Of a stretch of DNA of 64,000 nt, positions 1-64,000 are shown piece by piece. Position 1 is the stretch's first letter. Each line of letters begins with the position of its first letter. The stretch is from Sporomusa termitida (GTDB lineage Bacteria; Bacillota; Negativicutes; Sporomusales; Sporomusaceae), in NCBI RefSeq assembly GCF_007641255.1, contig NZ_CP036259.1, positions 1,550,001 to 1,614,000 of the forward strand, given 5' to 3'. Made by a program: the position numbers and the translations under genes. Below the pieces are notes generated by a model. The model had not been told where the DNA came from, searched no databases, and worked only from the letters and a program-made list of their open reading frames with translations.

Positions 1-176
1 AAATGCTGGATCAGGTTGGGGTTGGCGGCGACCGTTTGGTTATGTATAACGTGTCCGGCACACATGGCCCGCGTTTTGCCCAGATCGCCCGGGATATGGC
101 CGGACTGCTTGAAAAATTAGGTCCGAGTCCGTTAAGGCCCGGAAGGCCTAGAAAGGAGACGAGTCAAGCGATATGA
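1..176 (+). CDS. mvhD: MvhD/FlpD-family hydrogenase delta subunit, C-terminal end (partial)
   Basis: The reading frame open from base 3 encodes about 57 residues and stops at the TGA at 174-176, overlapping the metV start (ATGA). It contains GGDRLVMY and GPRFAQIA followed by GPSPL, which resembles the C-terminal end of the MvhD/FlpD electron-transfer subunit (a [2Fe-2S] protein that links heterodisulfide reductase-like HdrABC to a partner). The 5' part lies outside the window. In Moorella-type acetogens mvhD sits with hdrABC, metV and metF in a methylene-THF reductase complex, and the position here directly ahead of metV fits that. Identification rests on a short tail plus context. Confidence 0.6.
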   Translation, partial: MLDQVGVGGDRLVMYNVSGTHGPRFAQIARDMAGLLEKLGPSPLRPGRPRKETSQAI

Positions 177-841
177 TAGTTGCAGAAATAAAGCCGATTG
201 AGGAAATTGCCGAGGCGATAAAAGGCGCAAAAAAAGTATTGGTTGCCGGCTGTGGCGGCTGTGTTACCGTGTGTCTGTCCGGTGGGCAGAAGGAAACTGA
301 TATTATGGCCAGTGCTCTCCGGATGAAAATGAAAGTTGACGGTCAGCCTCTGGAAATTGAAACGGCAACGTATGAACGTCAGTGCGACCCTGAATATGTA
401 ATCAGATTTAAAGAGCATTTGCAAGACGTAGATGCGGTTGTGTCTATGGCCTGTGGTGTTGGTGTACAGTTTATGGCCGAGAATTATCCTGAAATCATTT
501 TTGTGCCCGGTCAGAACACTAAATTTGCCGGTGCTGCCATTGAACACGGGATCTGGGAAGAGCGCTGTATGCTATGCGGTGAGTGTGTACTTGCCAAAAC
601 CGGCGGTGTCTGCCCGGTTATCCGCTGTTCCAAGAGCCTCATGAACGGACCGTGCGGCGGCTCGCAAAACGGCGTGTGCGAGATCAGCAAAGACACTCCC
701 TGTGCCTGGCAGCTTATTTATGACCGCCTCAAAGGTCAAGGACGTCTGGATATGATGACCGAAGTACTGCCGGCTAAAAACTGGTCTAAGAACAGAGACG
801 GCGGTCCCCGCAAAATTGTGAGGGAGGATGTGCGGTTATGA
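173..841 (+). CDS. metV: MetV, zinc/Fe-S partner subunit of methylene-THF reductase
   Basis: The 222-residue protein is the small subunit that partners MetF in acetogens, in the methyl branch of the Wood-Ljungdahl pathway. An N-terminal cysteine group (CGGC then C, around residues 27-34) and a dense C-terminal group (CMLCGEC, CPVIRC, GPCGG, around residues 127-165) match the MetV/methylene-THF-reductase C-terminal-domain family, which binds zinc and/or Fe-S. It overlaps mvhD upstream and metF downstream by ATGA, so the three are translationally coupled. The shine-dalgarno GAAAGGAG lies about 15 bases before the ATG. Cytoplasmic. Confidence 0.85.
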   Translation: MIVAEIKPIEEIAEAIKGAKKVLVAGCGGCVTVCLSGGQKETDIMASALRMKMKVDGQPLEIETATYERQCDPEYVIRFKEHLQDVDAVVSMACGVGVQFMAENYPEIIFVPGQNTKFAGAAIEHGIWEERCMLCGECVLAKTGGVCPVIRCSKSLMNGPCGGSQNGVCEISKDTPCAWQLIYDRLKGQGRLDMMTEVLPAKNWSKNRDGGPRKIVREDVRL

Positions 842-1794
842 GTGAAGCAGTAGCCCTTGATAAACAAGCTGAATTAAAGACCGACAGCAAACTAGAGAAG
901 CTGTACTCCTTAGGTCATTTTGTCGTCACCGGTGAGCTTGGTCCGCCTCAGCATGCCGAAGGCCATGAACTGGAGCACCATGCCCATGAACTGAAAGACA
1001 TCGTGGACGGGTTTAACCTGACTGACAATCAGACCGCTATTGTACGTTTGTCCAGTATTGCTGCCGGTATTCATGTTCTCAAAGGCGGCGGTGTTCCCAT
1101 TATCCAGATGACATGCCGGGACCGGAACCGGATTGCGATGCAAAGTGATTTGCTTGGTGCCTACAGCCTGGGGATTCGTGATGTTTTGTGTTTGAGCGGC
1201 GACCACCAGTCTTTCGGTAATCACCCGACCAGTAAGAATGTATATGATGTTGACTCAGTGCAATTGATTGCCATGGTCAAAAAGATGCGGGATGATAAAA
1301 AATTCCTGTCAGATGCTGTCATAAAAGCTAACGAGCCGCGGTTTTTTATCGGCGCGGTAGAAAATCCATTTGGTGATCCCTTTGAATTCCGGGCAATCCG
1401 TCTGGAAAAGAAAGTGAACGCCGGCGCCGATTTTATCCAGACGCAGGCAATATTTGATCTGGAAAAGTTTGCCCGTTTTATGGAAATGGCTGTAGCACGC
1501 GGGATTCATGAAAGAACCAAGATTACAGCCGGTATTCTGCCGGTACGTTCGGTAAAAGCGCTGCAGTATATGAAAAAAGACGTTGCCGGTATGGAAATAC
1601 CTGACAGTCTCATTGAGCGGATGAAAAAAGCCGAGGATCCGAAAAAAGAGGGTATCCAGGTTGCTATCGAAATGTGTAACGAGCTCAAAAAAATCCCTGG
1701 TGTTGCGGGTATTCATATTATGCCTGTTGGCTGGGAAGCCGCACTACCTGAGATTGTCAAAGGTGCTGGATTCCTGCCTCGCCCTAAAGTTTAA
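838..1794 (+). CDS. metF: 5,10-methylenetetrahydrofolate reductase
   Basis: The 318-residue TIM-barrel flavoprotein reduces 5,10-methylene-THF to 5-methyl-THF. Visible family features are the N-terminal FVVTGELGPP (substrate-binding Glu region), the LSGDHQ segment near residue 122, and FIGAVENPF followed by FIQTQAIFD. The length suits a short acetogen MetF that works with MetV. It overlaps metV by four bases. With MvhD upstream, the electron donor is probably an HdrABC-MvhD module rather than NADH alone, but the hdr genes are not in the window. Confidence 0.9.
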   Translation: MSEAVALDKQAELKTDSKLEKLYSLGHFVVTGELGPPQHAEGHELEHHAHELKDIVDGFNLTDNQTAIVRLSSIAAGIHVLKGGGVPIIQMTCRDRNRIAMQSDLLGAYSLGIRDVLCLSGDHQSFGNHPTSKNVYDVDSVQLIAMVKKMRDDKKFLSDAVIKANEPRFFIGAVENPFGDPFEFRAIRLEKKVNAGADFIQTQAIFDLEKFARFMEMAVARGIHERTKITAGILPVRSVKALQYMKKDVAGMEIPDSLIERMKKAEDPKKEGIQVAIEMCNELKKIPGVAGIHIMPVGWEAALPEIVKGAGFLPRPKV

Positions 1795-1959
1795 ATAATA
1801 GACAATTTCAAAAGTAGCGGATCAAGTATTAGCTTGTCCGGAGCAAATGCAGTGTATGGGGTCAGCTGGAATACTGGCTGATCCTGTATTGTTTTAAGAT
1901 TATAACAGCCTTATTCTCCGTAGCCTTAAGAGGTCATAGGAAAGGGTGAGATAAAAAGC

Positions 1960-2481
1960 ATGTGTTCAAAAGTGACAAAAGATCAGGCATTAGAAATTAT
2001 CGGGAAATATGAGAAAGTCCTGGCCATCATTAATAAGTACGGTAAAGCGAAAGAACAATTGTTATCTATTCTCCTGGATATTCAGTGTGCTTCAGGAGAG
2101 AATTACGTAGCTGAGGAATGGGCTGAGGTGGTAGCTTGTCAGCTGGATCTGCCTATTAGCAAAGTACATGATGTTCTTACTTTCTATGCGATGTTCAACA
2201 TAAAGCCTCATGGTAAATATGTCATTGAGATCTGCAAAAGCACACCCTGTCATGTCACAAAAGCTGACGCCGTAGTTAAAATGTTTGAAGAAGTATTGGG
2301 TATAAAACTGGGCGAAACCACTCCCGACAATCTTTTCACCCTGATGCATACCAGTTGCGTTGGTGCCTGCGACATTGGTCCGGTAGCCAAGATCGGTGAT
2401 GAAGTATATGGTAACCTGACAGCGGCTAAAGTGGCCGAGGTTGTTACTAGTTACCGGGGGGTGTCCTCATGTCAAAAATAA
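1960..2481 (+). CDS. hydC: [FeFe]-hydrogenase subunit HydC (NuoE-like), first cluster
   Basis: The 173-residue protein is a thioredoxin-fold [2Fe-2S] subunit of the NuoE/HydC family. The four-cysteine pattern is present: CKSTPC near residue 91 and CVGAC near residue 132. It begins the hydCBA operon: hydB starts 13 bases before this gene ends and hydA follows. HydC passes electrons to or from the flavin subunit HydB. The gene lies 165 bases after metF; the gap holds no clear terminator, so co-transcription with metVF is possible. Confidence 0.88.
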   Translation: MCSKVTKDQALEIIGKYEKVLAIINKYGKAKEQLLSILLDIQCASGENYVAEEWAEVVACQLDLPISKVHDVLTFYAMFNIKPHGKYVIEICKSTPCHVTKADAVVKMFEEVLGIKLGETTPDNLFTLMHTSCVGACDIGPVAKIGDEVYGNLTAAKVAEVVTSYRGVSSCQK

Positions 2482-3770
2482 ATAAACTTATTTCCAGTAA
2501 TTGCGGCGTAATCAGACCCGATTCTGTTGAAGACTATGTGAAAGCAGGCGGGTATGAAGGTCTGAAAAAGGCTTTCACTATGACGCCGGAAGAAATTATT
2601 AGCGAAGTTAAAAAGGCTAAATTGTTAGGTCGCGGTGGCGCTGCTTATCCGGCTGGTTCAAAATGGGAACAATTGCTGGCAATCCCGGAGTTCCCGAAAT
2701 ATATTGTTATAAATGCCGATGAAGGCGAGCCAGGTACTTTTAAGGATAAGTTGTTGCTAAGTCAAGATCCACTTAGAGTAATCGAAGGTATGACCATCTC
2801 CGGACATGTTTTCAGTTCCCATGACGGCTATATCTATATTCGCGGTGAATACCGCGCTATTCAAAAGGTTTTCCAGAGTGCCATTGATAACGCTGTAAAG
2901 GCCGGGTATCTTGGCACAAACATTATGGGTACTGATTTTGAGTTTAATATCCATATTATGACCGGTGCCGGCGCTTATGTATGCGGTGAAAACTCGGCGC
3001 TCCTTAACTCCATTGAAGGTAAAGCCGGACGTCCACGCATTAAACCCCCGCATTTGGCAGAAGTCGGATTGTTCCTTATGCCGACACTTGTTAATAATGT
3101 GGAATCAATCGCCAATATCCCGACAATTGTTCTCGATGGCGGTGATAAATACCTGAGCTACGGCACCAAAGACAGTGGTGGGACAAAACTTATTTGTCTG
3201 TCAGGCAATGCTGTTAACCGCGGCGTATATGAAATTCCTTTTGGTGTGAGCCTGCGTGATGCCATTTATGATCCTGAAATGGGCGGTGGTGTTCCTAACG
3301 GCAAAAAACTTAAATTCTTCCATCTTGGTGGTCAGTCAGGTCCGATAGGCGCTGAGGCGCAGTTAGATACTATGTATTGTTATAAAGCGCTTCGCAACGC
3401 CGGTTTGAGCGTTGGTTCCGGCGCAATCGTGGTTATGGACGAAGATGTCTGTGTAATTGATTATTTAAAAGGGGTCACTGAATTCTTTATCCATGAGTCT
3501 TGCGGTAAATGTACTCCTTGCCGGGAAGGTAACAAGCAAATTTATGCAATACTTTGTAAACTCTCTGAAGGTGAAGCGACCAAGGAGGATATGGCAGTTC
3601 TTAAGCGAATGATTGATACAATGACCAATACCTCATTCTGCGGTCTGGGTCAATCGGCAGCAGTTGCCTTAAATACCTGCTGGAAGCTTTTCAAAGCTGA
3701 ATTTGAAGATCACCTGCATAAGAAATGTCCGGCGCAAGTTTGCTTTACTGAACAGGAAAGGGGTGAGTAG
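2469..3770 (+). CDS. hydB: [FeFe]-hydrogenase subunit HydB (NuoF-like), short form
   Basis: The 433-residue NuoF-family subunit binds FMN and NAD(H). Seen are LLGRGGAAYPAG and NADEGEPGTFKD (FMN/NAD binding), GAGAYVCGENSAL, and the [4Fe-4S] ligand set SCGKCTPCREG near residue 343. Unlike the second HydB in this window (596 residues) it lacks the N-terminal thioredoxin-like [2Fe-2S] domain and ends just after CPAQVC, so the C-terminal 2x[4Fe-4S] ferredoxin domain is also missing. Bifurcating HydB proteins normally carry these extra clusters. Whether this enzyme bifurcates or is a simple NADH-dependent hydrogenase is therefore open. The start is fixed by a GGGGGG ribosome site inside hydC. Confidence 0.88.
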   Translation: MSKINKLISSNCGVIRPDSVEDYVKAGGYEGLKKAFTMTPEEIISEVKKAKLLGRGGAAYPAGSKWEQLLAIPEFPKYIVINADEGEPGTFKDKLLLSQDPLRVIEGMTISGHVFSSHDGYIYIRGEYRAIQKVFQSAIDNAVKAGYLGTNIMGTDFEFNIHIMTGAGAYVCGENSALLNSIEGKAGRPRIKPPHLAEVGLFLMPTLVNNVESIANIPTIVLDGGDKYLSYGTKDSGGTKLICLSGNAVNRGVYEIPFGVSLRDAIYDPEMGGGVPNGKKLKFFHLGGQSGPIGAEAQLDTMYCYKALRNAGLSVGSGAIVVMDEDVCVIDYLKGVTEFFIHESCGKCTPCREGNKQIYAILCKLSEGEATKEDMAVLKRMIDTMTNTSFCGLGQSAAVALNTCWKLFKAEFEDHLHKKCPAQVCFTEQERGE

Positions 3771-3772
3771 TG

Positions 3773-5518
3773 ATGGGCCATCATGCTTCAGATCCTAACA
3801 AGATAGTAAATATTACAATTGACGGTATTCCTGTATCATGTCCAGAAACCACACTTATCCTGGATGCCGCAAAAATGGTTGGTATAGATATTCCCGTATT
3901 ATGCTATCATCCTGACTTGAAAGTGCGTGCTACCTGCCGGGTATGTGTAGTAGAGATGAAAGGCCAGAGGAAACTTAAGACTGCTTGCGGTAATGAGGTT
4001 TGGGACGGTGCAGAGTTTATCACTAACAGTCCGTCAGTTCGCCAAGCCAGGAAAGATGTTCTTGAACTTATCCTGGCTGAGCACCCGCAGGACTGCTTAC
4101 AATGCATTAGAAGTACAAATTGCGAACTGCAACAGTTAGCAAGAGATTTTGGTATTAGCAAGCCATTATTTGCAAACCAGCCTAAACAAATCCCGATTGA
4201 GGATTCCAATGGCGTTATTGTCCGCGACATGGAAAAATGTGTAAAATGCGGACGCTGTGTTGAGATGTGCCAAGAGGTTCAAACCGTTGGCGCCATCAAT
4301 ACTGCCCATCGCTCAGTTGAATACGAAGTGACCACTGCTTTTGACCGGCCGCTGCAAGATACTACCTGCGTATATTGCGGACAATGTATTGCGGTTTGTC
4401 CGGTAGGCGCATTATATGAAAAAGATGATAGCGAAAAGGTTTGGCAGGCGCTTGCTGATGCCGACAAACATGTTATTGTCCAAGTCGCCCCGGCTGTCCG
4501 GGTAGCATTGGGTGAGGAATTCGGTATGGGCTCAGGCAGTATTGCTACAGGCAAAATGGTGGCTGCTCTCCGGCGCTTAGGCTTTGATAAAGTGTTTGAT
4601 ACCGATTTCGCTGCCGATGTAACCATTATGGAAGAAGGTAGCGAGCTGTTAGAAAGAATGAGTCATGGTGGCGCATTGCCGCTTATTACCTCTTGCAGCC
4701 CAGGGTGGGTTAACTTTGTTGAGACATTCTATCCGGATTTATTGCCTAACGTGTCAAGCTGCAAATCACCGCAACAAATGTTTGGTGCATTAGCTAAAAC
4801 CTATTATCCGCAAAAAGCTGGTATTGATGCCAGCAAAATAGTATCGGTGTCTATCATGCCTTGCGTTGCTAAAAAATATGAGAGTGCCCGCCCTGAAATG
4901 AATGGCAGCGGCTATCGCGATGTAGACATTGTTTTGACCACACGGGAGTTAGCCCGGATGATTAAACAGTCAGGATTTGACTTCAATAAGCTAACAGATG
5001 AAGAGTTTGACGCTCCGCTTGGTTTGTCTACTGGTGCGGCTGTTATCTTCGGTACCTCTGGTGGCGTTATGGAAGCAGCCCTTCGTACTGTGTATGAAGT
5101 TGTGACTGGCAAAGAGCTAGCCAATGTTGACTTTGACGGCATACGCGGCTTGGCCGGCGTTAAAGAAGCCGAAGTTGACCTCGATGGCCAAAAAGTTAAA
5201 GTAGCCATTGCCAATGGTCTTAAAAACGCCCGCCAGATTTTGGATAAGATTCGAGCCGGCGAATGTGAATATCAGTTTGTTGAGATTATGTGCTGCCCAG
5301 GTGGCTGTATTGGCGGCGGCGGTCAGCCGTGGGGTACTACTGCTGCTACTAAAGAGGCTCGCATGGCCGGTCTCTATCAGGCAGATCGTGAAACTCCGAT
5401 TCGTCAGTCGCATAAGAATCCGGCAGTGAAAGCATTGTATGAAGAGTTTTTAGGTAAACCGCTTAGCCATAAGTCTCACGAACTTCTTCATACTCACTAC
5501 CATCCCCGCCATAAGTAG
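3773..5518 (+). CDS. hydA: [FeFe]-hydrogenase catalytic subunit HydA, first cluster
   Basis: The 581-residue catalytic subunit has, in order: a plant-type [2Fe-2S] domain (cysteines CYHPD, CRVC), a His/Cys-ligated [4Fe-4S] segment (HPQDCLQC), two [4Fe-4S] ferredoxin motifs (CVKCGRCVEMC, CVYCGQCIAVC), and the H-cluster domain. H-cluster motifs are TSCSPGW (about residue 305), MPCVAKK (about 362) and CCPGGCIGGGG (about 506). A C-terminal HKSHELLHTHY tail is shared by all three catalytic HydA proteins here. GTG at 3770 is also possible, but ATG 3773 is better spaced from the AAAGGGGTG ribosome site. It interconverts H2 with electrons from HydBC. Confidence 0.92.
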   Translation: MGHHASDPNKIVNITIDGIPVSCPETTLILDAAKMVGIDIPVLCYHPDLKVRATCRVCVVEMKGQRKLKTACGNEVWDGAEFITNSPSVRQARKDVLELILAEHPQDCLQCIRSTNCELQQLARDFGISKPLFANQPKQIPIEDSNGVIVRDMEKCVKCGRCVEMCQEVQTVGAINTAHRSVEYEVTTAFDRPLQDTTCVYCGQCIAVCPVGALYEKDDSEKVWQALADADKHVIVQVAPAVRVALGEEFGMGSGSIATGKMVAALRRLGFDKVFDTDFAADVTIMEEGSELLERMSHGGALPLITSCSPGWVNFVETFYPDLLPNVSSCKSPQQMFGALAKTYYPQKAGIDASKIVSVSIMPCVAKKYESARPEMNGSGYRDVDIVLTTRELARMIKQSGFDFNKLTDEEFDAPLGLSTGAAVIFGTSGGVMEAALRTVYEVVTGKELANVDFDGIRGLAGVKEAEVDLDGQKVKVAIANGLKNARQILDKIRAGECEYQFVEIMCCPGGCIGGGGQPWGTTAATKEARMAGLYQADRETPIRQSHKNPAVKALYEEFLGKPLSHKSHELLHTHYHPRHK

Positions 5519-5544
5519 GAGTAAGTAAGAGCTTGTAGATTGTT

Positions 5545-5580
5545 AATGAGGACGGCTTCCCATAGCCGTCCTCATTTGTC
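5545..5580 (+). terminator. Hairpin terminator after hydCBA
   Basis: A 13-bp perfect stem (AATGAGGACGGCT with AGCCGTCCTCATT) and a six-base loop lie 27 bases after the hydA stop. The T-run is short (ATTTGT), so termination may be partial. Confidence 0.7.
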
Positions 5581-5602
5581 AGCTATAATATAAAATAGCT
5601 GT

Positions 5603-5632
5603 TTGTGTAGTAGCGACGGGCTGTGATAAAAT
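5603..5632 (+). promoter_or_regulatory. Possible sigma-A promoter for pabABC
   Basis: TTGTGT (5603-5608) and TAAAAT (5627-5632) are separated by 18 bases, about 55 bases before the pabA start. The match to the consensus is moderate, so this is a tentative call. Confidence 0.35.
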
Positions 5633-5687
5633 ACAAATAGAGCCTATCCAACTTGTTAACGAGAACATGCCAAGGAGGATCTGACCC

Positions 5688-6293
5688 TTGATATTAATGC
5701 TAGATAACTATGATTCCTTTGTATATAACCTCGTCCAGTACCTTGGCGAAATGGGAGAAGATATCCGGGTTTTCCGGAATAATAAACTGACGCTTGCTCA
5801 AATTGAAGACATGCGTCCTGACCACATTGTTCTCTCACCCGGCCCTTGCACTCCTAATGAAGCCGGTATTAGCCTTGAACTTATTAAGTATTTTAAAGGT
5901 AAAATACCTATTCTGGGCGTTTGTCTTGGTCATCAGGCCATCGGACAGGCGTTTGGCGGCGATGTTGTGCGAGCGCCACGCTTGATGCATGGCAAAACGT
6001 CTCTGGTATATCATGACGGTAAAGGTGTTTTCTGCGGTTTAAAGAACCCATTATCAGCTACCCGCTATCATTCATTAATAGTTAAGAAAGAAACCCTGCC
6101 TGATTGCTTTGAGATTACTGCTGAGACTGAGCTCGGCGAGATTATGGGAATTCGACATAAAGAGTATCTGATTGAAGGTGTCCAGTTTCATCCAGAGTCC
6201 ATTCTTACTGAAGAGGGACATGCCATGTTGGAAAACTTTCTTACGATGAACCCTACATGGACAACCAAGAGAAAGGGGCCAGCCGGTAAATGA
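5688..6293 (+). CDS. pabA: Aminodeoxychorismate/anthranilate synthase glutamine amidotransferase component
   Basis: The 201-residue class-I glutamine amidotransferase releases ammonia for the PabB partner. Seen are [12 protein letters not shown] at the start, the nucleophile Cys in [11 protein letters not shown] (about residue 79) and the catalytic His/Glu in VQFHPES (about residue 170). The TTG at 5688 is chosen because AAGGAGG lies about ten bases upstream and it gives the usual family start. It overlaps pabB by four bases. TrpG function is possible too, but the neighbours are pabB and pabC, not trp genes. Confidence 0.88.
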
Positions 6294-7696
6294 GACCGAC
6301 ACCGATTATACGCGAAATCAACCTGACATTGCCGCCTGCTGAAGTATTTTCGTTATTTGCCCAGCAGCCTTACAGTGTTTTTTTGGATAGCGGCGTGGAT
6401 ACAAACGGTATGGGACGCTATTCTTTTATAGCCCGTGACCCATTTTTGCTGTTTTCCAGCAAGGCACAAACAATACATATTGAAGATAAGAGTGGTAGCC
6501 GGACTTTGGCTGGCAACCCTTTTGACGAGCTTAAGCGACTACTTACTATATATAAAACCCAAAAAGTATCCGGACTACCCCCGTTAACAGGCGGGATTAT
6601 CGGTTATTTCGGTTATGATATGGGATATCTCTTAGAAATAATTCCCGGGTTAAGTACAGATGACCTCAACAACCCTGACTGTTTCTTTGGTTTTTATGAT
6701 ACAGTGTTGATTTTTGACCACCATACCGGTAAGTCATACATTGCCGCCAATGGTTTTCCTGAACACAACGAGCCGGCACGGCACCAGCGGGCTGAAGCCC
6801 GCATTGCGGAACTGGCTGGTATGCTAGCTGCAGCTAAACCATTGCCTGAACCTAAACCTCAAATACCTGAAGGTGACTTCCAGTCAAATTTTACGCGCGA
6901 GGGACATTGTGCAATGGTGCAGCAAGGCATAGACTACATTGCTGCCGGTGATATATTTCAGGTAAATCTGACACAACGGTTTAACGCTAAAGTGACGGTT
7001 CCTCCTTACGAGCTTTATCGCTATCTTCGGCATATCAATCCAGCGCCCTTTGCTTCATATTTAAATTTTGGTGAGGTTATTGTTGCCAGTGCTTCACCTG
7101 AACGCTACTTACTTGTGACTGATAAAATGGTGGAGACAAGGCCAATAAAAGGCACAAGACCACGTGGCACAGATCCGGAAGCAGACAGGCTGCTCAGAGA
7201 TGAACTGCTCGCCAGTGAAAAGGATCGGGCTGAGCTGGTTATGATTATCGACCTTGAACGCAACGATCTGGGAAGGGTTTGTGAGTTTGGCAGCGTCCGT
7301 GTGCCTGATTTAATCCGGTTGGAGCAATATGCGACAGTCTTTCATCTTGTATCAACTGTGGTGGGAAAGCTGGCAGAGGATAAAGATATTATTGATCTTG
7401 TAAAAGCCTCTTTTCCCGGCGGTTCGATTACCGGAGCCCCTAAAGTCCGGGCAATGGAGATTATTGATGAGCTTGAGTCAGTCCGGCGAAGTATCTATAC
7501 CGGTTCGGTTGGGTATATTGATTTTAACGGCGACGCTGACCTAAATATTATTATCCGAACATTTATTATTAAAGGGGACCGTGCTTATTATCAGGTCGGG
7601 GGTGGTATAATAGCTGACTCTATTCCTGAGCTTGAATATGAAGAAAGTTTAGACAAGGCCCGGGCGCTTATGCGAGCTCTGGGTTATCATGTGTAA
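6290..7696 (+). CDS. pabB: Aminodeoxychorismate synthase component I
   Basis: The 468-residue chorismate-binding enzyme aminates chorismate to 4-amino-4-deoxychorismate with ammonia from PabA. The C-terminal chorismate domain carries the PIKGTRPRG motif near residue 284; the lysine in PIKGT marks PabB, where anthranilate synthases have [17 protein letters not shown] near residue 380 is the other family signature. The N-terminal domain resembles TrpE/PabB component I. Pathway: p-aminobenzoate for folate, needed in quantity by an acetogen that carries one-carbon units on THF. Confidence 0.9.
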
Positions 7697-7706
7697 GGAC
7701 GTTGTG

Positions 7707-8552
7707 ATGATTATTTATTTTAATGGTCAGCTTGTTCCCGCAGGCGATAGTATTGTTTCTCCGTTAGATCACGGCTTTCTTTATGGGCACGGCTTATTTG
7801 AAACTATGCGCGCTTATAAAGGCAGAGTTTTTTGTCTTGCAGAACATCTCAAACGCCTTGAAGAGGCCGCTGATTTTCTTGGCTGGCCTAAAATCCCCGG
7901 CAGGGTGGAATTAAGTATGGCTATTGCCAGTGTGCTAAGCGAGAATCATCTGAGTGATGCCTCAATTCGCCTGACATTATCCCGGGGTATTGGGGCTGCG
8001 CGCCCAGACCCCGGCAGTTGCGGTCAACCGACAGTGGCAGTGTATGCTTCGCAGCTACCGCCCCCATTGTCACCAGCTGGCTGGCATATAGCTATAGTAA
8101 AATTACGCCGGAATTTGTCTTCACCACTTGTTAGAATCAAATCTGCCAATTACCTTGACAACCTGTTAGCCAAAGCTGAAGCCCGGTCCCGCAATGCCCA
8201 GGAGGCCATTATGCTTAATACTGACGGCTTTGTTGCGGAGGGGGCGATGAGTAATATATTTTATGTTACAGAGGGACGGCTGATTACCCCTGATGATGAC
8301 AGTGGCATTCTGCCCGGTGTGACCAGGCGTATGGTAATAGAACTGGCGCAAGCGGCAGGTATCCCGGTTGAGATGCGGCAGGTATCCCTGGCAGAGCTTA
8401 TCAGGGCTGATGAAATATTTTTAACAAGTTCAATTATGGAGATTATGCCGGTAACTGCATGTGAGGGCAAGACAATTGGCGCTACGCCGGCAGCCGGGGT
8501 TATTACAGCAAAGTTGCAGACACTGTACCGGGAATTGGCCGCAAGGGAGTGA
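7707..8552 (+). CDS. pabC: Aminodeoxychorismate lyase (class IV aminotransferase fold)
   Basis: This PLP enzyme of about 281 residues belongs to the class-IV aminotransferase family; after pabA and pabB it is most likely 4-amino-4-deoxychorismate lyase, giving p-aminobenzoate and pyruvate. The PLP lysine is in RIKSANYLDNLLAKAEA and the C-terminal LTSSIMEIMPV is typical. ATG 7707 is preferred over the upstream ATG at 7689 because AAGGA ends nine bases ahead and the protein then begins MIIYFNGQLV like its relatives. A branched-chain or D-amino-acid aminotransferase cannot be excluded from sequence alone. Confidence 0.82.
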   Translation: MIIYFNGQLVPAGDSIVSPLDHGFLYGHGLFETMRAYKGRVFCLAEHLKRLEEAADFLGWPKIPGRVELSMAIASVLSENHLSDASIRLTLSRGIGAARPDPGSCGQPTVAVYASQLPPPLSPAGWHIAIVKLRRNLSSPLVRIKSANYLDNLLAKAEARSRNAQEAIMLNTDGFVAEGAMSNIFYVTEGRLITPDDDSGILPGVTRRMVIELAQAAGIPVEMRQVSLAELIRADEIFLTSSIMEIMPVTACEGKTIGATPAAGVITAKLQTLYRELAARE

Positions 8553-9355
8553 GAAACACGGACCCACTTAAAGGAACAGCCCAATATCAGGTTGTTAAAT
8601 TCCGAGGGGCGGATGTTACAAACACTGAAGAACCGGTCGTCGAAGAATTGCCCCTTACTATATACTTAAATGGTAAAGAACTTGTGACAATGCTCGCTGC
8701 TTATGGTGAAGAAGACTATTTGGTGACAGGCTTTTTGGCTACAGAAGGAATAATCCAGAATATTAAAGATATTAAGAGCCTTGATGTTGATGTGCTCCAA
8801 GGGATCATTCATGTAACAACCGCATCTGGAGAAACAGTAGCTGAAAAGATGTTTTTAAAACGTTATCTTACCGCCTGCTGCGGCAAAGGGCGGAGTGCCT
8901 TTTACTTTGCCAATGATGTTTTAACCGCAAAAACTGTTGATAGCGAGATCAAGCTAACAGCGCAGCAAGCGATGGCTTATTCGGAAATGCTGGAATCAGC
9001 CTCTGCGACATTCCGGCTAACCGGTGGCGTACATGGAGGTGCATTGGCGGCAGAGGGTAAGTTAGTCTGTTGGAGTCAGGATATTGGACGGCACAATGTC
9101 TTCGATAAACTATACGGGCGTTGTTTAATTGAAGGAATCAGCACTCATGATAAAGTTCTGGTTTTTTCCGGGCGGGTATCATCGGAGATAATTCTAAAGG
9201 TTAGCAAAATGAACATATCTATTATTATTGCCCGTTCGGCGCCGACAAGCTTAGCCCTTGATATGGCTGAAGAACTTGGTGTGACAGTAATTGGCTTTGC
9301 CCGGGAAGAGCGGTTAAATGTGTATACTCATGCGGAGCGAATTATTGGCTGTTAG
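8549..9355 (+). CDS. fdhD: FdhD, sulfurtransferase for formate dehydrogenase maturation
   Basis: The 268-residue FdhD-family protein sulfurates the molybdenum/tungsten cofactor before insertion into formate dehydrogenase. The family cysteine segment appears as TACCGKGRSAF near residue 110, then TGGVHGGAL and DIGRHNVFDKLYG. It starts with GTG overlapping the pabC stop; the AAGGGA ribosome site is unusually close, so the exact start is uncertain. It precedes two moeA-type genes and two formate dehydrogenases, which fits its role. Confidence 0.9.
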   Translation: MRNTDPLKGTAQYQVVKFRGADVTNTEEPVVEELPLTIYLNGKELVTMLAAYGEEDYLVTGFLATEGIIQNIKDIKSLDVDVLQGIIHVTTASGETVAEKMFLKRYLTACCGKGRSAFYFANDVLTAKTVDSEIKLTAQQAMAYSEMLESASATFRLTGGVHGGALAAEGKLVCWSQDIGRHNVFDKLYGRCLIEGISTHDKVLVFSGRVSSEIILKVSKMNISIIIARSAPTSLALDMAEELGVTVIGFAREERLNVYTHAERIIGC

Positions 9356-9431
9356 AGCAACTCTTCCTAAGGTAGAATTCTTTCGGACGAATTTGCATAG
9401 GCAGGGATTTTAAGGGCATTACGTGAATCTA

Positions 9432-9456
9432 CTATTTGAAATATCTACGCAAATAG
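9432..9456 (+). other. Inverted repeat in the leader of the first MoeA-type gene
   Basis: CTATTTG (9432-9438) and CAAATAG (9450-9456) form a 7-bp stem with an 11-base loop, ending 16 bases before the AGGAGGAG ribosome site. The 131-base gap after fdhD has no clear promoter. Role unknown; it could be an operator or a leader hairpin. Confidence 0.3.
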
Positions 9457-9486
9457 ATGCAGATTGGTAGGCAGGAGGAGACGCTA

Positions 9487-10512
9487 GTGGCACTAAAAAA
9501 AGTGCGGGTAAGTGAAGCAGTTGGCATGGTATTGGGTCATGATATAACCAAGATTGTACCAGGAGAGTATAAGGGACCGGCATTTAAGAAAGGGCACATT
9601 GTTTCCCCGGAGGATATACCACATCTGCTTAACATCGGCAAAGATCATATATATTTACTGGAATTAGGTGAAGGACAAGTCCACGAAAATGATGCCGCAC
9701 AACGAATTGCCTGTCTGGTGGGTGGGGAGAACACCTGTTTTGCAGGGCCAACCGAGGGCAAGGTGAATATCTTAGCTAAGCATGACGGGTTGTTAAAGAT
9801 AAACCGCGATGCAGTAATCAGGATAAATTCGGTTGAATATACAGTTTTATCTACTTTGCATGGTAACAGACTGGTTAAAGCCCGTGAAATTTTGGCTGGA
9901 GTAAAGGTCGTACCATTGATCGTAGATGCAGAAACAATTGAGAAAGTCGAAAGAATAGCAGGTAAGTATCACGATATAGTATCAGTAAAACCATTGCAGT
10001 CTTTGAAAACAGCTGTAATTACAACAGGTAATGAGGTTTATTACGGGCGTATCCAGGATAAATTTGGCCCGGTATTAGCAGAAAAAATTAAAACCTATAA
10101 CGCAACTTTTAGCGGGTTGAGCTTTCAGCCTGATGACAAAGAAAAAATCACTCAGAATATTTTGGATTGCATTCATGCCGGGGCAGCGGTCATTGTTGTA
10201 ACCGGCGGAATGTCTGTTGATCCTGACGATGTTACCCCTGATGCTATTCGGGCAACCGGCGCTGAGATTATTACCTATGGAACACCGGTATTGCCGGGTG
10301 CTATGTTTATGCTGGCCTATCTTAACAATGTAGCCATTTTAGGATTGCCGGCTTGTGGTATGTTTGCAAAAATCACGGTATTTGATCTGGTTTTCCCAAG
10401 AATACTTGCTGGTGAAAAATTGAGCAAGCAGGATTTTGCGGAAATGGGATATGGCGGTTTATGCATGAATTGTAAAGAATGTGTTTATCCGTGCTGCCCG
10501 TTTGGAAAGTGA
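9487..10512 (+). CDS. Molybdopterin-binding protein (MoeA/MoCF_biosynth family) with cysteine-rich tail
   Basis: The protein of about 341 residues has an N-terminal SAF-like region and a MoCF_biosynth domain (TAVITTGNEV, VTGGMSVDPDDVTPDAI), as in MoeA/CinA/MogA-type proteins. It differs from the true MoeA that follows. The last residues form a Cys-rich tail (CMNCKEC, then CCPFGK), a likely metal site. GTG 9487 is chosen over ATG 9457 because the AGGAGGAG site lies between them, 6 bases ahead of the GTG. It probably acts in molybdenum/tungsten cofactor assembly for the adjacent formate dehydrogenases; the exact step is not known to me. Confidence 0.75.
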   Translation: MALKKVRVSEAVGMVLGHDITKIVPGEYKGPAFKKGHIVSPEDIPHLLNIGKDHIYLLELGEGQVHENDAAQRIACLVGGENTCFAGPTEGKVNILAKHDGLLKINRDAVIRINSVEYTVLSTLHGNRLVKAREILAGVKVVPLIVDAETIEKVERIAGKYHDIVSVKPLQSLKTAVITTGNEVYYGRIQDKFGPVLAEKIKTYNATFSGLSFQPDDKEKITQNILDCIHAGAAVIVVTGGMSVDPDDVTPDAIRATGAEIITYGTPVLPGAMFMLAYLNNVAILGLPACGMFAKITVFDLVFPRILAGEKLSKQDFAEMGYGGLCMNCKECVYPCCPFGK

Positions 10513-10526
10513 TGGGGGGAATATCC

Positions 10527-11741
10527 GTGTCAGTTAAATTAGAGGTAGCTCAGGAGATTTTATTAAATTTAGTAAAAGTGATGCCAAAGGAAAAAGTGGT
10601 GTTGAGCGAATGCTGGCGCCGGGTGTTGGGGGAAACGGTCGTTTCTGATATGGACTTCCCGCCTTTTGATCGATCACCGCTTGATGGTTATGCCCTCATT
10701 GATGCAGAAGTGGCTGGCGCGACTCCGGAATCCCCGGTAATCCTGCAGCAAATTGACTATATTCCGGCAGGCGAGACCCCCCATAAGCCTGTTATTCCCG
10801 GAACTGCATGCCGCATCATGACCGGCGCGCCGATACCGCCGGGGGCCACAGGCGTAATCCGTTTGGAGGACACCATTGTAGATGGTGATAAAGTAACGAT
10901 TCTGGATGGCAGAGGGGCCGGCAAAAATATATGTCTGCGTGGCGAAGAGATTGCGCGGGAAGAAGAGGTCATTTTTCAGGGTACTGTTATCAATGCTGGC
11001 GTAATGGGAATGTTAGCTGTGCTTGGCAAGAGCCGTCCTGCTGTATTTTGCAAGCCACGTGTGGCTCTTATTGCTACAGGCAGTGAGATTGTGCCTGTTG
11101 ATTTTCCCCTGACACCGGGGAAAATCCGAAACTCAAATAGTTTTATGCTGAGCGCGCAGGCTGCTGAGGCTGGGGCTCAAACTGTTTTATTGGGTAATGC
11201 ATCAGATAATGTTGATGAGATTGCTCACTTGTTGGAAACAGCCTCTGACTGTGATGTATTTATCACTACCGGTGGCGCCTCTGTCGGCGATTATGACTTT
11301 ATTAGTGAAGTGTATAAGAAATTAGGAATCACATTGCTATTTGAACGAGTAAGTATTAAACCCGGAATGCCGGTGCTGGCCGGAATTCGTGATGGCAAAC
11401 TCTATTTTGGCCTATCAGGCAATCCGGCAGCAGCGGCGATTTCCTTTGAACAGCTGGTACGGCCTGTATTGATGAAGATGGGGGGGCGTAAGGTGTGGTG
11501 GCGGCCGCGAATTAAAGCCATATTGGCAGCTCCTTTTAAAAAAATGACAGGTGCCAAACGTTTTGTGTGGGCACGGTGCTGGCAAACAAATAATGATATC
11601 TTAGTTGAGCCGTCACGCGCTCAGGGTAACGGTATGCTTAAATCGGCGATGGGGGCTAATGCAATTATAGTTATTCCCGAGAATTCTCCACCATTACCGC
11701 TAAATGCTGAAGTTGAGGTTATTTTGCTAGTTGATGCATAA
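10527..11741 (+). CDS. moeA: Molybdopterin molybdenumtransferase MoeA
   Basis: About 405 residues, full length for MoeA, which inserts molybdate (or tungstate) into adenylylated molybdopterin. Characteristic segments are FDRSPLDGYAL near residue 50, RIMTGAPIPPGA, and TTGGASVGDYDF with FGLSGNPAAAA further on. GTG 10527 is preferred: it follows GGGGGGA by 7 bases and gives a typical MoeA start, MSVKLEVAQE. Upstream in-frame starts would overlap the preceding gene. It lies directly ahead of the HDCR operon. Confidence 0.9.
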   Translation: MSVKLEVAQEILLNLVKVMPKEKVVLSECWRRVLGETVVSDMDFPPFDRSPLDGYALIDAEVAGATPESPVILQQIDYIPAGETPHKPVIPGTACRIMTGAPIPPGATGVIRLEDTIVDGDKVTILDGRGAGKNICLRGEEIAREEEVIFQGTVINAGVMGMLAVLGKSRPAVFCKPRVALIATGSEIVPVDFPLTPGKIRNSNSFMLSAQAAEAGAQTVLLGNASDNVDEIAHLLETASDCDVFITTGGASVGDYDFISEVYKKLGITLLFERVSIKPGMPVLAGIRDGKLYFGLSGNPAAAAISFEQLVRPVLMKMGGRKVWWRPRIKAILAAPFKKMTGAKRFVWARCWQTNNDILVEPSRAQGNGMLKSAMGANAIIVIPENSPPLPLNAEVEVILLVDA

Positions 11742-12036
11742 TATTATAAACTGTAAATTGAATCTGACGTTTACCAGCAGGAAGTGAGGTCTGGATAGGA
11801 ATAAGTTGCCGGCAGGCCTAACTTGCAATGGTTTGTAGGCAATGAATTTGAGCTTAAGGTCTGTTAGCTTTGACAGTAATACCTGTGAAATTCTTTTCAC
11901 AATGAGGCAGGAGTTTATTAAGAGAAAGGGAATAAAGTCAGAAGATTGTAATTTATATTTCTGAGTTGCATTAAATCGATACTGAAATGCAATAAAAAGC
12001 GACTCAGGTGCTACAAGGTTTATTGGGGGGAGCAAT
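11742..12036 (+). other. Structured leader upstream of fdhF
   Basis: This 295-base gap holds a small hairpin (GTGAAA 11885-11890 with TTTCAC 11895-11900) and a longer interrupted one: CTGAGTTGCATT (11962-11973) pairs with AATGCA (11987-11992) and ACTCAG (12002-12007), leaving a 9-base internal bulge. The second ends 17 bases before the GGGGGGAG ribosome site. A promoter is expected here but I cannot place one confidently. A cofactor-responsive leader is possible but not shown. Confidence 0.4.
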
Positions 12037-14178
12037 TTGGAGAAAGTTTTAACAGTCTGTCCTTACTGTGGTGCCGGCTGCCAAATGTATCTGCTGGTCG
12101 AAAACCAGCAGGTTATTGGTGCTGAACCGGCAAACGGACATATTAACGAAGGTGAGCTCTGTTTAAAAGGTCATTATGGCTGGGATTTCCTCAATGATAC
12201 GAAGATCCTGAGCAAACGATTGACCAAACCATTGCTCAGATATGACCGCAAAGAAGATTTCCATGAAGTAGAATGGGATGAAGCGCTCGATTATGTTGCT
12301 GCTAAGCTTAAAGCCATTAAGGAGAAATACGGTCCTGACGCCATCATGGGCACAGGCTCAGCCCGGGGTATGGGAAATGAACCCAACTACCTCATGCAAA
12401 AATTTATGCGCGCGGTGATTGGTACTAACAATATCGACCATTGCGCCCGTGTTTGACACGCTCCCTCTGTAGCCGGTCTGGCTACTACATTTGGCAGTGG
12501 CGCAATGACAAACTCCATCATCGAAATTGAAGATGCTACCTGTTTATTGATATTTGGCTATAATGGCGCTGATTCACATCCGCTGGTGGCCCGCCGCATT
12601 CTGAAGGCTAAAGCAAAAGGGGCTAAAATTATTGTTGTTGATCCTCGCAAAACAGAATCAGCCAGAATCGCTGACATCTGGCTGCCGATCAAAAATGGCT
12701 CTAATATGGCGGCCGTTAATAGTTTCGCCAATGTTATACTGGCAAAAGGCTGGGCCAACAAGGCTTATATCGACAATTATACTGAAGGTTTTGAGGAATA
12801 CAGAAAAACTGTTGCTAAATACACGCCTGAGTACGCACAGGCAATTTCAGGTCTTGACCCTAAGCTTGTGGAGCAGGCTATGGAGATTTATGCAAAATCA
12901 GAAAGATCGTTCATTCTCTATGGGATGGGCGTATGTCAATACAACCAGGCTGTGGACGTAGTCAAGGGCTTGGGCGGTTTATGCCTGCTGACCGGACAAA
13001 TTGCCAAACCCAGCTCCGGGATTGGCCCTGTACGCGGACAGAATAATGTACAGGGAGCCTGCGATATGGGGGCATTGCCTAATGTGTTTTCCGGTTATCA
13101 GCCGGTTACCAACCCCGATATCCGCAAAAAGTTTGCCCAGGCCTGGGGTGTGGAGAATTTGCCGGACAAAGCGGGCTATATGCTGACAGATGTTCCGCAT
13201 TGTGCCGAGGAAGGAAAACTTAAGGCCTTTTACATTATTGGCGAAGACCCCGTGCAGAGCGATCCGGATGCCGCTGGTGTGAGACAAGCGCTTGAGGAAC
13301 TGGAATTGGTGGTTCTGCAGGATATATTCATGAATAAAACAGCGTTGCAGGCGGATGTTATTCTGCCGGCTACCGCCTGGGGTGAACATGGCGGCGTATT
13401 TAGCGGTGCAGACCGTAGGTTCCAGCGTTTCCGTCAGGCGGTGGATGCTAAAGGTGACGTTAAAGACGACTGGGTTATTATCTGCGAATTAGCGAAACGT
13501 TTCGGTTATGAAATGAACTATAATAATACTGAGGAAATCTGGAATGAAATGATTAGTTTGAGTCCGAGCTTTGCCGGGGCTACTTATGCCAGAATTGAAG
13601 AATTAGGCAGTATCCAATGGCCATGCCCTACTGTGGAACATCCGGGTACATCATATCTGTTCAAAGGTAATGTATTCCAAACTCCCAGTATGAAAGGAAA
13701 TTTCTTTGCTGCCGAGTGGCGGCCGCCGATTGAACAGCCTGATGCCGAATACCCACTGGTATTGTCTACAGTACGGGAAGTCGGTCACTATTCATCCCGC
13801 ACAATGACCGGCAACTGTTGGGGGCTTGCCAAATTGGCCGATGAGCCCGGTTACCTCCAGATTCATCCAGCTGATACGGATAAACTTGGCATTGCTGACG
13901 AAGACCTTGTGCGTGTGACAACACGGCGTGGCTCAGTTGTAACCAGGGCGTTAGTAACTGACCGGGTGCGTGCAGGTGTTGTATATATGACTTACCAATG
14001 GTGGCTTGGGGCTTGTAACGAACTGACTATTCATGCTGTTGATCCCATATCTAAAACGCCTGAATATAAGTACTGTGCGGTCAGGGTGGAAGCCATCAAA
14101 GATCAGCAAAAGGCTGAAGAAGAACTTACTGCCGCCTACAATGAGCTTAAACGTAAAATGGGTGCTGTTGTTTCCTAA
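12037..14178 (+). CDS. fdhF: Formate dehydrogenase FdhF, selenocysteine-containing, HDCR subunit
   Basis: The gene reads through an in-frame TGA at 12454-12456 as selenocysteine, giving 713 residues with Sec at position 140, the same position as in E. coli FdhF. Seen are the N-terminal [4Fe-4S] motif CPYCGAGC with CLKGHYG, the active-site context CARV-Sec-HAPSVAG, and the bis-MGD domains. There is no N-terminal ferredoxin extension, so electrons must pass to the HycB-type subunits encoded next. With hycB, hydA2 and hycB it makes the four-subunit hydrogen-dependent CO2 reductase known from Acetobacterium woodii. It starts at TTG after GGGGGGAG. Mo or W use cannot be told from sequence. Confidence 0.93.
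12454..12487 (+). promoter_or_regulatory. SECIS element of fdhF
   Basis: Twelve bases after the UGA a stem GTAGCC (12469-12474) / GGCTAC (12480-12485) closes the loop GGTCT. Spacing and the GGUCU loop match the bacterial SelB-binding hairpin of E. coli fdhF. It lies inside the coding sequence. Confidence 0.85.
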
Positions 14179-14229
14179 TAAGTAATCAGCAGGGATGAAG
14201 AAGCACTGCTTCTTAAAAAGGAGGTACTT

Positions 14230-14775
14230 ATGGAGAAGTTAAGCCACTTTGTTGTTGGGGACGGAACAAAATGCATAGGCTGTAAAGCCTGTGAGGTTGC
14301 CTGTCATGCGTCCCATAGTGTAAACGGTATTACGGCAGGCAATATCGACACACCGGTATTCCCCAAGTTATTTGTTACCCGCGTGGAAGAAGTGACTGTT
14401 CCGGTGCAATGCCACCATTGTGAGGATGCGCCCTGTGCTCAGGCTTGTCTTGAGAAGGCCATTTATTTTGCCGGCGACAAGGTACTCATTGATACAGACA
14501 AATGTAAAGCTTGCAAAGATTGTCTGATGGCCTGTCCGTTTGGCGCAGTAGAGCTTGTTTCCCAATTTGTCAACGGCGAGGAAGTAATTCAGGAGAATTT
14601 AAAAAAGCCGCGCATGTATGCCAACAAATGTGATTTGTGCGATACCCGGAAGCAAGGACCGATTTGCGTTGAGGTATGCCCAAAACAGGCATTGCGTCTA
14701 GTAGATCCACACAAAGAGAAAAAAGAAAAAAATAGAAAAGCTGTCGCTACGATTGTGGGCATGTTTAAAAAATAG
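14230..14775 (+). CDS. hycB2: HycB-type four-cluster ferredoxin subunit of HDCR (HycB2-like)
   Basis: The 181-residue iron-sulfur protein has four [4Fe-4S] cysteine sets: CIGCKACEVAC, CHHCEDAPCAQAC, CKACKDCLMAC and CDLCDTR with CVEVC. This is the HycB/DmsB-like electron-wire family. It lies between fdhF and hydA2 and should bridge the two active sites. The lysine-rich C-terminal helix (HKEKKEKNRK) is notable because C-terminal helices of HycB-type subunits help build HDCR filaments. Ribosome site AAGGAGG is well placed before the ATG. Confidence 0.88.
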   Translation: MEKLSHFVVGDGTKCIGCKACEVACHASHSVNGITAGNIDTPVFPKLFVTRVEEVTVPVQCHHCEDAPCAQACLEKAIYFAGDKVLIDTDKCKACKDCLMACPFGAVELVSQFVNGEEVIQENLKKPRMYANKCDLCDTRKQGPICVEVCPKQALRLVDPHKEKKEKNRKAVATIVGMFKK

Positions 14776-14787
14776 GAGGTGAATTTC

Positions 14788-16158
14788 ATGCAATATACAG
14801 TTGAGATTGATCAGGAATTATGTACCGGCTGTCATCGCTGTATTGATGTTTGCCCTGTTGGCGCTATTGGAGGACCGGCAGGAATGGCGGCAGATATCAA
14901 TTATGATAAATGCTGTTTCTGTGGTCAATGTGTTCAGATTTGCAGTGCTTATCAAGAATATAAATCAGAAACTTCGGCACCGCGTGAAACCAAGATGAAG
15001 GATCGAGGCCTATTGGCTAGTGTCAGGGAACCGCTATTTGCGGCCCACAACATGGGACACGCGCAGAAGGTATGGGAAGCTATCAATAACCCTAATGTTG
15101 TAACAATGGTCCAATGTGCACCCGCTGTCAGGGTTGGCTTGGCCGAAGATTTTGGTGTAGCGTCCGGTGAACTGGTTGCCGGGAAAATGATTACTGCTTT
15201 AAGAAAATTAGGCTTCGATCGAGTATATGATACCAATTTTACAGCTGATCTGACAATTATGGAAGAAGGCAGTGAGTTAATTAAACGGATCCAGGAAAAT
15301 GGTGTATTGCCCATGTTTACTTCCTGCTGTCCGGCCTGGGTTAAATATGTAGAACAAGAACATTTTGAACTTCATGAAAACCTGTCTACCTGCAAGTCTC
15401 CGCAGCAAATGGCCGGCGCTTTGTTTAAGACTTATGGCGCCCAGGTTGACAAACTGGAGCCTAAGAAAATAGTCAGTGTATCAGTTATGCCCTGTACTGC
15501 CAAAAAATTTGAGGCTTCCCGGCCGGAAATGAATGCAAGCGGCAGTCAGGATGTTGATCTTGTTCTGACAACCAGAGAATTGGCAAATTTAATTAAACAT
15601 GCCGGTATTGATTTTAAAAGCCTTAAGCCGAGCCAGCCTGACTCTGTACTGGGGACTTATACAGGGGCCGGTCATATATTTGGGGTTACCGGCGGGGTTA
15701 TGGAAGCCGCCCTGCGTACAGGGTATGAATTGATTACCGGCAACCCTCTTGATGATATCAATATCCTGGATGTACGGCATAGCCAGGGCGTAAAACGTGC
15801 TACGCTCCAGGTGGGCGATTTGGCTGTTAAAACCGTTGTAGTGGCCGGACTGGAAAATGCAGCGCCAATCATCGATGAGATTAAAAATGGTACTGCTGAT
15901 TTCCATTTTGTCGAAGTTATGGCTTGTCCTCAAGGCTGTATCAGTGGCGGCGGCCAGCCCAAGGTTCTGTTAGAAACTGAACGCAAGCAGGTTTACGCCA
16001 GCCGTATGGCCTCCATGTACAAACATGATGAGGAGCTACCGCTGAGAAAATCGCATGACAACCCTGAAATAACCAAGGTCTATAAAGATTTTCTGGGCAA
16101 GCCACTGGGGCATAAATCCCATGAATTATTGCACACCCATTATTGCCGGAGGGGATAA
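14788..16158 (+). CDS. hydA2: [FeFe]-hydrogenase catalytic subunit HydA2 of HDCR
   Basis: The 456-residue protein carries an N-terminal two-[4Fe-4S] domain (CTGCHRCIDVC, CCFCGQCVQIC) and the H-cluster domain with TSCCPAW (about residue 178), MPCTAKK (about 234) and ACPQGCISGGG (about 380). Gln replaces the usual Gly in the third motif. It lacks the N-terminal [2Fe-2S] domain of the NAD-linked HydA proteins here, as expected for an enzyme wired to HycB subunits. ATG 14788, eight bases after AGGAGG, is chosen over the GTG at 14779 inside the ribosome site. It supplies or takes electrons for CO2/formate conversion. Confidence 0.92.
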   Translation: MQYTVEIDQELCTGCHRCIDVCPVGAIGGPAGMAADINYDKCCFCGQCVQICSAYQEYKSETSAPRETKMKDRGLLASVREPLFAAHNMGHAQKVWEAINNPNVVTMVQCAPAVRVGLAEDFGVASGELVAGKMITALRKLGFDRVYDTNFTADLTIMEEGSELIKRIQENGVLPMFTSCCPAWVKYVEQEHFELHENLSTCKSPQQMAGALFKTYGAQVDKLEPKKIVSVSVMPCTAKKFEASRPEMNASGSQDVDLVLTTRELANLIKHAGIDFKSLKPSQPDSVLGTYTGAGHIFGVTGGVMEAALRTGYELITGNPLDDINILDVRHSQGVKRATLQVGDLAVKTVVVAGLENAAPIIDEIKNGTADFHFVEVMACPQGCISGGGQPKVLLETERKQVYASRMASMYKHDEELPLRKSHDNPEITKVYKDFLGKPLGHKSHELLHTHYCRRG

Positions 16159-16161
16159 ACA

Positions 16162-16668
16162 ATGCTGAATACAGCTTTTGTTATCGGTAATCCTGACTTA
16201 TGCATTGGCTGTCGCACCTGTGAAATTGCCTGCGTTATGGCACATACCAATAAAGTACTAGGCACCGAAGCGATTAAGGATGTGCCGTTCGTACCCCGCT
16301 TGTCGGTGGTAAAGACAGAAGATATCAGTGTTCCTGTTCAGTGTCGCCAATGTGAGGATGCCCCTTGTGCTGAAGCCTGTCCGGAAAAGGCAATTGTACA
16401 GCGGGGTCAAATAATTTATGTGCTTGCCGACAAATGTGTCGGCTGTAAAAACTGTATTATGGCCTGCCCGATAGGCGCAGTCTATTTAACCTGGGTTGAA
16501 GATAAGCCCTGGCAAAAAACTGCTTATAAATGTGATTTGTGCATTGAATTACCTGATGGGCCGCAGTGTGTAAAAAAATGCCCGACAAAAGCACTGTCGG
16601 TAGTTTTGCCTGATGAAATTGAAAAGAGTATTAAGCAAAAACGCGTAAACGTTGTAAGAGCTGTATAA
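16162..16668 (+). CDS. hycB3: HycB-type four-cluster ferredoxin subunit of HDCR (HycB3-like)
   Basis: The 168-residue protein again has four [4Fe-4S] sets (CIGCRTCEIAC, CRQCEDAPCAEAC, CVGCKNCIMAC, CDLC with CVKKC). It starts three bases after hydA2 and ends the operon. In A. woodii two such subunits form the nanowire core of the HDCR filament. Which of the two here corresponds to HycB2 or HycB3 is assigned only by order and by the tail after the last cluster, which is a plausible helix. Confidence 0.85.
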   Translation: MLNTAFVIGNPDLCIGCRTCEIACVMAHTNKVLGTEAIKDVPFVPRLSVVKTEDISVPVQCRQCEDAPCAEACPEKAIVQRGQIIYVLADKCVGCKNCIMACPIGAVYLTWVEDKPWQKTAYKCDLCIELPDGPQCVKKCPTKALSVVLPDEIEKSIKQKRVNVVRAV

Positions 16669-16695
16669 AGACGGCTTGGGAATAAGGCAACACAA

Positions 16696-16733
16696 AAAAA
16701 TCTGTGGCGCTCCGGTGAGCGCCACAGATTTTT
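16696..16733. terminator. Bidirectional terminator between the HDCR operon and fdhA
   Basis: A perfect 17-bp inverted repeat with a CGGT loop has an A-run on the left and a T-run on the right, so it can stop transcription from both convergent operons. Confidence 0.92.
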
Positions 16734-16745
16734 ATATCTACTTGC

Positions 16746-19430
16746 TTAATCAGGTGCTATAATTTTTTCAACTTTTATAGCACACACTTTATATTCATAT
16801 GTTTTCGTTACTTTATCAACTGCGCTGCTGGTTATTTCGTTAGTTGGACAGGCTGCAAAGTGGAAGGACATCCAGATTACGCCAGGTGGGACGCGGTCTG
16901 TTACCCAGGACTTAGCTTGTACCTGGCCCCGGCGGGATGAGATTCTAATTGTTTCCATATCCTGGATATCTAACCGGTTCGCATCGTCAGGATGAATCAT
17001 AACCCGTTCTTCAGAGCGATAATCAGTGAGCGTTTTGGAATAGCCAGGTGTAGTAATATTATAATGGTAGAGGATACGCCCGGTGCTCAGCAAGAAGGGA
17101 TAATCAGCGTCAGGTGATTCTCCCGGCGGTTGATGCTCTATCGGCTTAAACACGCCGAGACCGCAGGCGAATTTACCGCCAGCATGAAGGTATTGTGTAC
17201 CCGGATGTTCTTTATGAGGAACAGGCCATTGTAAACCCTGCTCATCGATACGTTCATAAGAAACGCCGGCATATATCGGACTTAGTGAGGCCATTTCATC
17301 CATAATTTCACTCGGATGGTTGTAAGTCATGGAATAGCCCATTTTATTCGATAAGTCTCGAATAATTTGCCAGTCAGGGCGGCTATTGCCGATTGGATTA
17401 ATGGCTTGCCGGACACGCTGGATACGGCGTTCGGTATTAGTGAATGTACCGTCTTTTTCGGCAAATGAAGCACCTGGAAGCACGACATCAGCCAACTTTG
17501 CTGTTTCTGTCATAAATAGATTTTGGACTACTAGAAATTCGAGATGTTTCAGCCCTTTAATTACATGATGAGCATCAGAATCGGTCAATACCGGATCTTC
17601 GCCCATGACGTACATGGCTTTTAGTTTACCGCTAATAGCAGCATCAAACATATCCGGAATCATCATACCCGCCTGTTCAGGCAGCTTGACGCCCCAGGCT
17701 TTTTCAAATTTTTCCCGGGAAGCCGGATCGGTTACTTTCTGGTAGCCGGAGTAGACGTTTGGCAGAGCCCCTTGATCACAGGCTCCCTGGACGTTATTCT
17801 GGCCGCGCATCGGGTTTACGCCAGAATTAAGCTTGCCAATATTACCTGTCATCATCGTTAAATTAGCCAGGCTCATGACATTGTCGGTACCGCAAACATG
17901 TTCAGTAATTCCTAAGGTATAAAATATTTGGGCGCGTTCAGCCGTGCCATAGATTCTGGCTGCTGCTTTCAACAAATGCTGAGGTACACCTGTAATTGTT
18001 TCAACATATTCCGGCGTATATTTTTCCACTGTTTCGACTACTTTTTCAAAGTCAACTGTGCAGGATTCAATAAACTTCTGGTCATGCCAGCCGGATTTTA
18101 AAATAATATGCATCAAGCCGTTGATAAGCGCAATATCGGTACCTGGTTTCAGCCGCAGCCATACATGCGCTTTGCCGGCAAGTTCGGTTTTCCGTGGATC
18201 AACGACAATCAATTGGGCGCCATTACGGAGTGCCTGACGCATTTTTGCCCCAATTACAGGATGGGCTTCGGTTGGGTTGGAGCCGATAACAAATAAAACC
18301 TTACTCTGGGGTATTTCGTTGATTGAGTTTGTCATTGCCCCTGATCCAAATGAGGTGGCCAGACCGGCCACAGTAGGGGCGTGTCAGGTACGGGCGCAGT
18401 GATCAATATTGTTGGTGCCAATCACTGCGCGCATAAATTTTTGCATCAGATAGTTTTCTTCGTTAACACAACGGGCCGAACTGAGGGCCGCCAGAGCGTC
18501 GCCGCCATGGGCATTTTTTATAGCGGCAAATCTGGCGGTAATTAAGTCCAGTGCTTCATCCCAGGTAGCCGCCACAAAGTCACCGTCTTTTTTGATTAAC
18601 GGTGTTGTCAGACGCTCCGGGCTGTGGACATAGTCAATACCAAACCGGCCTTTTACACAAGTGAGCCGGCCATTAACCGCACTGGTCAGATTTGAGGTTA
18701 CCCCAATAACCTTATCGTCCTTGACATTCAGATCGAAATTGCAGCCAACACCGCAGAAGGGACAGGTTGTTTTAACTTTTTTATCCGGCAAGCCGGCATG
18801 CCTCATGGGTTTTTCCGTCAGGGCGCCTACCGGGCAGGCAGAAACGCAGGTGCCGCAAAAAACGCAGCTCGATTCAGGCATGGGCACATCAAAAGCGGGT
18901 GCTATTTTTGTATCAAAGCCCCGGTTCGTCCATTCGAGGACATCGCAGCACTGTACCTGCTGGCAAACCCGGACGCACCGGCCGCAGAGGATGCATTTAT
19001 TATTATCTCTGATAATAAAGGGATTACTGTCATCAACGGCATATTCGCGGCGTTCGCCGGTAAAACGGATTTCCCGGATTCCCAGATTGTTTGCCAGCGT
19101 TTGCAGCTCGCAATCCAGGTTGCGCTGACAGGAAAGGCAGTCCTGGGGGTGGTTGGCCAGCATCAGTTCAATTACACTTTTGCGGGCTTCACGGATAGCG
19201 GCTGAGTTGGTCCGTACAACCAGTCCCGCCGATGCCGGATAGGTACACGCCGTGACCAGCCCGCGTGCGCCTTCCACTTCGACAACACAGACCCGGCAGG
19301 CTCCTTCCGGGGTTAAGTCGGCAAGGTGGCACAAGGTTGGGATCCGGACGCCGGCGTTGCGGGCCGCTTCCAGCACGGTAGAGCCTTCAGGGGTTTCAAT
19401 GATTTGCCCGTCAATTGTCAATCTGATCAT
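16746..19430 (-). CDS. fdhA: Formate dehydrogenase FdhA with N-terminal ferredoxin domains, selenocysteine-containing
   Basis: With the in-frame TGA at 18386-18384 read as selenocysteine (residue 349), the product has 894 residues. Order: [2Fe-2S] domain (CRVCVVE), His/Cys [4Fe-4S] segment (HPQDCLSC), two [4Fe-4S] motifs (CILCGRCVRVC, CVFCGTCVSAC), the catalytic [4Fe-4S] (CPFCGVGC), then CART-Sec-HAPTVAG and the bis-MGD domains. This is the architecture of the NAD(P)-linked FdhA of Moorella, which needs a NuoF-like FdhB, yet no flavin subunit is encoded next to it. It could use HydB/HydC-type partners encoded elsewhere or ferredoxin directly. It converges on the HDCR operon. Confidence 0.93.
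18355..18386 (-). promoter_or_regulatory. SECIS element of fdhA
   Basis: Twelve bases past the UGA on the minus strand, GTGGCC and GGCCAC pair around a GGTCT loop. Stem length, spacing and loop are the same as in the fdhF SECIS, with one stem pair changed by compensating bases. Confidence 0.85.
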
Positions 19431-19504
19431 TTACTGTGTTCACTCTCCTTGTGGTGGAATAAATGCTTTTTGCTGCTTTGCGCGGTAATTAGCGGAAAAT
19501 GCAA
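19427..19504 (-). CDS. Possible 25-codon leader ORF upstream of fdhA
   Basis: On the minus strand a TTG at 19504 opens a 25-codon frame that ends in a TGA overlapping the fdhA ATG (AAATGA). An AGGAGG lies 11 bases before the TTG, a better ribosome site than the AAGGAGAG used by fdhA itself. The peptide is short, basic and His-rich near its end. It may couple translation to fdhA or be chance. Confidence 0.3.
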   Translation of the reverse strand: MHFPLITAQSSKKHLFHHKESEHSK

Positions 19505-19550
19505 TTAGGTTTTTGCCTCCTTTCGTAATTGAATAACCTATTTATATATT

Positions 19551-19589
19551 TTACCAAATATTTTGCATAAATGATATATATCTTGGTAA
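19551..19589. promoter_or_regulatory. Inverted repeat in the fdhA-mobA divergent region
   Basis: TTACCAA (19551-19557) and TTGGTAA (19583-19589) flank 25 AT-rich bases about 120 bases upstream of fdhA. This could be a regulator site; no family is recognised. Confidence 0.3.
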
Positions 19590-19661
19590 CTGCTCAGCCA
19601 GTACAGCCGTTATTTTATCACCGCTTGCTTGCCTGCCGTCAGGGCAAATATGTTACACAGG

Positions 19662-19691
19662 TTGACTTACAGGTCATACTCTTATTATAAT
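19662..19691 (+). promoter_or_regulatory. Sigma-A-type promoter for mobA
   Basis: TTGACT (19662-19667) and TATAAT (19686-19691) with an 18-base spacer, 33 bases before the mobA ATG. Confidence 0.65.
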
Positions 19692-19723
19692 AAAGTCAGA
19701 TTCTGCTTATATACTGGAGCGCT

Positions 19724-20362
19724 ATGAATTTGAGTGAAAATAAGACTAATCTCCAATGGTGCAGGCTGATTACTCCGTTCATATTGGCAGGCGGGAAAAG
19801 CCAGCGAATGGGTACGAGTAAATCTTTTGTAAAACTAGGTTCTCAGCCATTAATAGAGATTGTAATACAGAAAGTTACCGATTTTTTTCATAAGCAGCCG
19901 GTTCTTATTACTAATCAATTTGCTGATTACCGTTATTTAGGCTGTGATATGGTTGGAGATATTATACAAGGCAAGGGGCCGCTGGGGGGGATACAGGCCG
20001 GTTTAATCAAATCTGTCACTCCCTATATCTTTGTCTTTGCCTGTGATATGCCGTTTATTGATAAAACACTTGTGCATTATATGCTCAACCGGCTGGGCAG
20101 GGAGGATATTCTTATTCCCCGGTATGGGACAAGGATGGAACCTTTGCATGCCATTTACTCAAAACGGTGCTTGCCGGCAATTACGGCTCATTTAGATAAC
20201 GACAGGCGTAGTGTGCAATCTTTTTTTGATGAGGTAAATGTTGTTTATATCGATCAGGCAGAAATGAACAGGCTGCAGGTACCGGAATATTGCTTTCTGA
20301 ATATTAATACTAGGGAAGAGCTAGATAATGCCAAGGCTTATCTCGATAATTTGCGCTCGTAA
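19724..20362 (+). CDS. mobA: Molybdenum cofactor guanylyltransferase MobA
   Basis: The 212-residue nucleotidyltransferase attaches GMP to molybdopterin, making the MGD used by both formate dehydrogenases here. The signature ILAGGKSQRMG...K lies at residues 20-33, with DIIQGKGPLGGI and FACDMPFI further on. It is transcribed divergently from fdhA from its own promoter. Confidence 0.9.
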   Translation: MNLSENKTNLQWCRLITPFILAGGKSQRMGTSKSFVKLGSQPLIEIVIQKVTDFFHKQPVLITNQFADYRYLGCDMVGDIIQGKGPLGGIQAGLIKSVTPYIFVFACDMPFIDKTLVHYMLNRLGREDILIPRYGTRMEPLHAIYSKRCLPAITAHLDNDRRSVQSFFDEVNVVYIDQAEMNRLQVPEYCFLNINTREELDNAKAYLDNLRS

Positions 20363-20478
20363 TACTGAAGCCGAATCCTTTCATCCTGTCAGCGGCAGAA
20401 GCCAATAAGGTTGGACTTTAGCTATATGGAATGAGAGGCTTTTACTTTTGGACATGCTGGTACAATGACTGCCAAAAC

Positions 20479-20507
20479 TTGACACTGTCCGTCTGAGCCG
20501 GTATAAT
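20479..20507 (+). promoter_or_regulatory. Strong sigma-A promoter for the valS T-box transcript
   Basis: Consensus TTGACA (20479-20484) and TATAAT (20502-20507) with a 17-base spacer, just ahead of the T-box leader. Confidence 0.85.
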
Positions 20508-20772
20508 GAAAGCAATTGTATACATATCAGCAATGAAGAGAAGAGTATGTTGATACGCCTGGACAGAGAGAAGGCCCGCCGGCTGCAAGGCCTTTCAGTG
20601 AGGTATTAACAGAAGGTCATCTCTGAGCTGCTGGACTGAAAATTTTGTAGGTCCAGCCGCTGTGTCACGTTACGGCATAGCAAGAGTCCGGCACCCAGCA
20701 GAGGCCGGAAATCAAGGTGGTACCGCGGAAGCTAAGCCCTTTCGTCCTTAGGGGACAAGAGGGCTTTTTTTT
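20508..20772 (+). ncRNA. T-box leader (tRNA-Val responsive) with terminator
   Basis: The leader contains the T-box core AAGGTGGTACCGCGG (20714-20728), whose middle pairs with the tRNA acceptor end, and an intrinsic terminator of AAGCCCT (20734-20740) with AGGGCTT plus a T-run ending near 20772. An AGAGAG stem-I motif lies around 20565. A GTC at 20616-20618 followed by A is my candidate for the valine specifier codon. Uncharged tRNA-Val should favour the antiterminator and let valS be transcribed. Confidence 0.92.
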
Positions 20773-20802
20773 ATGAGAAACGATATAATTCAAGGAGGAT
20801 AT

Positions 20803-23463
20803 ATGGAAGAGAAACAGATACATACGATTGCTACTGTGTATGATCCCCAGGCCGTGGAAGCCAAGTGGTATAAATTCTGGGAAGACAACCGGTTATTTCA
20901 TGCTGAGGTTAATAGGGGCCAGGCTCCGTACAGTATTGTTATTCCGCCCCCTAACGTAACCGGACAGCTGCATATGGGGCATGCGCTTGATAATACGTTG
21001 CAGGACATTCTTATCCGTTTCAAACGGTTACAGGGCTATAACACGCTGTGGATGCCGGGCACCGACCATGCCGGTATTGCCACGCAGATTAAAGTGGAAG
21101 AGGTTCTGGCCGAAGAAGGCCAAACCCGCTACGATCTTGGGCGGGATGTGTTTATCAAGCGGGTCTGGGAGTGGAAAGCCCGGTATGGCAGCCGCATCAT
21201 CAATCAGCTTAAGCGTTTAGGGGCCTCCTGTGACTGGGAACGGGAACGTTTTACTATGGATGAAGGCTGCTCAGCCGCTGTGCGCGAAGTATTTGTTACT
21301 TTATATGAGCAGGGGCTGATCTACCAGGGCAACCGCATCACGAATTGGTGTCCACGCTGCCATACCGCCCTTAGTGATATTGAGGTTGAGCATGAAGAGA
21401 AGCCGGGGCATTTATATCACGTACGTTATCCGGTGGCGGGGGCTGACGGTGAATACGTAACCGTAGCTACCACGCGCCCGGAGACTATTCTGGGTGATAG
21501 CGGTGTGGCCGTACATCCAGAGGACGTACGTTATCGTCATCTGGCAGGGAAGTATCTGATCCTGCCAATGCTGGGGCGCCGCCTGCCTATTGTCGCCGAC
21601 GACTATGTTGATCCGGCGTTTGGTACCGGCGCAGTTAAGATCACCCCGGCCCATGACCCGAACGACTTTGATATGGGCCTCAGGCATAAGCTGCCCGAGA
21701 TTGTGGTGATAAATCCTGATGGCACCATGGCCGCTGATACCGGCAAATATGCCGGCATGGATCGTTATGAATGCCGTAAAGCCCTGCTCAATGACCTTAA
21801 AGACCAGGGGTATCTTGTAAAAATTGATGAACACAACCATGCTGTCGGCCATTGCCAGCGCTGCAGCACAGTGATTGAACCCTTGGTGTCCAAACAGTGG
21901 TTTGTTAAGATGGAACCGCTGGCTAAGCCTGCTGTTGCGGCGGTAACCGAAGGCAGAACTCAGTTTGTGCCTGACCGGTTTACTAAGATTTATAGTAACT
22001 GGCTGGATAATATCCGCGACTGGTGCATATCCCGGCAAATCTGGTGGGGCCATCGCATTCCGGCCTGGTATTGTGCCTGTGGCGAGGTTACTGTGTCGAG
22101 GAGCGATATTCACGCCTGCCCCCAATGCGGTGGTGCTGTTGAACAGGATCCGGATGTGCTTGATACGTGGTTTAGTTCGGCCCTGTGGCCATTTTCCACC
22201 ATGGGCTGGCCGGAGGAGACCGCGGAACTTAAACAGTTTTATCCGACAAGCGTGCTGGTTACCGGTTATGATATTATTTTTTTCTGGGTAGCCCGCATGA
22301 TGATGATGGGACTGAAATTTCAGCAGGAGATACCGTTTAGGCATGTGTTTATTCACGGTCTGGTACGGGACAGCCAGGGCCGGAAGATGAGTAAATCGCT
22401 GGGCAATGGTATTGACCCGCTGGAGGTTATCGAGAAATATGGTGCAGATACACTGCGGTTTATGCTGATTACCGGCAATACGCCAGGCAATGACATGCGG
22501 TTTTATTGGGAGCGGGTGGAGTCCAGCCGCAATTTCGCCAATAAAATCTGGAATGCCTCGCGTTTTGTGCTTATGAATCTGGAAGGCTTTGACCCTGATT
22601 TTTCGCCAGATCCGAAAGCATTTACAACTGCAGACCGGTGGATTTTAAGCAGGTATAACACAACGGTTGCTGAAGTAACCGGCAATCTGGAGCGGTTTGA
22701 GCTAGGTGAGGCAGCCCGGACGGTTTATGAATTTATCTGGGATGAATTTTGCGACTGGTATATAGAGCTGGCCAAGGGGCGTCTTTATAACAAAGCCGAT
22801 GCAGCCAGCCGTCAAGTGGCTCAGTATGTCCTTCAATACGTCCTTGGCAATACCCTTAAACTATTGCATCCTTTTATGCCCTTCATTACGGAGGATATTT
22901 GGCAGAGTCTGCCCCAGCAGGGAATCAGCATTATGACTGCCGGCTGGCCGCAGGCGCAGCCGGAATTGGCGAGCGCTCCGGATGAGCAGCTGATGAGCGT
23001 TATTATGGAGACAATTAAAGCAGTGCGCAATATGCGGGCCGAGGTTAATGTGCATCCGGGCAAGAAGAGTGAGGTAATACTTAAGATTGCCGCTGGGGAC
23101 CTTAAAGGGCAGATTGAGGCTAACCTTGGTTATATCAAGACGCTGGCGGCTGCTGAACCTGTCAGCCTTCTTGCCGATAACGGGACAACACCGGAAAACG
23201 CCATGACGGCAGTCATCAGCGGTGTTGAGATCTATCTGCCGCTTAAAGGCCTTATTGATATCGGGAAGGAAACAGCCCGCCTGAATAAGGAACTGGACAA
23301 CCTGGATAAAGAAGTAGCCCGGATTGCCGGCAAACTTAATAATCCGGGCTTTACCGCCAAAGCCCCGGCGGCAGTTATTGAAAAGGAAAAAGCCAAGCAG
23401 GCCGAGTATCTGGAAAAGCAAACCGCTGTCAGGGAGCGACTGGAATATATAACACGCCTGTAA
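20803..23463 (+). CDS. valS: Valyl-tRNA synthetase
   Basis: The 886-residue class-I synthetase charges tRNA-Val. Seen are the HIGH motif as HMGHALDN near residue 50, [13 protein letters not shown], the editing domain, KMSKSLGNG near residue 530, and the C-terminal coiled-coil arm ([15 protein letters not shown]) of ValRS. ATG 20803 after AAGGAGG is the start; the ATG at 20773 is in the T-box terminator tail. Regulated by the T-box leader. folC follows 59 bases later, a common Firmicute arrangement. Confidence 0.97.
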
Positions 23464-23522
23464 TAAATTTAAACGCGGTCAATACTGTCGCTGAGATTAA
23501 TTATTTATGGAGGTGCAGCAAT

Positions 23523-24806
23523 ATGACTTATGAACAAACGTTAGCCTACCTCGAAAATTTGAGTAAGTTTGGGATTAATCTGGGCATGGCCCGCATAGAG
23601 CGGCTGCTGGAGCTTATGCAGCAGCCGCAGCGCCGCTTTAAAACCATCCATGTTACCGGCACCAACGGCAAAGGATCAACGACCGCCATGGTGTCAGCAA
23701 TTCTGACTGCCAGCGGGATTAAAACAGGTATGTATACCTCGCCTCATTTGGTGGATTACCCTGAACGCATGCTGATTAACGGGCAGGAGATCACCAAAGA
23801 GGAGTTTGCCCAGGCAATTCACTATACCAGCCGGTTTGTGGAGCAAATGCTGGCCGCCGGGTTTGAACAGCCGACCGAGTTTGAAGTCATTACGGCTGCT
23901 GCTTTTTACTACTTTGCCGCCATGGGGGTTGAATATGCAGTCATCGAAGTGGGGCTGGGGGGATTGCTGGATTCCACTAATGTTGTTGTTCCTGAGCTTG
24001 CGGTGATTACTAATGTTACGCTGGAGCACACTGATCGCTGTGGTTCCACTATTGCCGAGATTGCCCGGCATAAAGCAGGCATCATCAAAGATAATGTCCC
24101 GGTAGTCACTGCTGCCCGGGGAGAGGCGCTGGCTTTGATCAGGCAGACGGCAGCCGGGAAGAATGCTGCCGTTTACAGTAAAGACAGGGATTTTACCGGC
24201 CGGTTTAAGGGTCTGGCAAACGGTAAACAGCAGGTATGTATTGATGCCGGTGAATTGGGCCGGATTGAAACCGATCTAAACCTTATTGGCTGTCATCAGC
24301 TGGAAAACAGTGCCGTTGCGGTTACTGTCGCTCTAATCCTGGGAACAAAGGATAAGCGGATTACAGCCGGGACAATTCAACAGGCGCTGGCCACTGTATG
24401 CTGGCCAGGCCGGTTCGAAATAATAGCCGGCGAGCCGGTGATTGTCATCGATGGCGCCCATAATCCCGATGGGGCCAGAGTGCTTCGCCAGAACCTGGAT
24501 CAAGTGTTTCCCGGCCGGGAAGTAACCTTTGCCCTGGGGATTTTGCGCGATAAGGATGTAACAGGCATTATCCGTGAACTTATTCGGCCTGTCGACACTG
24601 TTGTTACAGTGCAGCCCCTGTCGTACCGGGCGGCAACACCGGAGGAAATTGCCCGGGAAATAGAGGCCCGCCATGTAGAGGCAGCAGCGGCTATTGGCAG
24701 TGGTATTGAGCGGGCTAAATACTTAGCCGGTTCGCAGGGGGTTGTTTGTGTGGCCGGTTCACTTTATCTAATTGGTGAGGCTCGCCAGATTATTCTTAAA
24801 AAGTAG
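23523..24806 (+). CDS. folC: Folylpolyglutamate/dihydrofolate synthase
   Basis: The 427-residue Mur-ligase-family enzyme adds glutamates to folates. The P-loop VTGTNGKGSTTAM is near residue 45, then the EVGLGGLLDSTN segment, LEHTDRCGSTIAEIA and IDGAHNPDGA near residue 310. It is downstream of valS and likely shares its transcript. Polyglutamylated THF is the form used by acetogen one-carbon enzymes. Confidence 0.93.
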   Translation: MTYEQTLAYLENLSKFGINLGMARIERLLELMQQPQRRFKTIHVTGTNGKGSTTAMVSAILTASGIKTGMYTSPHLVDYPERMLINGQEITKEEFAQAIHYTSRFVEQMLAAGFEQPTEFEVITAAAFYYFAAMGVEYAVIEVGLGGLLDSTNVVVPELAVITNVTLEHTDRCGSTIAEIARHKAGIIKDNVPVVTAARGEALALIRQTAAGKNAAVYSKDRDFTGRFKGLANGKQQVCIDAGELGRIETDLNLIGCHQLENSAVAVTVALILGTKDKRITAGTIQQALATVCWPGRFEIIAGEPVIVIDGAHNPDGARVLRQNLDQVFPGREVTFALGILRDKDVTGIIRELIRPVDTVVTVQPLSYRAATPEEIAREIEARHVEAAAAIGSGIERAKYLAGSQGVVCVAGSLYLIGEARQIILKK

Positions 24807-24836
24807 ACAAATTAGTGTTAATTGTATATAATAGAT

Positions 24837-24873
24837 CTGGCGCTTGGGGGAGATTCAAGCGCCAGTATTGTTT
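24837..24873 (+). terminator. Terminator after folC
   Basis: CTGGCGCTTG (24837-24846) pairs with CAAGCGCCAG (24856-24865), followed by TATTGTTTT. Confidence 0.8.
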
Positions 24874-24965
24874 TAGTATATTGGCATAGGCAAGAAATCC
24901 ACGCTGCTAATTTAATACTATAACGGGAAGAAGAACCAGTAAAATATTGAACCGTAGGTGAAACT

Positions 24966-26204
24966 GTGCGCATTGCATATACGTGTAGGAGCCAACCCCA
25001 ATTCCGGCTTGATTATTTAATTGAGCACTGCATTCTGGCTGTGGCCTTTTTTTTACCTTTATCATTAAATATTACCACATTATTTTTAGGGGCAGGAACA
25101 GTATTATGGATTGCCAAGATGGTGCTGTTAAAAAAACTTTTTTTAAAACGAACGCCATTTGATGAAATGATCGCGTTACTAGTCATCGTGTCGGCAGCGT
25201 CAATCAGCGTAGCTCCTGACAAAGATTTCAGCTTCTACAATTACTATCATTTAATGGGGCGCTACATACTTATTTATTATCTTGTTATTAATAACCTGAA
25301 TGCGATAGAGCAGCTAAAAAGGCTGGTATGGTCAGTTATGGCCTCGGCTGTTGTTGTTACCTGTTACGGTTTTTATCAGTATGTTCATGGTGTCGATATA
25401 TCAGCTTTTCAGTGGGTTGACGGCGAGCAGTTTCCCGAGCTTAAAGTCCGAATTTTCTCTACGTTGCAAAATCCTAACCTGTTAGCCGGCTTCCTGGTTG
25501 TGGTTATGTCGCTGGCTGTTGGCATCGGACTGCACACTGAAAATATACAGGAAAAAGTGTTCCTGTTTGCATTTGTGGCTGTGCTGGGCACCTGCCTGGT
25601 ACTTACCTATTCACGGGGCGCGTGGCTGAGTATTGTGGCGGTGACTGCGCTATGCGGGCGTTTATATAATCGCAAAGTGTTATGGATATTTTTAGTTATC
25701 CCGGCGATTGCCCTCTTTTGCCATGACGGGGTGATGGAACGCCTCCTGTCAATTTTTAATCCGACCGATACTTCGTCAACTCTCAGGCTTGCCCTGTGGG
25801 AAAGTACTGTTGCGATGATTTTAGATAAGCCGTTCTTAGGCATTGGCTGGGGATCCTACTGGCTGGTGTATCCTGACTACGATTTTTTTCTGAACAACCC
25901 GGCGGCAACTATCGTTCATGCCCATAATATGTATCTACATATTGCGGCTGAAATTGGGATTCCGGGGCTAATTGTATTTTTAGCAATTATTTATGGACAT
26001 GCCAGGAAAGCAATTCAGGTTTTGGACCAGACGCAAAATCCCTGGGTGGCCGGGGTAATGCTGGGAAGCGTTGCGGCCGTGCTGGGGCTGGTAGTAAACG
26101 GGTTTACTGATTATATTATGTTTAACGTCCAAATGTCGATGTTGTTTTGGCTCTTAAATGCTGTCATCATCGCTGCTTGGGATTCGAGCCGCCGTTACCG
26201 TTAA
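24966..26204 (+). CDS. O-antigen ligase family membrane protein
   Basis: The 412-residue protein has about ten hydrophobic segments and a large loop with TYSRGAWL near residue 215 and the later HAHNMYLHIAAEIGIPGL, both typical of the Wzy_C/WaaL family. It probably links O-antigen or another glycan to lipid A-core or a lipid carrier at the outer face of the inner membrane, consistent with a diderm Firmicute. It starts at GTG. Sugar substrate unknown; it stands alone between folC and the hydrogenase region. Confidence 0.8.
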   Translation: MRIAYTCRSQPQFRLDYLIEHCILAVAFFLPLSLNITTLFLGAGTVLWIAKMVLLKKLFLKRTPFDEMIALLVIVSAASISVAPDKDFSFYNYYHLMGRYILIYYLVINNLNAIEQLKRLVWSVMASAVVVTCYGFYQYVHGVDISAFQWVDGEQFPELKVRIFSTLQNPNLLAGFLVVVMSLAVGIGLHTENIQEKVFLFAFVAVLGTCLVLTYSRGAWLSIVAVTALCGRLYNRKVLWIFLVIPAIALFCHDGVMERLLSIFNPTDTSSTLRLALWESTVAMILDKPFLGIGWGSYWLVYPDYDFFLNNPAATIVHAHNMYLHIAAEIGIPGLIVFLAIIYGHARKAIQVLDQTQNPWVAGVMLGSVAAVLGLVVNGFTDYIMFNVQMSMLFWLLNAVIIAAWDSSRRYR

Positions 26205-26266
26205 CTGTTAATTGTATAACGCCTAACATTTGCTCTAATATTAAATTCAAATTAAGCGCATTTTAT

Positions 26267-26295
26267 AGAAGGAATTATTGCAAATAACGCGAATA
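26267..26295 (+). repeat. Copy 1 of the AGGA-N-GAATA spaced motif
   Basis: AAGGAATT at 26270 onward and GAATA at 26291-26295, with 20 bases between the G of GGA and the G of GAATA. Three other intergenic copies lie at 35229-35257, 36184-36210 and 47149-47174. Confidence 0.4.
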
Positions 26296-26362
26296 TACAA
26301 ACAATATTACTAATTATGAATATTATTGGGGGGATAATCCCCTTAATTTTTTATATAAAATA

Positions 26363-26380
26363 TTGTGAAATTTCGCACAA
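26363..26380. promoter_or_regulatory. Rex operator upstream of the hydrogenase-sensing cluster
   Basis: TTGTGAAATTTCGCACAA has perfect TTGTG/CACAA half sites around eight bases, the Rex-box pattern. It follows an AT-rich TATAAAATATT stretch that may be the -10 region and lies 26 bases before the first DRTGG gene. A rex gene is encoded in the same region. Confidence 0.75.
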
Positions 26381-26406
26381 GACTATTGCGAGGGAGGTAG
26401 CCTAAT

Positions 26407-26769
26407 TTGAAACTGGCCCAAATACAAAAGGTCCTGGAGGCTGAGGTGCTCTGTGGAGTAGAGTTGCTTGACCAGGAAGCGAAATGTGCTTGCGGATCAG
26501 ACCTGATGAGTGATGTCTTGGCCTTTACTAAAGAGCGGGCTATCTTATTGACAGGGCTGACCCACATTCAGGTTATCCGTACTGCGGAAATGAGTGATTT
26601 GGCAGGCATAATATTTGTCCGTGGCAAACGTCCGGGGCCGGAGGTCATTATAATGGCCCGGGAAATGGGAATACCGCTGTTGCTGACTCAGCGGCAGATG
26701 TACGAAGCTTGTGGCATTTTGTACAAGGATGGGCTGATAGGATCGTCATTAAAGGAGGAAACTCTGTGA
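26407..26769 (+). CDS. DRTGG domain protein, first copy
   Basis: The 120-residue protein matches the DRTGG domain family (KLAQIQKVLEAEVLCG at the start; GIIFVRGKRPGPEVIIMARE; IPLLLT near the end). DRTGG domains also occur beside CBS domains and in phosphotransacetylases and are thought to have regulatory ligand-binding roles. It starts at TTG after GGGAGGT and opens a five-gene module leading to the second hydCBA set. Function not established; a sensing or partner-binding role is inferred from context. Confidence 0.72.
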   Translation: MKLAQIQKVLEAEVLCGVELLDQEAKCACGSDLMSDVLAFTKERAILLTGLTHIQVIRTAEMSDLAGIIFVRGKRPGPEVIIMAREMGIPLLLTQRQMYEACGILYKDGLIGSSLKEETL

Positions 26770-27194
26770 CACCCGAACAAGGCTTAACGCTGGAGTTTGC
26801 ACTGACCGGTGCGGATTTTAATAGTGCCGGCGAGGCTTCAAGCAAAATTAAGCGTACACTGCAACTGCTGGGGATTCGGCCGGATATTATCAGGCGAATT
26901 GCCATCAGTGCTTATGAAGCGGAAATGAATGTCATCATTCATGCGTACCGCGGCTCGATCAGGGCCGACATTCACCCTAATCGCACCGAGGTGACTGTGG
27001 CCGATGAAGGCCCGGGAATCCCGGATATTGAGCTGGCGATGAAAGAGGGATATTCAACGGCGCCGGATTATGTCCGGGAGATGGGCTTTGGTGCCGGCAT
27101 GGGCCTGCCGAACATGGCACGTTGTACAGATAAATTTGATATTAAAACCGAAGCCGGAGTGGGAACACAACTTAGTATGACCATCTATCACTAA
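26766..27194 (+). CDS. RsbW-like histidine-kinase-fold ATPase
   Basis: The 142-residue stand-alone GHKL ATPase domain has an N-box EAEMNVIIHAY near residue 50, G1 box DEGPGIPD near 80 and G2 box GFGAGMGLPNM near 105. There is no dimerisation/phosphoacceptor or receiver domain, as in anti-sigma factor/serine kinases of the RsbW/SpoIIAB type. GTG 26766 is chosen: GGAGG lies just ahead and it overlaps the DRTGG stop. It may phosphorylate or sequester a partner protein; the target is not evident, as no sigma factor or STAS antagonist is encoded nearby. Confidence 0.8.
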   Translation: MTPEQGLTLEFALTGADFNSAGEASSKIKRTLQLLGIRPDIIRRIAISAYEAEMNVIIHAYRGSIRADIHPNRTEVTVADEGPGIPDIELAMKEGYSTAPDYVREMGFGAGMGLPNMARCTDKFDIKTEAGVGTQLSMTIYH

Positions 27195-27245
27195 GTCCGA
27201 CTTTGTTTATGATTAGAGTATGTACAGTTTGGTGGTGAAAAAGCG

Positions 27246-28592
27246 GTGGCAGAACGATACCATTCGGTTCGCCTGACGGATGAGAAATGTCAGGGCTGTG
27301 TGAACTGCACTAGGCGGTGCCCTACGGAAGCTATCCGCATTCGCGGCGGCAAGGCGCAAATAACATCTTCGCGATGTATTGATTGTGGCGAATGTATCCG
27401 CTACTGTCCGGGACATGCCAAGACAGCAGTGACCGATGAGCTTGCCGACCTGAAAAAATATAAATATAATATTGCCCTGCCTGCCCCCAGCCTCTATGGC
27501 CAGTTTAGTGTGGACATTCCGGTAAGGGCTATCCTGTCGGGGTTGTTAAAGCTTGGCTTTAATGAAGTTTTTGAGGTGGCTCATGGAGCCGAAATTGTGT
27601 CCCTTGCCATCCGAGATCACTTAAAACGTAAGGATATCCCCAGGCCGGCAATCTCGTCAGCCTGTCCGGCTATCGTCCGGCTGATTCAGGTAAAATACCC
27701 TGAACTTATCGATCATCTGGCACCCTTTGACGCCCCGGTCGAGGTTGCGGCAAGATTGGCGCGGGCGGAGGCTGAAGAACTGCCGGGCCTCACACCGGAA
27801 AACATCGGTGTATGGTTTATAACGCCGTGTCCGGCGAAGATGACGGCAGTATATCAGCCGCTGGGAGCAGAAAAATCTAATATTACCGGGGCGATCGCAA
27901 TTAGTAAAATTTATCCCGCTTTATTAAAAGTAGTGACTGCCGAACTTCAGGATGCCAGGCGTCAGGCCTCCTGGGTAGGGGTTGGCTGGGCCGTTTCCGG
28001 CGGTGAAACCAATTCGGTTGGCGCGGACAATGTCTTAATCGTTCATGATGTTCACCATGTTGCCAATGTATTGGAGCAAGTGGCCTTAGGCAAACTCAAG
28101 GATGTCGATTATATCGAGATGCTGGCCTGTGCCGGCGGCTGTATTGGCGGCCCTTTAACTGTTGAAAACCGGTATGTCGCCGAACACCGGATGAAACAGC
28201 GTATTTCCAGGAAAAAGATGGAGGACCCTAAATTTGGCAGACTGCCGCGGACCGATTACTCGGAGTTCGAACTTGGGGTAGCCGGACGCCGGGCCATAGA
28301 GCCCAAACCGATATTGCGCCTTGATGCTGATATTACCAAAGCCATGAATAAAATAGAATTTATGGACCGGACTTTAAAGAGTCTGCCGGGACTGGATTGC
28401 GGCTCCTGCGGCTCGCCCAATTGCAAGGCTTTGGCGGAAGATATTGCTCAGGGACTAGCCAGTATGACCGACTGCGTATTTATCCTCCGGAAAAAGGTCC
28501 GGGATTTGGCGTATGAAATGGTTGACCTGGCAGATAAGCTGCCGCCGCCGCTTGATAAAAACCAGGAGTATGAGGAGAAGGAAAAATGTTAG
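27246..28592 (+). CDS. HydS-like putative sensory [FeFe]-hydrogenase with C-terminal Fe-S domain
   Basis: The 448-residue protein has two N-terminal [4Fe-4S] motifs (CQGCVNCTRRC, CIDCGECIRYC), an H-cluster-type domain and a C-terminal CGSCGSPNC cluster near residue 386. The H-cluster motifs deviate: SSACPAI (about 137) has Ala where catalytic enzymes have the proton-relay Cys; TPCPAK (about 196); LACAGGCIGG (about 294). The Cys-to-Ala change is the mark of putative sensory [FeFe] hydrogenases such as Thermotoga maritima HydS. There is no PAS or kinase domain, so output must go through neighbours (ATPase, DRTGG, PHP). H2 or redox sensing is inferred. Confidence 0.8.
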   Translation: MAERYHSVRLTDEKCQGCVNCTRRCPTEAIRIRGGKAQITSSRCIDCGECIRYCPGHAKTAVTDELADLKKYKYNIALPAPSLYGQFSVDIPVRAILSGLLKLGFNEVFEVAHGAEIVSLAIRDHLKRKDIPRPAISSACPAIVRLIQVKYPELIDHLAPFDAPVEVAARLARAEAEELPGLTPENIGVWFITPCPAKMTAVYQPLGAEKSNITGAIAISKIYPALLKVVTAELQDARRQASWVGVGWAVSGGETNSVGADNVLIVHDVHHVANVLEQVALGKLKDVDYIEMLACAGGCIGGPLTVENRYVAEHRMKQRISRKKMEDPKFGRLPRTDYSEFELGVAGRRAIEPKPILRLDADITKAMNKIEFMDRTLKSLPGLDCGSCGSPNCKALAEDIAQGLASMTDCVFILRKKVRDLAYEMVDLADKLPPPLDKNQEYEEKEKC

Positions 28593-28604
28593 GAGGATCT
28601 AAGA

Positions 28605-28946
28605 GTGACTGTTGAAGAATTAATTACACTACTGCCGCTGACAGTCGTGTCAGGGCAGTCCAAGCTTGGTCATGAAATTACCGGCGGTTACGTTTCAGAC
28701 CTGCTGAGCAATGTTATGGGGCAGGCCTGTGCCGGCAATGTCTGGGTTACTATGCAGGGACATCAGAATATCGTGGCAGTTGCATCTCTGACAGGACTGG
28801 CAGCGGTTATTATTGCCGGCGGCGTTAAGCTTGACAAGGATGCTGCCGGCAAGGCCGAGTCAGAAGAAATAGTGATTCTGAGTACGCTGCTTTCCTCTTT
28901 TGAGATAACAGGACGTTTATATCAGTTGGGGATTGCCGGAAAATGA
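28605..28946 (+). CDS. DRTGG domain protein, second copy
   Basis: The 113-residue protein is a second DRTGG-family member (MTVEELITLLPLTVVSG; GGYVSDLLSNVMG; LAAVIIAGG). It is distinct in sequence from the first copy, so the module holds a diverged pair flanking the HydS-like gene. It starts at GTG after AGGAGG, 13 bases after the HydS-like stop, and overlaps the PHP gene by four bases. Function not established. Confidence 0.7.
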   Translation: MTVEELITLLPLTVVSGQSKLGHEITGGYVSDLLSNVMGQACAGNVWVTMQGHQNIVAVASLTGLAAVIIAGGVKLDKDAAGKAESEEIVILSTLLSSFEITGRLYQLGIAGK

Positions 28947-29686
28947 TGCGTCGGTTTGTGGCGGATCTGCATGTCCATACGCTGTTATCACCGTGTGCGG
29001 CTGTCGAAATGACGCCGCGCAATATTGTGTGGCAGGCTGTGGACCATAAGATTGATATTATTGCCATTACTGACCATAATGCCTGCGATAATGTTCCTGC
29101 AGCCCTGGAAGCCGCCAAAGGCACAACTGTTACTGTCCTGTTAGGCATGGAGGTCGAAAGCAGGGAAGAAGTGCATCTGCTTGTCTTATTTGATAAAATG
29201 AGGCAAATGAAAGAATGGGAGTTATTTACCAAAGCCCATATGTCAGGGCGCCTTAATGATGCTGCCCGGTTTGGCGCCCAGTTCATCGTCGATGCCGATG
29301 ATAATTTTATAGCCGAAAAAAATGAACTTTTATTATCTTCCCTGACGGCCGGGGTTGCTGAAATCTCTGCACAAGTAAAACGCTTAGGCGGCATATGTAT
29401 TGCCAGTCATATCGACAGGCCTGTATATAGCATTATTTCGCAACTGGGGTTTATTCCGCCTGATGTTGAGTTGGCAGCAGTCGAAGTATCAAGGCACATG
29501 AATGCGCAAGATGCGTCTGTCCGTATTCCTGCTATTGGCGACCTGCCTGTAATAACTGCCTCAGACGCTCATGTCATGGAAGACTTTATCAACGGCCCGA
29601 AAACGGCTTTTTATCTTGAACAGCCAACAGTGGGCGAAATCCGGCAGGCATTATTATCTCAAAATTTACGAAGGGTGGTGGTGTAA
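28943..29686 (+). CDS. PHP domain phosphoesterase
   Basis: The 247-residue PHP-family protein shows metal-site motifs DLHVHTLLSPC near residue 7, ITDHN near 39, a central GMEVESREEVHLL and ITASDAHV near 205. PHP proteins hydrolyse phosphoesters such as nucleotides or phosphorylated metabolites. Inside this cluster it might turn over a small-molecule or phosphate signal linked to the HydS-like protein. Substrate unknown. Near-identical gene sets sit beside hydABC in other anaerobes, as I recall. Confidence 0.78.
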   Translation: MMRRFVADLHVHTLLSPCAAVEMTPRNIVWQAVDHKIDIIAITDHNACDNVPAALEAAKGTTVTVLLGMEVESREEVHLLVLFDKMRQMKEWELFTKAHMSGRLNDAARFGAQFIVDADDNFIAEKNELLLSSLTAGVAEISAQVKRLGGICIASHIDRPVYSIISQLGFIPPDVELAAVEVSRHMNAQDASVRIPAIGDLPVITASDAHVMEDFINGPKTAFYLEQPTVGEIRQALLSQNLRRVVV

Positions 29687-29744
29687 ACCACTGATACACT
29701 AAGCTTGCCAGTGACTAGTAATTTTTTCATAAGGAGGATGTAAC

Positions 29745-30251
29745 ATGAACAGCGATAAGGAAACCAAATGCTGCTGTGGCGGCGGTGAAGCAGGCAAGTT
29801 AGCGCTTGACCAACTGGATGTGATACTTGCAAAATATCAGGGGGTAAAAGGGGCTCTCATCCCCGTACTGCAGGAAGCGCAACATGCCTACGGCTACCTG
29901 CCTAAAGAAGTAATCCAGGCTATTGCGGAAAAAATGGCGATTCCTGTCAGTCAAATTTATGGTGTAGTAACTTTCTATTCTCAATTTCATTTAAATCCCC
30001 GGGGAAAAAATATTATCCGTGTCTGCCAGGGGACTGCCTGCCATGTACGTGGTGCCAAGGCAATCCTCACTATGCTGGAAGAGAATTTAAGCGTCAAAGC
30101 CGGCGGCACTACCCCTGATCTTAAGTTTACGTTAGAAACAGTAGCCTGCATCGGTGCCTGCGGGTTGGCTCCAGTGTTAATGGTTAATGATGATACCCAC
30201 GGCCGGTTGACTACGCAACTAATACCTGAAATCCTGGCTAGATACGCCTAA
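29745..30251 (+). CDS. hydC: [FeFe]-hydrogenase subunit HydC (NuoE-like), second cluster
   Basis: The 168-residue thioredoxin-fold [2Fe-2S] subunit has CQGTAC near residue 93 and CIGACGLAP near 134. It begins the second hydrogenase gene set, preceded by AAGGAGG. An N-terminal CCCGGG stretch (residues 9-14) is unusual for the family. Together with the full-length HydB and HydA below it should form a bifurcating HydABC enzyme. Confidence 0.9.
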   Translation: MNSDKETKCCCGGGEAGKLALDQLDVILAKYQGVKGALIPVLQEAQHAYGYLPKEVIQAIAEKMAIPVSQIYGVVTFYSQFHLNPRGKNIIRVCQGTACHVRGAKAILTMLEENLSVKAGGTTPDLKFTLETVACIGACGLAPVLMVNDDTHGRLTTQLIPEILARYA

Positions 30252-30259
30252 TAACTGCT

Positions 30260-30814
30260 ATGCGTGAACTATCACTCCATATCCTGGATTTAGTGCAAAA
30301 CTCGCTTGAAGCCGGGGCTAATATTGTTAAACTTGAAGTTATTGAAGATCTGTCAGCCGATGTTTTAGTTATCCGCGTGGCTGATAACGGGCGGGGTATG
30401 GATGAGAAGCTCCGTCAACTTGTAATTGACCCTTTTGTTACTACCAGGTTGACACGACGCGTTGGCTTAGGACTGCCGTTAATGGAGATGTCGACCAAAC
30501 GCTGTGACGGATATTTGAAAATACAATCAACACCAGGCCAAGGGACAATAATAGAGGCAAGTTATCGTCATCATCATCTGGACCGACCTCCATTAGGTAA
30601 CATAGTAGAGACAATTAAGACAATTCTTGTTGCTAACCCCACATTGAACTTTTTGTATCGTCATACTGTCAATGACAGAAAATTTACTGTTTCTTCGCAG
30701 GAGTTAGCCGATATCCTGGATGGTGTACCGCTAACCCAACCAGATATATTAATCTGGCTTCATAAATACTTGTCCGATCATATAGCTAATTTGTACGGAG
30801 GTGTCGAAAAGTGA
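30260..30814 (+). CDS. GHKL ATP-binding protein in the hydrogenase operon
   Basis: The 184-residue protein has a GHKL ATPase fold: N-box LVQNSLEAGAN near residue 9, G1 VADNGRGMD near 41, G2 VGLGLPLM near 69. The C-terminal half is divergent. It lacks phosphoacceptor and sensor domains. Such a gene lies between hydC and hydB in several clostridial hydABC operons; its role is unknown and regulation or assembly of the hydrogenase is plausible. No clear ribosome site precedes the ATG, so translation may be coupled to hydC nine bases upstream. Confidence 0.75.
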   Translation: MRELSLHILDLVQNSLEAGANIVKLEVIEDLSADVLVIRVADNGRGMDEKLRQLVIDPFVTTRLTRRVGLGLPLMEMSTKRCDGYLKIQSTPGQGTIIEASYRHHHLDRPPLGNIVETIKTILVANPTLNFLYRHTVNDRKFTVSSQELADILDGVPLTQPDILIWLHKYLSDHIANLYGGVEK

Positions 30815-31176
30815 AAACATTAGAAGATTTAAAACGCCTACGGGAACAGCTTAAGACCAAAAATACTGTGCGCCACGAAGGTGGCATCCAAATTATTGTG
30901 GGCATGGGTACTTGCGGAATAGCAGCCGGCGCCCGTCAAGTGATGACCGCTATTTTAGATGAGATTGCCAAGCAAAATCTGCAGACGGTTAAGATAAGCC
31001 AGACCGGCTGTATTGGCATGTGTGAGAAAGAAGTGCTGGTGGATGTTGTTCGCCCTAATGAACCGAGGATAACCTATGGCCGCGTTACAGTAGACGACAT
31101 CCCTAAAATTATTTCTGAGCATATCGTTAACGGTCGTATTGTTGCAGAGCTTGCTATTGGCAAATTCACTGAATAA
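30811..31176 (+). CDS. Thioredoxin-like [2Fe-2S] ferredoxin protein in the hydrogenase operon
   Basis: The 121-residue protein has the thioredoxin-like [2Fe-2S] pattern: GMGTCGIAAGA near residue 30 and QTGCIGMCEKE near 66. It is similar to the N-terminal domain of the full-length HydB downstream (GTGCVSSGS, TGCHGFCEMG). It starts at GTG overlapping the ATPase gene, with GGAGG eight bases ahead. Probably an electron-transfer accessory subunit of HydABC. Confidence 0.8.
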   Translation: MKTLEDLKRLREQLKTKNTVRHEGGIQIIVGMGTCGIAAGARQVMTAILDEIAKQNLQTVKISQTGCIGMCEKEVLVDVVRPNEPRITYGRVTVDDIPKIISEHIVNGRIVAELAIGKFTE

Positions 31177-31212
31177 ATATATAATCTTGCTAGAATAACG
31201 GGAGGGGATAAT

Positions 31213-33003
31213 ATGGAACGCATAAGAGCGCATGTGCTCCTTTGCGCCGGTACTGGTTGTGTGTCTTCAGGTTCGAAAAAAGTTGAAGCAGCCTTCCAGC
31301 AGGAACTGGCTAAAAAAGGCTTAGATAAAGAGGTAAAAATTATTGAGACCGGTTGCCATGGCTTCTGCGAAATGGGGCCGCTGGTCATTATTTATCCGGA
31401 AGGAACTTTCTATGTCCGGGTTCAGGAAGAAGATGTGGCAGAACTTGTTGAAACCCATTTGTTTAAGGGGCGTATTGTAGAACGGCTGTTGTATAAAGAA
31501 CCGATCAGTCATGAAAAGATCCCCAGTTATAATGATATTGTTTTTTATAAGAAACAGATGCGATATGTACTGGCCAACTGCGGACACATTGACCCTGAAG
31601 ATATTAACGAGTATATTGCTGAAGGCGGTTACGAAGGCCTTGGTAAAGCTCTCTCGGAATTGAAGCCGGCCGACGTTGTGGCGGAAATAAAAAAATCCGG
31701 GCTCAGGGGCCGGGGCGGCGGTGGTTTCCCGACCGGTATGAAGTGGGAGTTCACCCGCAATGCTCCCGGTACTAAAAAATATGTGGTATGTAATGCCGAC
31801 GAAGGTGATCCCGGTGCCTTTATGGACCGCAGTGTGCTTGAAGGCGACCCTCATCGACTCATTGAAGGCATGGCTGTCTGTGGTTATGCTATTGGGGCCG
31901 ACGAAGGTTATGTATATGTCCGGGCCGAGTATCCGCTGGCGATTAAACGCCTTAGAATTGCGATTAAGCAAGCTGAGGAAATAGGGTTATTAGGTGACAA
32001 CATTTTAAGTTCCGGTTTTAATTTCAGACTGAAAATCAAGGAAGGGGCCGGCGCCTTTGTGTGTGGTGAGGAAACCGCCCTGATTGCGTCAATTGAGGGC
32101 AAGCGCGGTATGCCGCGTCCCCGTCCGCCGTTCCCTGCCGTTTCCGGTTTGTGGGGCAAGCCTACCAATATCAACAATGTGGAGACTTTTGGCAATGTAC
32201 CGCAGATTATTACCAAAGGTGCGGACTGGTATGCCTCAATCGGCACCGAACGCAGCAAGGGCACTAAAGTATTTGCCCTTACCGGCCGGATTAATAATAC
32301 CGGTTTAGCAGAAGTTCCCATGGGTATCAGCATGCGGGAAATTATTTATGAAATTGGCGGCGGCATACCTAACGAGAAAAAGTTTAAGGCTGTGCAAATC
32401 GGCGGCCCGTCCGGCGGCTGTCTGCCGGAAAACATGCTCGATCTGCCTGTAGATTATGATTCTCTTATCAAGGCCGGGGCAATGATGGGATCCGGCGGCC
32501 TGGTTGTTATGGACGAAACCACCTGCATGGTTGACGTTGCCAAGTTCTTCCTCAATTTCACCCAGTCCGAGTCCTGCGGTAAATGCACACCCTGCCGTGA
32601 AGGGACTAAACGCATGCTGGAGATTCTTACCCGCATAACCGATGGGCTGGGTCGTCCCGGTGATATTGCACTGCTTGAATCAATGGCGAAAAATATTAAA
32701 ACCACCGCCTTGTGCGGCCTTGGTCAAACGGCCCCCAATCCGGTACTTTCCACCCTGCGCTATTTCCGTGATGAATATGAAGCCCATATTCATGATCAAC
32801 GCTGCCCGGCCGGGGCTTGCACCAATCTGCTGCAGTACAACATTACCGATACTTGTAAGGGCTGCGGTCTGTGCAAAAAGGTATGCCCGGCTGAAGCTAT
32901 TAGTGGTGAGGTCAAGGCGCAGCATGAGATTGATTTGTCCAAGTGTATCAAATGCGGTGCCTGTATTGCTAAATGTCCGTTTAAATCAATTGTTAAAGCC
33001 TAA
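31213..33003 (+). CDS. hydB: [FeFe]-hydrogenase subunit HydB (NuoF-like), full-length bifurcating type
   Basis: The 596-residue subunit has, in order: an N-terminal thioredoxin-like [2Fe-2S] domain (residues 1-100), the NuoF core with FMN/NADH motifs (LRGRGGGGFPTG, NADEGDPGAFMD) and SCGKCTPCREG near 456, then CPAGAC and a C-terminal two-[4Fe-4S] ferredoxin domain (CKGCGLCKKVC, CIKCGACIAKC). This is the domain set of HydB in electron-bifurcating hydrogenases, which couple NADH and reduced ferredoxin oxidation to H2. The first cluster's HydB lacks both ends. Confidence 0.93.
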   Translation: MERIRAHVLLCAGTGCVSSGSKKVEAAFQQELAKKGLDKEVKIIETGCHGFCEMGPLVIIYPEGTFYVRVQEEDVAELVETHLFKGRIVERLLYKEPISHEKIPSYNDIVFYKKQMRYVLANCGHIDPEDINEYIAEGGYEGLGKALSELKPADVVAEIKKSGLRGRGGGGFPTGMKWEFTRNAPGTKKYVVCNADEGDPGAFMDRSVLEGDPHRLIEGMAVCGYAIGADEGYVYVRAEYPLAIKRLRIAIKQAEEIGLLGDNILSSGFNFRLKIKEGAGAFVCGEETALIASIEGKRGMPRPRPPFPAVSGLWGKPTNINNVETFGNVPQIITKGADWYASIGTERSKGTKVFALTGRINNTGLAEVPMGISMREIIYEIGGGIPNEKKFKAVQIGGPSGGCLPENMLDLPVDYDSLIKAGAMMGSGGLVVMDETTCMVDVAKFFLNFTQSESCGKCTPCREGTKRMLEILTRITDGLGRPGDIALLESMAKNIKTTALCGLGQTAPNPVLSTLRYFRDEYEAHIHDQRCPAGACTNLLQYNITDTCKGCGLCKKVCPAEAISGEVKAQHEIDLSKCIKCGACIAKCPFKSIVKA

Positions 33004-33071
33004 GGCTGCTTAAAATAGCTACTGCCCATTACAAACACTAGACTGAGTGAAAAAGAGAGGGTGACACGAAA

Positions 33072-34799
33072 ATGGAAATGGTTAATTTAACAATCGATGG
33101 ACAAAAGGTTTCTGTGCCTAAAACATCGACTGTTCTGGAAGCGGCAAATTCGCTGGGAATAAAAGTGCCGACTTTGTGCTATCATCCTGAACTGCGTGTG
33201 GAAGGGGCCTGCCGGGTGTGCATGGTAGAAGTTGAAGGCGCCCGCAGTTTGGTTGCGTCCTGCGTGTATCCTGTAAATGAAGGCATGGTTGTCCGGACGA
33301 ATACAGCAGATGTGCGTGAAGCCCGGAAAATGGTGGTCGAGCTTCTACTGGCCAACCACCCGACAGAGTGCTTGGCCTGCCAGCGTAACTTAAACTGTGA
33401 ACTCCAGAATATGGCAGCCGATCTGGGAGTCAGAGAAATCCGGTTTGACGGCGACAAGAAAAATTATCCGCTGGACGATAAAAATCCGTCTTTGGTCCGC
33501 GATCAAAGCAAATGTATTTTATGCGGCCGCTGCATCCGGGCTTGCAGTGAACGGCAAGGGGTTCATGTGTATAGCTTTGCTAACCGGGGTTTTAACACAA
33601 CGGTTGTACCGGCCTTTAATCTGGGCTTAGATGAAGTGGCATGCACCTACTGCGGTCAGTGTGCGGCTGTGTGTCCGACCGGCGCTATTGTCGAAAAAGA
33701 CGATACCGAAGCGGTATGGCAGGCTATCGGTGATCCAGCGAAGCATGTCATTGTTCAAACGGCTCCCGCTGTACGGGTGGCTTTAGGTGAAGCACTAGGG
33801 CTGCCTCATGGTACAATCGTTACCGGCAAGATGGTGTCAGCTTTAAAACGGCTGGGCTTTAACAAGGTTTTTGATACAGATTTTACTGCTGACCTTACTA
33901 TCTGGGAAGAAGGTTCAGAATTTATCGACCGCCTGAGCAATGGTGGCAAGCTGCCGATGATTACCTCCTGCAGCCCGGGCTGGGTTAACTTCATTGAATT
34001 AAAATATCCCGATCTGCTGGATCATCTGTCCTCTGCCAAATCACCGCAACAGATGTTTGGTGCATTGGCTAAAACTTATTATGCCGAAAAGGCCGGCATT
34101 GATCCTAAGGATATTGTCTCTGTATCCATCATGCCGTGTACAGCCAAAAAAGCGGAGGCCGCCCGGCCGGAGATGAATTCCAGCGGCTATCAGGATGTTG
34201 ACTATGTCCTGACAACCCGTGAATTATCCCGGATGATCCGTGCCGCCGGCTTAACCTTTGCAACTCTGGAAGAGGCCGAATTCGACGCTCCGCTTGGTAT
34301 TGGCTCAGGGGCCGGCGTAATCTTTGGTGCTACCGGCGGGGTTATGGAAGCTGCCCTCCGGACGGTTGTGAAACTGGTTACAGGCAATGAGCTTGATAAT
34401 ATTGAGTTCCATACCGTTCGCGGCATGACTGGCATTAAAGAGGCTGAGGTGCCGGTAAAAGAAGGCTTAACAGCTAAAGTTGCCGTAGCTCACACTTTGG
34501 CCAATGCCCGTGTGCTGCTTGATAAAATTCGCGCCGGTGAGGCTGATTATCACTTTATTGAAATAATGGCTTGCCCCGGCGGTTGTTCAGGCGGCGGCGG
34601 CCAGCCGATCATTACGTCTGCTGAACACCGGCAAAAACGTATTGATGCCATTTATGAATGTGATAAGTGCTCTACTCTGCGGAAATCGCATGATAATCCG
34701 GCTGTTGCCGAACTATATGAGAGCTGGCTGGGTAAACCGCTGGGTGAAAAGTCGCACCATCTGCTGCATACTCACTATCATCCACAAAAGAAATGTTAA
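33072..34799 (+). CDS. hydA: [FeFe]-hydrogenase catalytic subunit HydA, second cluster
   Basis: The 575-residue protein has the same domain order as the first HydA: [2Fe-2S], His/Cys [4Fe-4S] (HPTECLAC), two [4Fe-4S] (CILCGRCIRAC, CTYCGQCAAVC), and the H-cluster domain with TSCSPGW (about 298), MPCTAKK (about 354) and ACPGGCSGGGG (about 500). Ser replaces the second Cys of motif one, as in the other NAD-linked HydA here. It ends the operon and is followed by a strong terminator. Confidence 0.94.
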   Translation: MEMVNLTIDGQKVSVPKTSTVLEAANSLGIKVPTLCYHPELRVEGACRVCMVEVEGARSLVASCVYPVNEGMVVRTNTADVREARKMVVELLLANHPTECLACQRNLNCELQNMAADLGVREIRFDGDKKNYPLDDKNPSLVRDQSKCILCGRCIRACSERQGVHVYSFANRGFNTTVVPAFNLGLDEVACTYCGQCAAVCPTGAIVEKDDTEAVWQAIGDPAKHVIVQTAPAVRVALGEALGLPHGTIVTGKMVSALKRLGFNKVFDTDFTADLTIWEEGSEFIDRLSNGGKLPMITSCSPGWVNFIELKYPDLLDHLSSAKSPQQMFGALAKTYYAEKAGIDPKDIVSVSIMPCTAKKAEAARPEMNSSGYQDVDYVLTTRELSRMIRAAGLTFATLEEAEFDAPLGIGSGAGVIFGATGGVMEAALRTVVKLVTGNELDNIEFHTVRGMTGIKEAEVPVKEGLTAKVAVAHTLANARVLLDKIRAGEADYHFIEIMACPGGCSGGGGQPIITSAEHRQKRIDAIYECDKCSTLRKSHDNPAVAELYESWLGKPLGEKSHHLLHTHYHPQKKC

Positions 34800-34806
34800 A
34801 CCTTTT

Positions 34807-34835
34807 AAGGGATGTCCGCCGGGACATCCCTTTTA
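34807..34835 (+). terminator. Terminator after the second hydCBA set
   Basis: AAGGGATGTCC (34807-34817) pairs with GGGACATCCCTT around a GCC loop and is followed by TTTTACTT. Confidence 0.88.
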
Positions 34836-34841
34836 CTTGCC

Positions 34842-35066
34842 CTAGTGCCTTGACAAAGTCAAATGTTAGGTTATACAACGCATCTTTCCCGCCCTGCTTC
34901 GTTGCCGTCGCCTTACAGATTGCCGATCTGCGCGGCCCGTGCAAGTAATAAGAGGCCCATATCATACAGGATCATTAAAGCAGATCTGTCAGTTAGCGTC
35001 CTCCGCCTTGCATTGCGAAAAAAACTACGTCGTCTAAAACTACATTTAATTTTGCCAAGGCACTAG
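34842..35066. repeat. 225-bp element with terminal inverted repeats (MITE-like)
   Basis: Both ends carry a 25-bp imperfect inverted repeat (34842-34866 and 35042-35066; 22 of 25 match) beginning CTAGTGCCTTG. Partial pairing continues inward for perhaps 15 more bases. No convincing coding frame lies inside. It sits just after the hydA terminator. The shape is that of a non-autonomous insertion element; the parent transposase family is not recognised. Confidence 0.6.
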
Positions 35067-35133
35067 CAGAATTTATAAAAATCCGGGGGTCATGATTTAA
35101 GAGATCAGAAATCTTTACCCTAAAGGCACCGGC

Positions 35134-35186
35134 GGCTTCTGCCGGCGGCCTAAAGGACTTGGCATAAGCCAAGTTTTTCTAATTTT
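35134..35186 (+). repeat. Left copy of the rex-flanking inverted repeat
   Basis: This 53-bp stretch recurs inverted at 35966-36017 on the other side of rex with about 46 matches. It holds two hairpins, CCGGC/GCCGG and CTTGGC/GCCAAG; the second is followed by TTTTT and can act as a terminator ahead of rex. Confidence 0.65.
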
Positions 35187-35228
35187 TTAGGATTAATTAT
35201 TTGTAAAATGTGAAAATTAAAAGTAGTA

Positions 35229-35257
35229 GCAGGAATTAACCGGTGTGAGTGAGAATA
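35229..35257 (+). repeat. Copy 2 of the AGGA-N-GAATA spaced motif
   Basis: GCAGGAATT and GAATA (35253-35257), with 21 bases from GGA to GAATA, about 70 bases before the rex ATG. Confidence 0.4.
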
Positions 35258-35328
35258 AATTACAAATAATACTAAGGAACATAAGCTGCTGAGATAAGCG
35301 CTGAGTACTGCTAGGGAGAGTTGTTTCA

Positions 35329-35973
35329 ATGAAAGAACACAAAGAGAATGCGGTGATCTCTAAAGCAACGATTGATAGACTGCCGCTTTATTATCGGTAC
35401 CTTAAACTAAGTCAGGAGGAAGGGATTGAGATTATATCCTCTGACGAATTGGGGCGGAAAATTGGCGTTACACCGGAGCAGATACGCAAAGATTTATCCG
35501 CTTTTGGTGAGTTTGGCAAAAAAGGTGTTGGCTATTACGTGCGCGAGCTTACGCGCAATATCGGCGAAATACTGGGACTCAACCGTCAGTGGAATATAGC
35601 TATTGCCGGTGTGGGGCACCTGGGCTGGGCTTTGGCCAATTATGCTAATTTTTCGCCCCAGGGATTTCAATTGCAGGCTATTTTTGATATTGATCCAGAT
35701 AAAATCGGGCGATATATTAATGAAATCGAAATTTTTCATATTGCCAGAATACCGGAAATCATTGCTGCCAGGAATATTCAAATCGGGATAGTAACGGTGC
35801 CGGCCGAATACGCCCAGGACATCACTACAAGCTATGTTGAGGCCGGAATTAAAGGTATCTGGAATTTTGCGCCGATAAAGCTTGAAGTCCCCACAACTGT
35901 CCATGTAGTCAGTGAAGACCTGTCAATAGGCTTAAGCAGTATGTCATATTATCTTTCCCGCCAATTATATTAG
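35329..35973 (+). CDS. rex: Redox-sensing transcriptional repressor Rex
   Basis: The 214-residue repressor has an N-terminal winged helix (LPLYYRYLKLSQEEG; TPEQIRKDLSAFGEFGKKGVGYYV) and a Rossmann domain with GVGHLGWALANY near residue 90. Rex binds NAD(H) and releases its operators when NADH rises. The gene stands alone between inverted repeats; the right repeat begins inside its last codons. The likely target is the operator at 26363-26380 in front of the hydrogenase-sensing cluster. RBS before the ATG is AGGGAGAG. Confidence 0.95.
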   Translation: MKEHKENAVISKATIDRLPLYYRYLKLSQEEGIEIISSDELGRKIGVTPEQIRKDLSAFGEFGKKGVGYYVRELTRNIGEILGLNRQWNIAIAGVGHLGWALANYANFSPQGFQLQAIFDIDPDKIGRYINEIEIFHIARIPEIIAARNIQIGIVTVPAEYAQDITTSYVEAGIKGIWNFAPIKLEVPTTVHVVSEDLSIGLSSMSYYLSRQLY

Positions 35974-36017
35974 AAAACCTTGGCTTGTGCCAAGTCCTGA
36001 GGACGCCGGCAGAAGCC
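35966..36017 (-). repeat. Right copy of the rex-flanking inverted repeat
   Basis: Inverted copy of 35134-35186, overlapping the rex stop codon. Read on the minus strand its CTTGGC/GCCAAG hairpin is followed by a T-rich run, so it may terminate transcripts entering from the right. Confidence 0.65.
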
Positions 36018-36183
36018 AAAGTGAGTCATAGCAGTGAATTTTTTGTAGACTTGATGGGGTTAGAAAAACTCGCTGAGCCTTTGGCGAAGTGGAAGTCGCT
36101 GCTGCCCTGCCGCCAGCGGCAAGGATACTTTTTGTCAGGAAAAGAAATTACAAAATATTTTTTAAAAAATTGGATTATAGTAG

Positions 36184-36210
36184 CAGGAGTTTTACTTCTA
36201 TCGTAGAATA
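36184..36210 (+). repeat. Copy 3 of the AGGA-N-GAATA spaced motif
   Basis: GCAGGAGTT and GAATA (36206-36210), 20 bases apart, in the 538-base gap between rex and the CoA-transferase gene. The rest of that gap up to 36240 also contains a partly duplicated TGCCCTGCCG...GGATACTTT stretch (36103 and 36313) and no convincing gene. Confidence 0.4.
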
Positions 36211-36245
36211 CCAATAGTGTAAAACAATATAATTATAGTATTAAT

Positions 36246-36400
36246 CTATATTACGGACAGACAGCTTGTTGCTTTCTGAAAGTTACCTGTAAACTACGCC
36301 CTTATGGTCTGTTGCCCTGCCGGTAATGGATACTTTAGTAAGTGCGCACCTAGGTTTTTTTGTTTAGTACAAAATAAACAAAAACCAATAGGTGCTTTTT
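36246..36400 (+). promoter_or_regulatory. Structured leader with terminator ahead of the propionate operon
   Basis: ACAGAC (36256-36261) can pair with GTCTGT (36307-36312), with ATTAC/GTAAT closing outside and two small hairpins inside (CTTT/AAAG, AGTT/AACT). A terminator follows: GCACCTA (36346-36352) with TAGGTGC (36389-36395), an A/T-rich inner stem, then TTTTTT. The CoA-transferase starts 112 bases further on. This is the layout of an attenuator or riboswitch, but no known class is recognised. Confidence 0.4.
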
Positions 36401-36511
36401 TATTGCCTTGGCGAGGGTGGCGTAGAATAATTTTTGCGGTTTCCTGGATAATAACAAATGATTATCTCAAAATTTATATAAAATTAACCGCATTCGAAGG
36501 GAGAGTACGCA

Positions 36512-38020
36512 ATGATTGACATTAAAGACCGTGTCAGAAACAAAGCGCTGCAAGCCAAAATTGTTAGTGCAGAGCAAGCGGCTGCCAGCATTAAGCCAGG
36601 GATGAATATTGGCGCCAGTGGTTTTACGCCTGCAGGCTATCCAAAGGCTGTGCCACTGGCACTGGCAGAGAGAATGAAGCAGGAGAATTTCACCGTAAAC
36701 CTTTGGACCGGGGCCTCGGTAGGCCAGGAACTTGACGGGGCTTTGGCTGAGGCCAAGGGGATTGCTAAAAGGCTGCCCTATCAAACAAACGACAGTATCA
36801 GAAAAGCGATTAACAACGGTACTATCCAGTATACCGACCTGCATTTAAGCCATGTGGCGCAAATGTCGCGTTATGGTTTTCTGGGTGGCAAAGTAGATGT
36901 TGCCATTATTGAAGCTTGTGCGATCACGGAGGAGGGGCAGATTGTACCAACAACTTCACTTGGCAACTCGGCTTCCTTTGTGCAAAGCGCTGATTTTGTA
37001 ATTGTTGAGATTAATACCAGCCAACCGCTTGAATTGGAAGGTATGCATGATGTCTATGTGCCGCTTGATCCGCCCCATCGTCAGCCAATACCGCTGGTGA
37101 AAGCCGATGACCGTATTGGCACTCCCTATATTCCGTGCGACCCGGAAAAAATCGCGTACATAGTTCCTTGTGATATAAAGGATGATGTTCGTCCGCTGGC
37201 AGCCATTGATGATGACGCCCGGGCCATGACCGGTCATCTTATTCAATTCCTCAAGCAAGAGATAGAAGCAGGCCGTATGCCGGAAAATCTGCTGCCACTG
37301 CAATCCGGTGTAGGTTCTGTGGCCAATGCCGTTGTGGCCGGGTTAGCTGATTCTGATTTTGAAAACCTTACTGTTTATACAGAGGTTATTCAAGATGGTA
37401 TGTTTGACCTTATTGATGCGGGTAAACTGACTTTTGCGTCAGGAACTTCGATTACACCTTCACCTGATGGCTTAAAACGGCTTTATGATAATATTGGTGA
37501 ATATCGCAAAAAAATCATTCTCCGGCCGCAAGAGGTTGCCAACAGCCCGGAAGTGGCCCGTCGTATCGGTGTAATTGCCATGAATACGGCGATTGAATTC
37601 GATATATTCGGACATGTCAACTCCACCCATATTATGGGTACCAAAATGATGAACGGGATCGGCGGGTCAGGCGACTTTGCCCGTAATGCCTACCTGACCT
37701 TCTTCTTTACGAATTCGATTGCCAAAAAAGGTGATATTTCTTCGGTTGTGCCGATGTGTTCGCATTTTGACCATACCGAACATGATGTTGATGTATTTAT
37801 CACCGAACGCGGTGTTGCTGATGTCCGCGGCTTGAGCCCCAAAGAACGGGCCCGGGTTATTATCAATAATTGTGCCCATCCTGATTACCAGCCAATGCTG
37901 CTGGATTATCTTGACCGGGCTGAAAAAGCCACCGGTTATGCCCATACCCCGCATCTCATGAATGAGGCTCTTTCCTGGCATACTCGCTTCCTGGAAACAG
38001 GCAGTATGAAAATAAAATAG
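36512..38020 (+). CDS. scpC: Succinate/propionate CoA-transferase (acetyl-CoA hydrolase/transferase family)
   Basis: The 502-residue protein belongs to the acetyl-CoA hydrolase/transferase family (Cat1/ScpC type). The probable catalytic Glu is in YTEVIQDG near residue 290; GSGAIGGSG-like GIGGSGDFARNAY near 380 binds CoA. At the head of the methylmalonyl-CoA genes it probably moves CoA from propionyl-CoA (or acetyl-CoA) to succinate, giving succinyl-CoA for the mutase. The specific donor is inferred from context. RBS GGGAGAG precedes the ATG. Confidence 0.88.
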   Translation: MIDIKDRVRNKALQAKIVSAEQAAASIKPGMNIGASGFTPAGYPKAVPLALAERMKQENFTVNLWTGASVGQELDGALAEAKGIAKRLPYQTNDSIRKAINNGTIQYTDLHLSHVAQMSRYGFLGGKVDVAIIEACAITEEGQIVPTTSLGNSASFVQSADFVIVEINTSQPLELEGMHDVYVPLDPPHRQPIPLVKADDRIGTPYIPCDPEKIAYIVPCDIKDDVRPLAAIDDDARAMTGHLIQFLKQEIEAGRMPENLLPLQSGVGSVANAVVAGLADSDFENLTVYTEVIQDGMFDLIDAGKLTFASGTSITPSPDGLKRLYDNIGEYRKKIILRPQEVANSPEVARRIGVIAMNTAIEFDIFGHVNSTHIMGTKMMNGIGGSGDFARNAYLTFFFTNSIAKKGDISSVVPMCSHFDHTEHDVDVFITERGVADVRGLSPKERARVIINNCAHPDYQPMLLDYLDRAEKATGYAHTPHLMNEALSWHTRFLETGSMKIK

Positions 38021-38086
38021 GAAGACAGCCTTACGGCCAGTCTTTCTGCTGTAGCAAGGAATATATACTTAAAGGAGGAATTAGAA

Positions 38087-39742
38087 ATGTGCACAGCTAG
38101 CACAGATAGTTTAAAACAAAAAATGGCTGAGTACACCGGTAAGGTGGAAAAATCACTTGCCAAATTTCCCGAGCGAAAAAACCTGGCTTACAACAGGCTT
38201 TATACTCCGCTTGATATTGAAGGTCTTGATTATGAAAAAGATCTCAGCTTTCCGGGACAATATCCGTTCACGCGTGGTGTGCAGCCTACCATGTATCGCG
38301 GTCGTTTCTGGACTATGCGTATGTATGCCGGCTTCTCAACCGCCGAAGAATCCAATAAGCGTTACCGCTACCTCTTAGAGTCGGGCGGCACCGGCCTTTC
38401 CTGCGCGTTTGACCTGCCAACCCAGATTGGCTACGACTCGGACGATGCCATCGCCGAAGGTGAAGTGGGTAAAGTAGGCGTGGCGATTGACTCCCTGGCC
38501 GATATGGAAATTTTGTTTGACAGCATTGATCTTGGCAAAGTATCAACTTCGATGACAATTAATGCCCCTGCTTCGGTTCTGCTGGCTATGTACATCGCCG
38601 TTGCCGAGAAACAAGGTGTTAGCCCGGATAAGCTGAACGGTACCATTCAAAATGACATTCTTAAAGAATATGCTGCCCGCGGTACCTATATATTCCCGCC
38701 CAAACCTTCGATGCGCCTTATTACTAATATTTTTGAATATTGCTCAAAGAGTGTTCCTAACTGGAATACCATTTCGATTTCCGGTTATCATATCCGTGAA
38801 GCCGGTTCCACCGCTTCCCAGGAAATCGCCTTTACCATAGCTGATGGTATTGCCTATGTAGATGCTGCTATCAAAGCTGGCTTAAATGTCGATGATTTTG
38901 CCGGTCGTCTGTCTTTCTTCTGGAATGCTCATAATAATGTACTGGAAGAAGTGGCTAAATTCCGTGCTTCCCGCCGCGTATGGGCGAAGGTGATGAAAGA
39001 ACGTTTCGGCGCTACCAATCCTAAGTCCTGGATGCTGCGCGTGCATACCCAGACAGCCGGTTCCATGCTGACGGCGCAGCAGCCTGACAATAATGTTGTC
39101 CGCGTTGCCTTGCAAACCGCTGCCGCAGTGCTTGGCGGTACGCAGTCGCTGCATACCAACTCCAAAGATGAAGCGCTGGCGCTGCCTACGGAAGATTCCG
39201 TGCGTGTTGCCCTGCGCACCCAACAAATTGTGGCCTATGAAAGCGGCTTGGCCGATGTGGTTGACCCGTTGGCAGGATCTTATTATATTGAGGCCCTTAC
39301 CAACCAAATCGAAAAAGAAGCCTGGGAATATATCGGTAAAATTGATGATATGGGTGGCGCCGTTGTGGCGATTGAAAAAGGCTATATTCAGCGTGAAATC
39401 CAGGAAAGCGCCTATAAATGGCAAATGGAAGTGGAAAACAAACAACGTATTATTGTTGGCGTTAACCAGTTCCAGGTTGCAGAAAAACCGATTGAAGGCT
39501 TATTGCGTGTTGACGCTTCTGTCGGCGAATTGCAAAAGAAAAAGCTGGCCGACCTTAGAGCCCGCCGCGATAATGGTGCTGTTGCCGACAAACTTGCCGC
39601 ACTGGAAGCAGGCTGCAAAGATGAGAATACCAATCTTATGCCTCTTATCCTTGAGGCCGTTAAAGTCTATGCAACCCTGGGAGAAATCTGTGGCGTAATG
39701 CGCAAAGTATTCGGCGAATACGAAGCGCATGTAAGCCTATAA
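38087..39742 (+). CDS. mcmA1: Methylmalonyl-CoA mutase, large (substrate-binding) subunit
   Basis: The 551-residue TIM-barrel subunit interconverts succinyl-CoA and (R)-methylmalonyl-CoA together with the separate B12 subunit downstream. Typical segments are [44 protein letters not shown] (with the active-site His) and [13 protein letters not shown]. The C-terminal B12 domain is missing here and encoded as its own gene 20 bases on, as in archaeal and many anaerobe mutases. Other acyl-CoA mutases are possible, but the epimerase and decarboxylase neighbours favour this one. Confidence 0.93.
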
Positions 39743-39762
39743 GCTGAGTAGGAGGGACAACG

Positions 39763-40155
39763 ATGGAAAAACGTATTAGAGTATTGGTAGCAAAGCCTGG
39801 CCTGGATGGTCATGACCGCGGCGCCAAAGTCGTAGCCCGCGCTCTCCGCGATGCCGGCTTTGAAGTAATATATACCGGTCTTCGTCAGACGCCGGAGCAA
39901 ATTGTGGAAGCAGCCCTGCAGGAAGACGTAAATGTGGTAGCCTTAAGTCTGTTATCCGGTGCCCATAATCATCTTTTCCCGCGCATTGTGGCCATGTGCA
40001 AAGAAAAAGGTATGAGTGATGTGCTGATTGTAGGCGGCGGCGTTATTCCTGACGCCGATATTGCCGGCCTGAAAGCTGCCGGTGTATCTGCGGTCTTTAC
40101 CCCGGGAACACCGACCGGCAGTATTGTTGAGTTTATTAAAACCAACGTAAAATAA
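39763..40155 (+). CDS. mcmA2: Methylmalonyl-CoA mutase, small cobalamin-binding subunit
   Basis: The 130-residue B12-binding domain carries the DxHxxG motif as [11 protein letters not shown] near residue 14, LSLLSGAH near 65 and [10 protein letters not shown] near 90. It supplies the adenosylcobalamin for the large subunit just upstream. Confidence 0.94.
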
Positions 40156-40191
40156 GTGCTTGTCATTGTGTAACTGGGCAGGTGATATAGA

Positions 40192-41130
40192 ATGAATATT
40201 GTAGAAGATGTGCTGGCCGGGTCCAAACGGGCCCTGGCCCGCGCCATCACTGCTGTTGAAAATGAATATGATGAAGCAGCCGAGATTATGCAAAAGCTCT
40301 ATCCTCATACCGGCAAAGCCCATGTGATCGGCATTACCGGCCCGCCTGGTGCCGGGAAAAGCACGCTAACCGATAAATTGGCCAAAGAATACCGTCTGCA
40401 GGGAAAAACGGTTGGAATCATTGCTGTTGATCCGACCAGTCCCTTTTCCGGCGGCGCTATTTTAGGTGACCGTATCCGGATGAATGAACTGACCCTTGAT
40501 GAAGGGGTTTTCATCCGGAGCATGGGGACCAGAGGCAGTTTGGGCGGTTTATCGCGCAAAACGGCCGAAGCAGCGAAAATAATGGATGCTGCCGGCAAAG
40601 ATGTTATCTTTATCGAAACCGTCGGGGTTGGTCAGTCTGAAGTCGATGTCATCAAAGCCACTGATACCACAATTGTTGTATTAGTGCCTGGTCTTGGTGA
40701 CGATATTCAGGCAATCAAAGCCGGCATATTGGAAATAGCCGATATTTTTGCCATTAATAAAGCAGACCGCGATGGTGTGGAGCGATTAAATAACGAGATC
40801 GAAATGATGCTTGAGCTGAATCAGAATATGGTCGACTGGCGGCCGCCGGTACAACGGACAGTAGCCAGCAAAGGCGAAGGCATTGCCGAGCTCATAGGCG
40901 CAGTCAAAGACCATATTACCCATCTTCAGCAATCAGGACAGTTGGCGGTGCGGCGTACGGAGCGGACAAAAAATGAGCTGCTGGCATTACTGGATGAACA
41001 GATTGGCCGGCATGTTCTCCGGCAGATTACAACCGGCGGCAATTTCGATAAGCTGGTAACCTCAGTAGAAAAACGGGAACAGGATCCGTATACGGTTGTA
41101 GCTGAATTATTGCGGCAAATGTTACGATAA
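40192..41130 (+). CDS. meaB: MeaB/ArgK-type GTPase, methylmalonyl-CoA mutase chaperone
   Basis: The 312-residue G3E GTPase protects and reloads the B12 mutase. P-loop GPPGAGKST is near residue 48; DPTSPFSGGAILGDRIRM near 82; ETVGVGQSE near 142; NKAD near 192. It directly follows the mutase genes, its usual place. Confidence 0.93.
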   Translation: MNIVEDVLAGSKRALARAITAVENEYDEAAEIMQKLYPHTGKAHVIGITGPPGAGKSTLTDKLAKEYRLQGKTVGIIAVDPTSPFSGGAILGDRIRMNELTLDEGVFIRSMGTRGSLGGLSRKTAEAAKIMDAAGKDVIFIETVGVGQSEVDVIKATDTTIVVLVPGLGDDIQAIKAGILEIADIFAINKADRDGVERLNNEIEMMLELNQNMVDWRPPVQRTVASKGEGIAELIGAVKDHITHLQQSGQLAVRRTERTKNELLALLDEQIGRHVLRQITTGGNFDKLVTSVEKREQDPYTVVAELLRQMLR

Positions 41131-41237
41131 GGGGAAAATATACCATTAATATGGGAAAATATAGTACCAGATATTAAAATATGGTATCATATATATAGAT
41201 TGGAATAATCAATCGAATCTAACAGGAGGTATTGGAT

Positions 41238-41681
41238 ATGTCTCAAGCTAGTGCCGGCGGTGTTAATGCCCGCAAATTTAAGGTTCTTAGAGTTGACCAC
41301 ATCGGTATTGCAGTCAAAGATATGGAACAAGCTAAGAAATTTTACACTGATGTGCTTGGTATGACCGCCATGGGCGAAGAAGTTGTCGAGCAGCAAAAAG
41401 TAAAAGTTTGCTTTATTCCCTGTGGCGACAGCGAAGTTGAACTCTTGGAGTCAACGTCTCCCGATGGCCCGGTGGCCAAATTCATCGAAAAAAACGGCGA
41501 AGGAATTCAACATGTTGCCTTGCGTGTTGACAACATTGAGGCAGCTCTGGCTGATCTCAAAGAACAGGGTGTCCGTCTGATTGATGAGTCGCCGCGTTAT
41601 GGTGCCGGTGGTGCCAGCATTGCTTTTGTTCATCCCAAAGCAACCGGCGGCATCCTGCTCGAACTTTCGGAAAGAAAGTAG
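41238..41681 (+). CDS. mce: Methylmalonyl-CoA epimerase
   Basis: The 147-residue glyoxalase-fold protein interconverts (R)- and (S)-methylmalonyl-CoA, delivering the (S)-form to the decarboxylase. Metal-ligand segments are VDHIGIAVKD near residue 17, VELLES, and GEGIQHVALRVDN near 85, with GGILLELSE at the end. ATG 41238 is used, eight bases after AGGAGG; TTG 41232 is too close. A hairpin lies in the short gap after meaB (ATACCAT...ATGGTAT). Confidence 0.92.
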   Translation: MSQASAGGVNARKFKVLRVDHIGIAVKDMEQAKKFYTDVLGMTAMGEEVVEQQKVKVCFIPCGDSEVELLESTSPDGPVAKFIEKNGEGIQHVALRVDNIEAALADLKEQGVRLIDESPRYGAGGASIAFVHPKATGGILLELSERK

Positions 41682-41683
41682 AC

Positions 41684-41840
41684 ATGCTCATAAACGCCCA
41701 GCTGCGTTGCACCTGCAAGAGGTAGGCCGCAGTTCCAAGCGCTGAAGCGCCAGGAACTGCGCACTTGCTTCTCAGCCGCTTTGCTTGCGTCCGCGTACGC
41801 GGCGCTTCAGCGTCTGCCTGTGCGCCTAGCAGCTGAGCAT
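41684..41840. repeat. GC-rich palindromic element inside the propionate operon
   Basis: The 157-bp stretch is bounded by ATGCTCA (41684-41690) and TGAGCAT (41834-41840) with a CAGCTG near each end. Inside, GCAGTTCC (41729-41736) pairs with GGAACTGC (41753-41760), and CGCTGAAGCGCC (41740-41751) recurs inverted at 41801-41812. No gene fits. Probably a REP-like or non-autonomous mobile element. Confidence 0.5.
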
Positions 41841-41897
41841 TTCTGAACAGTCTAATAGGGAACATTTAGTTTCCACAGTAATGGAGGTGTTTTTCTA

Positions 41898-43427
41898 ATG
41901 GCTACAATCCAAGAAAAAATTGAAGATCTAAAAAAACGCCAGGAGAAAGTAAAGTTAGGCGGGGGCCAGAAGCGTATCGACAAGCAGCATGCGAGTGGTA
42001 AGCTCACGGCCCGTGAACGTGTGGAAAAACTGCTGGATCCTGGTACCTTTGTTGAACTTGATCAATTTGTCAGCCACCGCTGCACTAACTTTGGCATGGA
42101 GGCAGTCGAAGCTCCGGGCGAAGGTGTGGTAACAGGCTATGGCACAGTTGACGGCCGCTTAGTCTATGTATTTGCCCAGGATTTCACGGTAATTGGCGGC
42201 TCGCTGGGGGAAATGCATGCTGCTAAAATTGTAAAAGTACAGAAACTGGCACTGAAAATGGGAGCTCCCCTGGTAGGAATTAATGATTCGGGCGGTGCCC
42301 GTATTCAGGAAGCCGTTGATGCTCTGGCCGGTTATGGCAAGATTTTTTATGAAAACACCCTGGCTTCGGGTGTCATTCCCCAAATTTCGGTAATTATGGG
42401 GCCTTGCGCCGGCGGCGCGGTATATTCACCGGCGCTTACCGACTTTATTTACATGGTGAAAAATACCAGCCAGATGTTTATTACCGGCCCGCAGGTTATC
42501 AAATCGGTTACTGCCGAAGAAGTAACGGCCGAGCAATTAGGCGGCGCCATGACTCACAACGCCACCTCCGGTGTAGCTCATTTTGCCACCGAAAATGATG
42601 ACGACTGCATGCAGCAGGTGCGTTATCTGTTAGGTTTCCTGCCCAGCAACAATATGGATGATGCCCCGATTGTTGATACCGGTGATGATGCTAACCGGAT
42701 GGATGAAGGACTAAACACCCTTCTGCCGGATAATCCCAATCAGCCGTACAACATGAAAGATGTTATTAAATCCATTGTTGATAACGGCGAATTTTATGAA
42801 GTTCTTGCCCATTATGCACAGAATATTATCACTTGCTTTGCCCGTTTTGACGGACAGCCTGTGGGCATTATCGCCAATCAGCCTAATGTTATGGCCGGCT
42901 GCCTTGACATTAATGCATCTGACAAGTCTTCGCGCTTTATCCGCTTCTGCGATGCTTTTAATCTGCCGCTGGTTAATCTTGTTGACGTTCCCGGCTTCCT
43001 GCCCGGCACGGATCAGGAGTATGGCGGAATCATTCGCCATGGCGCTAAAATGCTGTATGCTTATTCAGAAGCTACTGTTCCTAAAATTACTGTTATTACC
43101 CGGAAAGCTTATGGTGGTTCCTATCTGGCTATGTGCTCGCAGGACTTGGGAGCCGATCAGGTAATGGCCTGGCCGAGCGCCGAGATTGCTGTTATGGGCC
43201 CGGCCGGTGCCGCCAATATCATCTTCCGCGGTGATGCTGAGGCTGAAGCGAAAACAGCAAAATATGTGGAAGATTTCGCCACCCCGTATAAAGCGGCAGA
43301 ACGCGGTTTCGTTGATCAGGTCATTGAGCCGAAAGAAACCCGTCCCCGGATTATTACTGCGCTCAATATGCTGGCTTCCAAGCGTGAGCAGCGTCCGGCT
43401 AAAAAGCACGGTAATATTCCGCTCTAA
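41898..43427 (+). CDS. mmdA: Methylmalonyl-CoA decarboxylase alpha subunit (carboxyltransferase)
   Basis: The 509-residue carboxyltransferase removes the carboxyl group from (S)-methylmalonyl-CoA and passes it to biotin on MmdC. Oxyanion-hole segments [20 protein letters not shown] (about 125) and [13 protein letters not shown] (about 168), the second-domain [22 protein letters not shown] (about 360) and the AYGGSYLAM stretch match the MmdA/PccB family. The following biotin and membrane subunits show it belongs to the Na+-pumping enzyme rather than to a biosynthetic carboxylase. Confidence 0.94.
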
Positions 43428-43473
43428 TTCTCTCGCTTACACTTCCGTACTGGCAAGAAAGGGGATAGTTAAC

Positions 43474-43746
43474 GTGGGCTTTTTTGATTCGTTATTTGGC
43501 AAACCTGAGCCGCCTAAGGCTAAAAAGAAAAAGAAAAAATCCGTAGCAGCAGCAACGGAGTCGGACGTTGCGAACACAACGACCGTGGCCGCGCAGGGGA
43601 TTAGCCCGGAGATTGTTGCCGCGATTACCGCCAGCATCTATGCCACGATGGGTACCGGCGACCTAGCCATTAAGATTACCCGCACCGGCAACCAGTGGGC
43701 AAACGCCGGCCGGCAAAAGATTATGGACAGCCGTCAGTTTGCTTAA
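43474..43746 (+). CDS. Soluble delta/epsilon-type subunit of methylmalonyl-CoA decarboxylase
   Basis: The 90-residue protein has a Lys-rich N-terminal part (KAKKKKKK) and a conserved C-terminal EIVAAITASIYATMG...WANAGRQKIMDSRQF, like the C-terminal part of MmdD and MmdE of Veillonella. It has no membrane segment. Only the GTG at 43474, preceded by AAAGGGG, gives a sensible start. The missing membrane anchor may be the 49-residue protein after mmdB. It probably helps assemble MmdA and MmdC on the membrane subunit. Confidence 0.7.
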   Translation: MGFFDSLFGKPEPPKAKKKKKKSVAAATESDVANTTTVAAQGISPEIVAAITASIYATMGTGDLAIKITRTGNQWANAGRQKIMDSRQFA

Positions 43747-43785
43747 GACATATAGAACACCATCAATGAATGGAGGTCTGTTAGA

Positions 43786-44178
43786 ATGAAAAAATTTAAT
43801 GTAACAGTTAATGGTAGTACTTATGAGGTGGAAGTAGAAGAAGTGGGTGGCGCTGTTTCAGCGCGGCCGGCCGCCGCTCCGGCCGCTGCCGCCCCGGCCG
43901 CTGCGCCGGCCGCCGCCCCGGCGCCTAAAGCCCCGGCCGCTGCACCGGCCCAGGTTGCTGCCGGCGACAGTCCGGTAGCTGCCCCGATGCCTGGGAAAAT
44001 AGCGAAAGTAATTGCTAAACCCGGACAGCAAGTCAAGAAGGGGGATGTTATCCTGATTCTTGAAGCCATGAAAATGCAAAATGAGATTGGTTCACCGGCT
44101 GATGGTACTGTTAAGTCCATTAATGTAAATGCCGGCCAAAATGTAAAGCCAGGTGAGGTTATGGCTGTTATCGGCTAA
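43786..44178 (+). CDS. mmdC: Methylmalonyl-CoA decarboxylase biotin carrier subunit
   Basis: The 130-residue protein has an N-terminal segment MKKFNVTVNGSTYEVEVE, a long Ala/Pro linker (residues 28-62) and a biotinyl domain with EAMKMQNEI (biotin-Lys near residue 97). It shuttles the carboxyl group from MmdA to MmdB. RBS GGAGGT precedes the ATG. Confidence 0.95.
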   Translation: MKKFNVTVNGSTYEVEVEEVGGAVSARPAAAPAAAAPAAAPAAAPAPKAPAAAPAQVAAGDSPVAAPMPGKIAKVIAKPGQQVKKGDVILILEAMKMQNEIGSPADGTVKSINVNAGQNVKPGEVMAVIG

Positions 44179-44185
44179 TTCAGCC

Positions 44186-44226
44186 GGGTAATTGTGTGCG
44201 GCTCAGCTTGTGCCGCACAATTACCC
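44186..44226 (+). other. Intercistronic hairpin between mmdC and mmdB
   Basis: GGGTAATTGTG...GCGGC pairs with GCCGCACAATTACCC. No T-run follows, so it is more likely an RNA-processing or stabilising hairpin than a terminator. Confidence 0.6.
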
Positions 44227-44310
44227 TCCCGTTGTACGTTAAACCAGGAACCTGTTTATTGTCGCTAATGTAATTTTTCACAAACAAAACTTAGGAGGTA
44301 CAAAATACAC

Positions 44311-45468
44311 ATGGAAGCATTGATTCACCAGTATCCGTGGCTCGATGAGCTGCTCATGGGTTTCCTCGGCCTTTCCTGGAAACATGTGGTTATGTGGGGC
44401 GTAGGTGCCCTGCTCATCTATCTTGCAGTAAAACATGACTATGAACCGGCACTGCTGTTACCGATTGGCTTTGGTGCGATTTTGGCCAATATCCCGCATT
44501 CTTCGGCAGTCTCAACTCATCCCGGTGAGGAAGGCTTCCTGATTGTCCTTTATAATGCGGGCATTGCCAATGAACTTTTCCCCGTACTTATTTTTATCGC
44601 CATTGGCGCAATGTGCGACTTTACACCACTGATCCGTCGCCCCTCGGTGATGTTGTTTGCCGCTGCCGCTCAGTTTGGTATTTTTGCCACCGCAGTTGGT
44701 GCAACTTTGGTAGGCTTCTCTTTTGAGCATGCTGCCTCGATCGGCATCATTGGGGCTGCCGACGGTCCCACAACCATTTATGTGGCCAGCCGTTTTGCTA
44801 AAGACCTGTTAGGACCTCTGTCTGTTGCCGCCTATTGCTACATGTCTCTGGTGCCGGTTATCCAGCCGCCGGTTATCAGAGCGTTGACCACCGTTAACGA
44901 ACGTAAAATCAAGATGGGTTTTGAAGGGGAAGAGCCTGTTTCCCAAACCACAAAATTCTTCTTCCCGATTATGATCGTTGTTATCGCCGGTATCGTTGCC
45001 CCCATCTCGGTCGCTCTGATCGGCAGCCTGATGTTTGGTAACCTGCTGAAAGAAAGCGGCGCTGTTGAAAACCTTTCCAACTGCGCACAGAACGAACTTG
45101 CCAATCTTGTTACCCTGGTACTTGGCATTACCATTGGCGGCACTATGTCTGCTGAACGCTTCCTGACTTACGATGTTCTCCTGATTATGGCCCTGGGTGC
45201 CGTCGCCTTCGTTTTTGATACTGCCGGCGGTGTACTCTTTGCCAAGCTTTTAAACACTTTCAACCCGACTAAGATTAATCCGATGATTGGCGCTTGCGGC
45301 ATATCGGCTTTCCCGATGTCAGGCCGGGTAATCGCAAAAATGGCGTTGAAAGAAGATCCTACTAACTTCATTATCCAGCATGCTATCGGGGTAAACGTAG
45401 CCGGGCAGGTTGCATCTGTTGTGGCCGGCGGACTGGTACTTGCTCTGATTCCGGCACTGGCGAAATAA
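44311..45468 (+). CDS. mmdB: Na+-pumping methylmalonyl-CoA decarboxylase beta subunit
   Basis: The 385-residue integral membrane subunit (about nine to ten hydrophobic segments) decarboxylates carboxybiotin and exports Na+. Signatures of the OadB/MmdB/GcdB family are seen: GIIGAADGPTTIYVASRFA near residue 147, SLVPVIQPPVIRALTT near 180, GGTMSAERFL near 275 and NPMIGACGISAFPMSGRV near 330. It builds a sodium gradient from propionate formation. Confidence 0.94.
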   Translation: MEALIHQYPWLDELLMGFLGLSWKHVVMWGVGALLIYLAVKHDYEPALLLPIGFGAILANIPHSSAVSTHPGEEGFLIVLYNAGIANELFPVLIFIAIGAMCDFTPLIRRPSVMLFAAAAQFGIFATAVGATLVGFSFEHAASIGIIGAADGPTTIYVASRFAKDLLGPLSVAAYCYMSLVPVIQPPVIRALTTVNERKIKMGFEGEEPVSQTTKFFFPIMIVVIAGIVAPISVALIGSLMFGNLLKESGAVENLSNCAQNELANLVTLVLGITIGGTMSAERFLTYDVLLIMALGAVAFVFDTAGGVLFAKLLNTFNPTKINPMIGACGISAFPMSGRVIAKMALKEDPTNFIIQHAIGVNVAGQVASVVAGGLVLALIPALAK

Positions 45469-45480
45469 GGAGGTAAATAT

Positions 45481-45630
45481 ATGGAAACTGCAACTTCAAA
45501 AGCTTTAACGCTGATGGCAATTGCCCTGCCGACAATGTTTGCTGTTATCGGTGTTTTCATTTTCGCAACCAAGGCTCTGCATGCTGCTTTCCCGGCACCG
45601 GTGGAAGATGAGGACGAAGACGAAGAATAG
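45481..45630 (+). CDS. Small membrane anchor of the decarboxylase (OadG/MmdD N-terminal-like)
   Basis: The 49-codon gene has a strong AAGGAGG site 12 bases after mmdB. The product has one hydrophobic helix (about residues 8-30: LTLMAIALPTMFAVIGVFIF) and an acidic tail of Glu/Asp. This resembles the membrane-anchor part of OadG/MmdD gamma/delta subunits. With the soluble 90-residue protein after mmdA, the delta subunit appears to be split over two genes. Confidence 0.65.
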   Translation: METATSKALTLMAIALPTMFAVIGVFIFATKALHAAFPAPVEDEDEDEE

Positions 45631-45750
45631 AATCATAATATTATAAATACCAGCAAACAATGATTATCTGTACCAGAATTTGCTCACTACTTTTTGCTTG
45701 AAATAAACATAGTTTAGCTGGACTATCATATGCAGTAGGGAGAGATGTTT

Positions 45751-47052
45751 ATGGAGATCAGTACCGCTGCGCTGGCGTCAGTTATTGCGCTGGCCATCGT
45801 AGTTCTCATTTCCTGCTTTAAGGAAATGAATGTTGGTATTCTGGGTATTGCTTCGGCATTACTTGTGGGTATCGTGTTCTCCGGCATGCCAGTCGCGGCT
45901 ATCTTTAAAGGCTGGCCGGTCGGGCTGTTCATGATCTTAATTGGTGTTACGTTTATGTTTGCCTGCGCACAGGTAAATGGGACGATGGAAAAGTTTAGCG
46001 CCTATGCGGTGCGTTTAGCCAAAGGCAATACTGCCTTAATTCCGATTATCCTGTTTTTACTGATCACACTTGTTACGACAATTGGTCCTGGCAACATTGC
46101 CGCTACGGCGCTTATGGCCCCGGTAGCTATGGCAATTGCCGGCCGTATCGGCTTACCGGCATTTGCCATGACCCTGCTGGTAGTCGGCGCTGCCAACGGG
46201 GCAGCGTTCTCACCCTTTGCCCCAACCGGTATTATCTCCAATGGTATTATTGCCAAAATGGCTCCCGGTTTGGGAATCCCTGCCGACCAGCTTAACAGCC
46301 TGGCCTGGAAGGTGCATTTTAACTCAGAAATCGTGCAGGGCATAGTAAACTTCGGCGGTTTCTTCCTGCTCGGCGGTCTGGCCTGGATGCGCAAGCAACG
46401 CGGAGCTTCGGCCCTTAATATTGATGAAATTGCCCCTAAGCCTGAACCCTTTACCTCTCACCAAATAGCTACTTTGGCAGGTATTGCCGCCTTAGTGCTG
46501 TCAGTAATTGTGCTTAAATGGGATGTTGGCGCCGTCGCCTTCGGCATTGGCGCAATCTTTATGCTGTTCGGCATTGCCGATGATGCCAAAGCGGTCAAAG
46601 CTATGCCCTGGGGTGTAATCCTCATGGTCTGCGGTATGTCGGTGCTGATTGATGTTATGGATCAGGCCGGCGGTTTAAATGCTCTGGTCTCGATGATTGC
46701 GGTTGTCTCTAATCCGACAACTGTTAACGGGGTATTAGGTTTCATTACCGGCATTCTCTCAGCCTATTCGAGTTCTTCCGGGGTGGTAATGCCGATGTTT
46801 TTACCCATGGTTCCCGGTATCATTCAACAAATTGGCGGTGGCAATCCGATTGCGATTATTTCGTCAATTAACATTGGTTCGCATATTGTAGATACCTCAC
46901 CCCTGTCCACTCTCGGCGCACTTTGTATTGCCTGTGCCGCTGAGCATGAAGACAAAGCCAAATTGTTCAGAAATTTAATGTTATGGGGCCTGTCTATGGC
47001 GGTAGTGGGTGCTTTGGTATGTTATGTAGCCTTTGGTATCCTGGGATTATAA
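45751..47052 (+). CDS. MatC-type dicarboxylate carrier, first copy
   Basis: The 433-residue permease has about eleven hydrophobic segments and the repeated signatures TIGPGNIAATALMAPVAMA (about 112), AANGAAFSPFAPTGIISNG (about 145), YSSSSGVVMPMFLPMVPG (about 340) and INIGSHIVDTSPLSTLGAL (about 370). It resembles the MatC/SLC13-like carrier families. At the end of the succinate decarboxylation operon, succinate uptake is the likely role. ATG 45751 is chosen because it matches the start of the paralogue and is better spaced from the AGGGAGAG site than ATG 45745. Confidence 0.8.
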   Translation: MEISTAALASVIALAIVVLISCFKEMNVGILGIASALLVGIVFSGMPVAAIFKGWPVGLFMILIGVTFMFACAQVNGTMEKFSAYAVRLAKGNTALIPIILFLLITLVTTIGPGNIAATALMAPVAMAIAGRIGLPAFAMTLLVVGAANGAAFSPFAPTGIISNGIIAKMAPGLGIPADQLNSLAWKVHFNSEIVQGIVNFGGFFLLGGLAWMRKQRGASALNIDEIAPKPEPFTSHQIATLAGIAALVLSVIVLKWDVGAVAFGIGAIFMLFGIADDAKAVKAMPWGVILMVCGMSVLIDVMDQAGGLNALVSMIAVVSNPTTVNGVLGFITGILSAYSSSSGVVMPMFLPMVPGIIQQIGGGNPIAIISSINIGSHIVDTSPLSTLGALCIACAAEHEDKAKLFRNLMLWGLSMAVVGALVCYVAFGILGL

Positions 47053-47067
47053 AAATTAGAATAAACA

Positions 47068-47102
47068 AGACGGGGGAGGGGCTCCCCTCTCCCGTCTTTT
47101 TA
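47068..47102 (+). terminator. Terminator after the first MatC-type gene
   Basis: A 14-bp G/C-rich stem (AGACGGGGGAGGGG with its near complement) and a T-run TTTTTATTTT. Confidence 0.9.
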
Positions 47103-47357
47103 TTTTAATTAAACATTTGAAAAAATATCGATTTATGTCTGAATAAAAAGGAATATATCGTTTATTGTCGAATTTGCCCAAAAAGCAAGGATGCTTTTTT
47201 TTTGCTGAAAGTTTTCAGATAAGTGTGTATTTATCTAATTATGTGAAATAAAAAAATTTTTGCGGGGAGGGATTGAGGCAGCGTAAATGTGGAATAGTAA
47301 TAATTGCAGTTCGGCAAGTAACCCATTCATAAATTCACAATGTGGGGAGGATTGTAA
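47103..47357 (+). other. Intergenic region with spaced motif and second hairpin
   Basis: Copy 4 of the AGGA-N-GAAT motif lies at 47149-47173 (GGA at 47150, GAAT at 47170, 20 apart); here it contains TTGTCGAA (47165-47172), which also matches a Spo0A box. AAAAAGCA/TGCTTTTT around 47180-47200 with a T-run looks like a small terminator. The GGGGAGG ribosome site of the next gene is at 47342. No gene is seen. Confidence 0.4.
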
Positions 47358-48707
47358 ATGGATATCTCATTAGCGGCAATTATGTCCATAGTCGCTCTGG
47401 TGATTGTGGTAATTATCAGTTGCGTAAACGAAGACCTTAATGTAGGGTTTCTGAGTATTGGTTTCGCTATCATTGTTGGCGGGGTCTGGGGTGACACCAC
47501 CGGTGCCAAAGTGCTTGGTTATTTTCCCACCAGCCTGTTTATGATTTTAGTCGGGGTAACTTTCTTATTCGGCATGGCCCAGACTAACGGTACGATGGAG
47601 AAATTAACCGCCTATTCTGTTCGCTTATGTAAAGGGAATACGGCAATCGTACCTTTGATTGTATTCCTGCTGACAACCTTTGTTACTACCATCGGACCTG
47701 GTAATATTGCCGGCACAGCCCTTATGGCGCCTGTGGCCATGGCAATTGCTACCCGGATTGGCATGCCTGCTTTTTTAATGACACTTTTGGTCGTTGGTGC
47801 AGCTAATGGTGCGGCTTTTTCGCCTTTTGCCCCTACCGGTATTATTTCTAACGGCATAATAGCAAAAATGGCTGCCGGACTTGGCATTCCTGCCGACCAG
47901 TTAAGTGGCTTGGCCTGGAAGATCCACTTTAACTCCGAAGTTGCCCAGGGTGTGGTAAATATTGGCGGGTTTTTCGTTCTGGGCGGATGGGCCTGGATTC
48001 AGAAGCAACGGGGAGCGGCTCTTGATATTAATGAACTGGCGCCTAAGCCTGAACCGTTTAATAAGCATCAATGGCTGACCCTTGGAGCTGTGGCTGTTCT
48101 TATTCTCTTGGTCATTCTGCCTGGCCTGCCGGCCACGAAAGGTTTATTTGCCCCGGCGGCTATGAATCTTTTGTCCAATGTCGGCACGATTGCTTTTATC
48201 CTGGCCGGCATATTGATGCTGACCGGTTCCGGTGACAGCAAAGCAGCGATTAAGGTTGTACCCTGGGGCGTAATCATGATGGTCTGCGGGGTCACTGTGC
48301 TGATCGAGGTTATGGATAAAGCCGGCGGCCTTAATGCCATGGTAAAGATGATCGGTGCAATCTCTAATCCGACCACTATTAATGGTGTACTTGGCTTTGT
48401 AACCGGTCTGCTTTCGGCCTATTCCAGTTCTTCCGGGGTGGTAATGCCGATGTTCCTGCCAATGGTGCCGGGGCTGATCAAGGAAGTTGGCGGCGGCAAT
48501 CCCATTGCCCTGATTTCCTCAATTAACATTGGTGCCCACCTTGTTGATACTTCACCGCTGTCCACGCTTGGTGCACTATGCATTGCCTGCGCCGGTGAAC
48601 ATGAGGACAAGGCTAAACTGTTCCGCAATCTCCTGATGTGGGGCCTTTCCATGTCGGTTGTGGGCGGTATCGTCTGCTATATATTCTTTGGCATACTGGG
48701 TCTGTAA
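47358..48707 (+). CDS. MatC-type dicarboxylate carrier, second copy
   Basis: The 449-residue permease is a close paralogue of the preceding carrier; the same signatures occur (TIGPGNIAGTALMAPVAMA, ANGAAFSPFAPTGIISNG, YSSSSGVVMPMFLPMVPG, HLVDTSPLSTLGAL). It has its own leader, a ribosome site and a terminator, so it can be expressed separately. Substrate probably succinate or a related dicarboxylate; exchange for another acid is possible. Confidence 0.8.
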   Translation: MDISLAAIMSIVALVIVVIISCVNEDLNVGFLSIGFAIIVGGVWGDTTGAKVLGYFPTSLFMILVGVTFLFGMAQTNGTMEKLTAYSVRLCKGNTAIVPLIVFLLTTFVTTIGPGNIAGTALMAPVAMAIATRIGMPAFLMTLLVVGAANGAAFSPFAPTGIISNGIIAKMAAGLGIPADQLSGLAWKIHFNSEVAQGVVNIGGFFVLGGWAWIQKQRGAALDINELAPKPEPFNKHQWLTLGAVAVLILLVILPGLPATKGLFAPAAMNLLSNVGTIAFILAGILMLTGSGDSKAAIKVVPWGVIMMVCGVTVLIEVMDKAGGLNAMVKMIGAISNPTTINGVLGFVTGLLSAYSSSSGVVMPMFLPMVPGLIKEVGGGNPIALISSINIGAHLVDTSPLSTLGALCIACAGEHEDKAKLFRNLLMWGLSMSVVGGIVCYIFFGILGL

Positions 48708-48715
48708 TCAATAGC

Positions 48716-48752
48716 AATAATAGGCCGGGCTGACACCCGGCCTATTATTTTT
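48716..48752 (+). terminator. Terminator after the second MatC-type gene
   Basis: AATAATAGGCCGGG pairs with CCCGGCCTATTATT, followed by TTTTG. Confidence 0.9.
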
Positions 48753-49011
48753 TGATATTCGCTATTTTTCTTAGAGAATAACAGCTAATAAATATTACAC
48801 ATCCCGGCTGGACGAAATATATAATCAACTGACCGCAAGACAGGACAAAGTAGAAATCTGCATGCGGTTCACTAAAATTTTGGCTCAGATACAGGAATTT
48901 GAACGCTCTTAAGAGAATAAAACAACTTAGGAATGGTAAACTATTATTCTCTCCGGCTCAGATTTTTTAACAGGAGAATAGGAATTACAGGATTATGGAG
49001 GCTGCAGTTAA
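48753..49011 (+). other. Intergenic region with a coding-like remnant
   Basis: A frame without a start codon runs from 48775 to a TAA at 48910-48912 and reads like part of an amphipathic protein (YYTSRLDEIYNQLTARQ). It may be the end of a decayed gene. An inverted repeat AGAGAATAA...TTATTCTCT lies at 48912-48952. No intact gene is seen. Confidence 0.3.
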
Positions 49012-49554
49012 TTGGAAAAAATAGTGGTAGAATCAGAGGCCCGCAAAAAGAATGTTATTGTTATGGTAATCGCCGTAGCGGCTTTTGCCGCTCTTGTTAT
49101 TTTTACCCTCTACAAATGGTTTGCCCTTAATGTATTCCAGCCCTTGGAATTAATGGCCGGGGTATTGGTGTTATTCGTCCTTGTGGAGCGAATGTCGGCT
49201 AAATATACCTATGTAATGGATAAAAAGGTTTTTAGACTTATTAAACGCGGGTTGTTAGGAACTGTGACCCATGAAGTGCCCTATGGCAATATTTTTGGGG
49301 TTTACCGTTATAAACCTCAACTAATAGGTGTTCTTAAATTCCGACGCACCTATCGCTTTAATTCAGCGCTGGATGGGCGGGATGTATGGACTTTAGCCTA
49401 TACAGTACCGGGGAAGAAAGGGAAATCGCAAAACCGGCGTTTTTACTTTAAGCCCGGTGATAAACTATTGGCTGCATTGCAGGCCAAACTACCGGAAAAA
49501 GTAATGGCGGAAGAACAAATTATCAGAGATGTGCTAAGCAAGGAGCAAGATTAG
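49012..49554 (+). CDS. Uncharacterised membrane protein, possibly PH-domain-like
   Basis: The 180-residue protein has two N-terminal hydrophobic helices (about residues 14-34 and 42-58) followed by a soluble, basic beta-rich part (YTYVMDKKVFRLIKRG; VPYGNIFGVYRYKP; FYFKPGDKLLAAL). The arrangement resembles bacterial PH-domain membrane proteins, but I do not recognise the family with confidence. It starts at TTG after GGAGG and is followed by a terminator, so it is a single-gene unit ahead of the rnf operon. Confidence 0.5.
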   Translation: MEKIVVESEARKKNVIVMVIAVAAFAALVIFTLYKWFALNVFQPLELMAGVLVLFVLVERMSAKYTYVMDKKVFRLIKRGLLGTVTHEVPYGNIFGVYRYKPQLIGVLKFRRTYRFNSALDGRDVWTLAYTVPGKKGKSQNRRFYFKPGDKLLAALQAKLPEKVMAEEQIIRDVLSKEQD

Positions 49555-49622
49555 GATTTTGTCTATAACAGGCAATAGTGGCATTAAAAAAAATCTGTTT
49601 GTCTTATATAATAACCTTGAGT

Positions 49623-49668
49623 ATCCTTTCCGAACATTACAAAATGTTGATCGGAAGGACTTTTTTTT
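49623..49668 (+). terminator. Terminator ahead of the rnf operon
   Basis: ATCCTTTCCGA-ACATT pairs with AATGT-TGA-TCGGAAGGA and is followed by eight T. Confidence 0.8.
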
Positions 49669-49905
49669 AAAAACATGTAAATTTAATAGGATTTGTACAT
49701 AATTTCACAAAAAAACTATAGTAATTTTTTAAAAAATCTGGTATTGTAATATTACAGTTAGAATTTTTTCAATTTACTAACATCAAATTTGCTTAATAAC
49801 TATAAATGAGCAAAAATGTCCCCCTGAGCAGGAAAATTGAATATAGTAGTAGAAACATATATATCCTGACTGCACAGGCTAAAAAAACGTGGAGGTGAAA
49901 GCCTG
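49669..49905 (+). promoter_or_regulatory. rnf operon leader with palindromes
   Basis: This AT-rich region holds a weak Rex-like site TTGTACATAATTTCACAA (49693-49710) and a perfect 12-bp palindrome TGTAATATTACA (49745-49756). A promoter must lie here but cannot be placed with confidence. GGAGGTGAAAG (49891 onward) is the ribosome site of the next gene. Confidence 0.35.
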
Positions 49906-50325
49906 ATGGATAAGGAGCATGAAGGGGTAGTTCTCGAGACTGACGGTGGCGTGGCCCGCATAAAGGCAAGCCGCCATAACGATTGCGAAAGCTGTGGCTC
50001 GTGTCCCGGCAACAATGCGATAGTTCTTGCCGCGCGCAACCCGGTGGGCGCGAAACGCGGGCAGAGGGTGGTTTTTGAAATCCAGCAGACAAGCATGCTG
50101 AAATCGGCTGTTGTTGTTTATGCCGTTCCTCTTTTGGGCACCATTGCCGGCGCTGTCGTGGGCTGGTATTGTGGAACCGAGCTGATGGGGATTAACGACC
50201 CTTTCTGGTTGCAAATGGGCGGCGGGACTATTGCTTGCGTCCTGTCTCTTTTGTATGTTCGTTATTATGATCGCAAGGCCAGAACCAGGGCAGACATGCA
50301 GCCGGTAATCACCCGGATTTTGTAA
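49906..50325 (+). CDS. RseC/SoxR-reducing-system family membrane protein
   Basis: The 139-residue protein has an N-terminal region with clustered cysteines (CESCGSC near residue 24) and two hydrophobic helices (about 65-85 and 98-118). This matches the RseC/MucC family, often encoded with rnf/rsx operons, where it is linked to the SoxR-reducing function. It opens the rnf operon and probably helps assemble or modulate Rnf. Confidence 0.82.
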   Translation: MDKEHEGVVLETDGGVARIKASRHNDCESCGSCPGNNAIVLAARNPVGAKRGQRVVFEIQQTSMLKSAVVVYAVPLLGTIAGAVVGWYCGTELMGINDPFWLQMGGGTIACVLSLLYVRYYDRKARTRADMQPVITRIL

Positions 50326-50395
50326 GTAGTTTGGTTTGGCTGGCCAAAATATTAAATTGCGTTGAAAAATTTCTAAAAAAAAGGGAGTTGAATTT

Positions 50396-51718
50396 ATGGC
50401 AAAAAGCTTTCGCGGCGGGGTTCATCCCGACGACCGCAAGCGATATACGGCGGCTAAATCGATAGAAGTGGCGCCGTTGCCGCAGAAACTCATCATTCCT
50501 ACCAGGCAGCATCTGGGAGCGCCTTGCGCACCGATAGTCAAGGTGGGCGATTTGGTCAAGAAAGGACAGGTAATAGCTGAGGCACAAGCCTTTGTTGCCA
50601 GTCCGATTCATGCTTCAACATCAGGTAAGGTGGTGGAAGTTGCCGAATATCCTCATCCGGTTTTTGGCGCCTGTCAGGCAGTTGTCATTGAAAGTGACGG
50701 CAAGGATGAATGGGCACCCGGTCTGCCGCTTAGCCGCGACTGGCAGTCGCTTGATGTTAAAGAACTGAAAGAGATTGTCCGCCTTGCCGGTCTTGTCGGT
50801 ATGGGGGGGGCAACTTTTCCGACACATGTAAAAATGTCTCCGCCTCCGGAAAAGCCTATTGACTCATTTATCCTAAACGGCGCAGAATGCGAACCGTACC
50901 TGACTGCCGACCACAGGGTAATGTTAGAGCAAACCGAGCGCATTATTACAGGCATGAAGATTGCAATGAAGATTCTTGGCGTAAGCAAAGGCTATGTCGG
51001 CATCGAAAAAAACAAGCCTGATGCCATTGAAATTATACGTAAAGCCTGTACCGGTTCTGCCATCGAAGTTGTACCGCTTAAAACAAAATATCCGCAAGGT
51101 GCGGAAAAGACCCTGATTAAGGTTATCCTTGACCGGGAAGTACCATCCGGCGGCCTGCCTATGGATGTAGGAACTGTTGTTCAAAACGTTGGCACGATGG
51201 TGGCTATGGCTGATGCTGTCGAGAAAGGTATCCCCTTGATCGAGCGTGTTGCTACCATTACCGGTGGCGCTATTGCCGAACCTAAAAATATTTTGCTGCG
51301 GGTAGGCGCAACTTTTGCCCAGGCAATTGAATTGTGTGGCGGCTTTAAAGAGCAGCCTGTCAAAGTGATTATGGGTGGACCCATGATGGGGATGGCCCAA
51401 CGCACTGTCGAAGTACCTGTTATCAAAGGTACTTCCGGTATTTTAGCCCTGAGTGCAGCTGACGTAAATATGGGGGATGAACAGCCATGTATTCGCTGCG
51501 GCCGCTGTATAGAGGCCTGCCCGATGGGGCTGGTACCCAACATGCTCAGCATTCTTGGCGAACGCGGCCCGTTTGAGGTGGCCGTGAAAGAATATAACGT
51601 TTTGGACTGCGTGGAGTGCGGCTCATGCGTCTATGTATGTCCCGCCAAGCGCAATATTGTTCAGTATATCAAACTATGTAAAGCCCAAAACGCGGCCCAG
51701 GCTGCGGCGAAGAAATAG
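50396..51718 (+). CDS. rnfC: Rnf complex subunit RnfC
   Basis: The 440-residue membrane-associated NADH-binding subunit of the Rnf ferredoxin:NAD oxidoreductase. Seen are GMGGATFPTHVK near residue 137, LNGAECEPYLTADHR near 160, and two [4Fe-4S] motifs CIRCGRCIEAC (about 363) and CVECGSCVYVC (about 402). Rnf oxidises ferredoxin, reduces NAD+ and exports Na+ or H+. Confidence 0.95.
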   Translation: MAKSFRGGVHPDDRKRYTAAKSIEVAPLPQKLIIPTRQHLGAPCAPIVKVGDLVKKGQVIAEAQAFVASPIHASTSGKVVEVAEYPHPVFGACQAVVIESDGKDEWAPGLPLSRDWQSLDVKELKEIVRLAGLVGMGGATFPTHVKMSPPPEKPIDSFILNGAECEPYLTADHRVMLEQTERIITGMKIAMKILGVSKGYVGIEKNKPDAIEIIRKACTGSAIEVVPLKTKYPQGAEKTLIKVILDREVPSGGLPMDVGTVVQNVGTMVAMADAVEKGIPLIERVATITGGAIAEPKNILLRVGATFAQAIELCGGFKEQPVKVIMGGPMMGMAQRTVEVPVIKGTSGILALSAADVNMGDEQPCIRCGRCIEACPMGLVPNMLSILGERGPFEVAVKEYNVLDCVECGSCVYVCPAKRNIVQYIKLCKAQNAAQAAAKK

Positions 51719-51734
51719 GAGGTGACGCAAGAGT

Positions 51735-52754
51735 ATGAGCGCAGAAGTAAAACTTGACACCGGTATGTTTACGGTCTCGGCGTCGCCGCATATCAGATGC
51801 GACGAATCCATTTCCAAAATAATGTGGACCGTTAATACGGCTCTGGCGCCGGCGGCTTTATTCTCTATTTATCAGTTTGGAATCGGGGCTTTTAGTACTT
51901 TGGCCCTGTGTATAGCGGTATGTGTTTTGACCGAATATCTTATTCAAAAATGGCAGGAAAAACCTATTACCATAAATGACGGCAGCGCGTTTTTGACAGG
52001 CCTTTTGTTGGGCATGAACATACCGCCGGATGTGCCGTGGTATATGCCGATTTTTGGTTCTGTCGTTGCCATCGGCATTGCCAAACACACCATGGGCGGG
52101 CTTGGGTTTAATATTTTTAACCCCGCGCTAATCGGCAGAGCGTCGCTGGTTGCTTCCTGGCCGGTTTTGATGACAACCTGGCCGAAGATGGATATGCCCG
52201 GCAAGGTTGACGCGCTTACTACCGCCACTCCTTTGGGTATTTTAAAAATGGAAGGTTATGCCAAGCTGGTGGAGGTTTTCGGCGACCAAGCCACTATGTA
52301 CAAGGCCATGTTTTTGGGCACACATGGCGGCAGTATGGGCGAAACTTCGGCGGTTCTCCTGATTTTGGGAGGATTTTACCTCATTTATCGGGGTTATGTA
52401 AATTGGCAAATTCCGGTTGTTATGATTTCTACCGTAGCGGTTTTGACTTGGATTTTTGGTGGCTTGTATAATGTTAGCGGCTCTACCGGCCTTCTCACAG
52501 GCGACCCGATTTTGAGCATACTTTCCGGCGGACTGATTTTGGGGGCGTTTTTCATGGCTACCGACATGGTTACTATCCCCATTACCGTCAAGGGGCAGAT
52601 TATATTTGCCGCCGGAGCGGGAGCTCTTACTGTTTTGATTAGGCTTCAAGGCGGCTATCCTGAGGGTGTTTGTTACGCTATTTTGCTGATGAACTCGGTA
52701 ACGCCGCTTATTGACCGCGCTATTAAACCCGTCAGGTTCGGAAAAACGGTGTAA
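51735..52754 (+). CDS. rnfD: Rnf complex subunit RnfD
   Basis: The 339-residue integral membrane subunit carries the covalent-FMN motif around ALTTATPLG (about residue 160), GGLGFNIFNPALIGRASL near 116 and MATDMVTIPIT near 275. RBS AGGAGGTGACG precedes the ATG. The order C-D-G-E-A-B is that of bacterial rnf operons. Confidence 0.95.
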   Translation: MSAEVKLDTGMFTVSASPHIRCDESISKIMWTVNTALAPAALFSIYQFGIGAFSTLALCIAVCVLTEYLIQKWQEKPITINDGSAFLTGLLLGMNIPPDVPWYMPIFGSVVAIGIAKHTMGGLGFNIFNPALIGRASLVASWPVLMTTWPKMDMPGKVDALTTATPLGILKMEGYAKLVEVFGDQATMYKAMFLGTHGGSMGETSAVLLILGGFYLIYRGYVNWQIPVVMISTVAVLTWIFGGLYNVSGSTGLLTGDPILSILSGGLILGAFFMATDMVTIPITVKGQIIFAAGAGALTVLIRLQGGYPEGVCYAILLMNSVTPLIDRAIKPVRFGKTV

Positions 52755-52766
52755 GGAGGTGGGAGC

Positions 52767-53378
52767 ATGTCACATGATTCTGGTAAAAACGACAGTCTTA
52801 TAAAAATTGCCCTTAACTTGACGACGGCCTGTCTGATCTCAAGTATAATTCTTTCCGGAGTGTATTTTATTACCGCGCCTTACGCGGCTGCAAATGATAC
52901 GATTAGAAAAGAAAAAGCTATGCAGGCGGTAATTGAAGCTGTGCCGAATAAGGAGTTTGCTTTAAATTTAAGCCCGGATGCTTGGGGTATAACCCCGATT
53001 GAAGACAAGAGCGGATGGTATAAAGCCGCAATGAAGGCTGACGGCAAGGTGATAGCTTATATTGTCCCGGCTGCGAGCAAAGGTTATTCCGGGGTGGTTT
53101 CGATGATTATCGCCGTTAACCCGGAAGGGAAACTATTAAATTTCAAGGTTGTATCCCAAACGGAAACTCCCGGCCTTGGCGACAAATTCTATGAGCAGAA
53201 ATTTTATCAACAGTTTCCGGGGAAAAAACCTGAAGATTTGGTAGTTGTAAAAGAACCAACCGATAAAAATATTCAGGCGATGACCGGCGCGACTATCACT
53301 ACAAGGGCAATTGCCAAAGGTATTAGAGAAGCGGCTGAGGAAGTTGTAGTATATATGAAAGAAACCCAGAACAAGTGA
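52767..53378 (+). CDS. rnfG: Rnf complex subunit RnfG
   Basis: The 203-residue subunit has one N-terminal membrane helix (about residues 17-36) and an extracytoplasmic domain with the flavinylation motif MTGATITTRA near residue 172, where FMN is attached to Thr by ApbE. No apbE gene lies in the window. Confidence 0.94.
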   Translation: MSHDSGKNDSLIKIALNLTTACLISSIILSGVYFITAPYAAANDTIRKEKAMQAVIEAVPNKEFALNLSPDAWGITPIEDKSGWYKAAMKADGKVIAYIVPAASKGYSGVVSMIIAVNPEGKLLNFKVVSQTETPGLGDKFYEQKFYQQFPGKKPEDLVVVKEPTDKNIQAMTGATITTRAIAKGIREAAEEVVVYMKETQNK

Positions 53379-53393
53379 GGTGAATAAAATAAT

Positions 53394-54080
53394 ATGAGTA
53401 ACGAAAATATGAGATTGTGGCCTGAATTTAGCAAAGGGCTTTTCGAAATGAATCCCATTTTCCGGCTGGCCTTGAGTTTGTGCCCGGCTTTGGCGGTAAC
53501 TGCGACCGTGAATAACGCGTTTGCCATGGGCATTGTGGTAACTTTTGTTATTACCACGAATAATATTGTTATTTCTCTTTTGAAAAACTTTATCAATCCC
53601 AAAGTGCGCCTCCCTGTTTTTATCACTTCCATCTCCACAATTGTTACGGTAAGCGGGTTGGTACTGCAAGCTGTTTCTCCGGAGATTTATGAGGCGCTGG
53701 GCATTTATTTGCCGCTGGTGGTCGTTTTTGCTATTATTATGGCGCGTGCGGAAGTTTTTGCCACAAAAAACCGCGTTATCCCTTCGGCTGTGGACGGCTT
53801 AGGTATGGGCATCGGCTTTCTGGGTGCCATGGTTTTAATCAGTGCTATCCGTGAATTGTTTGGCGCCGGGACTTTGTTTAAGATTCCTATATTTCCCGAA
53901 GGCTTTTACAATCCGGCACTCATTATGATTTTGCCGCCTGGAGCTTTCATGCTTATTGGACTTTTGATCGGCCTTTTTGCCATCATTGGCCAATATCAAG
54001 AGAAAGCGGCGGCTAAAAAACTGCAAGCGGCAAGAATGCAAAAAATGGCGTTGCAAAAAGGAGTGAGTGCGAATGGGTGA
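53394..54080 (+). CDS. rnfE: Rnf complex subunit RnfE
   Basis: The 228-residue membrane subunit with about six helices belongs to the RnfA/RnfE pair that forms the ion channel and holds an Fe-S cluster. NPIFRLALSLCPALAVT near residue 18 and VDGLGMGIGFLGAMVLISAIRELFG near 130 are typical. It overlaps rnfA. Confidence 0.94.
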   Translation: MSNENMRLWPEFSKGLFEMNPIFRLALSLCPALAVTATVNNAFAMGIVVTFVITTNNIVISLLKNFINPKVRLPVFITSISTIVTVSGLVLQAVSPEIYEALGIYLPLVVVFAIIMARAEVFATKNRVIPSAVDGLGMGIGFLGAMVLISAIRELFGAGTLFKIPIFPEGFYNPALIMILPPGAFMLIGLLIGLFAIIGQYQEKAAAKKLQAARMQKMALQKGVSANG

Positions 54081-54651
54081 TTATTTCACTTTATTTATCG
54101 GAGCTGTTCTTATTAACAACTTCGTTCTAACTCGTTTCTTGGGCCTGTGCATATTTTTCGGTGTTTCCAAAAGCCTTGACGCCTCGCTTGGCATGGGGGT
54201 TGCGGTAACTGCGATTATGGTGGTAAGTTCGGTAATGACTTGGCTTGTATACACCTTTGCCCTTGTTCCATTTGGACTTAAGTTTTTGCAAACACCGGTT
54301 TTTGTCCTCCTTATCGCCTGTTCTGTGCAGCTCTTGGAGATGATTATCAAGAAACATTCGCCTGCTTTATATAATATGTGGGGTATTTACTTGATGCTGA
54401 TTGCCGCAAACTGCATAGTATTCGGTTTGCCTGTAATCAATGCCGCAGAGGGTTATGGCTTTGTTATGAGTGTCGTAAACTCTTTTGGTTCCGGTGCGGG
54501 ATTTGCCCTGGCTATCGTGCTTATGGCGAGCCTTAGGGAAAAATTACAGTATGCGAATGTGCCTAAGACGCTTGACGGCCTGGGGATTTCCTTTATTCTG
54601 GCTGGTATGCTGGCGTTGGCGTTTCTCGGCTTCTCCGGCATGATTTCGTAG
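54073..54651 (+). CDS. rnfA: Rnf complex subunit RnfA
   Basis: The 192-residue membrane subunit with about six helices starts MGDYFTLFIGAVLINNFVL and contains FLGLCIFFGVSK and the DGLGISFILAGM segment. ATG 54073 is better spaced from the GGAG ribosome site than GTG 54067. It overlaps the end of rnfE by eight bases. Confidence 0.94.
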   Translation: MGDYFTLFIGAVLINNFVLTRFLGLCIFFGVSKSLDASLGMGVAVTAIMVVSSVMTWLVYTFALVPFGLKFLQTPVFVLLIACSVQLLEMIIKKHSPALYNMWGIYLMLIAANCIVFGLPVINAAEGYGFVMSVVNSFGSGAGFALAIVLMASLREKLQYANVPKTLDGLGISFILAGMLALAFLGFSGMIS

Positions 54652-54702
54652 AAAGGAGGTTTGGCTGAATAAATTATGAAAAAAACTATAAGGAAATGCG
54701 CA

Positions 54703-55650
54703 ATGAAAAAAATAACAGCCGGCATTCTGCTTCTTATGCTGGCCGGATTTGATCAAGCTGTACATGCTGCAGTGGCAGTCGAGTCGTCGATTGACGCGAA
54801 TGTCGGGGCTGATACCGTAATTGCAGCTATAGTTTTACTAGTCTCCATGGGACTGTTGTTCGGTATTATTATGGCCTATGCCAACAAGAAGTTTGCCGTT
54901 GAGGTTAATCCGCTTATTCATATTGTTGAGGACATACTCCCCAAAGGACAGTGCGGCGCGTGCGGCTATCCCGGCTGCATGGGCTATGCCGAGGCCGTGG
55001 TGACCAATCAGGATGTCCCGCCCAATCTCTGTACCCCTGGCAAGGACGTTGTCGCCAAACTGGTCGGCGAGCTGACAGGCAAGGCGGCGGCGCCCGTTGA
55101 CCCCCGGATTGCCCAGGTCAGGTGCGCCGGTACGCATGCCAAGGCCGGTAAGGCCAATGAATACGCCGGTGTGAAGGACTGTGTGGCAGCCAACCTATTA
55201 TTTGGCGGTCCCAAGAGCTGTAAATATGGCTGCTTAGGCCTGGGGACCTGTGTCAGGGCTTGTCCCTTTGGTGCGATGGCAATGAGTCCGGCCGGGTTGC
55301 CGGTTATTGATCCTGATAAATGCACCGGCTGCGCCAAATGTGAAACTGTATGTCCGAAGAAAGTAATCGGCATGATGCCAATTGGTGCTCATGTGCGTGT
55401 TAACTGTAATTCCCATGACAAAGGGGCTGTGGCCAAGAAAGCTTGTACTGCCGCCTGTATTGGCTGCACCCTGTGTCTGAAAGAATGTCCCCACGGGGCG
55501 ATTAAAATGGATAACAACGTTGCTGTTGTTGATGCTAAAGTGTGCATGGAAAAATGCGACAATCCGGTCTGTTTGGCAAAATGCCCGACAAAAGCGATCA
55601 AACAGGCTGTGCTGGGGGTAGTTCCAGGCAGTGAGGAAAGTGTCGCATAA
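54703..55650 (+). CDS. rnfB: Rnf complex subunit RnfB
   Basis: The protein of about 315 residues receives electrons from ferredoxin. After the membrane helix near residues 36-58 comes the Fe-S domain GQCGACGYPGC, then four more cysteine sets (CKYGC with CVRAC; CTGCAKCETVC; CIGCTLCLKEC; CMEKC with CLAKC), a multi-cluster C-terminus like that of acetogen RnfB. An additional signal-peptide-like stretch precedes the usual helix. ATG 54703 follows AAGGAA by eight bases; ATG 54676 is an alternative. Confidence 0.93.
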   Translation: MKKITAGILLLMLAGFDQAVHAAVAVESSIDANVGADTVIAAIVLLVSMGLLFGIIMAYANKKFAVEVNPLIHIVEDILPKGQCGACGYPGCMGYAEAVVTNQDVPPNLCTPGKDVVAKLVGELTGKAAAPVDPRIAQVRCAGTHAKAGKANEYAGVKDCVAANLLFGGPKSCKYGCLGLGTCVRACPFGAMAMSPAGLPVIDPDKCTGCAKCETVCPKKVIGMMPIGAHVRVNCNSHDKGAVAKKACTAACIGCTLCLKECPHGAIKMDNNVAVVDAKVCMEKCDNPVCLAKCPTKAIKQAVLGVVPGSEESVA

Positions 55651-55669
55651 GTTAAAATAAGGATTATGT

Positions 55670-55695
55670 AAGCGAGGAGGGGCAACCCTCCTCGC
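55670..55695 (+). terminator. Terminator after rnfB
   Basis: AAGCGAGGAGGG and CCCTCCTCGCTT pair around a GCAA loop; TTATTTT follows at a short distance. Confidence 0.85.
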
Positions 55696-55789
55696 TTGTT
55701 ATTTTCACATTGGTCAAAACCTGGTATTGTTTGCATTAGGCAGTGTTTTAATGTAAAATAAAATAGAATATAGGCAGGGTGGCAAATTA

Positions 55790-56170
55790 ATGTTGACAAA
55801 AGGTGATAAATGGCTGGTTATGGTGTTATTGAGCATTGCACTTGCCGGCGTTGGCTTACACATGTATTACATAGCGGCAAATGGGCAGGGGCAAACGGTA
55901 ATTATCACTGTCAACGGCCAGACTGTGAAGACATTTCCTTTGCGTCAAGGTTATGTCGGTGAATTTCGCCTTGGCGATGATCACGGCTATAATATTATTG
56001 AATATAGCGGCGGTCGCGTACGGGTCCGGGAAGCAGACTGCCCTGATCAGATATGTGTTAATTCAGGCTGGATAAGCATGTCGCCACAACAGATTGTCTG
56101 TCTGCCCTACCGGGTTGTCGTCAAAGTAGTAGCAGGCGTTCCTGCTGATGTTGATGATATTGCGAGGTAG
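55790..56170 (+). CDS. NusG domain II-containing protein
   Basis: The 126-residue protein has an N-terminal hydrophobic helix (about residues 9-27) and an extracytoplasmic NusG_II domain with ADCPDQICVNSGWIS near 84 and QIVCLPYRVVV near 104. The two conserved cysteines may bind metal or form a disulfide. This family is often encoded beside rnf genes and a Gx transporter in Firmicutes, as here. Exact role unknown. Confidence 0.8.
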   Translation: MLTKGDKWLVMVLLSIALAGVGLHMYYIAANGQGQTVIITVNGQTVKTFPLRQGYVGEFRLGDDHGYNIIEYSGGRVRVREADCPDQICVNSGWISMSPQQIVCLPYRVVVKVVAGVPADVDDIAR

Positions 56171-56171
56171 C

Positions 56172-56714
56172 ATGAGTAAAACCAAACGGCTGGTACTGCT
56201 GGCGCTGTTAGTCGCTATGGCAGCAACTTTACATGTTATAGAAGGCTGGTTACCTGTACCCATGCCTGTACCTGGTGCTAAATTAGGCTTGGCAAATACA
56301 ATCTCCCTGGTAGCACTTGTTATCTTTGGCTGGCAGGACGCTGTTTATATTGCCATAACCCGTGTTTTGCTTGGTTCCTTATTTGGCGGGGGGCTGTTTG
56401 GCCCGGCCTTTATCATGAGCATGGGCGGGGCGCTTATTAGTATTATCATAATGACTCATGTCCATAATAAGCGGGCCGGTATTTTTTCCCTGGTTGGTGT
56501 CAGTGTGGCCGGGGCAGTCGCTCATAATCTGGCTCAGGTGACGATGGCAGCGGTTATCGTGTATAGTCCCGGGCTTTTATGGTATGCCCCGTATTTAGTG
56601 CTGTTTGCTGTACCGACAGGTCTGTTTACCGGTCTGGCAGTCAATTATCTTTTCGCTAAAGCCCCGGCAAGCTATTGGTTTAACATTAAAAACAAGGATT
56701 TGCAAAATAAATAA
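56172..56714 (+). CDS. Gx transporter / heptaprenyl diphosphate synthase component I family membrane protein
   Basis: The 180-residue protein has five to six hydrophobic helices with VPGAKLGLANTISL near residue 40 and FGPAFIMSMGGAL near 85, matching the Gx transporter/Hpre_diP_synt_I family. ATG 56172 is preceded by GAGGTAGC and lies one base after the previous gene. The family name is historic; transport of a small substrate is more likely than prenyl synthesis. Confidence 0.78.
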   Translation: MSKTKRLVLLALLVAMAATLHVIEGWLPVPMPVPGAKLGLANTISLVALVIFGWQDAVYIAITRVLLGSLFGGGLFGPAFIMSMGGALISIIIMTHVHNKRAGIFSLVGVSVAGAVAHNLAQVTMAAVIVYSPGLLWYAPYLVLFAVPTGLFTGLAVNYLFAKAPASYWFNIKNKDLQNK

Positions 56715-56781
56715 GGTTTTGTTTATCAGCATGGAAATTAATATAAGGGATGAATTTCAGAATCCCCGGGAGGTGTTTAGG

Positions 56782-57072
56782 TTGAAGACCGGAACTAAGA
56801 GGAGCAGTTCTGCCGGCCGCGGTATGGGCATGATGGTATTATTTTTGCTTACGGGGGCAGTGGTTGGTGGTATTTTAGGCGAGCTTGCTGCCAGCATTAC
56901 CTTGTTTGCTGATGTTGTTCCGTATCTTATAAAGCCATTTCCTGTGTTTGACCTACCGCCTGTGGCAATTAATCTGTACGTGATCAAAGTTGTTATCGGC
57001 TTTGCGTTATACCCGAATCTAATGAGTATATTAGGAATTATAGCGGCAATTATTCTATTCCGGCGTTTTTAG
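56782..57072 (+). CDS. DUF4321-type small membrane protein
   Basis: The 96-residue protein has two hydrophobic helices (about 15-37 and 75-93) and PFPVFDLPPVAINLYVIKVVIGF, fitting the DUF4321 family that lies next to maf in many Firmicutes. TTG 56782 is preferred because GGGAGGTG lies just ahead; ATG 56731 is possible. Function unknown. Confidence 0.65.
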   Translation: MKTGTKRSSSAGRGMGMMVLFLLTGAVVGGILGELAASITLFADVVPYLIKPFPVFDLPPVAINLYVIKVVIGFALYPNLMSILGIIAAIILFRRF

Positions 57073-57088
57073 GGAGGGCTGAACAGGC

Positions 57089-57658
57089 ATGGCGATAGTT
57101 CTGGCATCATCATCACCCAGGCGGCAACAGCTGTTAGCGTTAATTGGCCTGGATTTCGAGATTATCCTTAGCGATGTCGAAGAAGATAATACCAAAGATA
57201 TGCCACCACATGAACTGACTATTGCCCATGCCCGTGAAAAAGCCTTGGATGCCGCCCCACGGGCGAACCCCGGTGATATCATTATTGGGGCTGACACTGT
57301 TGTCGTGCTGGGCGGTCAGGTATTTGGAAAACCGGCAGACGCTGCTGAGGCCGTACGGATGCTGACGGCTTTAGCCGGCAGAGAGCATGTTGTCATTTCC
57401 GGCGTGGCCGTAGTCAGGGGGCACCAGGTTTTCACCGGCTTCAATGCTACTACTGTCAGAATAAAGCCGTTATTGCCAGCGCAAATCGAACGTTATGTCA
57501 GCAGCGGTGAGCCGCTGGACAAGGCTGGGGCCTATGCCATCCAGGGGCGGGGGACGCTGCTGGTGGAAAGTATTAATGGCTGCTACAATAATGTAGTGGG
57601 GCTGCCGCTTGCTACCCTGGCTGATCTTTTGCGGCAAGCCGGAGTAGAACTGCTATGA
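57089..57658 (+). CDS. maf: Maf nucleoside triphosphate pyrophosphatase
   Basis: The 189-residue housecleaning pyrophosphatase hydrolyses non-canonical or dTTP/UTP-type nucleotides. ASSSPRRQQLL at the N-terminus, ADTVV near residue 70 and KAGAYAIQGRG near 145 are family signatures. It precedes radC and mreBCD in the standard Firmicute order, with a four-base overlap to radC. Confidence 0.93.
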   Translation: MAIVLASSSPRRQQLLALIGLDFEIILSDVEEDNTKDMPPHELTIAHAREKALDAAPRANPGDIIIGADTVVVLGGQVFGKPADAAEAVRMLTALAGREHVVISGVAVVRGHQVFTGFNATTVRIKPLLPAQIERYVSSGEPLDKAGAYAIQGRGTLLVESINGCYNNVVGLPLATLADLLRQAGVELL

Positions 57659-58344
57659 CAATGGACAAACCGCTGATGATGAAAGAACTGCCCGCAACCG
57701 AACGGCCGCGGGAAAAAATGCTTGATAAAGGAGCTGCGGCTCTGAGTAATGCTGAGTTGCTGGCCATCCTGCTGCGTACCGGCACCAAAAATTTGCCTGT
57801 TCTTCGTTTGGCTGAGCAGCTTTTAGTTAAATATGACCTGACTGGTCTTGGCTGCATCTCACCGCTGGAATTAAGCAAAACGGCAGGTATAGGCCTGGTT
57901 AAAGCCGTTACTGTAGTAGCCGGCATTGAACTTGGGCGTAGATTAAGTTATAAAGAGCCCGGTGAACGGCCGGTCATTAAAAGTCCTAAAGATGCTGCCG
58001 GTTTAATGATGGGAGAACTGCGGTATCAGACGAAAGAGCATTTTATGGCCTTGCTGTTATCGACCAAAAATCATGTTATTGCCCGGGCAATCATTTCGGT
58101 GGGCAGTTTAAATGCTTCTATTGTTCATCCGCGGGAGCTATTCCGGGAGGCTATTATCTATAGTGCGGCCGCTATTATCTTAGTCCACAATCATCCGAGT
58201 GGTGATCCGGCCCCTAGTCAGGAAGATATCACTTTGACTAAACAGCTTGTTGAAGCAGGCAATTTGCTTAATATTTCAGTACTTGACCACGTAATAATCG
58301 GCGATGGCAAGTATGTTAGTTTTAAAGAAAAGGGAATAATATAA
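57655..58344 (+). CDS. radC: RadC family protein
   Basis: The 229-residue protein has an N-terminal UPF0758 helix-hairpin-helix part (LSNAELLAILLRTG) and a JAB/MPN-type domain with HNHPSGDPAPSQED near residue 180. Despite the name, a direct repair role is doubtful for the family. It lies between maf and mreB. Confidence 0.93.
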   Translation: MTMDKPLMMKELPATERPREKMLDKGAAALSNAELLAILLRTGTKNLPVLRLAEQLLVKYDLTGLGCISPLELSKTAGIGLVKAVTVVAGIELGRRLSYKEPGERPVIKSPKDAAGLMMGELRYQTKEHFMALLLSTKNHVIARAIISVGSLNASIVHPRELFREAIIYSAAAIILVHNHPSGDPAPSQEDITLTKQLVEAGNLLNISVLDHVIIGDGKYVSFKEKGII

Positions 58345-58358
58345 ACAGGTTGTAATGA

Positions 58359-59408
<1,050 letters not shown>

Positions 59409-59457
59409 GGAATATAATATTTTTTTGATATATTAAGGTAAGAAAGGAGTCCGGAAA

Positions 59458-60375
59458 GTGCGATTTATTCACAAAAAGACGGTCATCCTTGTAGTGGCGG
59501 TACTTACCGTCTTTTTGCTGGCCGGTACTATAGCCAAGGGGAAATATCAATTTGCTGTTATGGAACAGGTTGTGATCACGCTGCTAACGCCGGTGGAATA
59601 CGTCCTCATGAAAGTGGGCTATGGTGTCCGCCAAACCGGATCATTTACCGGTCAGCTTATGACCGTTTACAGGGATAACCAGACGCTTAAGGCTGAAATT
59701 GAAAACCTGCGCCAAAACAGCATTAATATTACTGAAATTCAGGCTGAGAATACGCGGCTGCGGGCAATGCTTGATTATAAGAACCGGGCACCGCAATTTG
59801 ATTTTGTTACTGCCCAGGTTATTGCTCGAGACCCGGGTACCTGGACCAGCATAATTATGATTAACCGTGGCGCTGCTGACGGTATTGCCAAAGATATGCC
59901 GGTGGTAACTGCTCAGGGGCTGGTGGGCAGCGTTATTAGTGTCTACAGCAATGCTGCCAAGGTGCAGCTCATTTTAGACCCGCGCAGTGCGGTGGGGTGC
60001 CTGGTACAGCGCCCCGAGTCGCGGGTAGCCGGGATTGTGGAAGGCAAGAGTGCTAGTCCGTTGTCGCCGCATATGATTAATATTGCCCGGGACGCGGATA
60101 TTATTAAGAGCGATAAAGTAATTACTTCCGGTTTTGGCGGCATTTATCCCAAAGGGGTATTAGTGGGAGAAGTAGTGGATATTATTAATGATGAAGGCGG
60201 ATTGTTAAAATATGCTGTCTTGAAGCCGGCGGTTGATTTTGATAGACTAGAAGAGGTATTAGTCATTGTACGCTCACGCGAACCGGCACCTGGGCCGCAA
60301 CCGGTAACAGCGCCGGCTATACCCGGGAGCCAGACCTCTGGCCAGCCGGGGCCGGCGAAAGGGACAGCGCAATGA
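59458..60375 (+). CDS. mreC: Rod-shape protein MreC
   Basis: The 305-residue bitopic protein has an N-terminal helix (about residues 8-24), a coiled coil (about 70-100) and the beta-rich MreC domain with LDPRSAVGCLVQ near 175. A Pro-rich tail ends it. It links MreB to PBP2. It starts at GTG after AAAGGAG. Confidence 0.95.
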   Translation: MRFIHKKTVILVVAVLTVFLLAGTIAKGKYQFAVMEQVVITLLTPVEYVLMKVGYGVRQTGSFTGQLMTVYRDNQTLKAEIENLRQNSINITEIQAENTRLRAMLDYKNRAPQFDFVTAQVIARDPGTWTSIIMINRGAADGIAKDMPVVTAQGLVGSVISVYSNAAKVQLILDPRSAVGCLVQRPESRVAGIVEGKSASPLSPHMINIARDADIIKSDKVITSGFGGIYPKGVLVGEVVDIINDEGGLLKYAVLKPAVDFDRLEEVLVIVRSREPAPGPQPVTAPAIPGSQTSGQPGPAKGTAQ

Positions 60376-60866
60376 AGACAACACTGGCCTGGGCTGTATT
60401 ATTGATTGGCACGGTCGCCGTTCAGGCTGTCTTGCTGCCACTTATCTTTACTCAAGGTGTTAAACCGGACATCATTTTAATTATCACTATGTCTGCCGGT
60501 TTGCTGGCCGGACGGGAGCGTGCTGTCGGTGTGGCATTTTTTGCCGGCTTGATGCAGGATTTTGCTTCCGGTAATGTTTTTGGTCTCAACACGCTAGCCA
60601 AGATGGCCACAGGCTATACTGCCGGTTTAGCTGAACGCAAGGTGTTTAAAGAAAGTATTTTATTGCCTGTATTAGCAGTTATTATAGCTACTCTCTTTAA
60701 CAGCGCATTTATGCAAGCGCTGCTTTTTATACTGGGATATAAGGTTGAACCTGCCGCTGTTTTCATGAATCAGGTCCTGCCGTCCATCGGTTATAATATC
60801 TTGTTTTGTATTCCTGTTCACAGATTAATTTACCGGATGACTTTCGGCAACCGCAGCCAGTTTTAA
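60372..60866 (+). CDS. mreD: Rod-shape protein MreD
   Basis: The 164-residue membrane protein with about five helices overlaps mreC by four bases. FFAGLMQDFASGNVFGLNTLAKMATGY and the position between mreC and a PBP2 gene support MreD. Confidence 0.93.
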   Translation: MKTTLAWAVLLIGTVAVQAVLLPLIFTQGVKPDIILIITMSAGLLAGRERAVGVAFFAGLMQDFASGNVFGLNTLAKMATGYTAGLAERKVFKESILLPVLAVIIATLFNSAFMQALLFILGYKVEPAAVFMNQVLPSIGYNILFCIPVHRLIYRMTFGNRSQF

Positions 60867-60981
60867 TTAGCTGCATACCAGCCATTAAAGACTACAGATG
60901 CCCATTCCCATAGGGGGTACTCCAAGCGAGCGCGGTCAGAATCTTATTGGTTTACAGGTCATTTTTGAGAAAGAGGTCGTT

Positions 60982-62814
60982 ATGCTTACTAAGCGAGTAA
61001 ATGGCAGGATTGAAATTCTGGGTTTTGTCATGATTTTTATATTTATTGCCTTAGTGGGCCGCCTGGGCTATCTGCAAATGGCACAGGGACAGTATTATGA
61101 GCGGCTGGCCGACGGCAATCGAATCAGGCTCATTCCTATCATGGCCCCACGCGGCGTTTTTTATGACCGGAACGGAGTTATGTTAGTATCCAACCGTCCG
61201 GGGTTTACAGTCTCCTTACTGTCGATTAGTGGTCCTGTGCCTGATGCGGTCCTGGATAAATTAGCCGGGATTCTGAACATGAACGTCCGCGAAATTAAAG
61301 CCAAAGTAGCGCAGCAATCCGGTTCCTTTGAACCTGTTCGTATTAAGACCGATCTCGGCCCGGATATTGTTACCAAGATTGAGGAGCGCAGGGCGGAATT
61401 GCCAGGTGTGGTTATTGAAATTCAGCCGCTCCGAAATTATGTTTATAATGAGCTCGCCGCCCATATTTTTGGTTATGTCAGCGAGATTAATGAAACAGAG
61501 CTGGAAAATCGTAAAGCTGATGGCTATAAAGCCGGCGACATTGTTGGTAAATTTGGTCTGGAAAGGGTTTATGACAAAGAAATTCGCGGTACAGACGGCG
61601 GCAATCAGGTCGAGGTTGATGTTAGCGGCCGGCCGGTACAGGTTCTTGGCAAAAAAGATCCGCTGCCCGGGCATAATCTGGTGTTGACAATTGATTACCG
61701 GGTGCAAAAAGCAGCAGAAACAGCGATTGATGAGCAGCTTATGCATCTGCAGACGAAAACTGAGTTTAACAAAGCCCAAGCGGCGGCAGCGGTAGTGATA
61801 AATCCTAAGAACGGCGAAATTTTGGCGATGGTTAGCCGGCCTAGTTTTAATCCTAATCTGTTTAATGGCGGTATCTCCGAGAAAGACTGGAAGCTGCTCA
61901 ACGACAACCCCTACCACCCGATGGATAATAAAGCAATCTCAGGCGAATATCCACCAGGATCTACCTTTAAAATAATTACCGGTACGGCGGCGCTGGAACT
62001 GGGGAAGGTAACACCGCAGGAGAAAATCCTGGATACCGGTAGACACTGGCTTATCCCCAAGGGGAATGCTATGGGCGAAGCTCTGGGGTGGATTAATTTC
62101 CGGGAAGCATTGTCTAAGTCTGATAACGTCTATTTTTATGAAATGGGCAACCGGCTGGGAATTGACAACCTGGAGAAGTATGCCCGTATGTTTGGGCTGG
62201 GAGCGGTTACAGGCATCAACCTCCCCGGCGAGTCGGAGGGCTTGGTAGCTAACCAACGCTATAAGCAAAAAGTATATGGTGAAGACTGGTATTTATCTGA
62301 GACTTTTGATGCTGCGATTGGTCAGGGGTTTCAATTGACAACACCGCTGCAAATGGCTGTGGTTATCGGCGAGATTGCCAATGGCGGCCATCGTTACCGG
62401 CCTAACCTGGTGAGTAAGATTACCAGTACCAGCGGTGAGACCCTTACAACCTTTGGCCCGGAAGAGGTTGGGCAAGTGACTATTTCCGACAATACACTAA
62501 CTCTTATTCGAGAATCACTGCGGGAGGTTGCCCAGGAAGGCGGTACAGCTGCGGCTTATTTTGGTGATTTCCCTATTGCCATAGCCGGTAAGACAGGAAC
62601 GTCGGAGAATTCGCATGGCCATGATCACGGCTGGTTTGTCGCTTATGGACCCTATGAGGATCCGCGCGTGGCTGTGGCTGTTATTGTTGAGCAGGGTGGA
62701 TTCGGTTCCTCATCGGCTGCGCCGATCGCGAAAAAGATTATGGAAGCCGCTTTTAATATTAACCAGACGGTCTCTGAAGCAGCAAAAATCCACCGGCCCC
62801 AGACTGCGTTATAA
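60982..62814 (+). CDS. mrdA: Penicillin-binding protein 2 (elongation transpeptidase)
   Basis: The 610-residue class-B PBP has an N-terminal membrane helix (about 11-30), a dimerisation domain with APRGVFYDRNG near residue 54 and the transpeptidase domain: SxxK as PGSTFK near 324, SDN near 376 and KTG as AGKTGTSEN near 535. ATG 60982 with the AAAGAGGT site gives a normal start; the longer frame from 60898 has no good site. It cross-links peptidoglycan in cell elongation. Confidence 0.95.
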   Translation: MLTKRVNGRIEILGFVMIFIFIALVGRLGYLQMAQGQYYERLADGNRIRLIPIMAPRGVFYDRNGVMLVSNRPGFTVSLLSISGPVPDAVLDKLAGILNMNVREIKAKVAQQSGSFEPVRIKTDLGPDIVTKIEERRAELPGVVIEIQPLRNYVYNELAAHIFGYVSEINETELENRKADGYKAGDIVGKFGLERVYDKEIRGTDGGNQVEVDVSGRPVQVLGKKDPLPGHNLVLTIDYRVQKAAETAIDEQLMHLQTKTEFNKAQAAAAVVINPKNGEILAMVSRPSFNPNLFNGGISEKDWKLLNDNPYHPMDNKAISGEYPPGSTFKIITGTAALELGKVTPQEKILDTGRHWLIPKGNAMGEALGWINFREALSKSDNVYFYEMGNRLGIDNLEKYARMFGLGAVTGINLPGESEGLVANQRYKQKVYGEDWYLSETFDAAIGQGFQLTTPLQMAVVIGEIANGGHRYRPNLVSKITSTSGETLTTFGPEEVGQVTISDNTLTLIRESLREVAQEGGTAAAYFGDFPIAIAGKTGTSENSHGHDHGWFVAYGPYEDPRVAVAVIVEQGGFGSSSAAPIAKKIMEAAFNINQTVSEAAKIHRPQTAL

Positions 62815-62853
62815 TGTGCTTTTGTTTGTGTTGCGTCAGGCCGAACTCCCGGC

Positions 62854-62900
62854 AATATAACAGGATCAGGCATTGCAATGCCTGATCCTGTTATATTTTT
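62854..62900. terminator. Bidirectional terminator between mrdA and the BASS transporter
   Basis: A near-perfect 44-bp palindrome around ATTGCAAT ends in TATTTTT on the right and, on the complementary strand, in an A/T-rich run, so it serves both converging genes. Confidence 0.88.
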
Positions 62901-62932
62901 ACGAGCCGGAAGTCCGGCCTAGGAGTGTGCCG

Positions 62933-63895
62933 TCAGGCCAGATGTTTATTAGGGGTAAATTTCTGAAACAGATAAGGAATGACTGCGGCAAAGGGCTGTT
63001 GATACAAGATAAACATTGTGATTGGCACCGCAACCGGCGGGGGAAAAAAGGTCAGGGCTAAAACCAGGCCAAAGCTTATATTGCGCAAGCCCACGCAATA
63101 AATCATGGCTAAGGCTGTTGCTTTAGATCTGTCACCGAACACATAGGAACCCAGGAAACCGGTAACATAGCCGGCGGCTACCAACAGCATAGTAACTAAA
63201 ACTATCTTCAGGGTGGAGAGGTCCCAGCTAATGCTGGGACCGACGATCGCTGCATTGATAAAAATTACTGCAAAAAAGGCAATTTTAGCGATAAAACCGG
63301 CAACGATTCTAATAGCGGGAGTAAGTATTGTGCTGCTATAATCATGCAGTGCCATGCCTAATAGGCTGGGTACGGTTACCATGAGCAGCAGCTGGAACAT
63401 CATTTGCATATAGTCAATTTGCAGCACCTGCCCAATAACGATTTTACAGAAAAAGGGCAGCATTACAGGTACAATGAGGGTGTCAAGCGTTACGGCAACC
63501 AGTGCAATCGATACATTACCCTGGGTCAGTGCCGTCCAGATAACTGAGGTTACGCCGATCGGGGTAGAGGCACCAATTAAATAGCCCAACTGCACATTAT
63601 GATTGCCGGCGAACAGGCTAAGCCCGGCCAGCCAGGCAATGAAGGGGGAGATAATATGGATTAATATTAATATCCATATGGGAATAAGCGGCTTTTTAAG
63701 TACCTGCAGGAACTCTTTAAAGCTGATGTCAAGGGCGGTAACAAATGTCATATAGGCGAAAGCGCCAATTACCACTGTCCGGAGAATAGCAGAGTCGGAG
63801 AGTGGAGCGAGAAAACCAAAGAACAAGGCCGATAAGACAATCAAAAACATGCGCTGGCTCAGCCAGGCAGTTATTTTTGCCAAACAACTAAGCAT
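62933..63895 (-). CDS. Bile acid:sodium symporter (BASS) family transporter
   Basis: The 320-residue permease has about nine to ten hydrophobic helices with the family segments GASTPIGVTSVIWTALTQGN near residue 130 and CVGLRNISFGLVLAL near 270. BASS proteins carry organic anions with Na+; the substrate here is unknown. It starts at ATG after AGGGGG on the minus strand. The remaining bases to 64000 hold only its upstream region. Confidence 0.85.
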   Translation of the reverse strand: MLSCLAKITAWLSQRMFLIVLSALFFGFLAPLSDSAILRTVVIGAFAYMTFVTALDISFKEFLQVLKKPLIPIWILILIHIISPFIAWLAGLSLFAGNHNVQLGYLIGASTPIGVTSVIWTALTQGNVSIALVAVTLDTLIVPVMLPFFCKIVIGQVLQIDYMQMMFQLLLMVTVPSLLGMALHDYSSTILTPAIRIVAGFIAKIAFFAVIFINAAIVGPSISWDLSTLKIVLVTMLLVAAGYVTGFLGSYVFGDRSKATALAMIYCVGLRNISFGLVLALTFFPPPVAVPITMFILYQQPFAAVIPYLFQKFTPNKHLA

Positions 63896-64000
63896 GGATT
63901 AACCCCCTAGAGAAAAACTAAAGTTACTATATTCCTGGTTATGGGTTAGATCTCTTCCTGGTGGTAATTTTAACTGGCGCTGATTAATTGTCTGCAGGAA

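Follow-up and report, generated by a model that had tools for sequence, protein, structure and literature searches.

Genes and features of the locus

The window, a stretch of 64,000 nucleotides from Sporomusa termitida, holds five genes packed head to tail at 26407–29686, 5' of hydCBA. A sequence-only reading had picked out these genes, and all five lie where it placed them. On the forward strand, like every feature named below, they encode DRTGG1 (26407–26769), a 120-aa DRTGG-domain protein; a SpoIIAB/RsbW-like GHKL ATPase and putative serine kinase (26766–27194, GTG start); the H-cluster protein HydS (27246–28592); a second, diverged DRTGG-domain protein, DRTGG2 (28605–28946); and a PHP-family metal-dependent phosphoesterase (28943–29686; PF02811, 45.7 bits). 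The hyd genes follow with HydC (29745–30251; PF01257, 184 bits), the NuoE-like subunit of the bifurcating hydrogenase and likely the regulated neighbour of the module. A second GHKL ATPase, HATP2, usually annotated as a histidine kinase (30260–30814; PF02518), and a [2Fe-2S] thioredoxin-like ferredoxin (30811–31176; NF041612, 44 bits, below the cut-off of 150) stand between HydC and HydB (31213–33003), whose family adjoins hydC and hydA across loci. HydA (33072–34799) is an NADH-dependent [FeFe] hydrogenase of group A6 (NF040763, 917 bits, cut-off 765) and matches HydA1 (7q4v) with E 6e-202. The whole unit, 26407–34799, is flanked by two terminator-like hairpins, of which the closing one (consensus scan) is at 35153–35178; beyond it lies the gene of the redox-sensing repressor Rex (35329–35973; NF003995, 268 bits). 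A predicted Rex-like operator, TTGTGAAATTTCGCACAA (26363–26380), is located 26 bp 5' of DRTGG1. The sequence-only reading had missed HATP2 in the hyd operon, the operator and the hairpin-bounded unit. None of the module proteins scanned contains a DNA-binding domain.

HydS matches PF02906 (101 bits), carries two ferredoxin-type [4Fe-4S] motifs and ends in an FeS domain (PF04060). In its motif SSACPAI Ala replaces the proton-relay Cys and the H-cluster Cys is retained, as had been noticed, and the pattern extends across 161 homologues. In a column-wise alignment C140, C195, C295 and C299 are invariant (161/161), and the relay position (C299 of CpI) is never Cys (Ala in 141, Ser in 17, Thr in two, Tyr in one). 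Forms with an apparent ‘SSIRP’ relay motif proved to be false regular-expression matches, the ligands being lost in none of the aligned sequences. The C-terminal C385-x2-C388-x4-C393-x16-C410 cysteines are present in 160 of the 161. No PAS domain was matched by Pfam at E up to 1, which sets the protein apart from group C HydS. It belongs to a clade of 21 (support 0.93) that includes the Thermoanaerobacter orthologue and is separate from group A and from the PAS- and MCP-linked types. Its sequence places the protein in group D (M2e) of the putative sensory [FeFe] hydrogenases, the type of TamHydS.

The ATPase (PF13581, 45.9 bits) has profile matches to SpoIIAB (1til, E 3e-12) and RsbW (6m36), although it scores below the SpoIIAB equivalog cut-off (TIGR01925, 56 bits vs 135). 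The GHKL N-box and G-boxes are present: the catalytic Glu/Asn box YEAEMNVIIH (E70/N74), D99-x-GPG and GFGAGMGLPN are conserved at 94–100% in 159 sequences. No STAS (SpoIIAA-like) substrate was seen among the window genes and proteins scanned. The model of HATP2 (pLDDT 90) resembles MutL- and histidine-kinase-type GHKL folds (VIA-align, Foldseek), with MutL-type ATPases closest (Z about 13), and its active-site residues are conserved. By its fold HATP2 is nearer to MutL than to histidine kinases, and it may work as an ATP switch and not as a kinase.

DRTGG1 matches PF07085 with 35.6 bits (8.9e-9; cut-off 25.2). DRTGG2 falls slightly below that cut-off (23.5 bits), its Thermoanaerobacter orthologue reaches 29.1 bits, and its AF2 model (pLDDT 96.9) has the DRTGG fold; Foldseek returns the DRTGG region of CBS-pyrophosphatase (3l2b, 2e-5), the N-terminal domain of HPr kinase/phosphatase (1ko7) and AF1212 (2ioj). 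The DRTGG1 profile also matches the DRTGG region of 3l2b. From the signature motif, TG is retained in DRTGG1 and T alone in DRTGG2, with DR visible in neither. S35 is invariant in DRTGG1, where D32, T49, RGK-P and CG are near-invariant; D32, S35 and T49 are invariant in 149 DRTGG2 sequences. Ser35 and Thr49 were considered as a phospho-acceptor site and set aside, since neither is clear evidence of one: Ser35 may be a helix cap, and Thr49 is not claimed as a phospho-site because it probably corresponds to the TGG threonine of the family itself. In the PHP protein H10, H12, D44, H45, E70, H78, H156, D208 and H210 are conserved at about 99–100% in 141 sequences, so the full set of nine metal ligands is present.

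Conservation, fusions and candidate targets across genomes

Among the 141 loci with enough flanking sequence, the ATPase gene is directly 5' of hydS in 140 and all five genes occur in order in 128. Across 398 sampled complete genomes of the phylum, group D HydS occurs in about 164–165 (about 41%); HydS and PHP are found together in 152, HydS only in 12 and PHP only in four (Fisher p about 3e-89), and DRTGG is present in 163 of 164 HydS genomes. The linkage is not by chance, and the merely sporadic association that the sequence-only reading had named as refuting its model is put aside by these counts. Its picture of a sensory-type HydS that has no output domain and is linked with two DRTGG proteins, a PHP enzyme and a GHKL ATPase is likewise borne out. 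The remainder is not obligatory in cis, as six loci (L079, L089, L120, L045, L048, L051) have only the ATPase and HydS. Mirror-tree distance correlations between the module proteins do not tell functional coupling apart from shared ancestry; HATP2 alone was more correlated with PHP, the ATPase and HydS than with HydB and HydC.

Natural fusions, checked by Pfam on examples, join DRTGG1 to the ATPase (L042, L043, L049, L052, L063, L068, L162), the ATPase to HydS (L155), HydS to DRTGG2 (L046, L064) and PHP to HATP2 (L150, L166, L168). They suggest that the neighbours work together, and physical contacts among the proteins may be inferred from them. HATP2 is counted as part of the system because it is naturally fused to PHP, which it also adjoins in modules without HydS. 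The latter comprise the set DRTGG1–ATPase–DRTGG2–PHP–HATP2 (L169, L170, L171, L182, L184) and a minimal set without PHP (L193, L194), so the rest of the module can stand alone; they adjoin Maf, RadC or MreBCD-type genes, away from hydrogenases. In all five of the larger sets the ATPase has about 146–180 extra N-terminal residues, which in L171, the HydS-less example tested, are CBS domains; the ATPase of L041, L044 and L159 also carries fused CBS domains. The sensor half occurs alone in L180 and L183, and DRTGG and HATP2 adjoin hydC in L196, L197 and L199.

The hydABC genes lie 3' of the module in 32 of 45 long loci. The sequence-only reading had proposed that the set serves to tune the downstream hydrogenase, a view that in this form is not supported: 13 of the 45 loci have no same-strand hydB 3' of the module, HydS-less sets occur elsewhere, and in three divergent loci the Rnf complex lies 3' instead (L156 by Pfam, L154 and L159 by clustering). 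When loci without hydABC were screened for a common target, Rnf alone recurred. The tRNA synthetase, cell-wall and other genes that adjoin the module in such loci look incidental.

The same or a near-same Rex-like site is found 5' of DRTGG1 in most close relatives. A strict site occurs in 20 of 147 regions upstream of DRTGG1, as compared with 0.1% of mononucleotide shuffles. In other genomes Rex is encoded directly before DRTGG1, the gene being 5' of the module in L042, L043, L049, L052, L063, L068, L182, L184, L185 and L187.

Proposed signalling system and alternatives

We propose, with about even confidence for and against, that the five genes and HATP2 form one conserved redox/H2 signalling system of two halves that targets ferredoxin/NAD machinery. 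In the input half HydS, a group D H-cluster protein that binds H2 and is slow, would sit beside the SpoIIAB-like ATPase paired with DRTGG1, with CBS replacing HydS in at least one set. DRTGG2, paired with HATP2 and the PHP phosphoesterase, would make up the output half. The shape of HydS, or its C-terminal [4Fe-4S] domain, would change in response to H2 or to the redox state of the protein; this would set the activity of the ATPase, which would act on DRTGG1. Contact between DRTGG1 and DRTGG2 would carry the signal to the output half, PHP would reverse or degrade it, and the target would be HydABC in the window and Rnf in some lineages. We infer signalling by phosphate or a small molecule, and protein phosphorylation is a plausible form of it.

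A nucleotide second messenger is a possible but clearly less probable account. DRTGG would bind an adenine nucleotide (such as ApnA or AMP/ATP), the GHKL ATPases would be nucleotide-gated switches, HydS or CBS would set the level of the messenger or the response to it, and PHP would hydrolyse it. The CBS/DRTGG region of CBS-pyrophosphatase, matched by the DRTGG2 model and the DRTGG1 profile, has been solved with AMP and Ap4A (PMC10742508, PMC7226116), and the CBS domains fused to the ATPase in four loci are adenine-nucleotide sensors. Phosphatases of nucleic acids and of nucleoside bisphosphates are among the named families closest to PHP, but these matches are far below cut-off; the Asp-Arg of the DRTGG motif is lost and the module contains no nucleotide-making enzyme. 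Partner switching, in which the ATPase sequesters a sigma factor or regulator that is freed when H2 reduces HydS, appears unlikely. SpoIIAB and RsbW, both anti-sigma factors, are the closest solved relatives of the ATPase, and a PAS-type hydS gene in the same genome is followed by one for a SpoIIE-type serine phosphatase (L191), the counterpart enzyme in partner switching. Yet neither a sigma factor nor a STAS protein was recognised next to the module, the ATPase is far below the SpoIIAB equivalog cut-off, and redox control of transcription in the window may already be the work of Rex. We regard as very improbable the reading of HydS as an ordinary catalytic hydrogenase, with the other genes helping to mature or assemble the Fe–S or H-cluster proteins of the hyd operon. 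Known H-cluster maturation uses HydEFG, and versions without HydS are placed away from any hydrogenase. Although the Fe–S and H-cluster ligands are all intact and TamHydS is catalytically competent (PMC8163306), the proton-relay Cys is absent from each of the 161 homologues.

The two-halved system, if it exists as proposed, would be a common control point, given HydS in about 41% of the sampled genomes, for hydrogen production, electron bifurcation and Rnf-linked energy conservation. It may equally well as not represent an undescribed signalling class, in which paired GHKL-ATPase/DRTGG units for input and output, with a swappable sensor, H2 being read by an H-cluster hydrogenase and adenine nucleotides by CBS domains, govern HydABC/Rnf-type enzymes in many anaerobic Firmicutes. 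The literature searched held no description of the module as such, and to that extent the earlier statement that no pathway had been worked out stands; Land 2020 (PMC8163306) had, however, already described the group D HydS type and its position upstream of HydABC, and a gene-by-gene listing of this operon exists for Halanaerobium (PMC4237134). As of 2020, signal relay by group D sensory hydrogenases was described as an open question (PMC8163306). Named, nearly invariant partners now make this question testable, the fusions suggest which proteins touch, and the set is much more constant and widespread among anaerobes than has been recognised.

Comparison with known systems

The regulatory CBS-DRTGG insert of family II pyrophosphatase shares with the module the DRTGG fold and the association of CBS with DRTGG. 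In the module, CBS is in trans, on the ATPase in some loci, the DHH/DHHA2 catalytic domains are missing and DRTGG forms free-standing small proteins paired with ATPases. The N-terminal domain of HPr kinase/phosphatase also has a DRTGG-like fold (1ko7, 1knx), and that system unites kinase and phosphatase functions; the module lacks its catalytic domain and divides the kinase-like and phosphatase-like roles between distinct proteins of the GHKL and PHP types, which are joined as PHP-HATP2 in a single family. A two-component system has HisKA phospho-acceptor and receiver domains, whereas in Pfam HATP2 is an HATPase domain without HisKA and the module contains no receiver. The partner-switching kinases SpoIIAB and RsbW are, like the ATPase, stand-alone GHKL proteins of ~140 aa with the catalytic Glu/Asn box, but the ATPase adjoins DRTGG and HydS instead of a STAS substrate or sigma factor.

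The closest counterpart is TamHydS of Thermoanaerobacter mathranii (PMC8163306, PMC13104023), from which window HydS differs in nothing fundamental. Both have the H-cluster, two N-terminal [4Fe-4S] clusters, the C-terminal Cx2Cx4Cx16C cluster and the Glu pair of the alternative proton path, both lack PAS, and both genes are upstream of HydABC and adjoin a histidine-kinase-like ATPase; window HydS shares a clade with the orthologue from T. wiegelii (L076). TamHydS has increased H2 affinity (PMC8163306), and its secondary structure is altered by H2 (PMC13104023). The TamHydS paper named an AraC regulator as the other neighbour and left the signalling partners open (PMC8163306); in T. wiegelii DRTGG2 occupies that place, and a search of the locus gave no AraC domain. 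Group C HydS with a SpoIIE-type phosphatase, for example HfsB-HfsC of Thermoanaerobacterium (PMC11837493), is also a putative H2 sensor adjoining an enzyme of partner-switching type. Group C combines a PAS domain with a phosphatase, whereas group D is PAS-less and stands beside a kinase-like ATPase.

Layout and conservation of the gene set

In the window, which derives from a 5.3-Mb genome, two terminator-like hairpins (26325–26347 and 35153–35178) bracket one co-directional gene set in the order DRTGG1, a small GHKL ATPase (hereafter the ATPase), HydS, DRTGG2, a PHP phosphoesterase, hydC, a second GHKL ATPase (HATP2, 30260–30814), a [2Fe-2S] protein, hydB and hydA, confirming the five genes (26407–29686) that the sequence-only reading placed before hydCBA. 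Several adjoining genes overlap by a few bases, and rex lies downstream of the set. A predicted Rex-like operator (26363–26380) lies 26 bp upstream of DRTGG1; an identical or similar site is found 5′ of DRTGG1 in most close relatives. HydA (33072–34799) carries the motif TSCSPGW, with Ser at the second Cys of TSCCPGW in CpI, as do 45 of 49 related HydA and HydA1 (7q4v).

The first locus set comprised 80 loci from named genomes; these loci were the best matches to the query and hence biased to close relatives. All five genes are present in 64 of the 71 with at least 1.5 kb of flank on each side, and of 45 long loci only 32 have hydB downstream in the same orientation. The module is retained in most of the divergent loci that were added later. 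Of 141 usable loci, distant ones included, 140 have the ATPase directly 5′ of HydS and 128 retain all five genes in order. Of 398 genomes sampled in the phylum, 152 have both HydS and this PHP family, 12 have HydS without PHP and 4 have PHP without HydS (Fisher p 3e-89; the test assumes independence, and related genomes are not independent); DRTGG is present in 163 of 164 HydS genomes. The neighbourhood search, which had been set as the refutation test of the proposed module, thus shows tight linkage. The sequence-only interpretation is supported in part: the gene set is a real, fixed and widespread sensory module and is not tied to hydABC alone.

Natural fusions and reduced sets

Module genes are joined in single open frames as DRTGG1–ATPase (seven loci, several genera), ATPase–HydS (L155; L numbers denote compared loci, in other genomes unless stated), HydS–DRTGG2 (L046, L064) and PHP–HATP2 (L150, L166, L168). 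Representative fusions are independently confirmed by Pfam, and since fusions recur, assembly error is an unlikely source; that at L155 may be such an error. The fusions are evidence for joint function, not proof of contact. HATP2 is counted in the module because of its fusion to PHP and its location after PHP in HydS-less modules; in the window, it is nonetheless located between hydC and hydB. The module is larger than the sequence-only reading recognised.

DRTGG1–ATPase–DRTGG2–PHP–HATP2 sets lacking HydS occur at L169, L170, L171, L182 and L184, where the ATPase has an N-terminal extension of about 146–180 residues. In L171, Pfam identifies the extension as CBS domains, likewise found on the ATPase of the HydS-containing L041, L044 and L159; from extension length, the other four would be predicted to carry them too. 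L185, L186 and L187 have DRTGG1–DRTGG2–PHP–HATP2, with rex directly ahead in L185 and L187. The L182 set adjoins Maf and MreBCD genes and the L185 set Maf and RadC, with no hydrogenase at either. Smaller sets are DRTGG1–ATPase–DRTGG2–HATP2 (L193, L194), DRTGG1–ATPase–HydS without other module genes (L180, L183) and one DRTGG with HATP2 near hydC (L196, L197, L199). The HydS-less and smaller sets suggest that the sensor may be swapped and that there are two halves, input and output, each pairing a GHKL ATPase with a DRTGG protein. HydS is in two shorter frames at L172 and L174 and in fragments at L188 (genome G092), where PHP too gives a short match; decay or assembly frameshifts are possible causes.

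Putative target and mechanism

The commonest neighbour of the module is HydABC. At L156, RnfC, RnfD and RnfB-like proteins are encoded downstream (Pfam), and L154 and L159 group with it by clustering, the module being directly ahead of the Rnf operon in the position of hydABC. HydABC and Rnf are both ferredoxin/NAD enzymes. As the module proteins scanned have no DNA-binding domain and Rex is present for transcription, we infer, as the simpler guess, that the module controls enzyme activity rather than transcription.

The two halves would form a GHKL/DRTGG relay, plausibly working by phosphorylation; the chief rival is a nucleotide messenger. The best solved relatives of the ATPase profile are SpoIIAB (3e-12) and RsbW, and the G-boxes, with Glu and Asn of the N-box, show 94–100% conservation; the ATPase therefore very likely binds ATP and is plausibly a serine kinase. 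A STAS substrate was looked for in the proteins scanned and not found. DRTGG2 falls just below the Pfam cut-off, and its predicted fold (pLDDT 96.9) is a DRTGG domain; its closest structural matches are the CBS/DRTGG region of a CBS-pyrophosphatase, whose structure was determined with AMP and Ap4A, and the HPr kinase/phosphatase N-domain. In PHP, the metal ligands are all conserved. HATP2, usually annotated as a histidine kinase, has no detected HisKA domain, and its model most closely resembles MutL-type ATPases.

HydS and known systems

In the window HydS, two [4Fe-4S] motifs at the N-terminus are followed by the H-domain and, at the C-terminus, by a Cx2Cx4Cx16C cluster domain; a PAS domain was not found. 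The proton-relay Cys is replaced by Ala and the two methionines by Thr and Leu, and the alternative proton path keeps its Glu pair. Across 161 homologues, all Cys of the N-terminal clusters and H-cluster are retained and none has Cys at the relay position, so the loss taken earlier as a hallmark is real and family-wide. These features match those that Land 2020 (PMC8163306) gives for group D (M2e), and those in subsequent studies of TamHydS, the Thermoanaerobacter mathranii member (PMC10407848, PMC13104023). One methionine position is Ser in TamHydS, whereas it is Thr here. All the defining sequence features tested support placement in group D, and in the tree the window HydS shares one clade with the Thermoanaerobacter wiegelii orthologue.

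An AraC regulator has been named beside TamHydS. At the T. wiegelii locus, HydS lies between the ATPase and DRTGG2, and the only families that either DRTGG protein matches are of the DRTGG type; judged from this locus, AraC is probably an automatic misname. The same operon is listed without interpretation in Halanaerobium (PMC4237134), and a group D gene with a histidine kinase was noted upstream of a bifurcating hydrogenase (PMC3608648). The searchable literature, with subscription papers mostly outside it, yielded no relevant account joining DRTGG with hydrogenase.

Elsewhere in the window, an H2-dependent CO2 reductase cluster (12037–16668) encodes HydA2 (14779–16158; match to HDCR HydA2 7qv7, E 1e-188), Fe-S proteins and a formate dehydrogenase whose reading frame includes one TGA, at a site that resembles a selenocysteine position (U140). 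A second formate dehydrogenase (16749–19430, minus strand) is a single frame, split into two ORFs by one in-frame TGA (U349). Fusions between an H-cluster protein and a chemotaxis MCP signalling domain, candidate H2 chemoreceptors, are encoded at L189:5833–7740 (own genome) and at L089:11410–13320, the latter adjoining a HydS–ATPase pair. Just 5′ of the ATPase and HydS in L089 (5925–9355) and L120 (5937–9397), which have only these two module genes, lie a sensor histidine kinase and a response regulator (Pfam identified both in L089 and the response regulator in L120). A short H-domain protein of 371 aa is encoded near a TonB receptor gene (L190:6343–7455, own genome). At L191 (own genome), a PAS-containing HydS-type gene (5186–6934) is followed by a SpoIIE-type serine phosphatase (4035–5180), the same pairing as in HfsB–HfsC.
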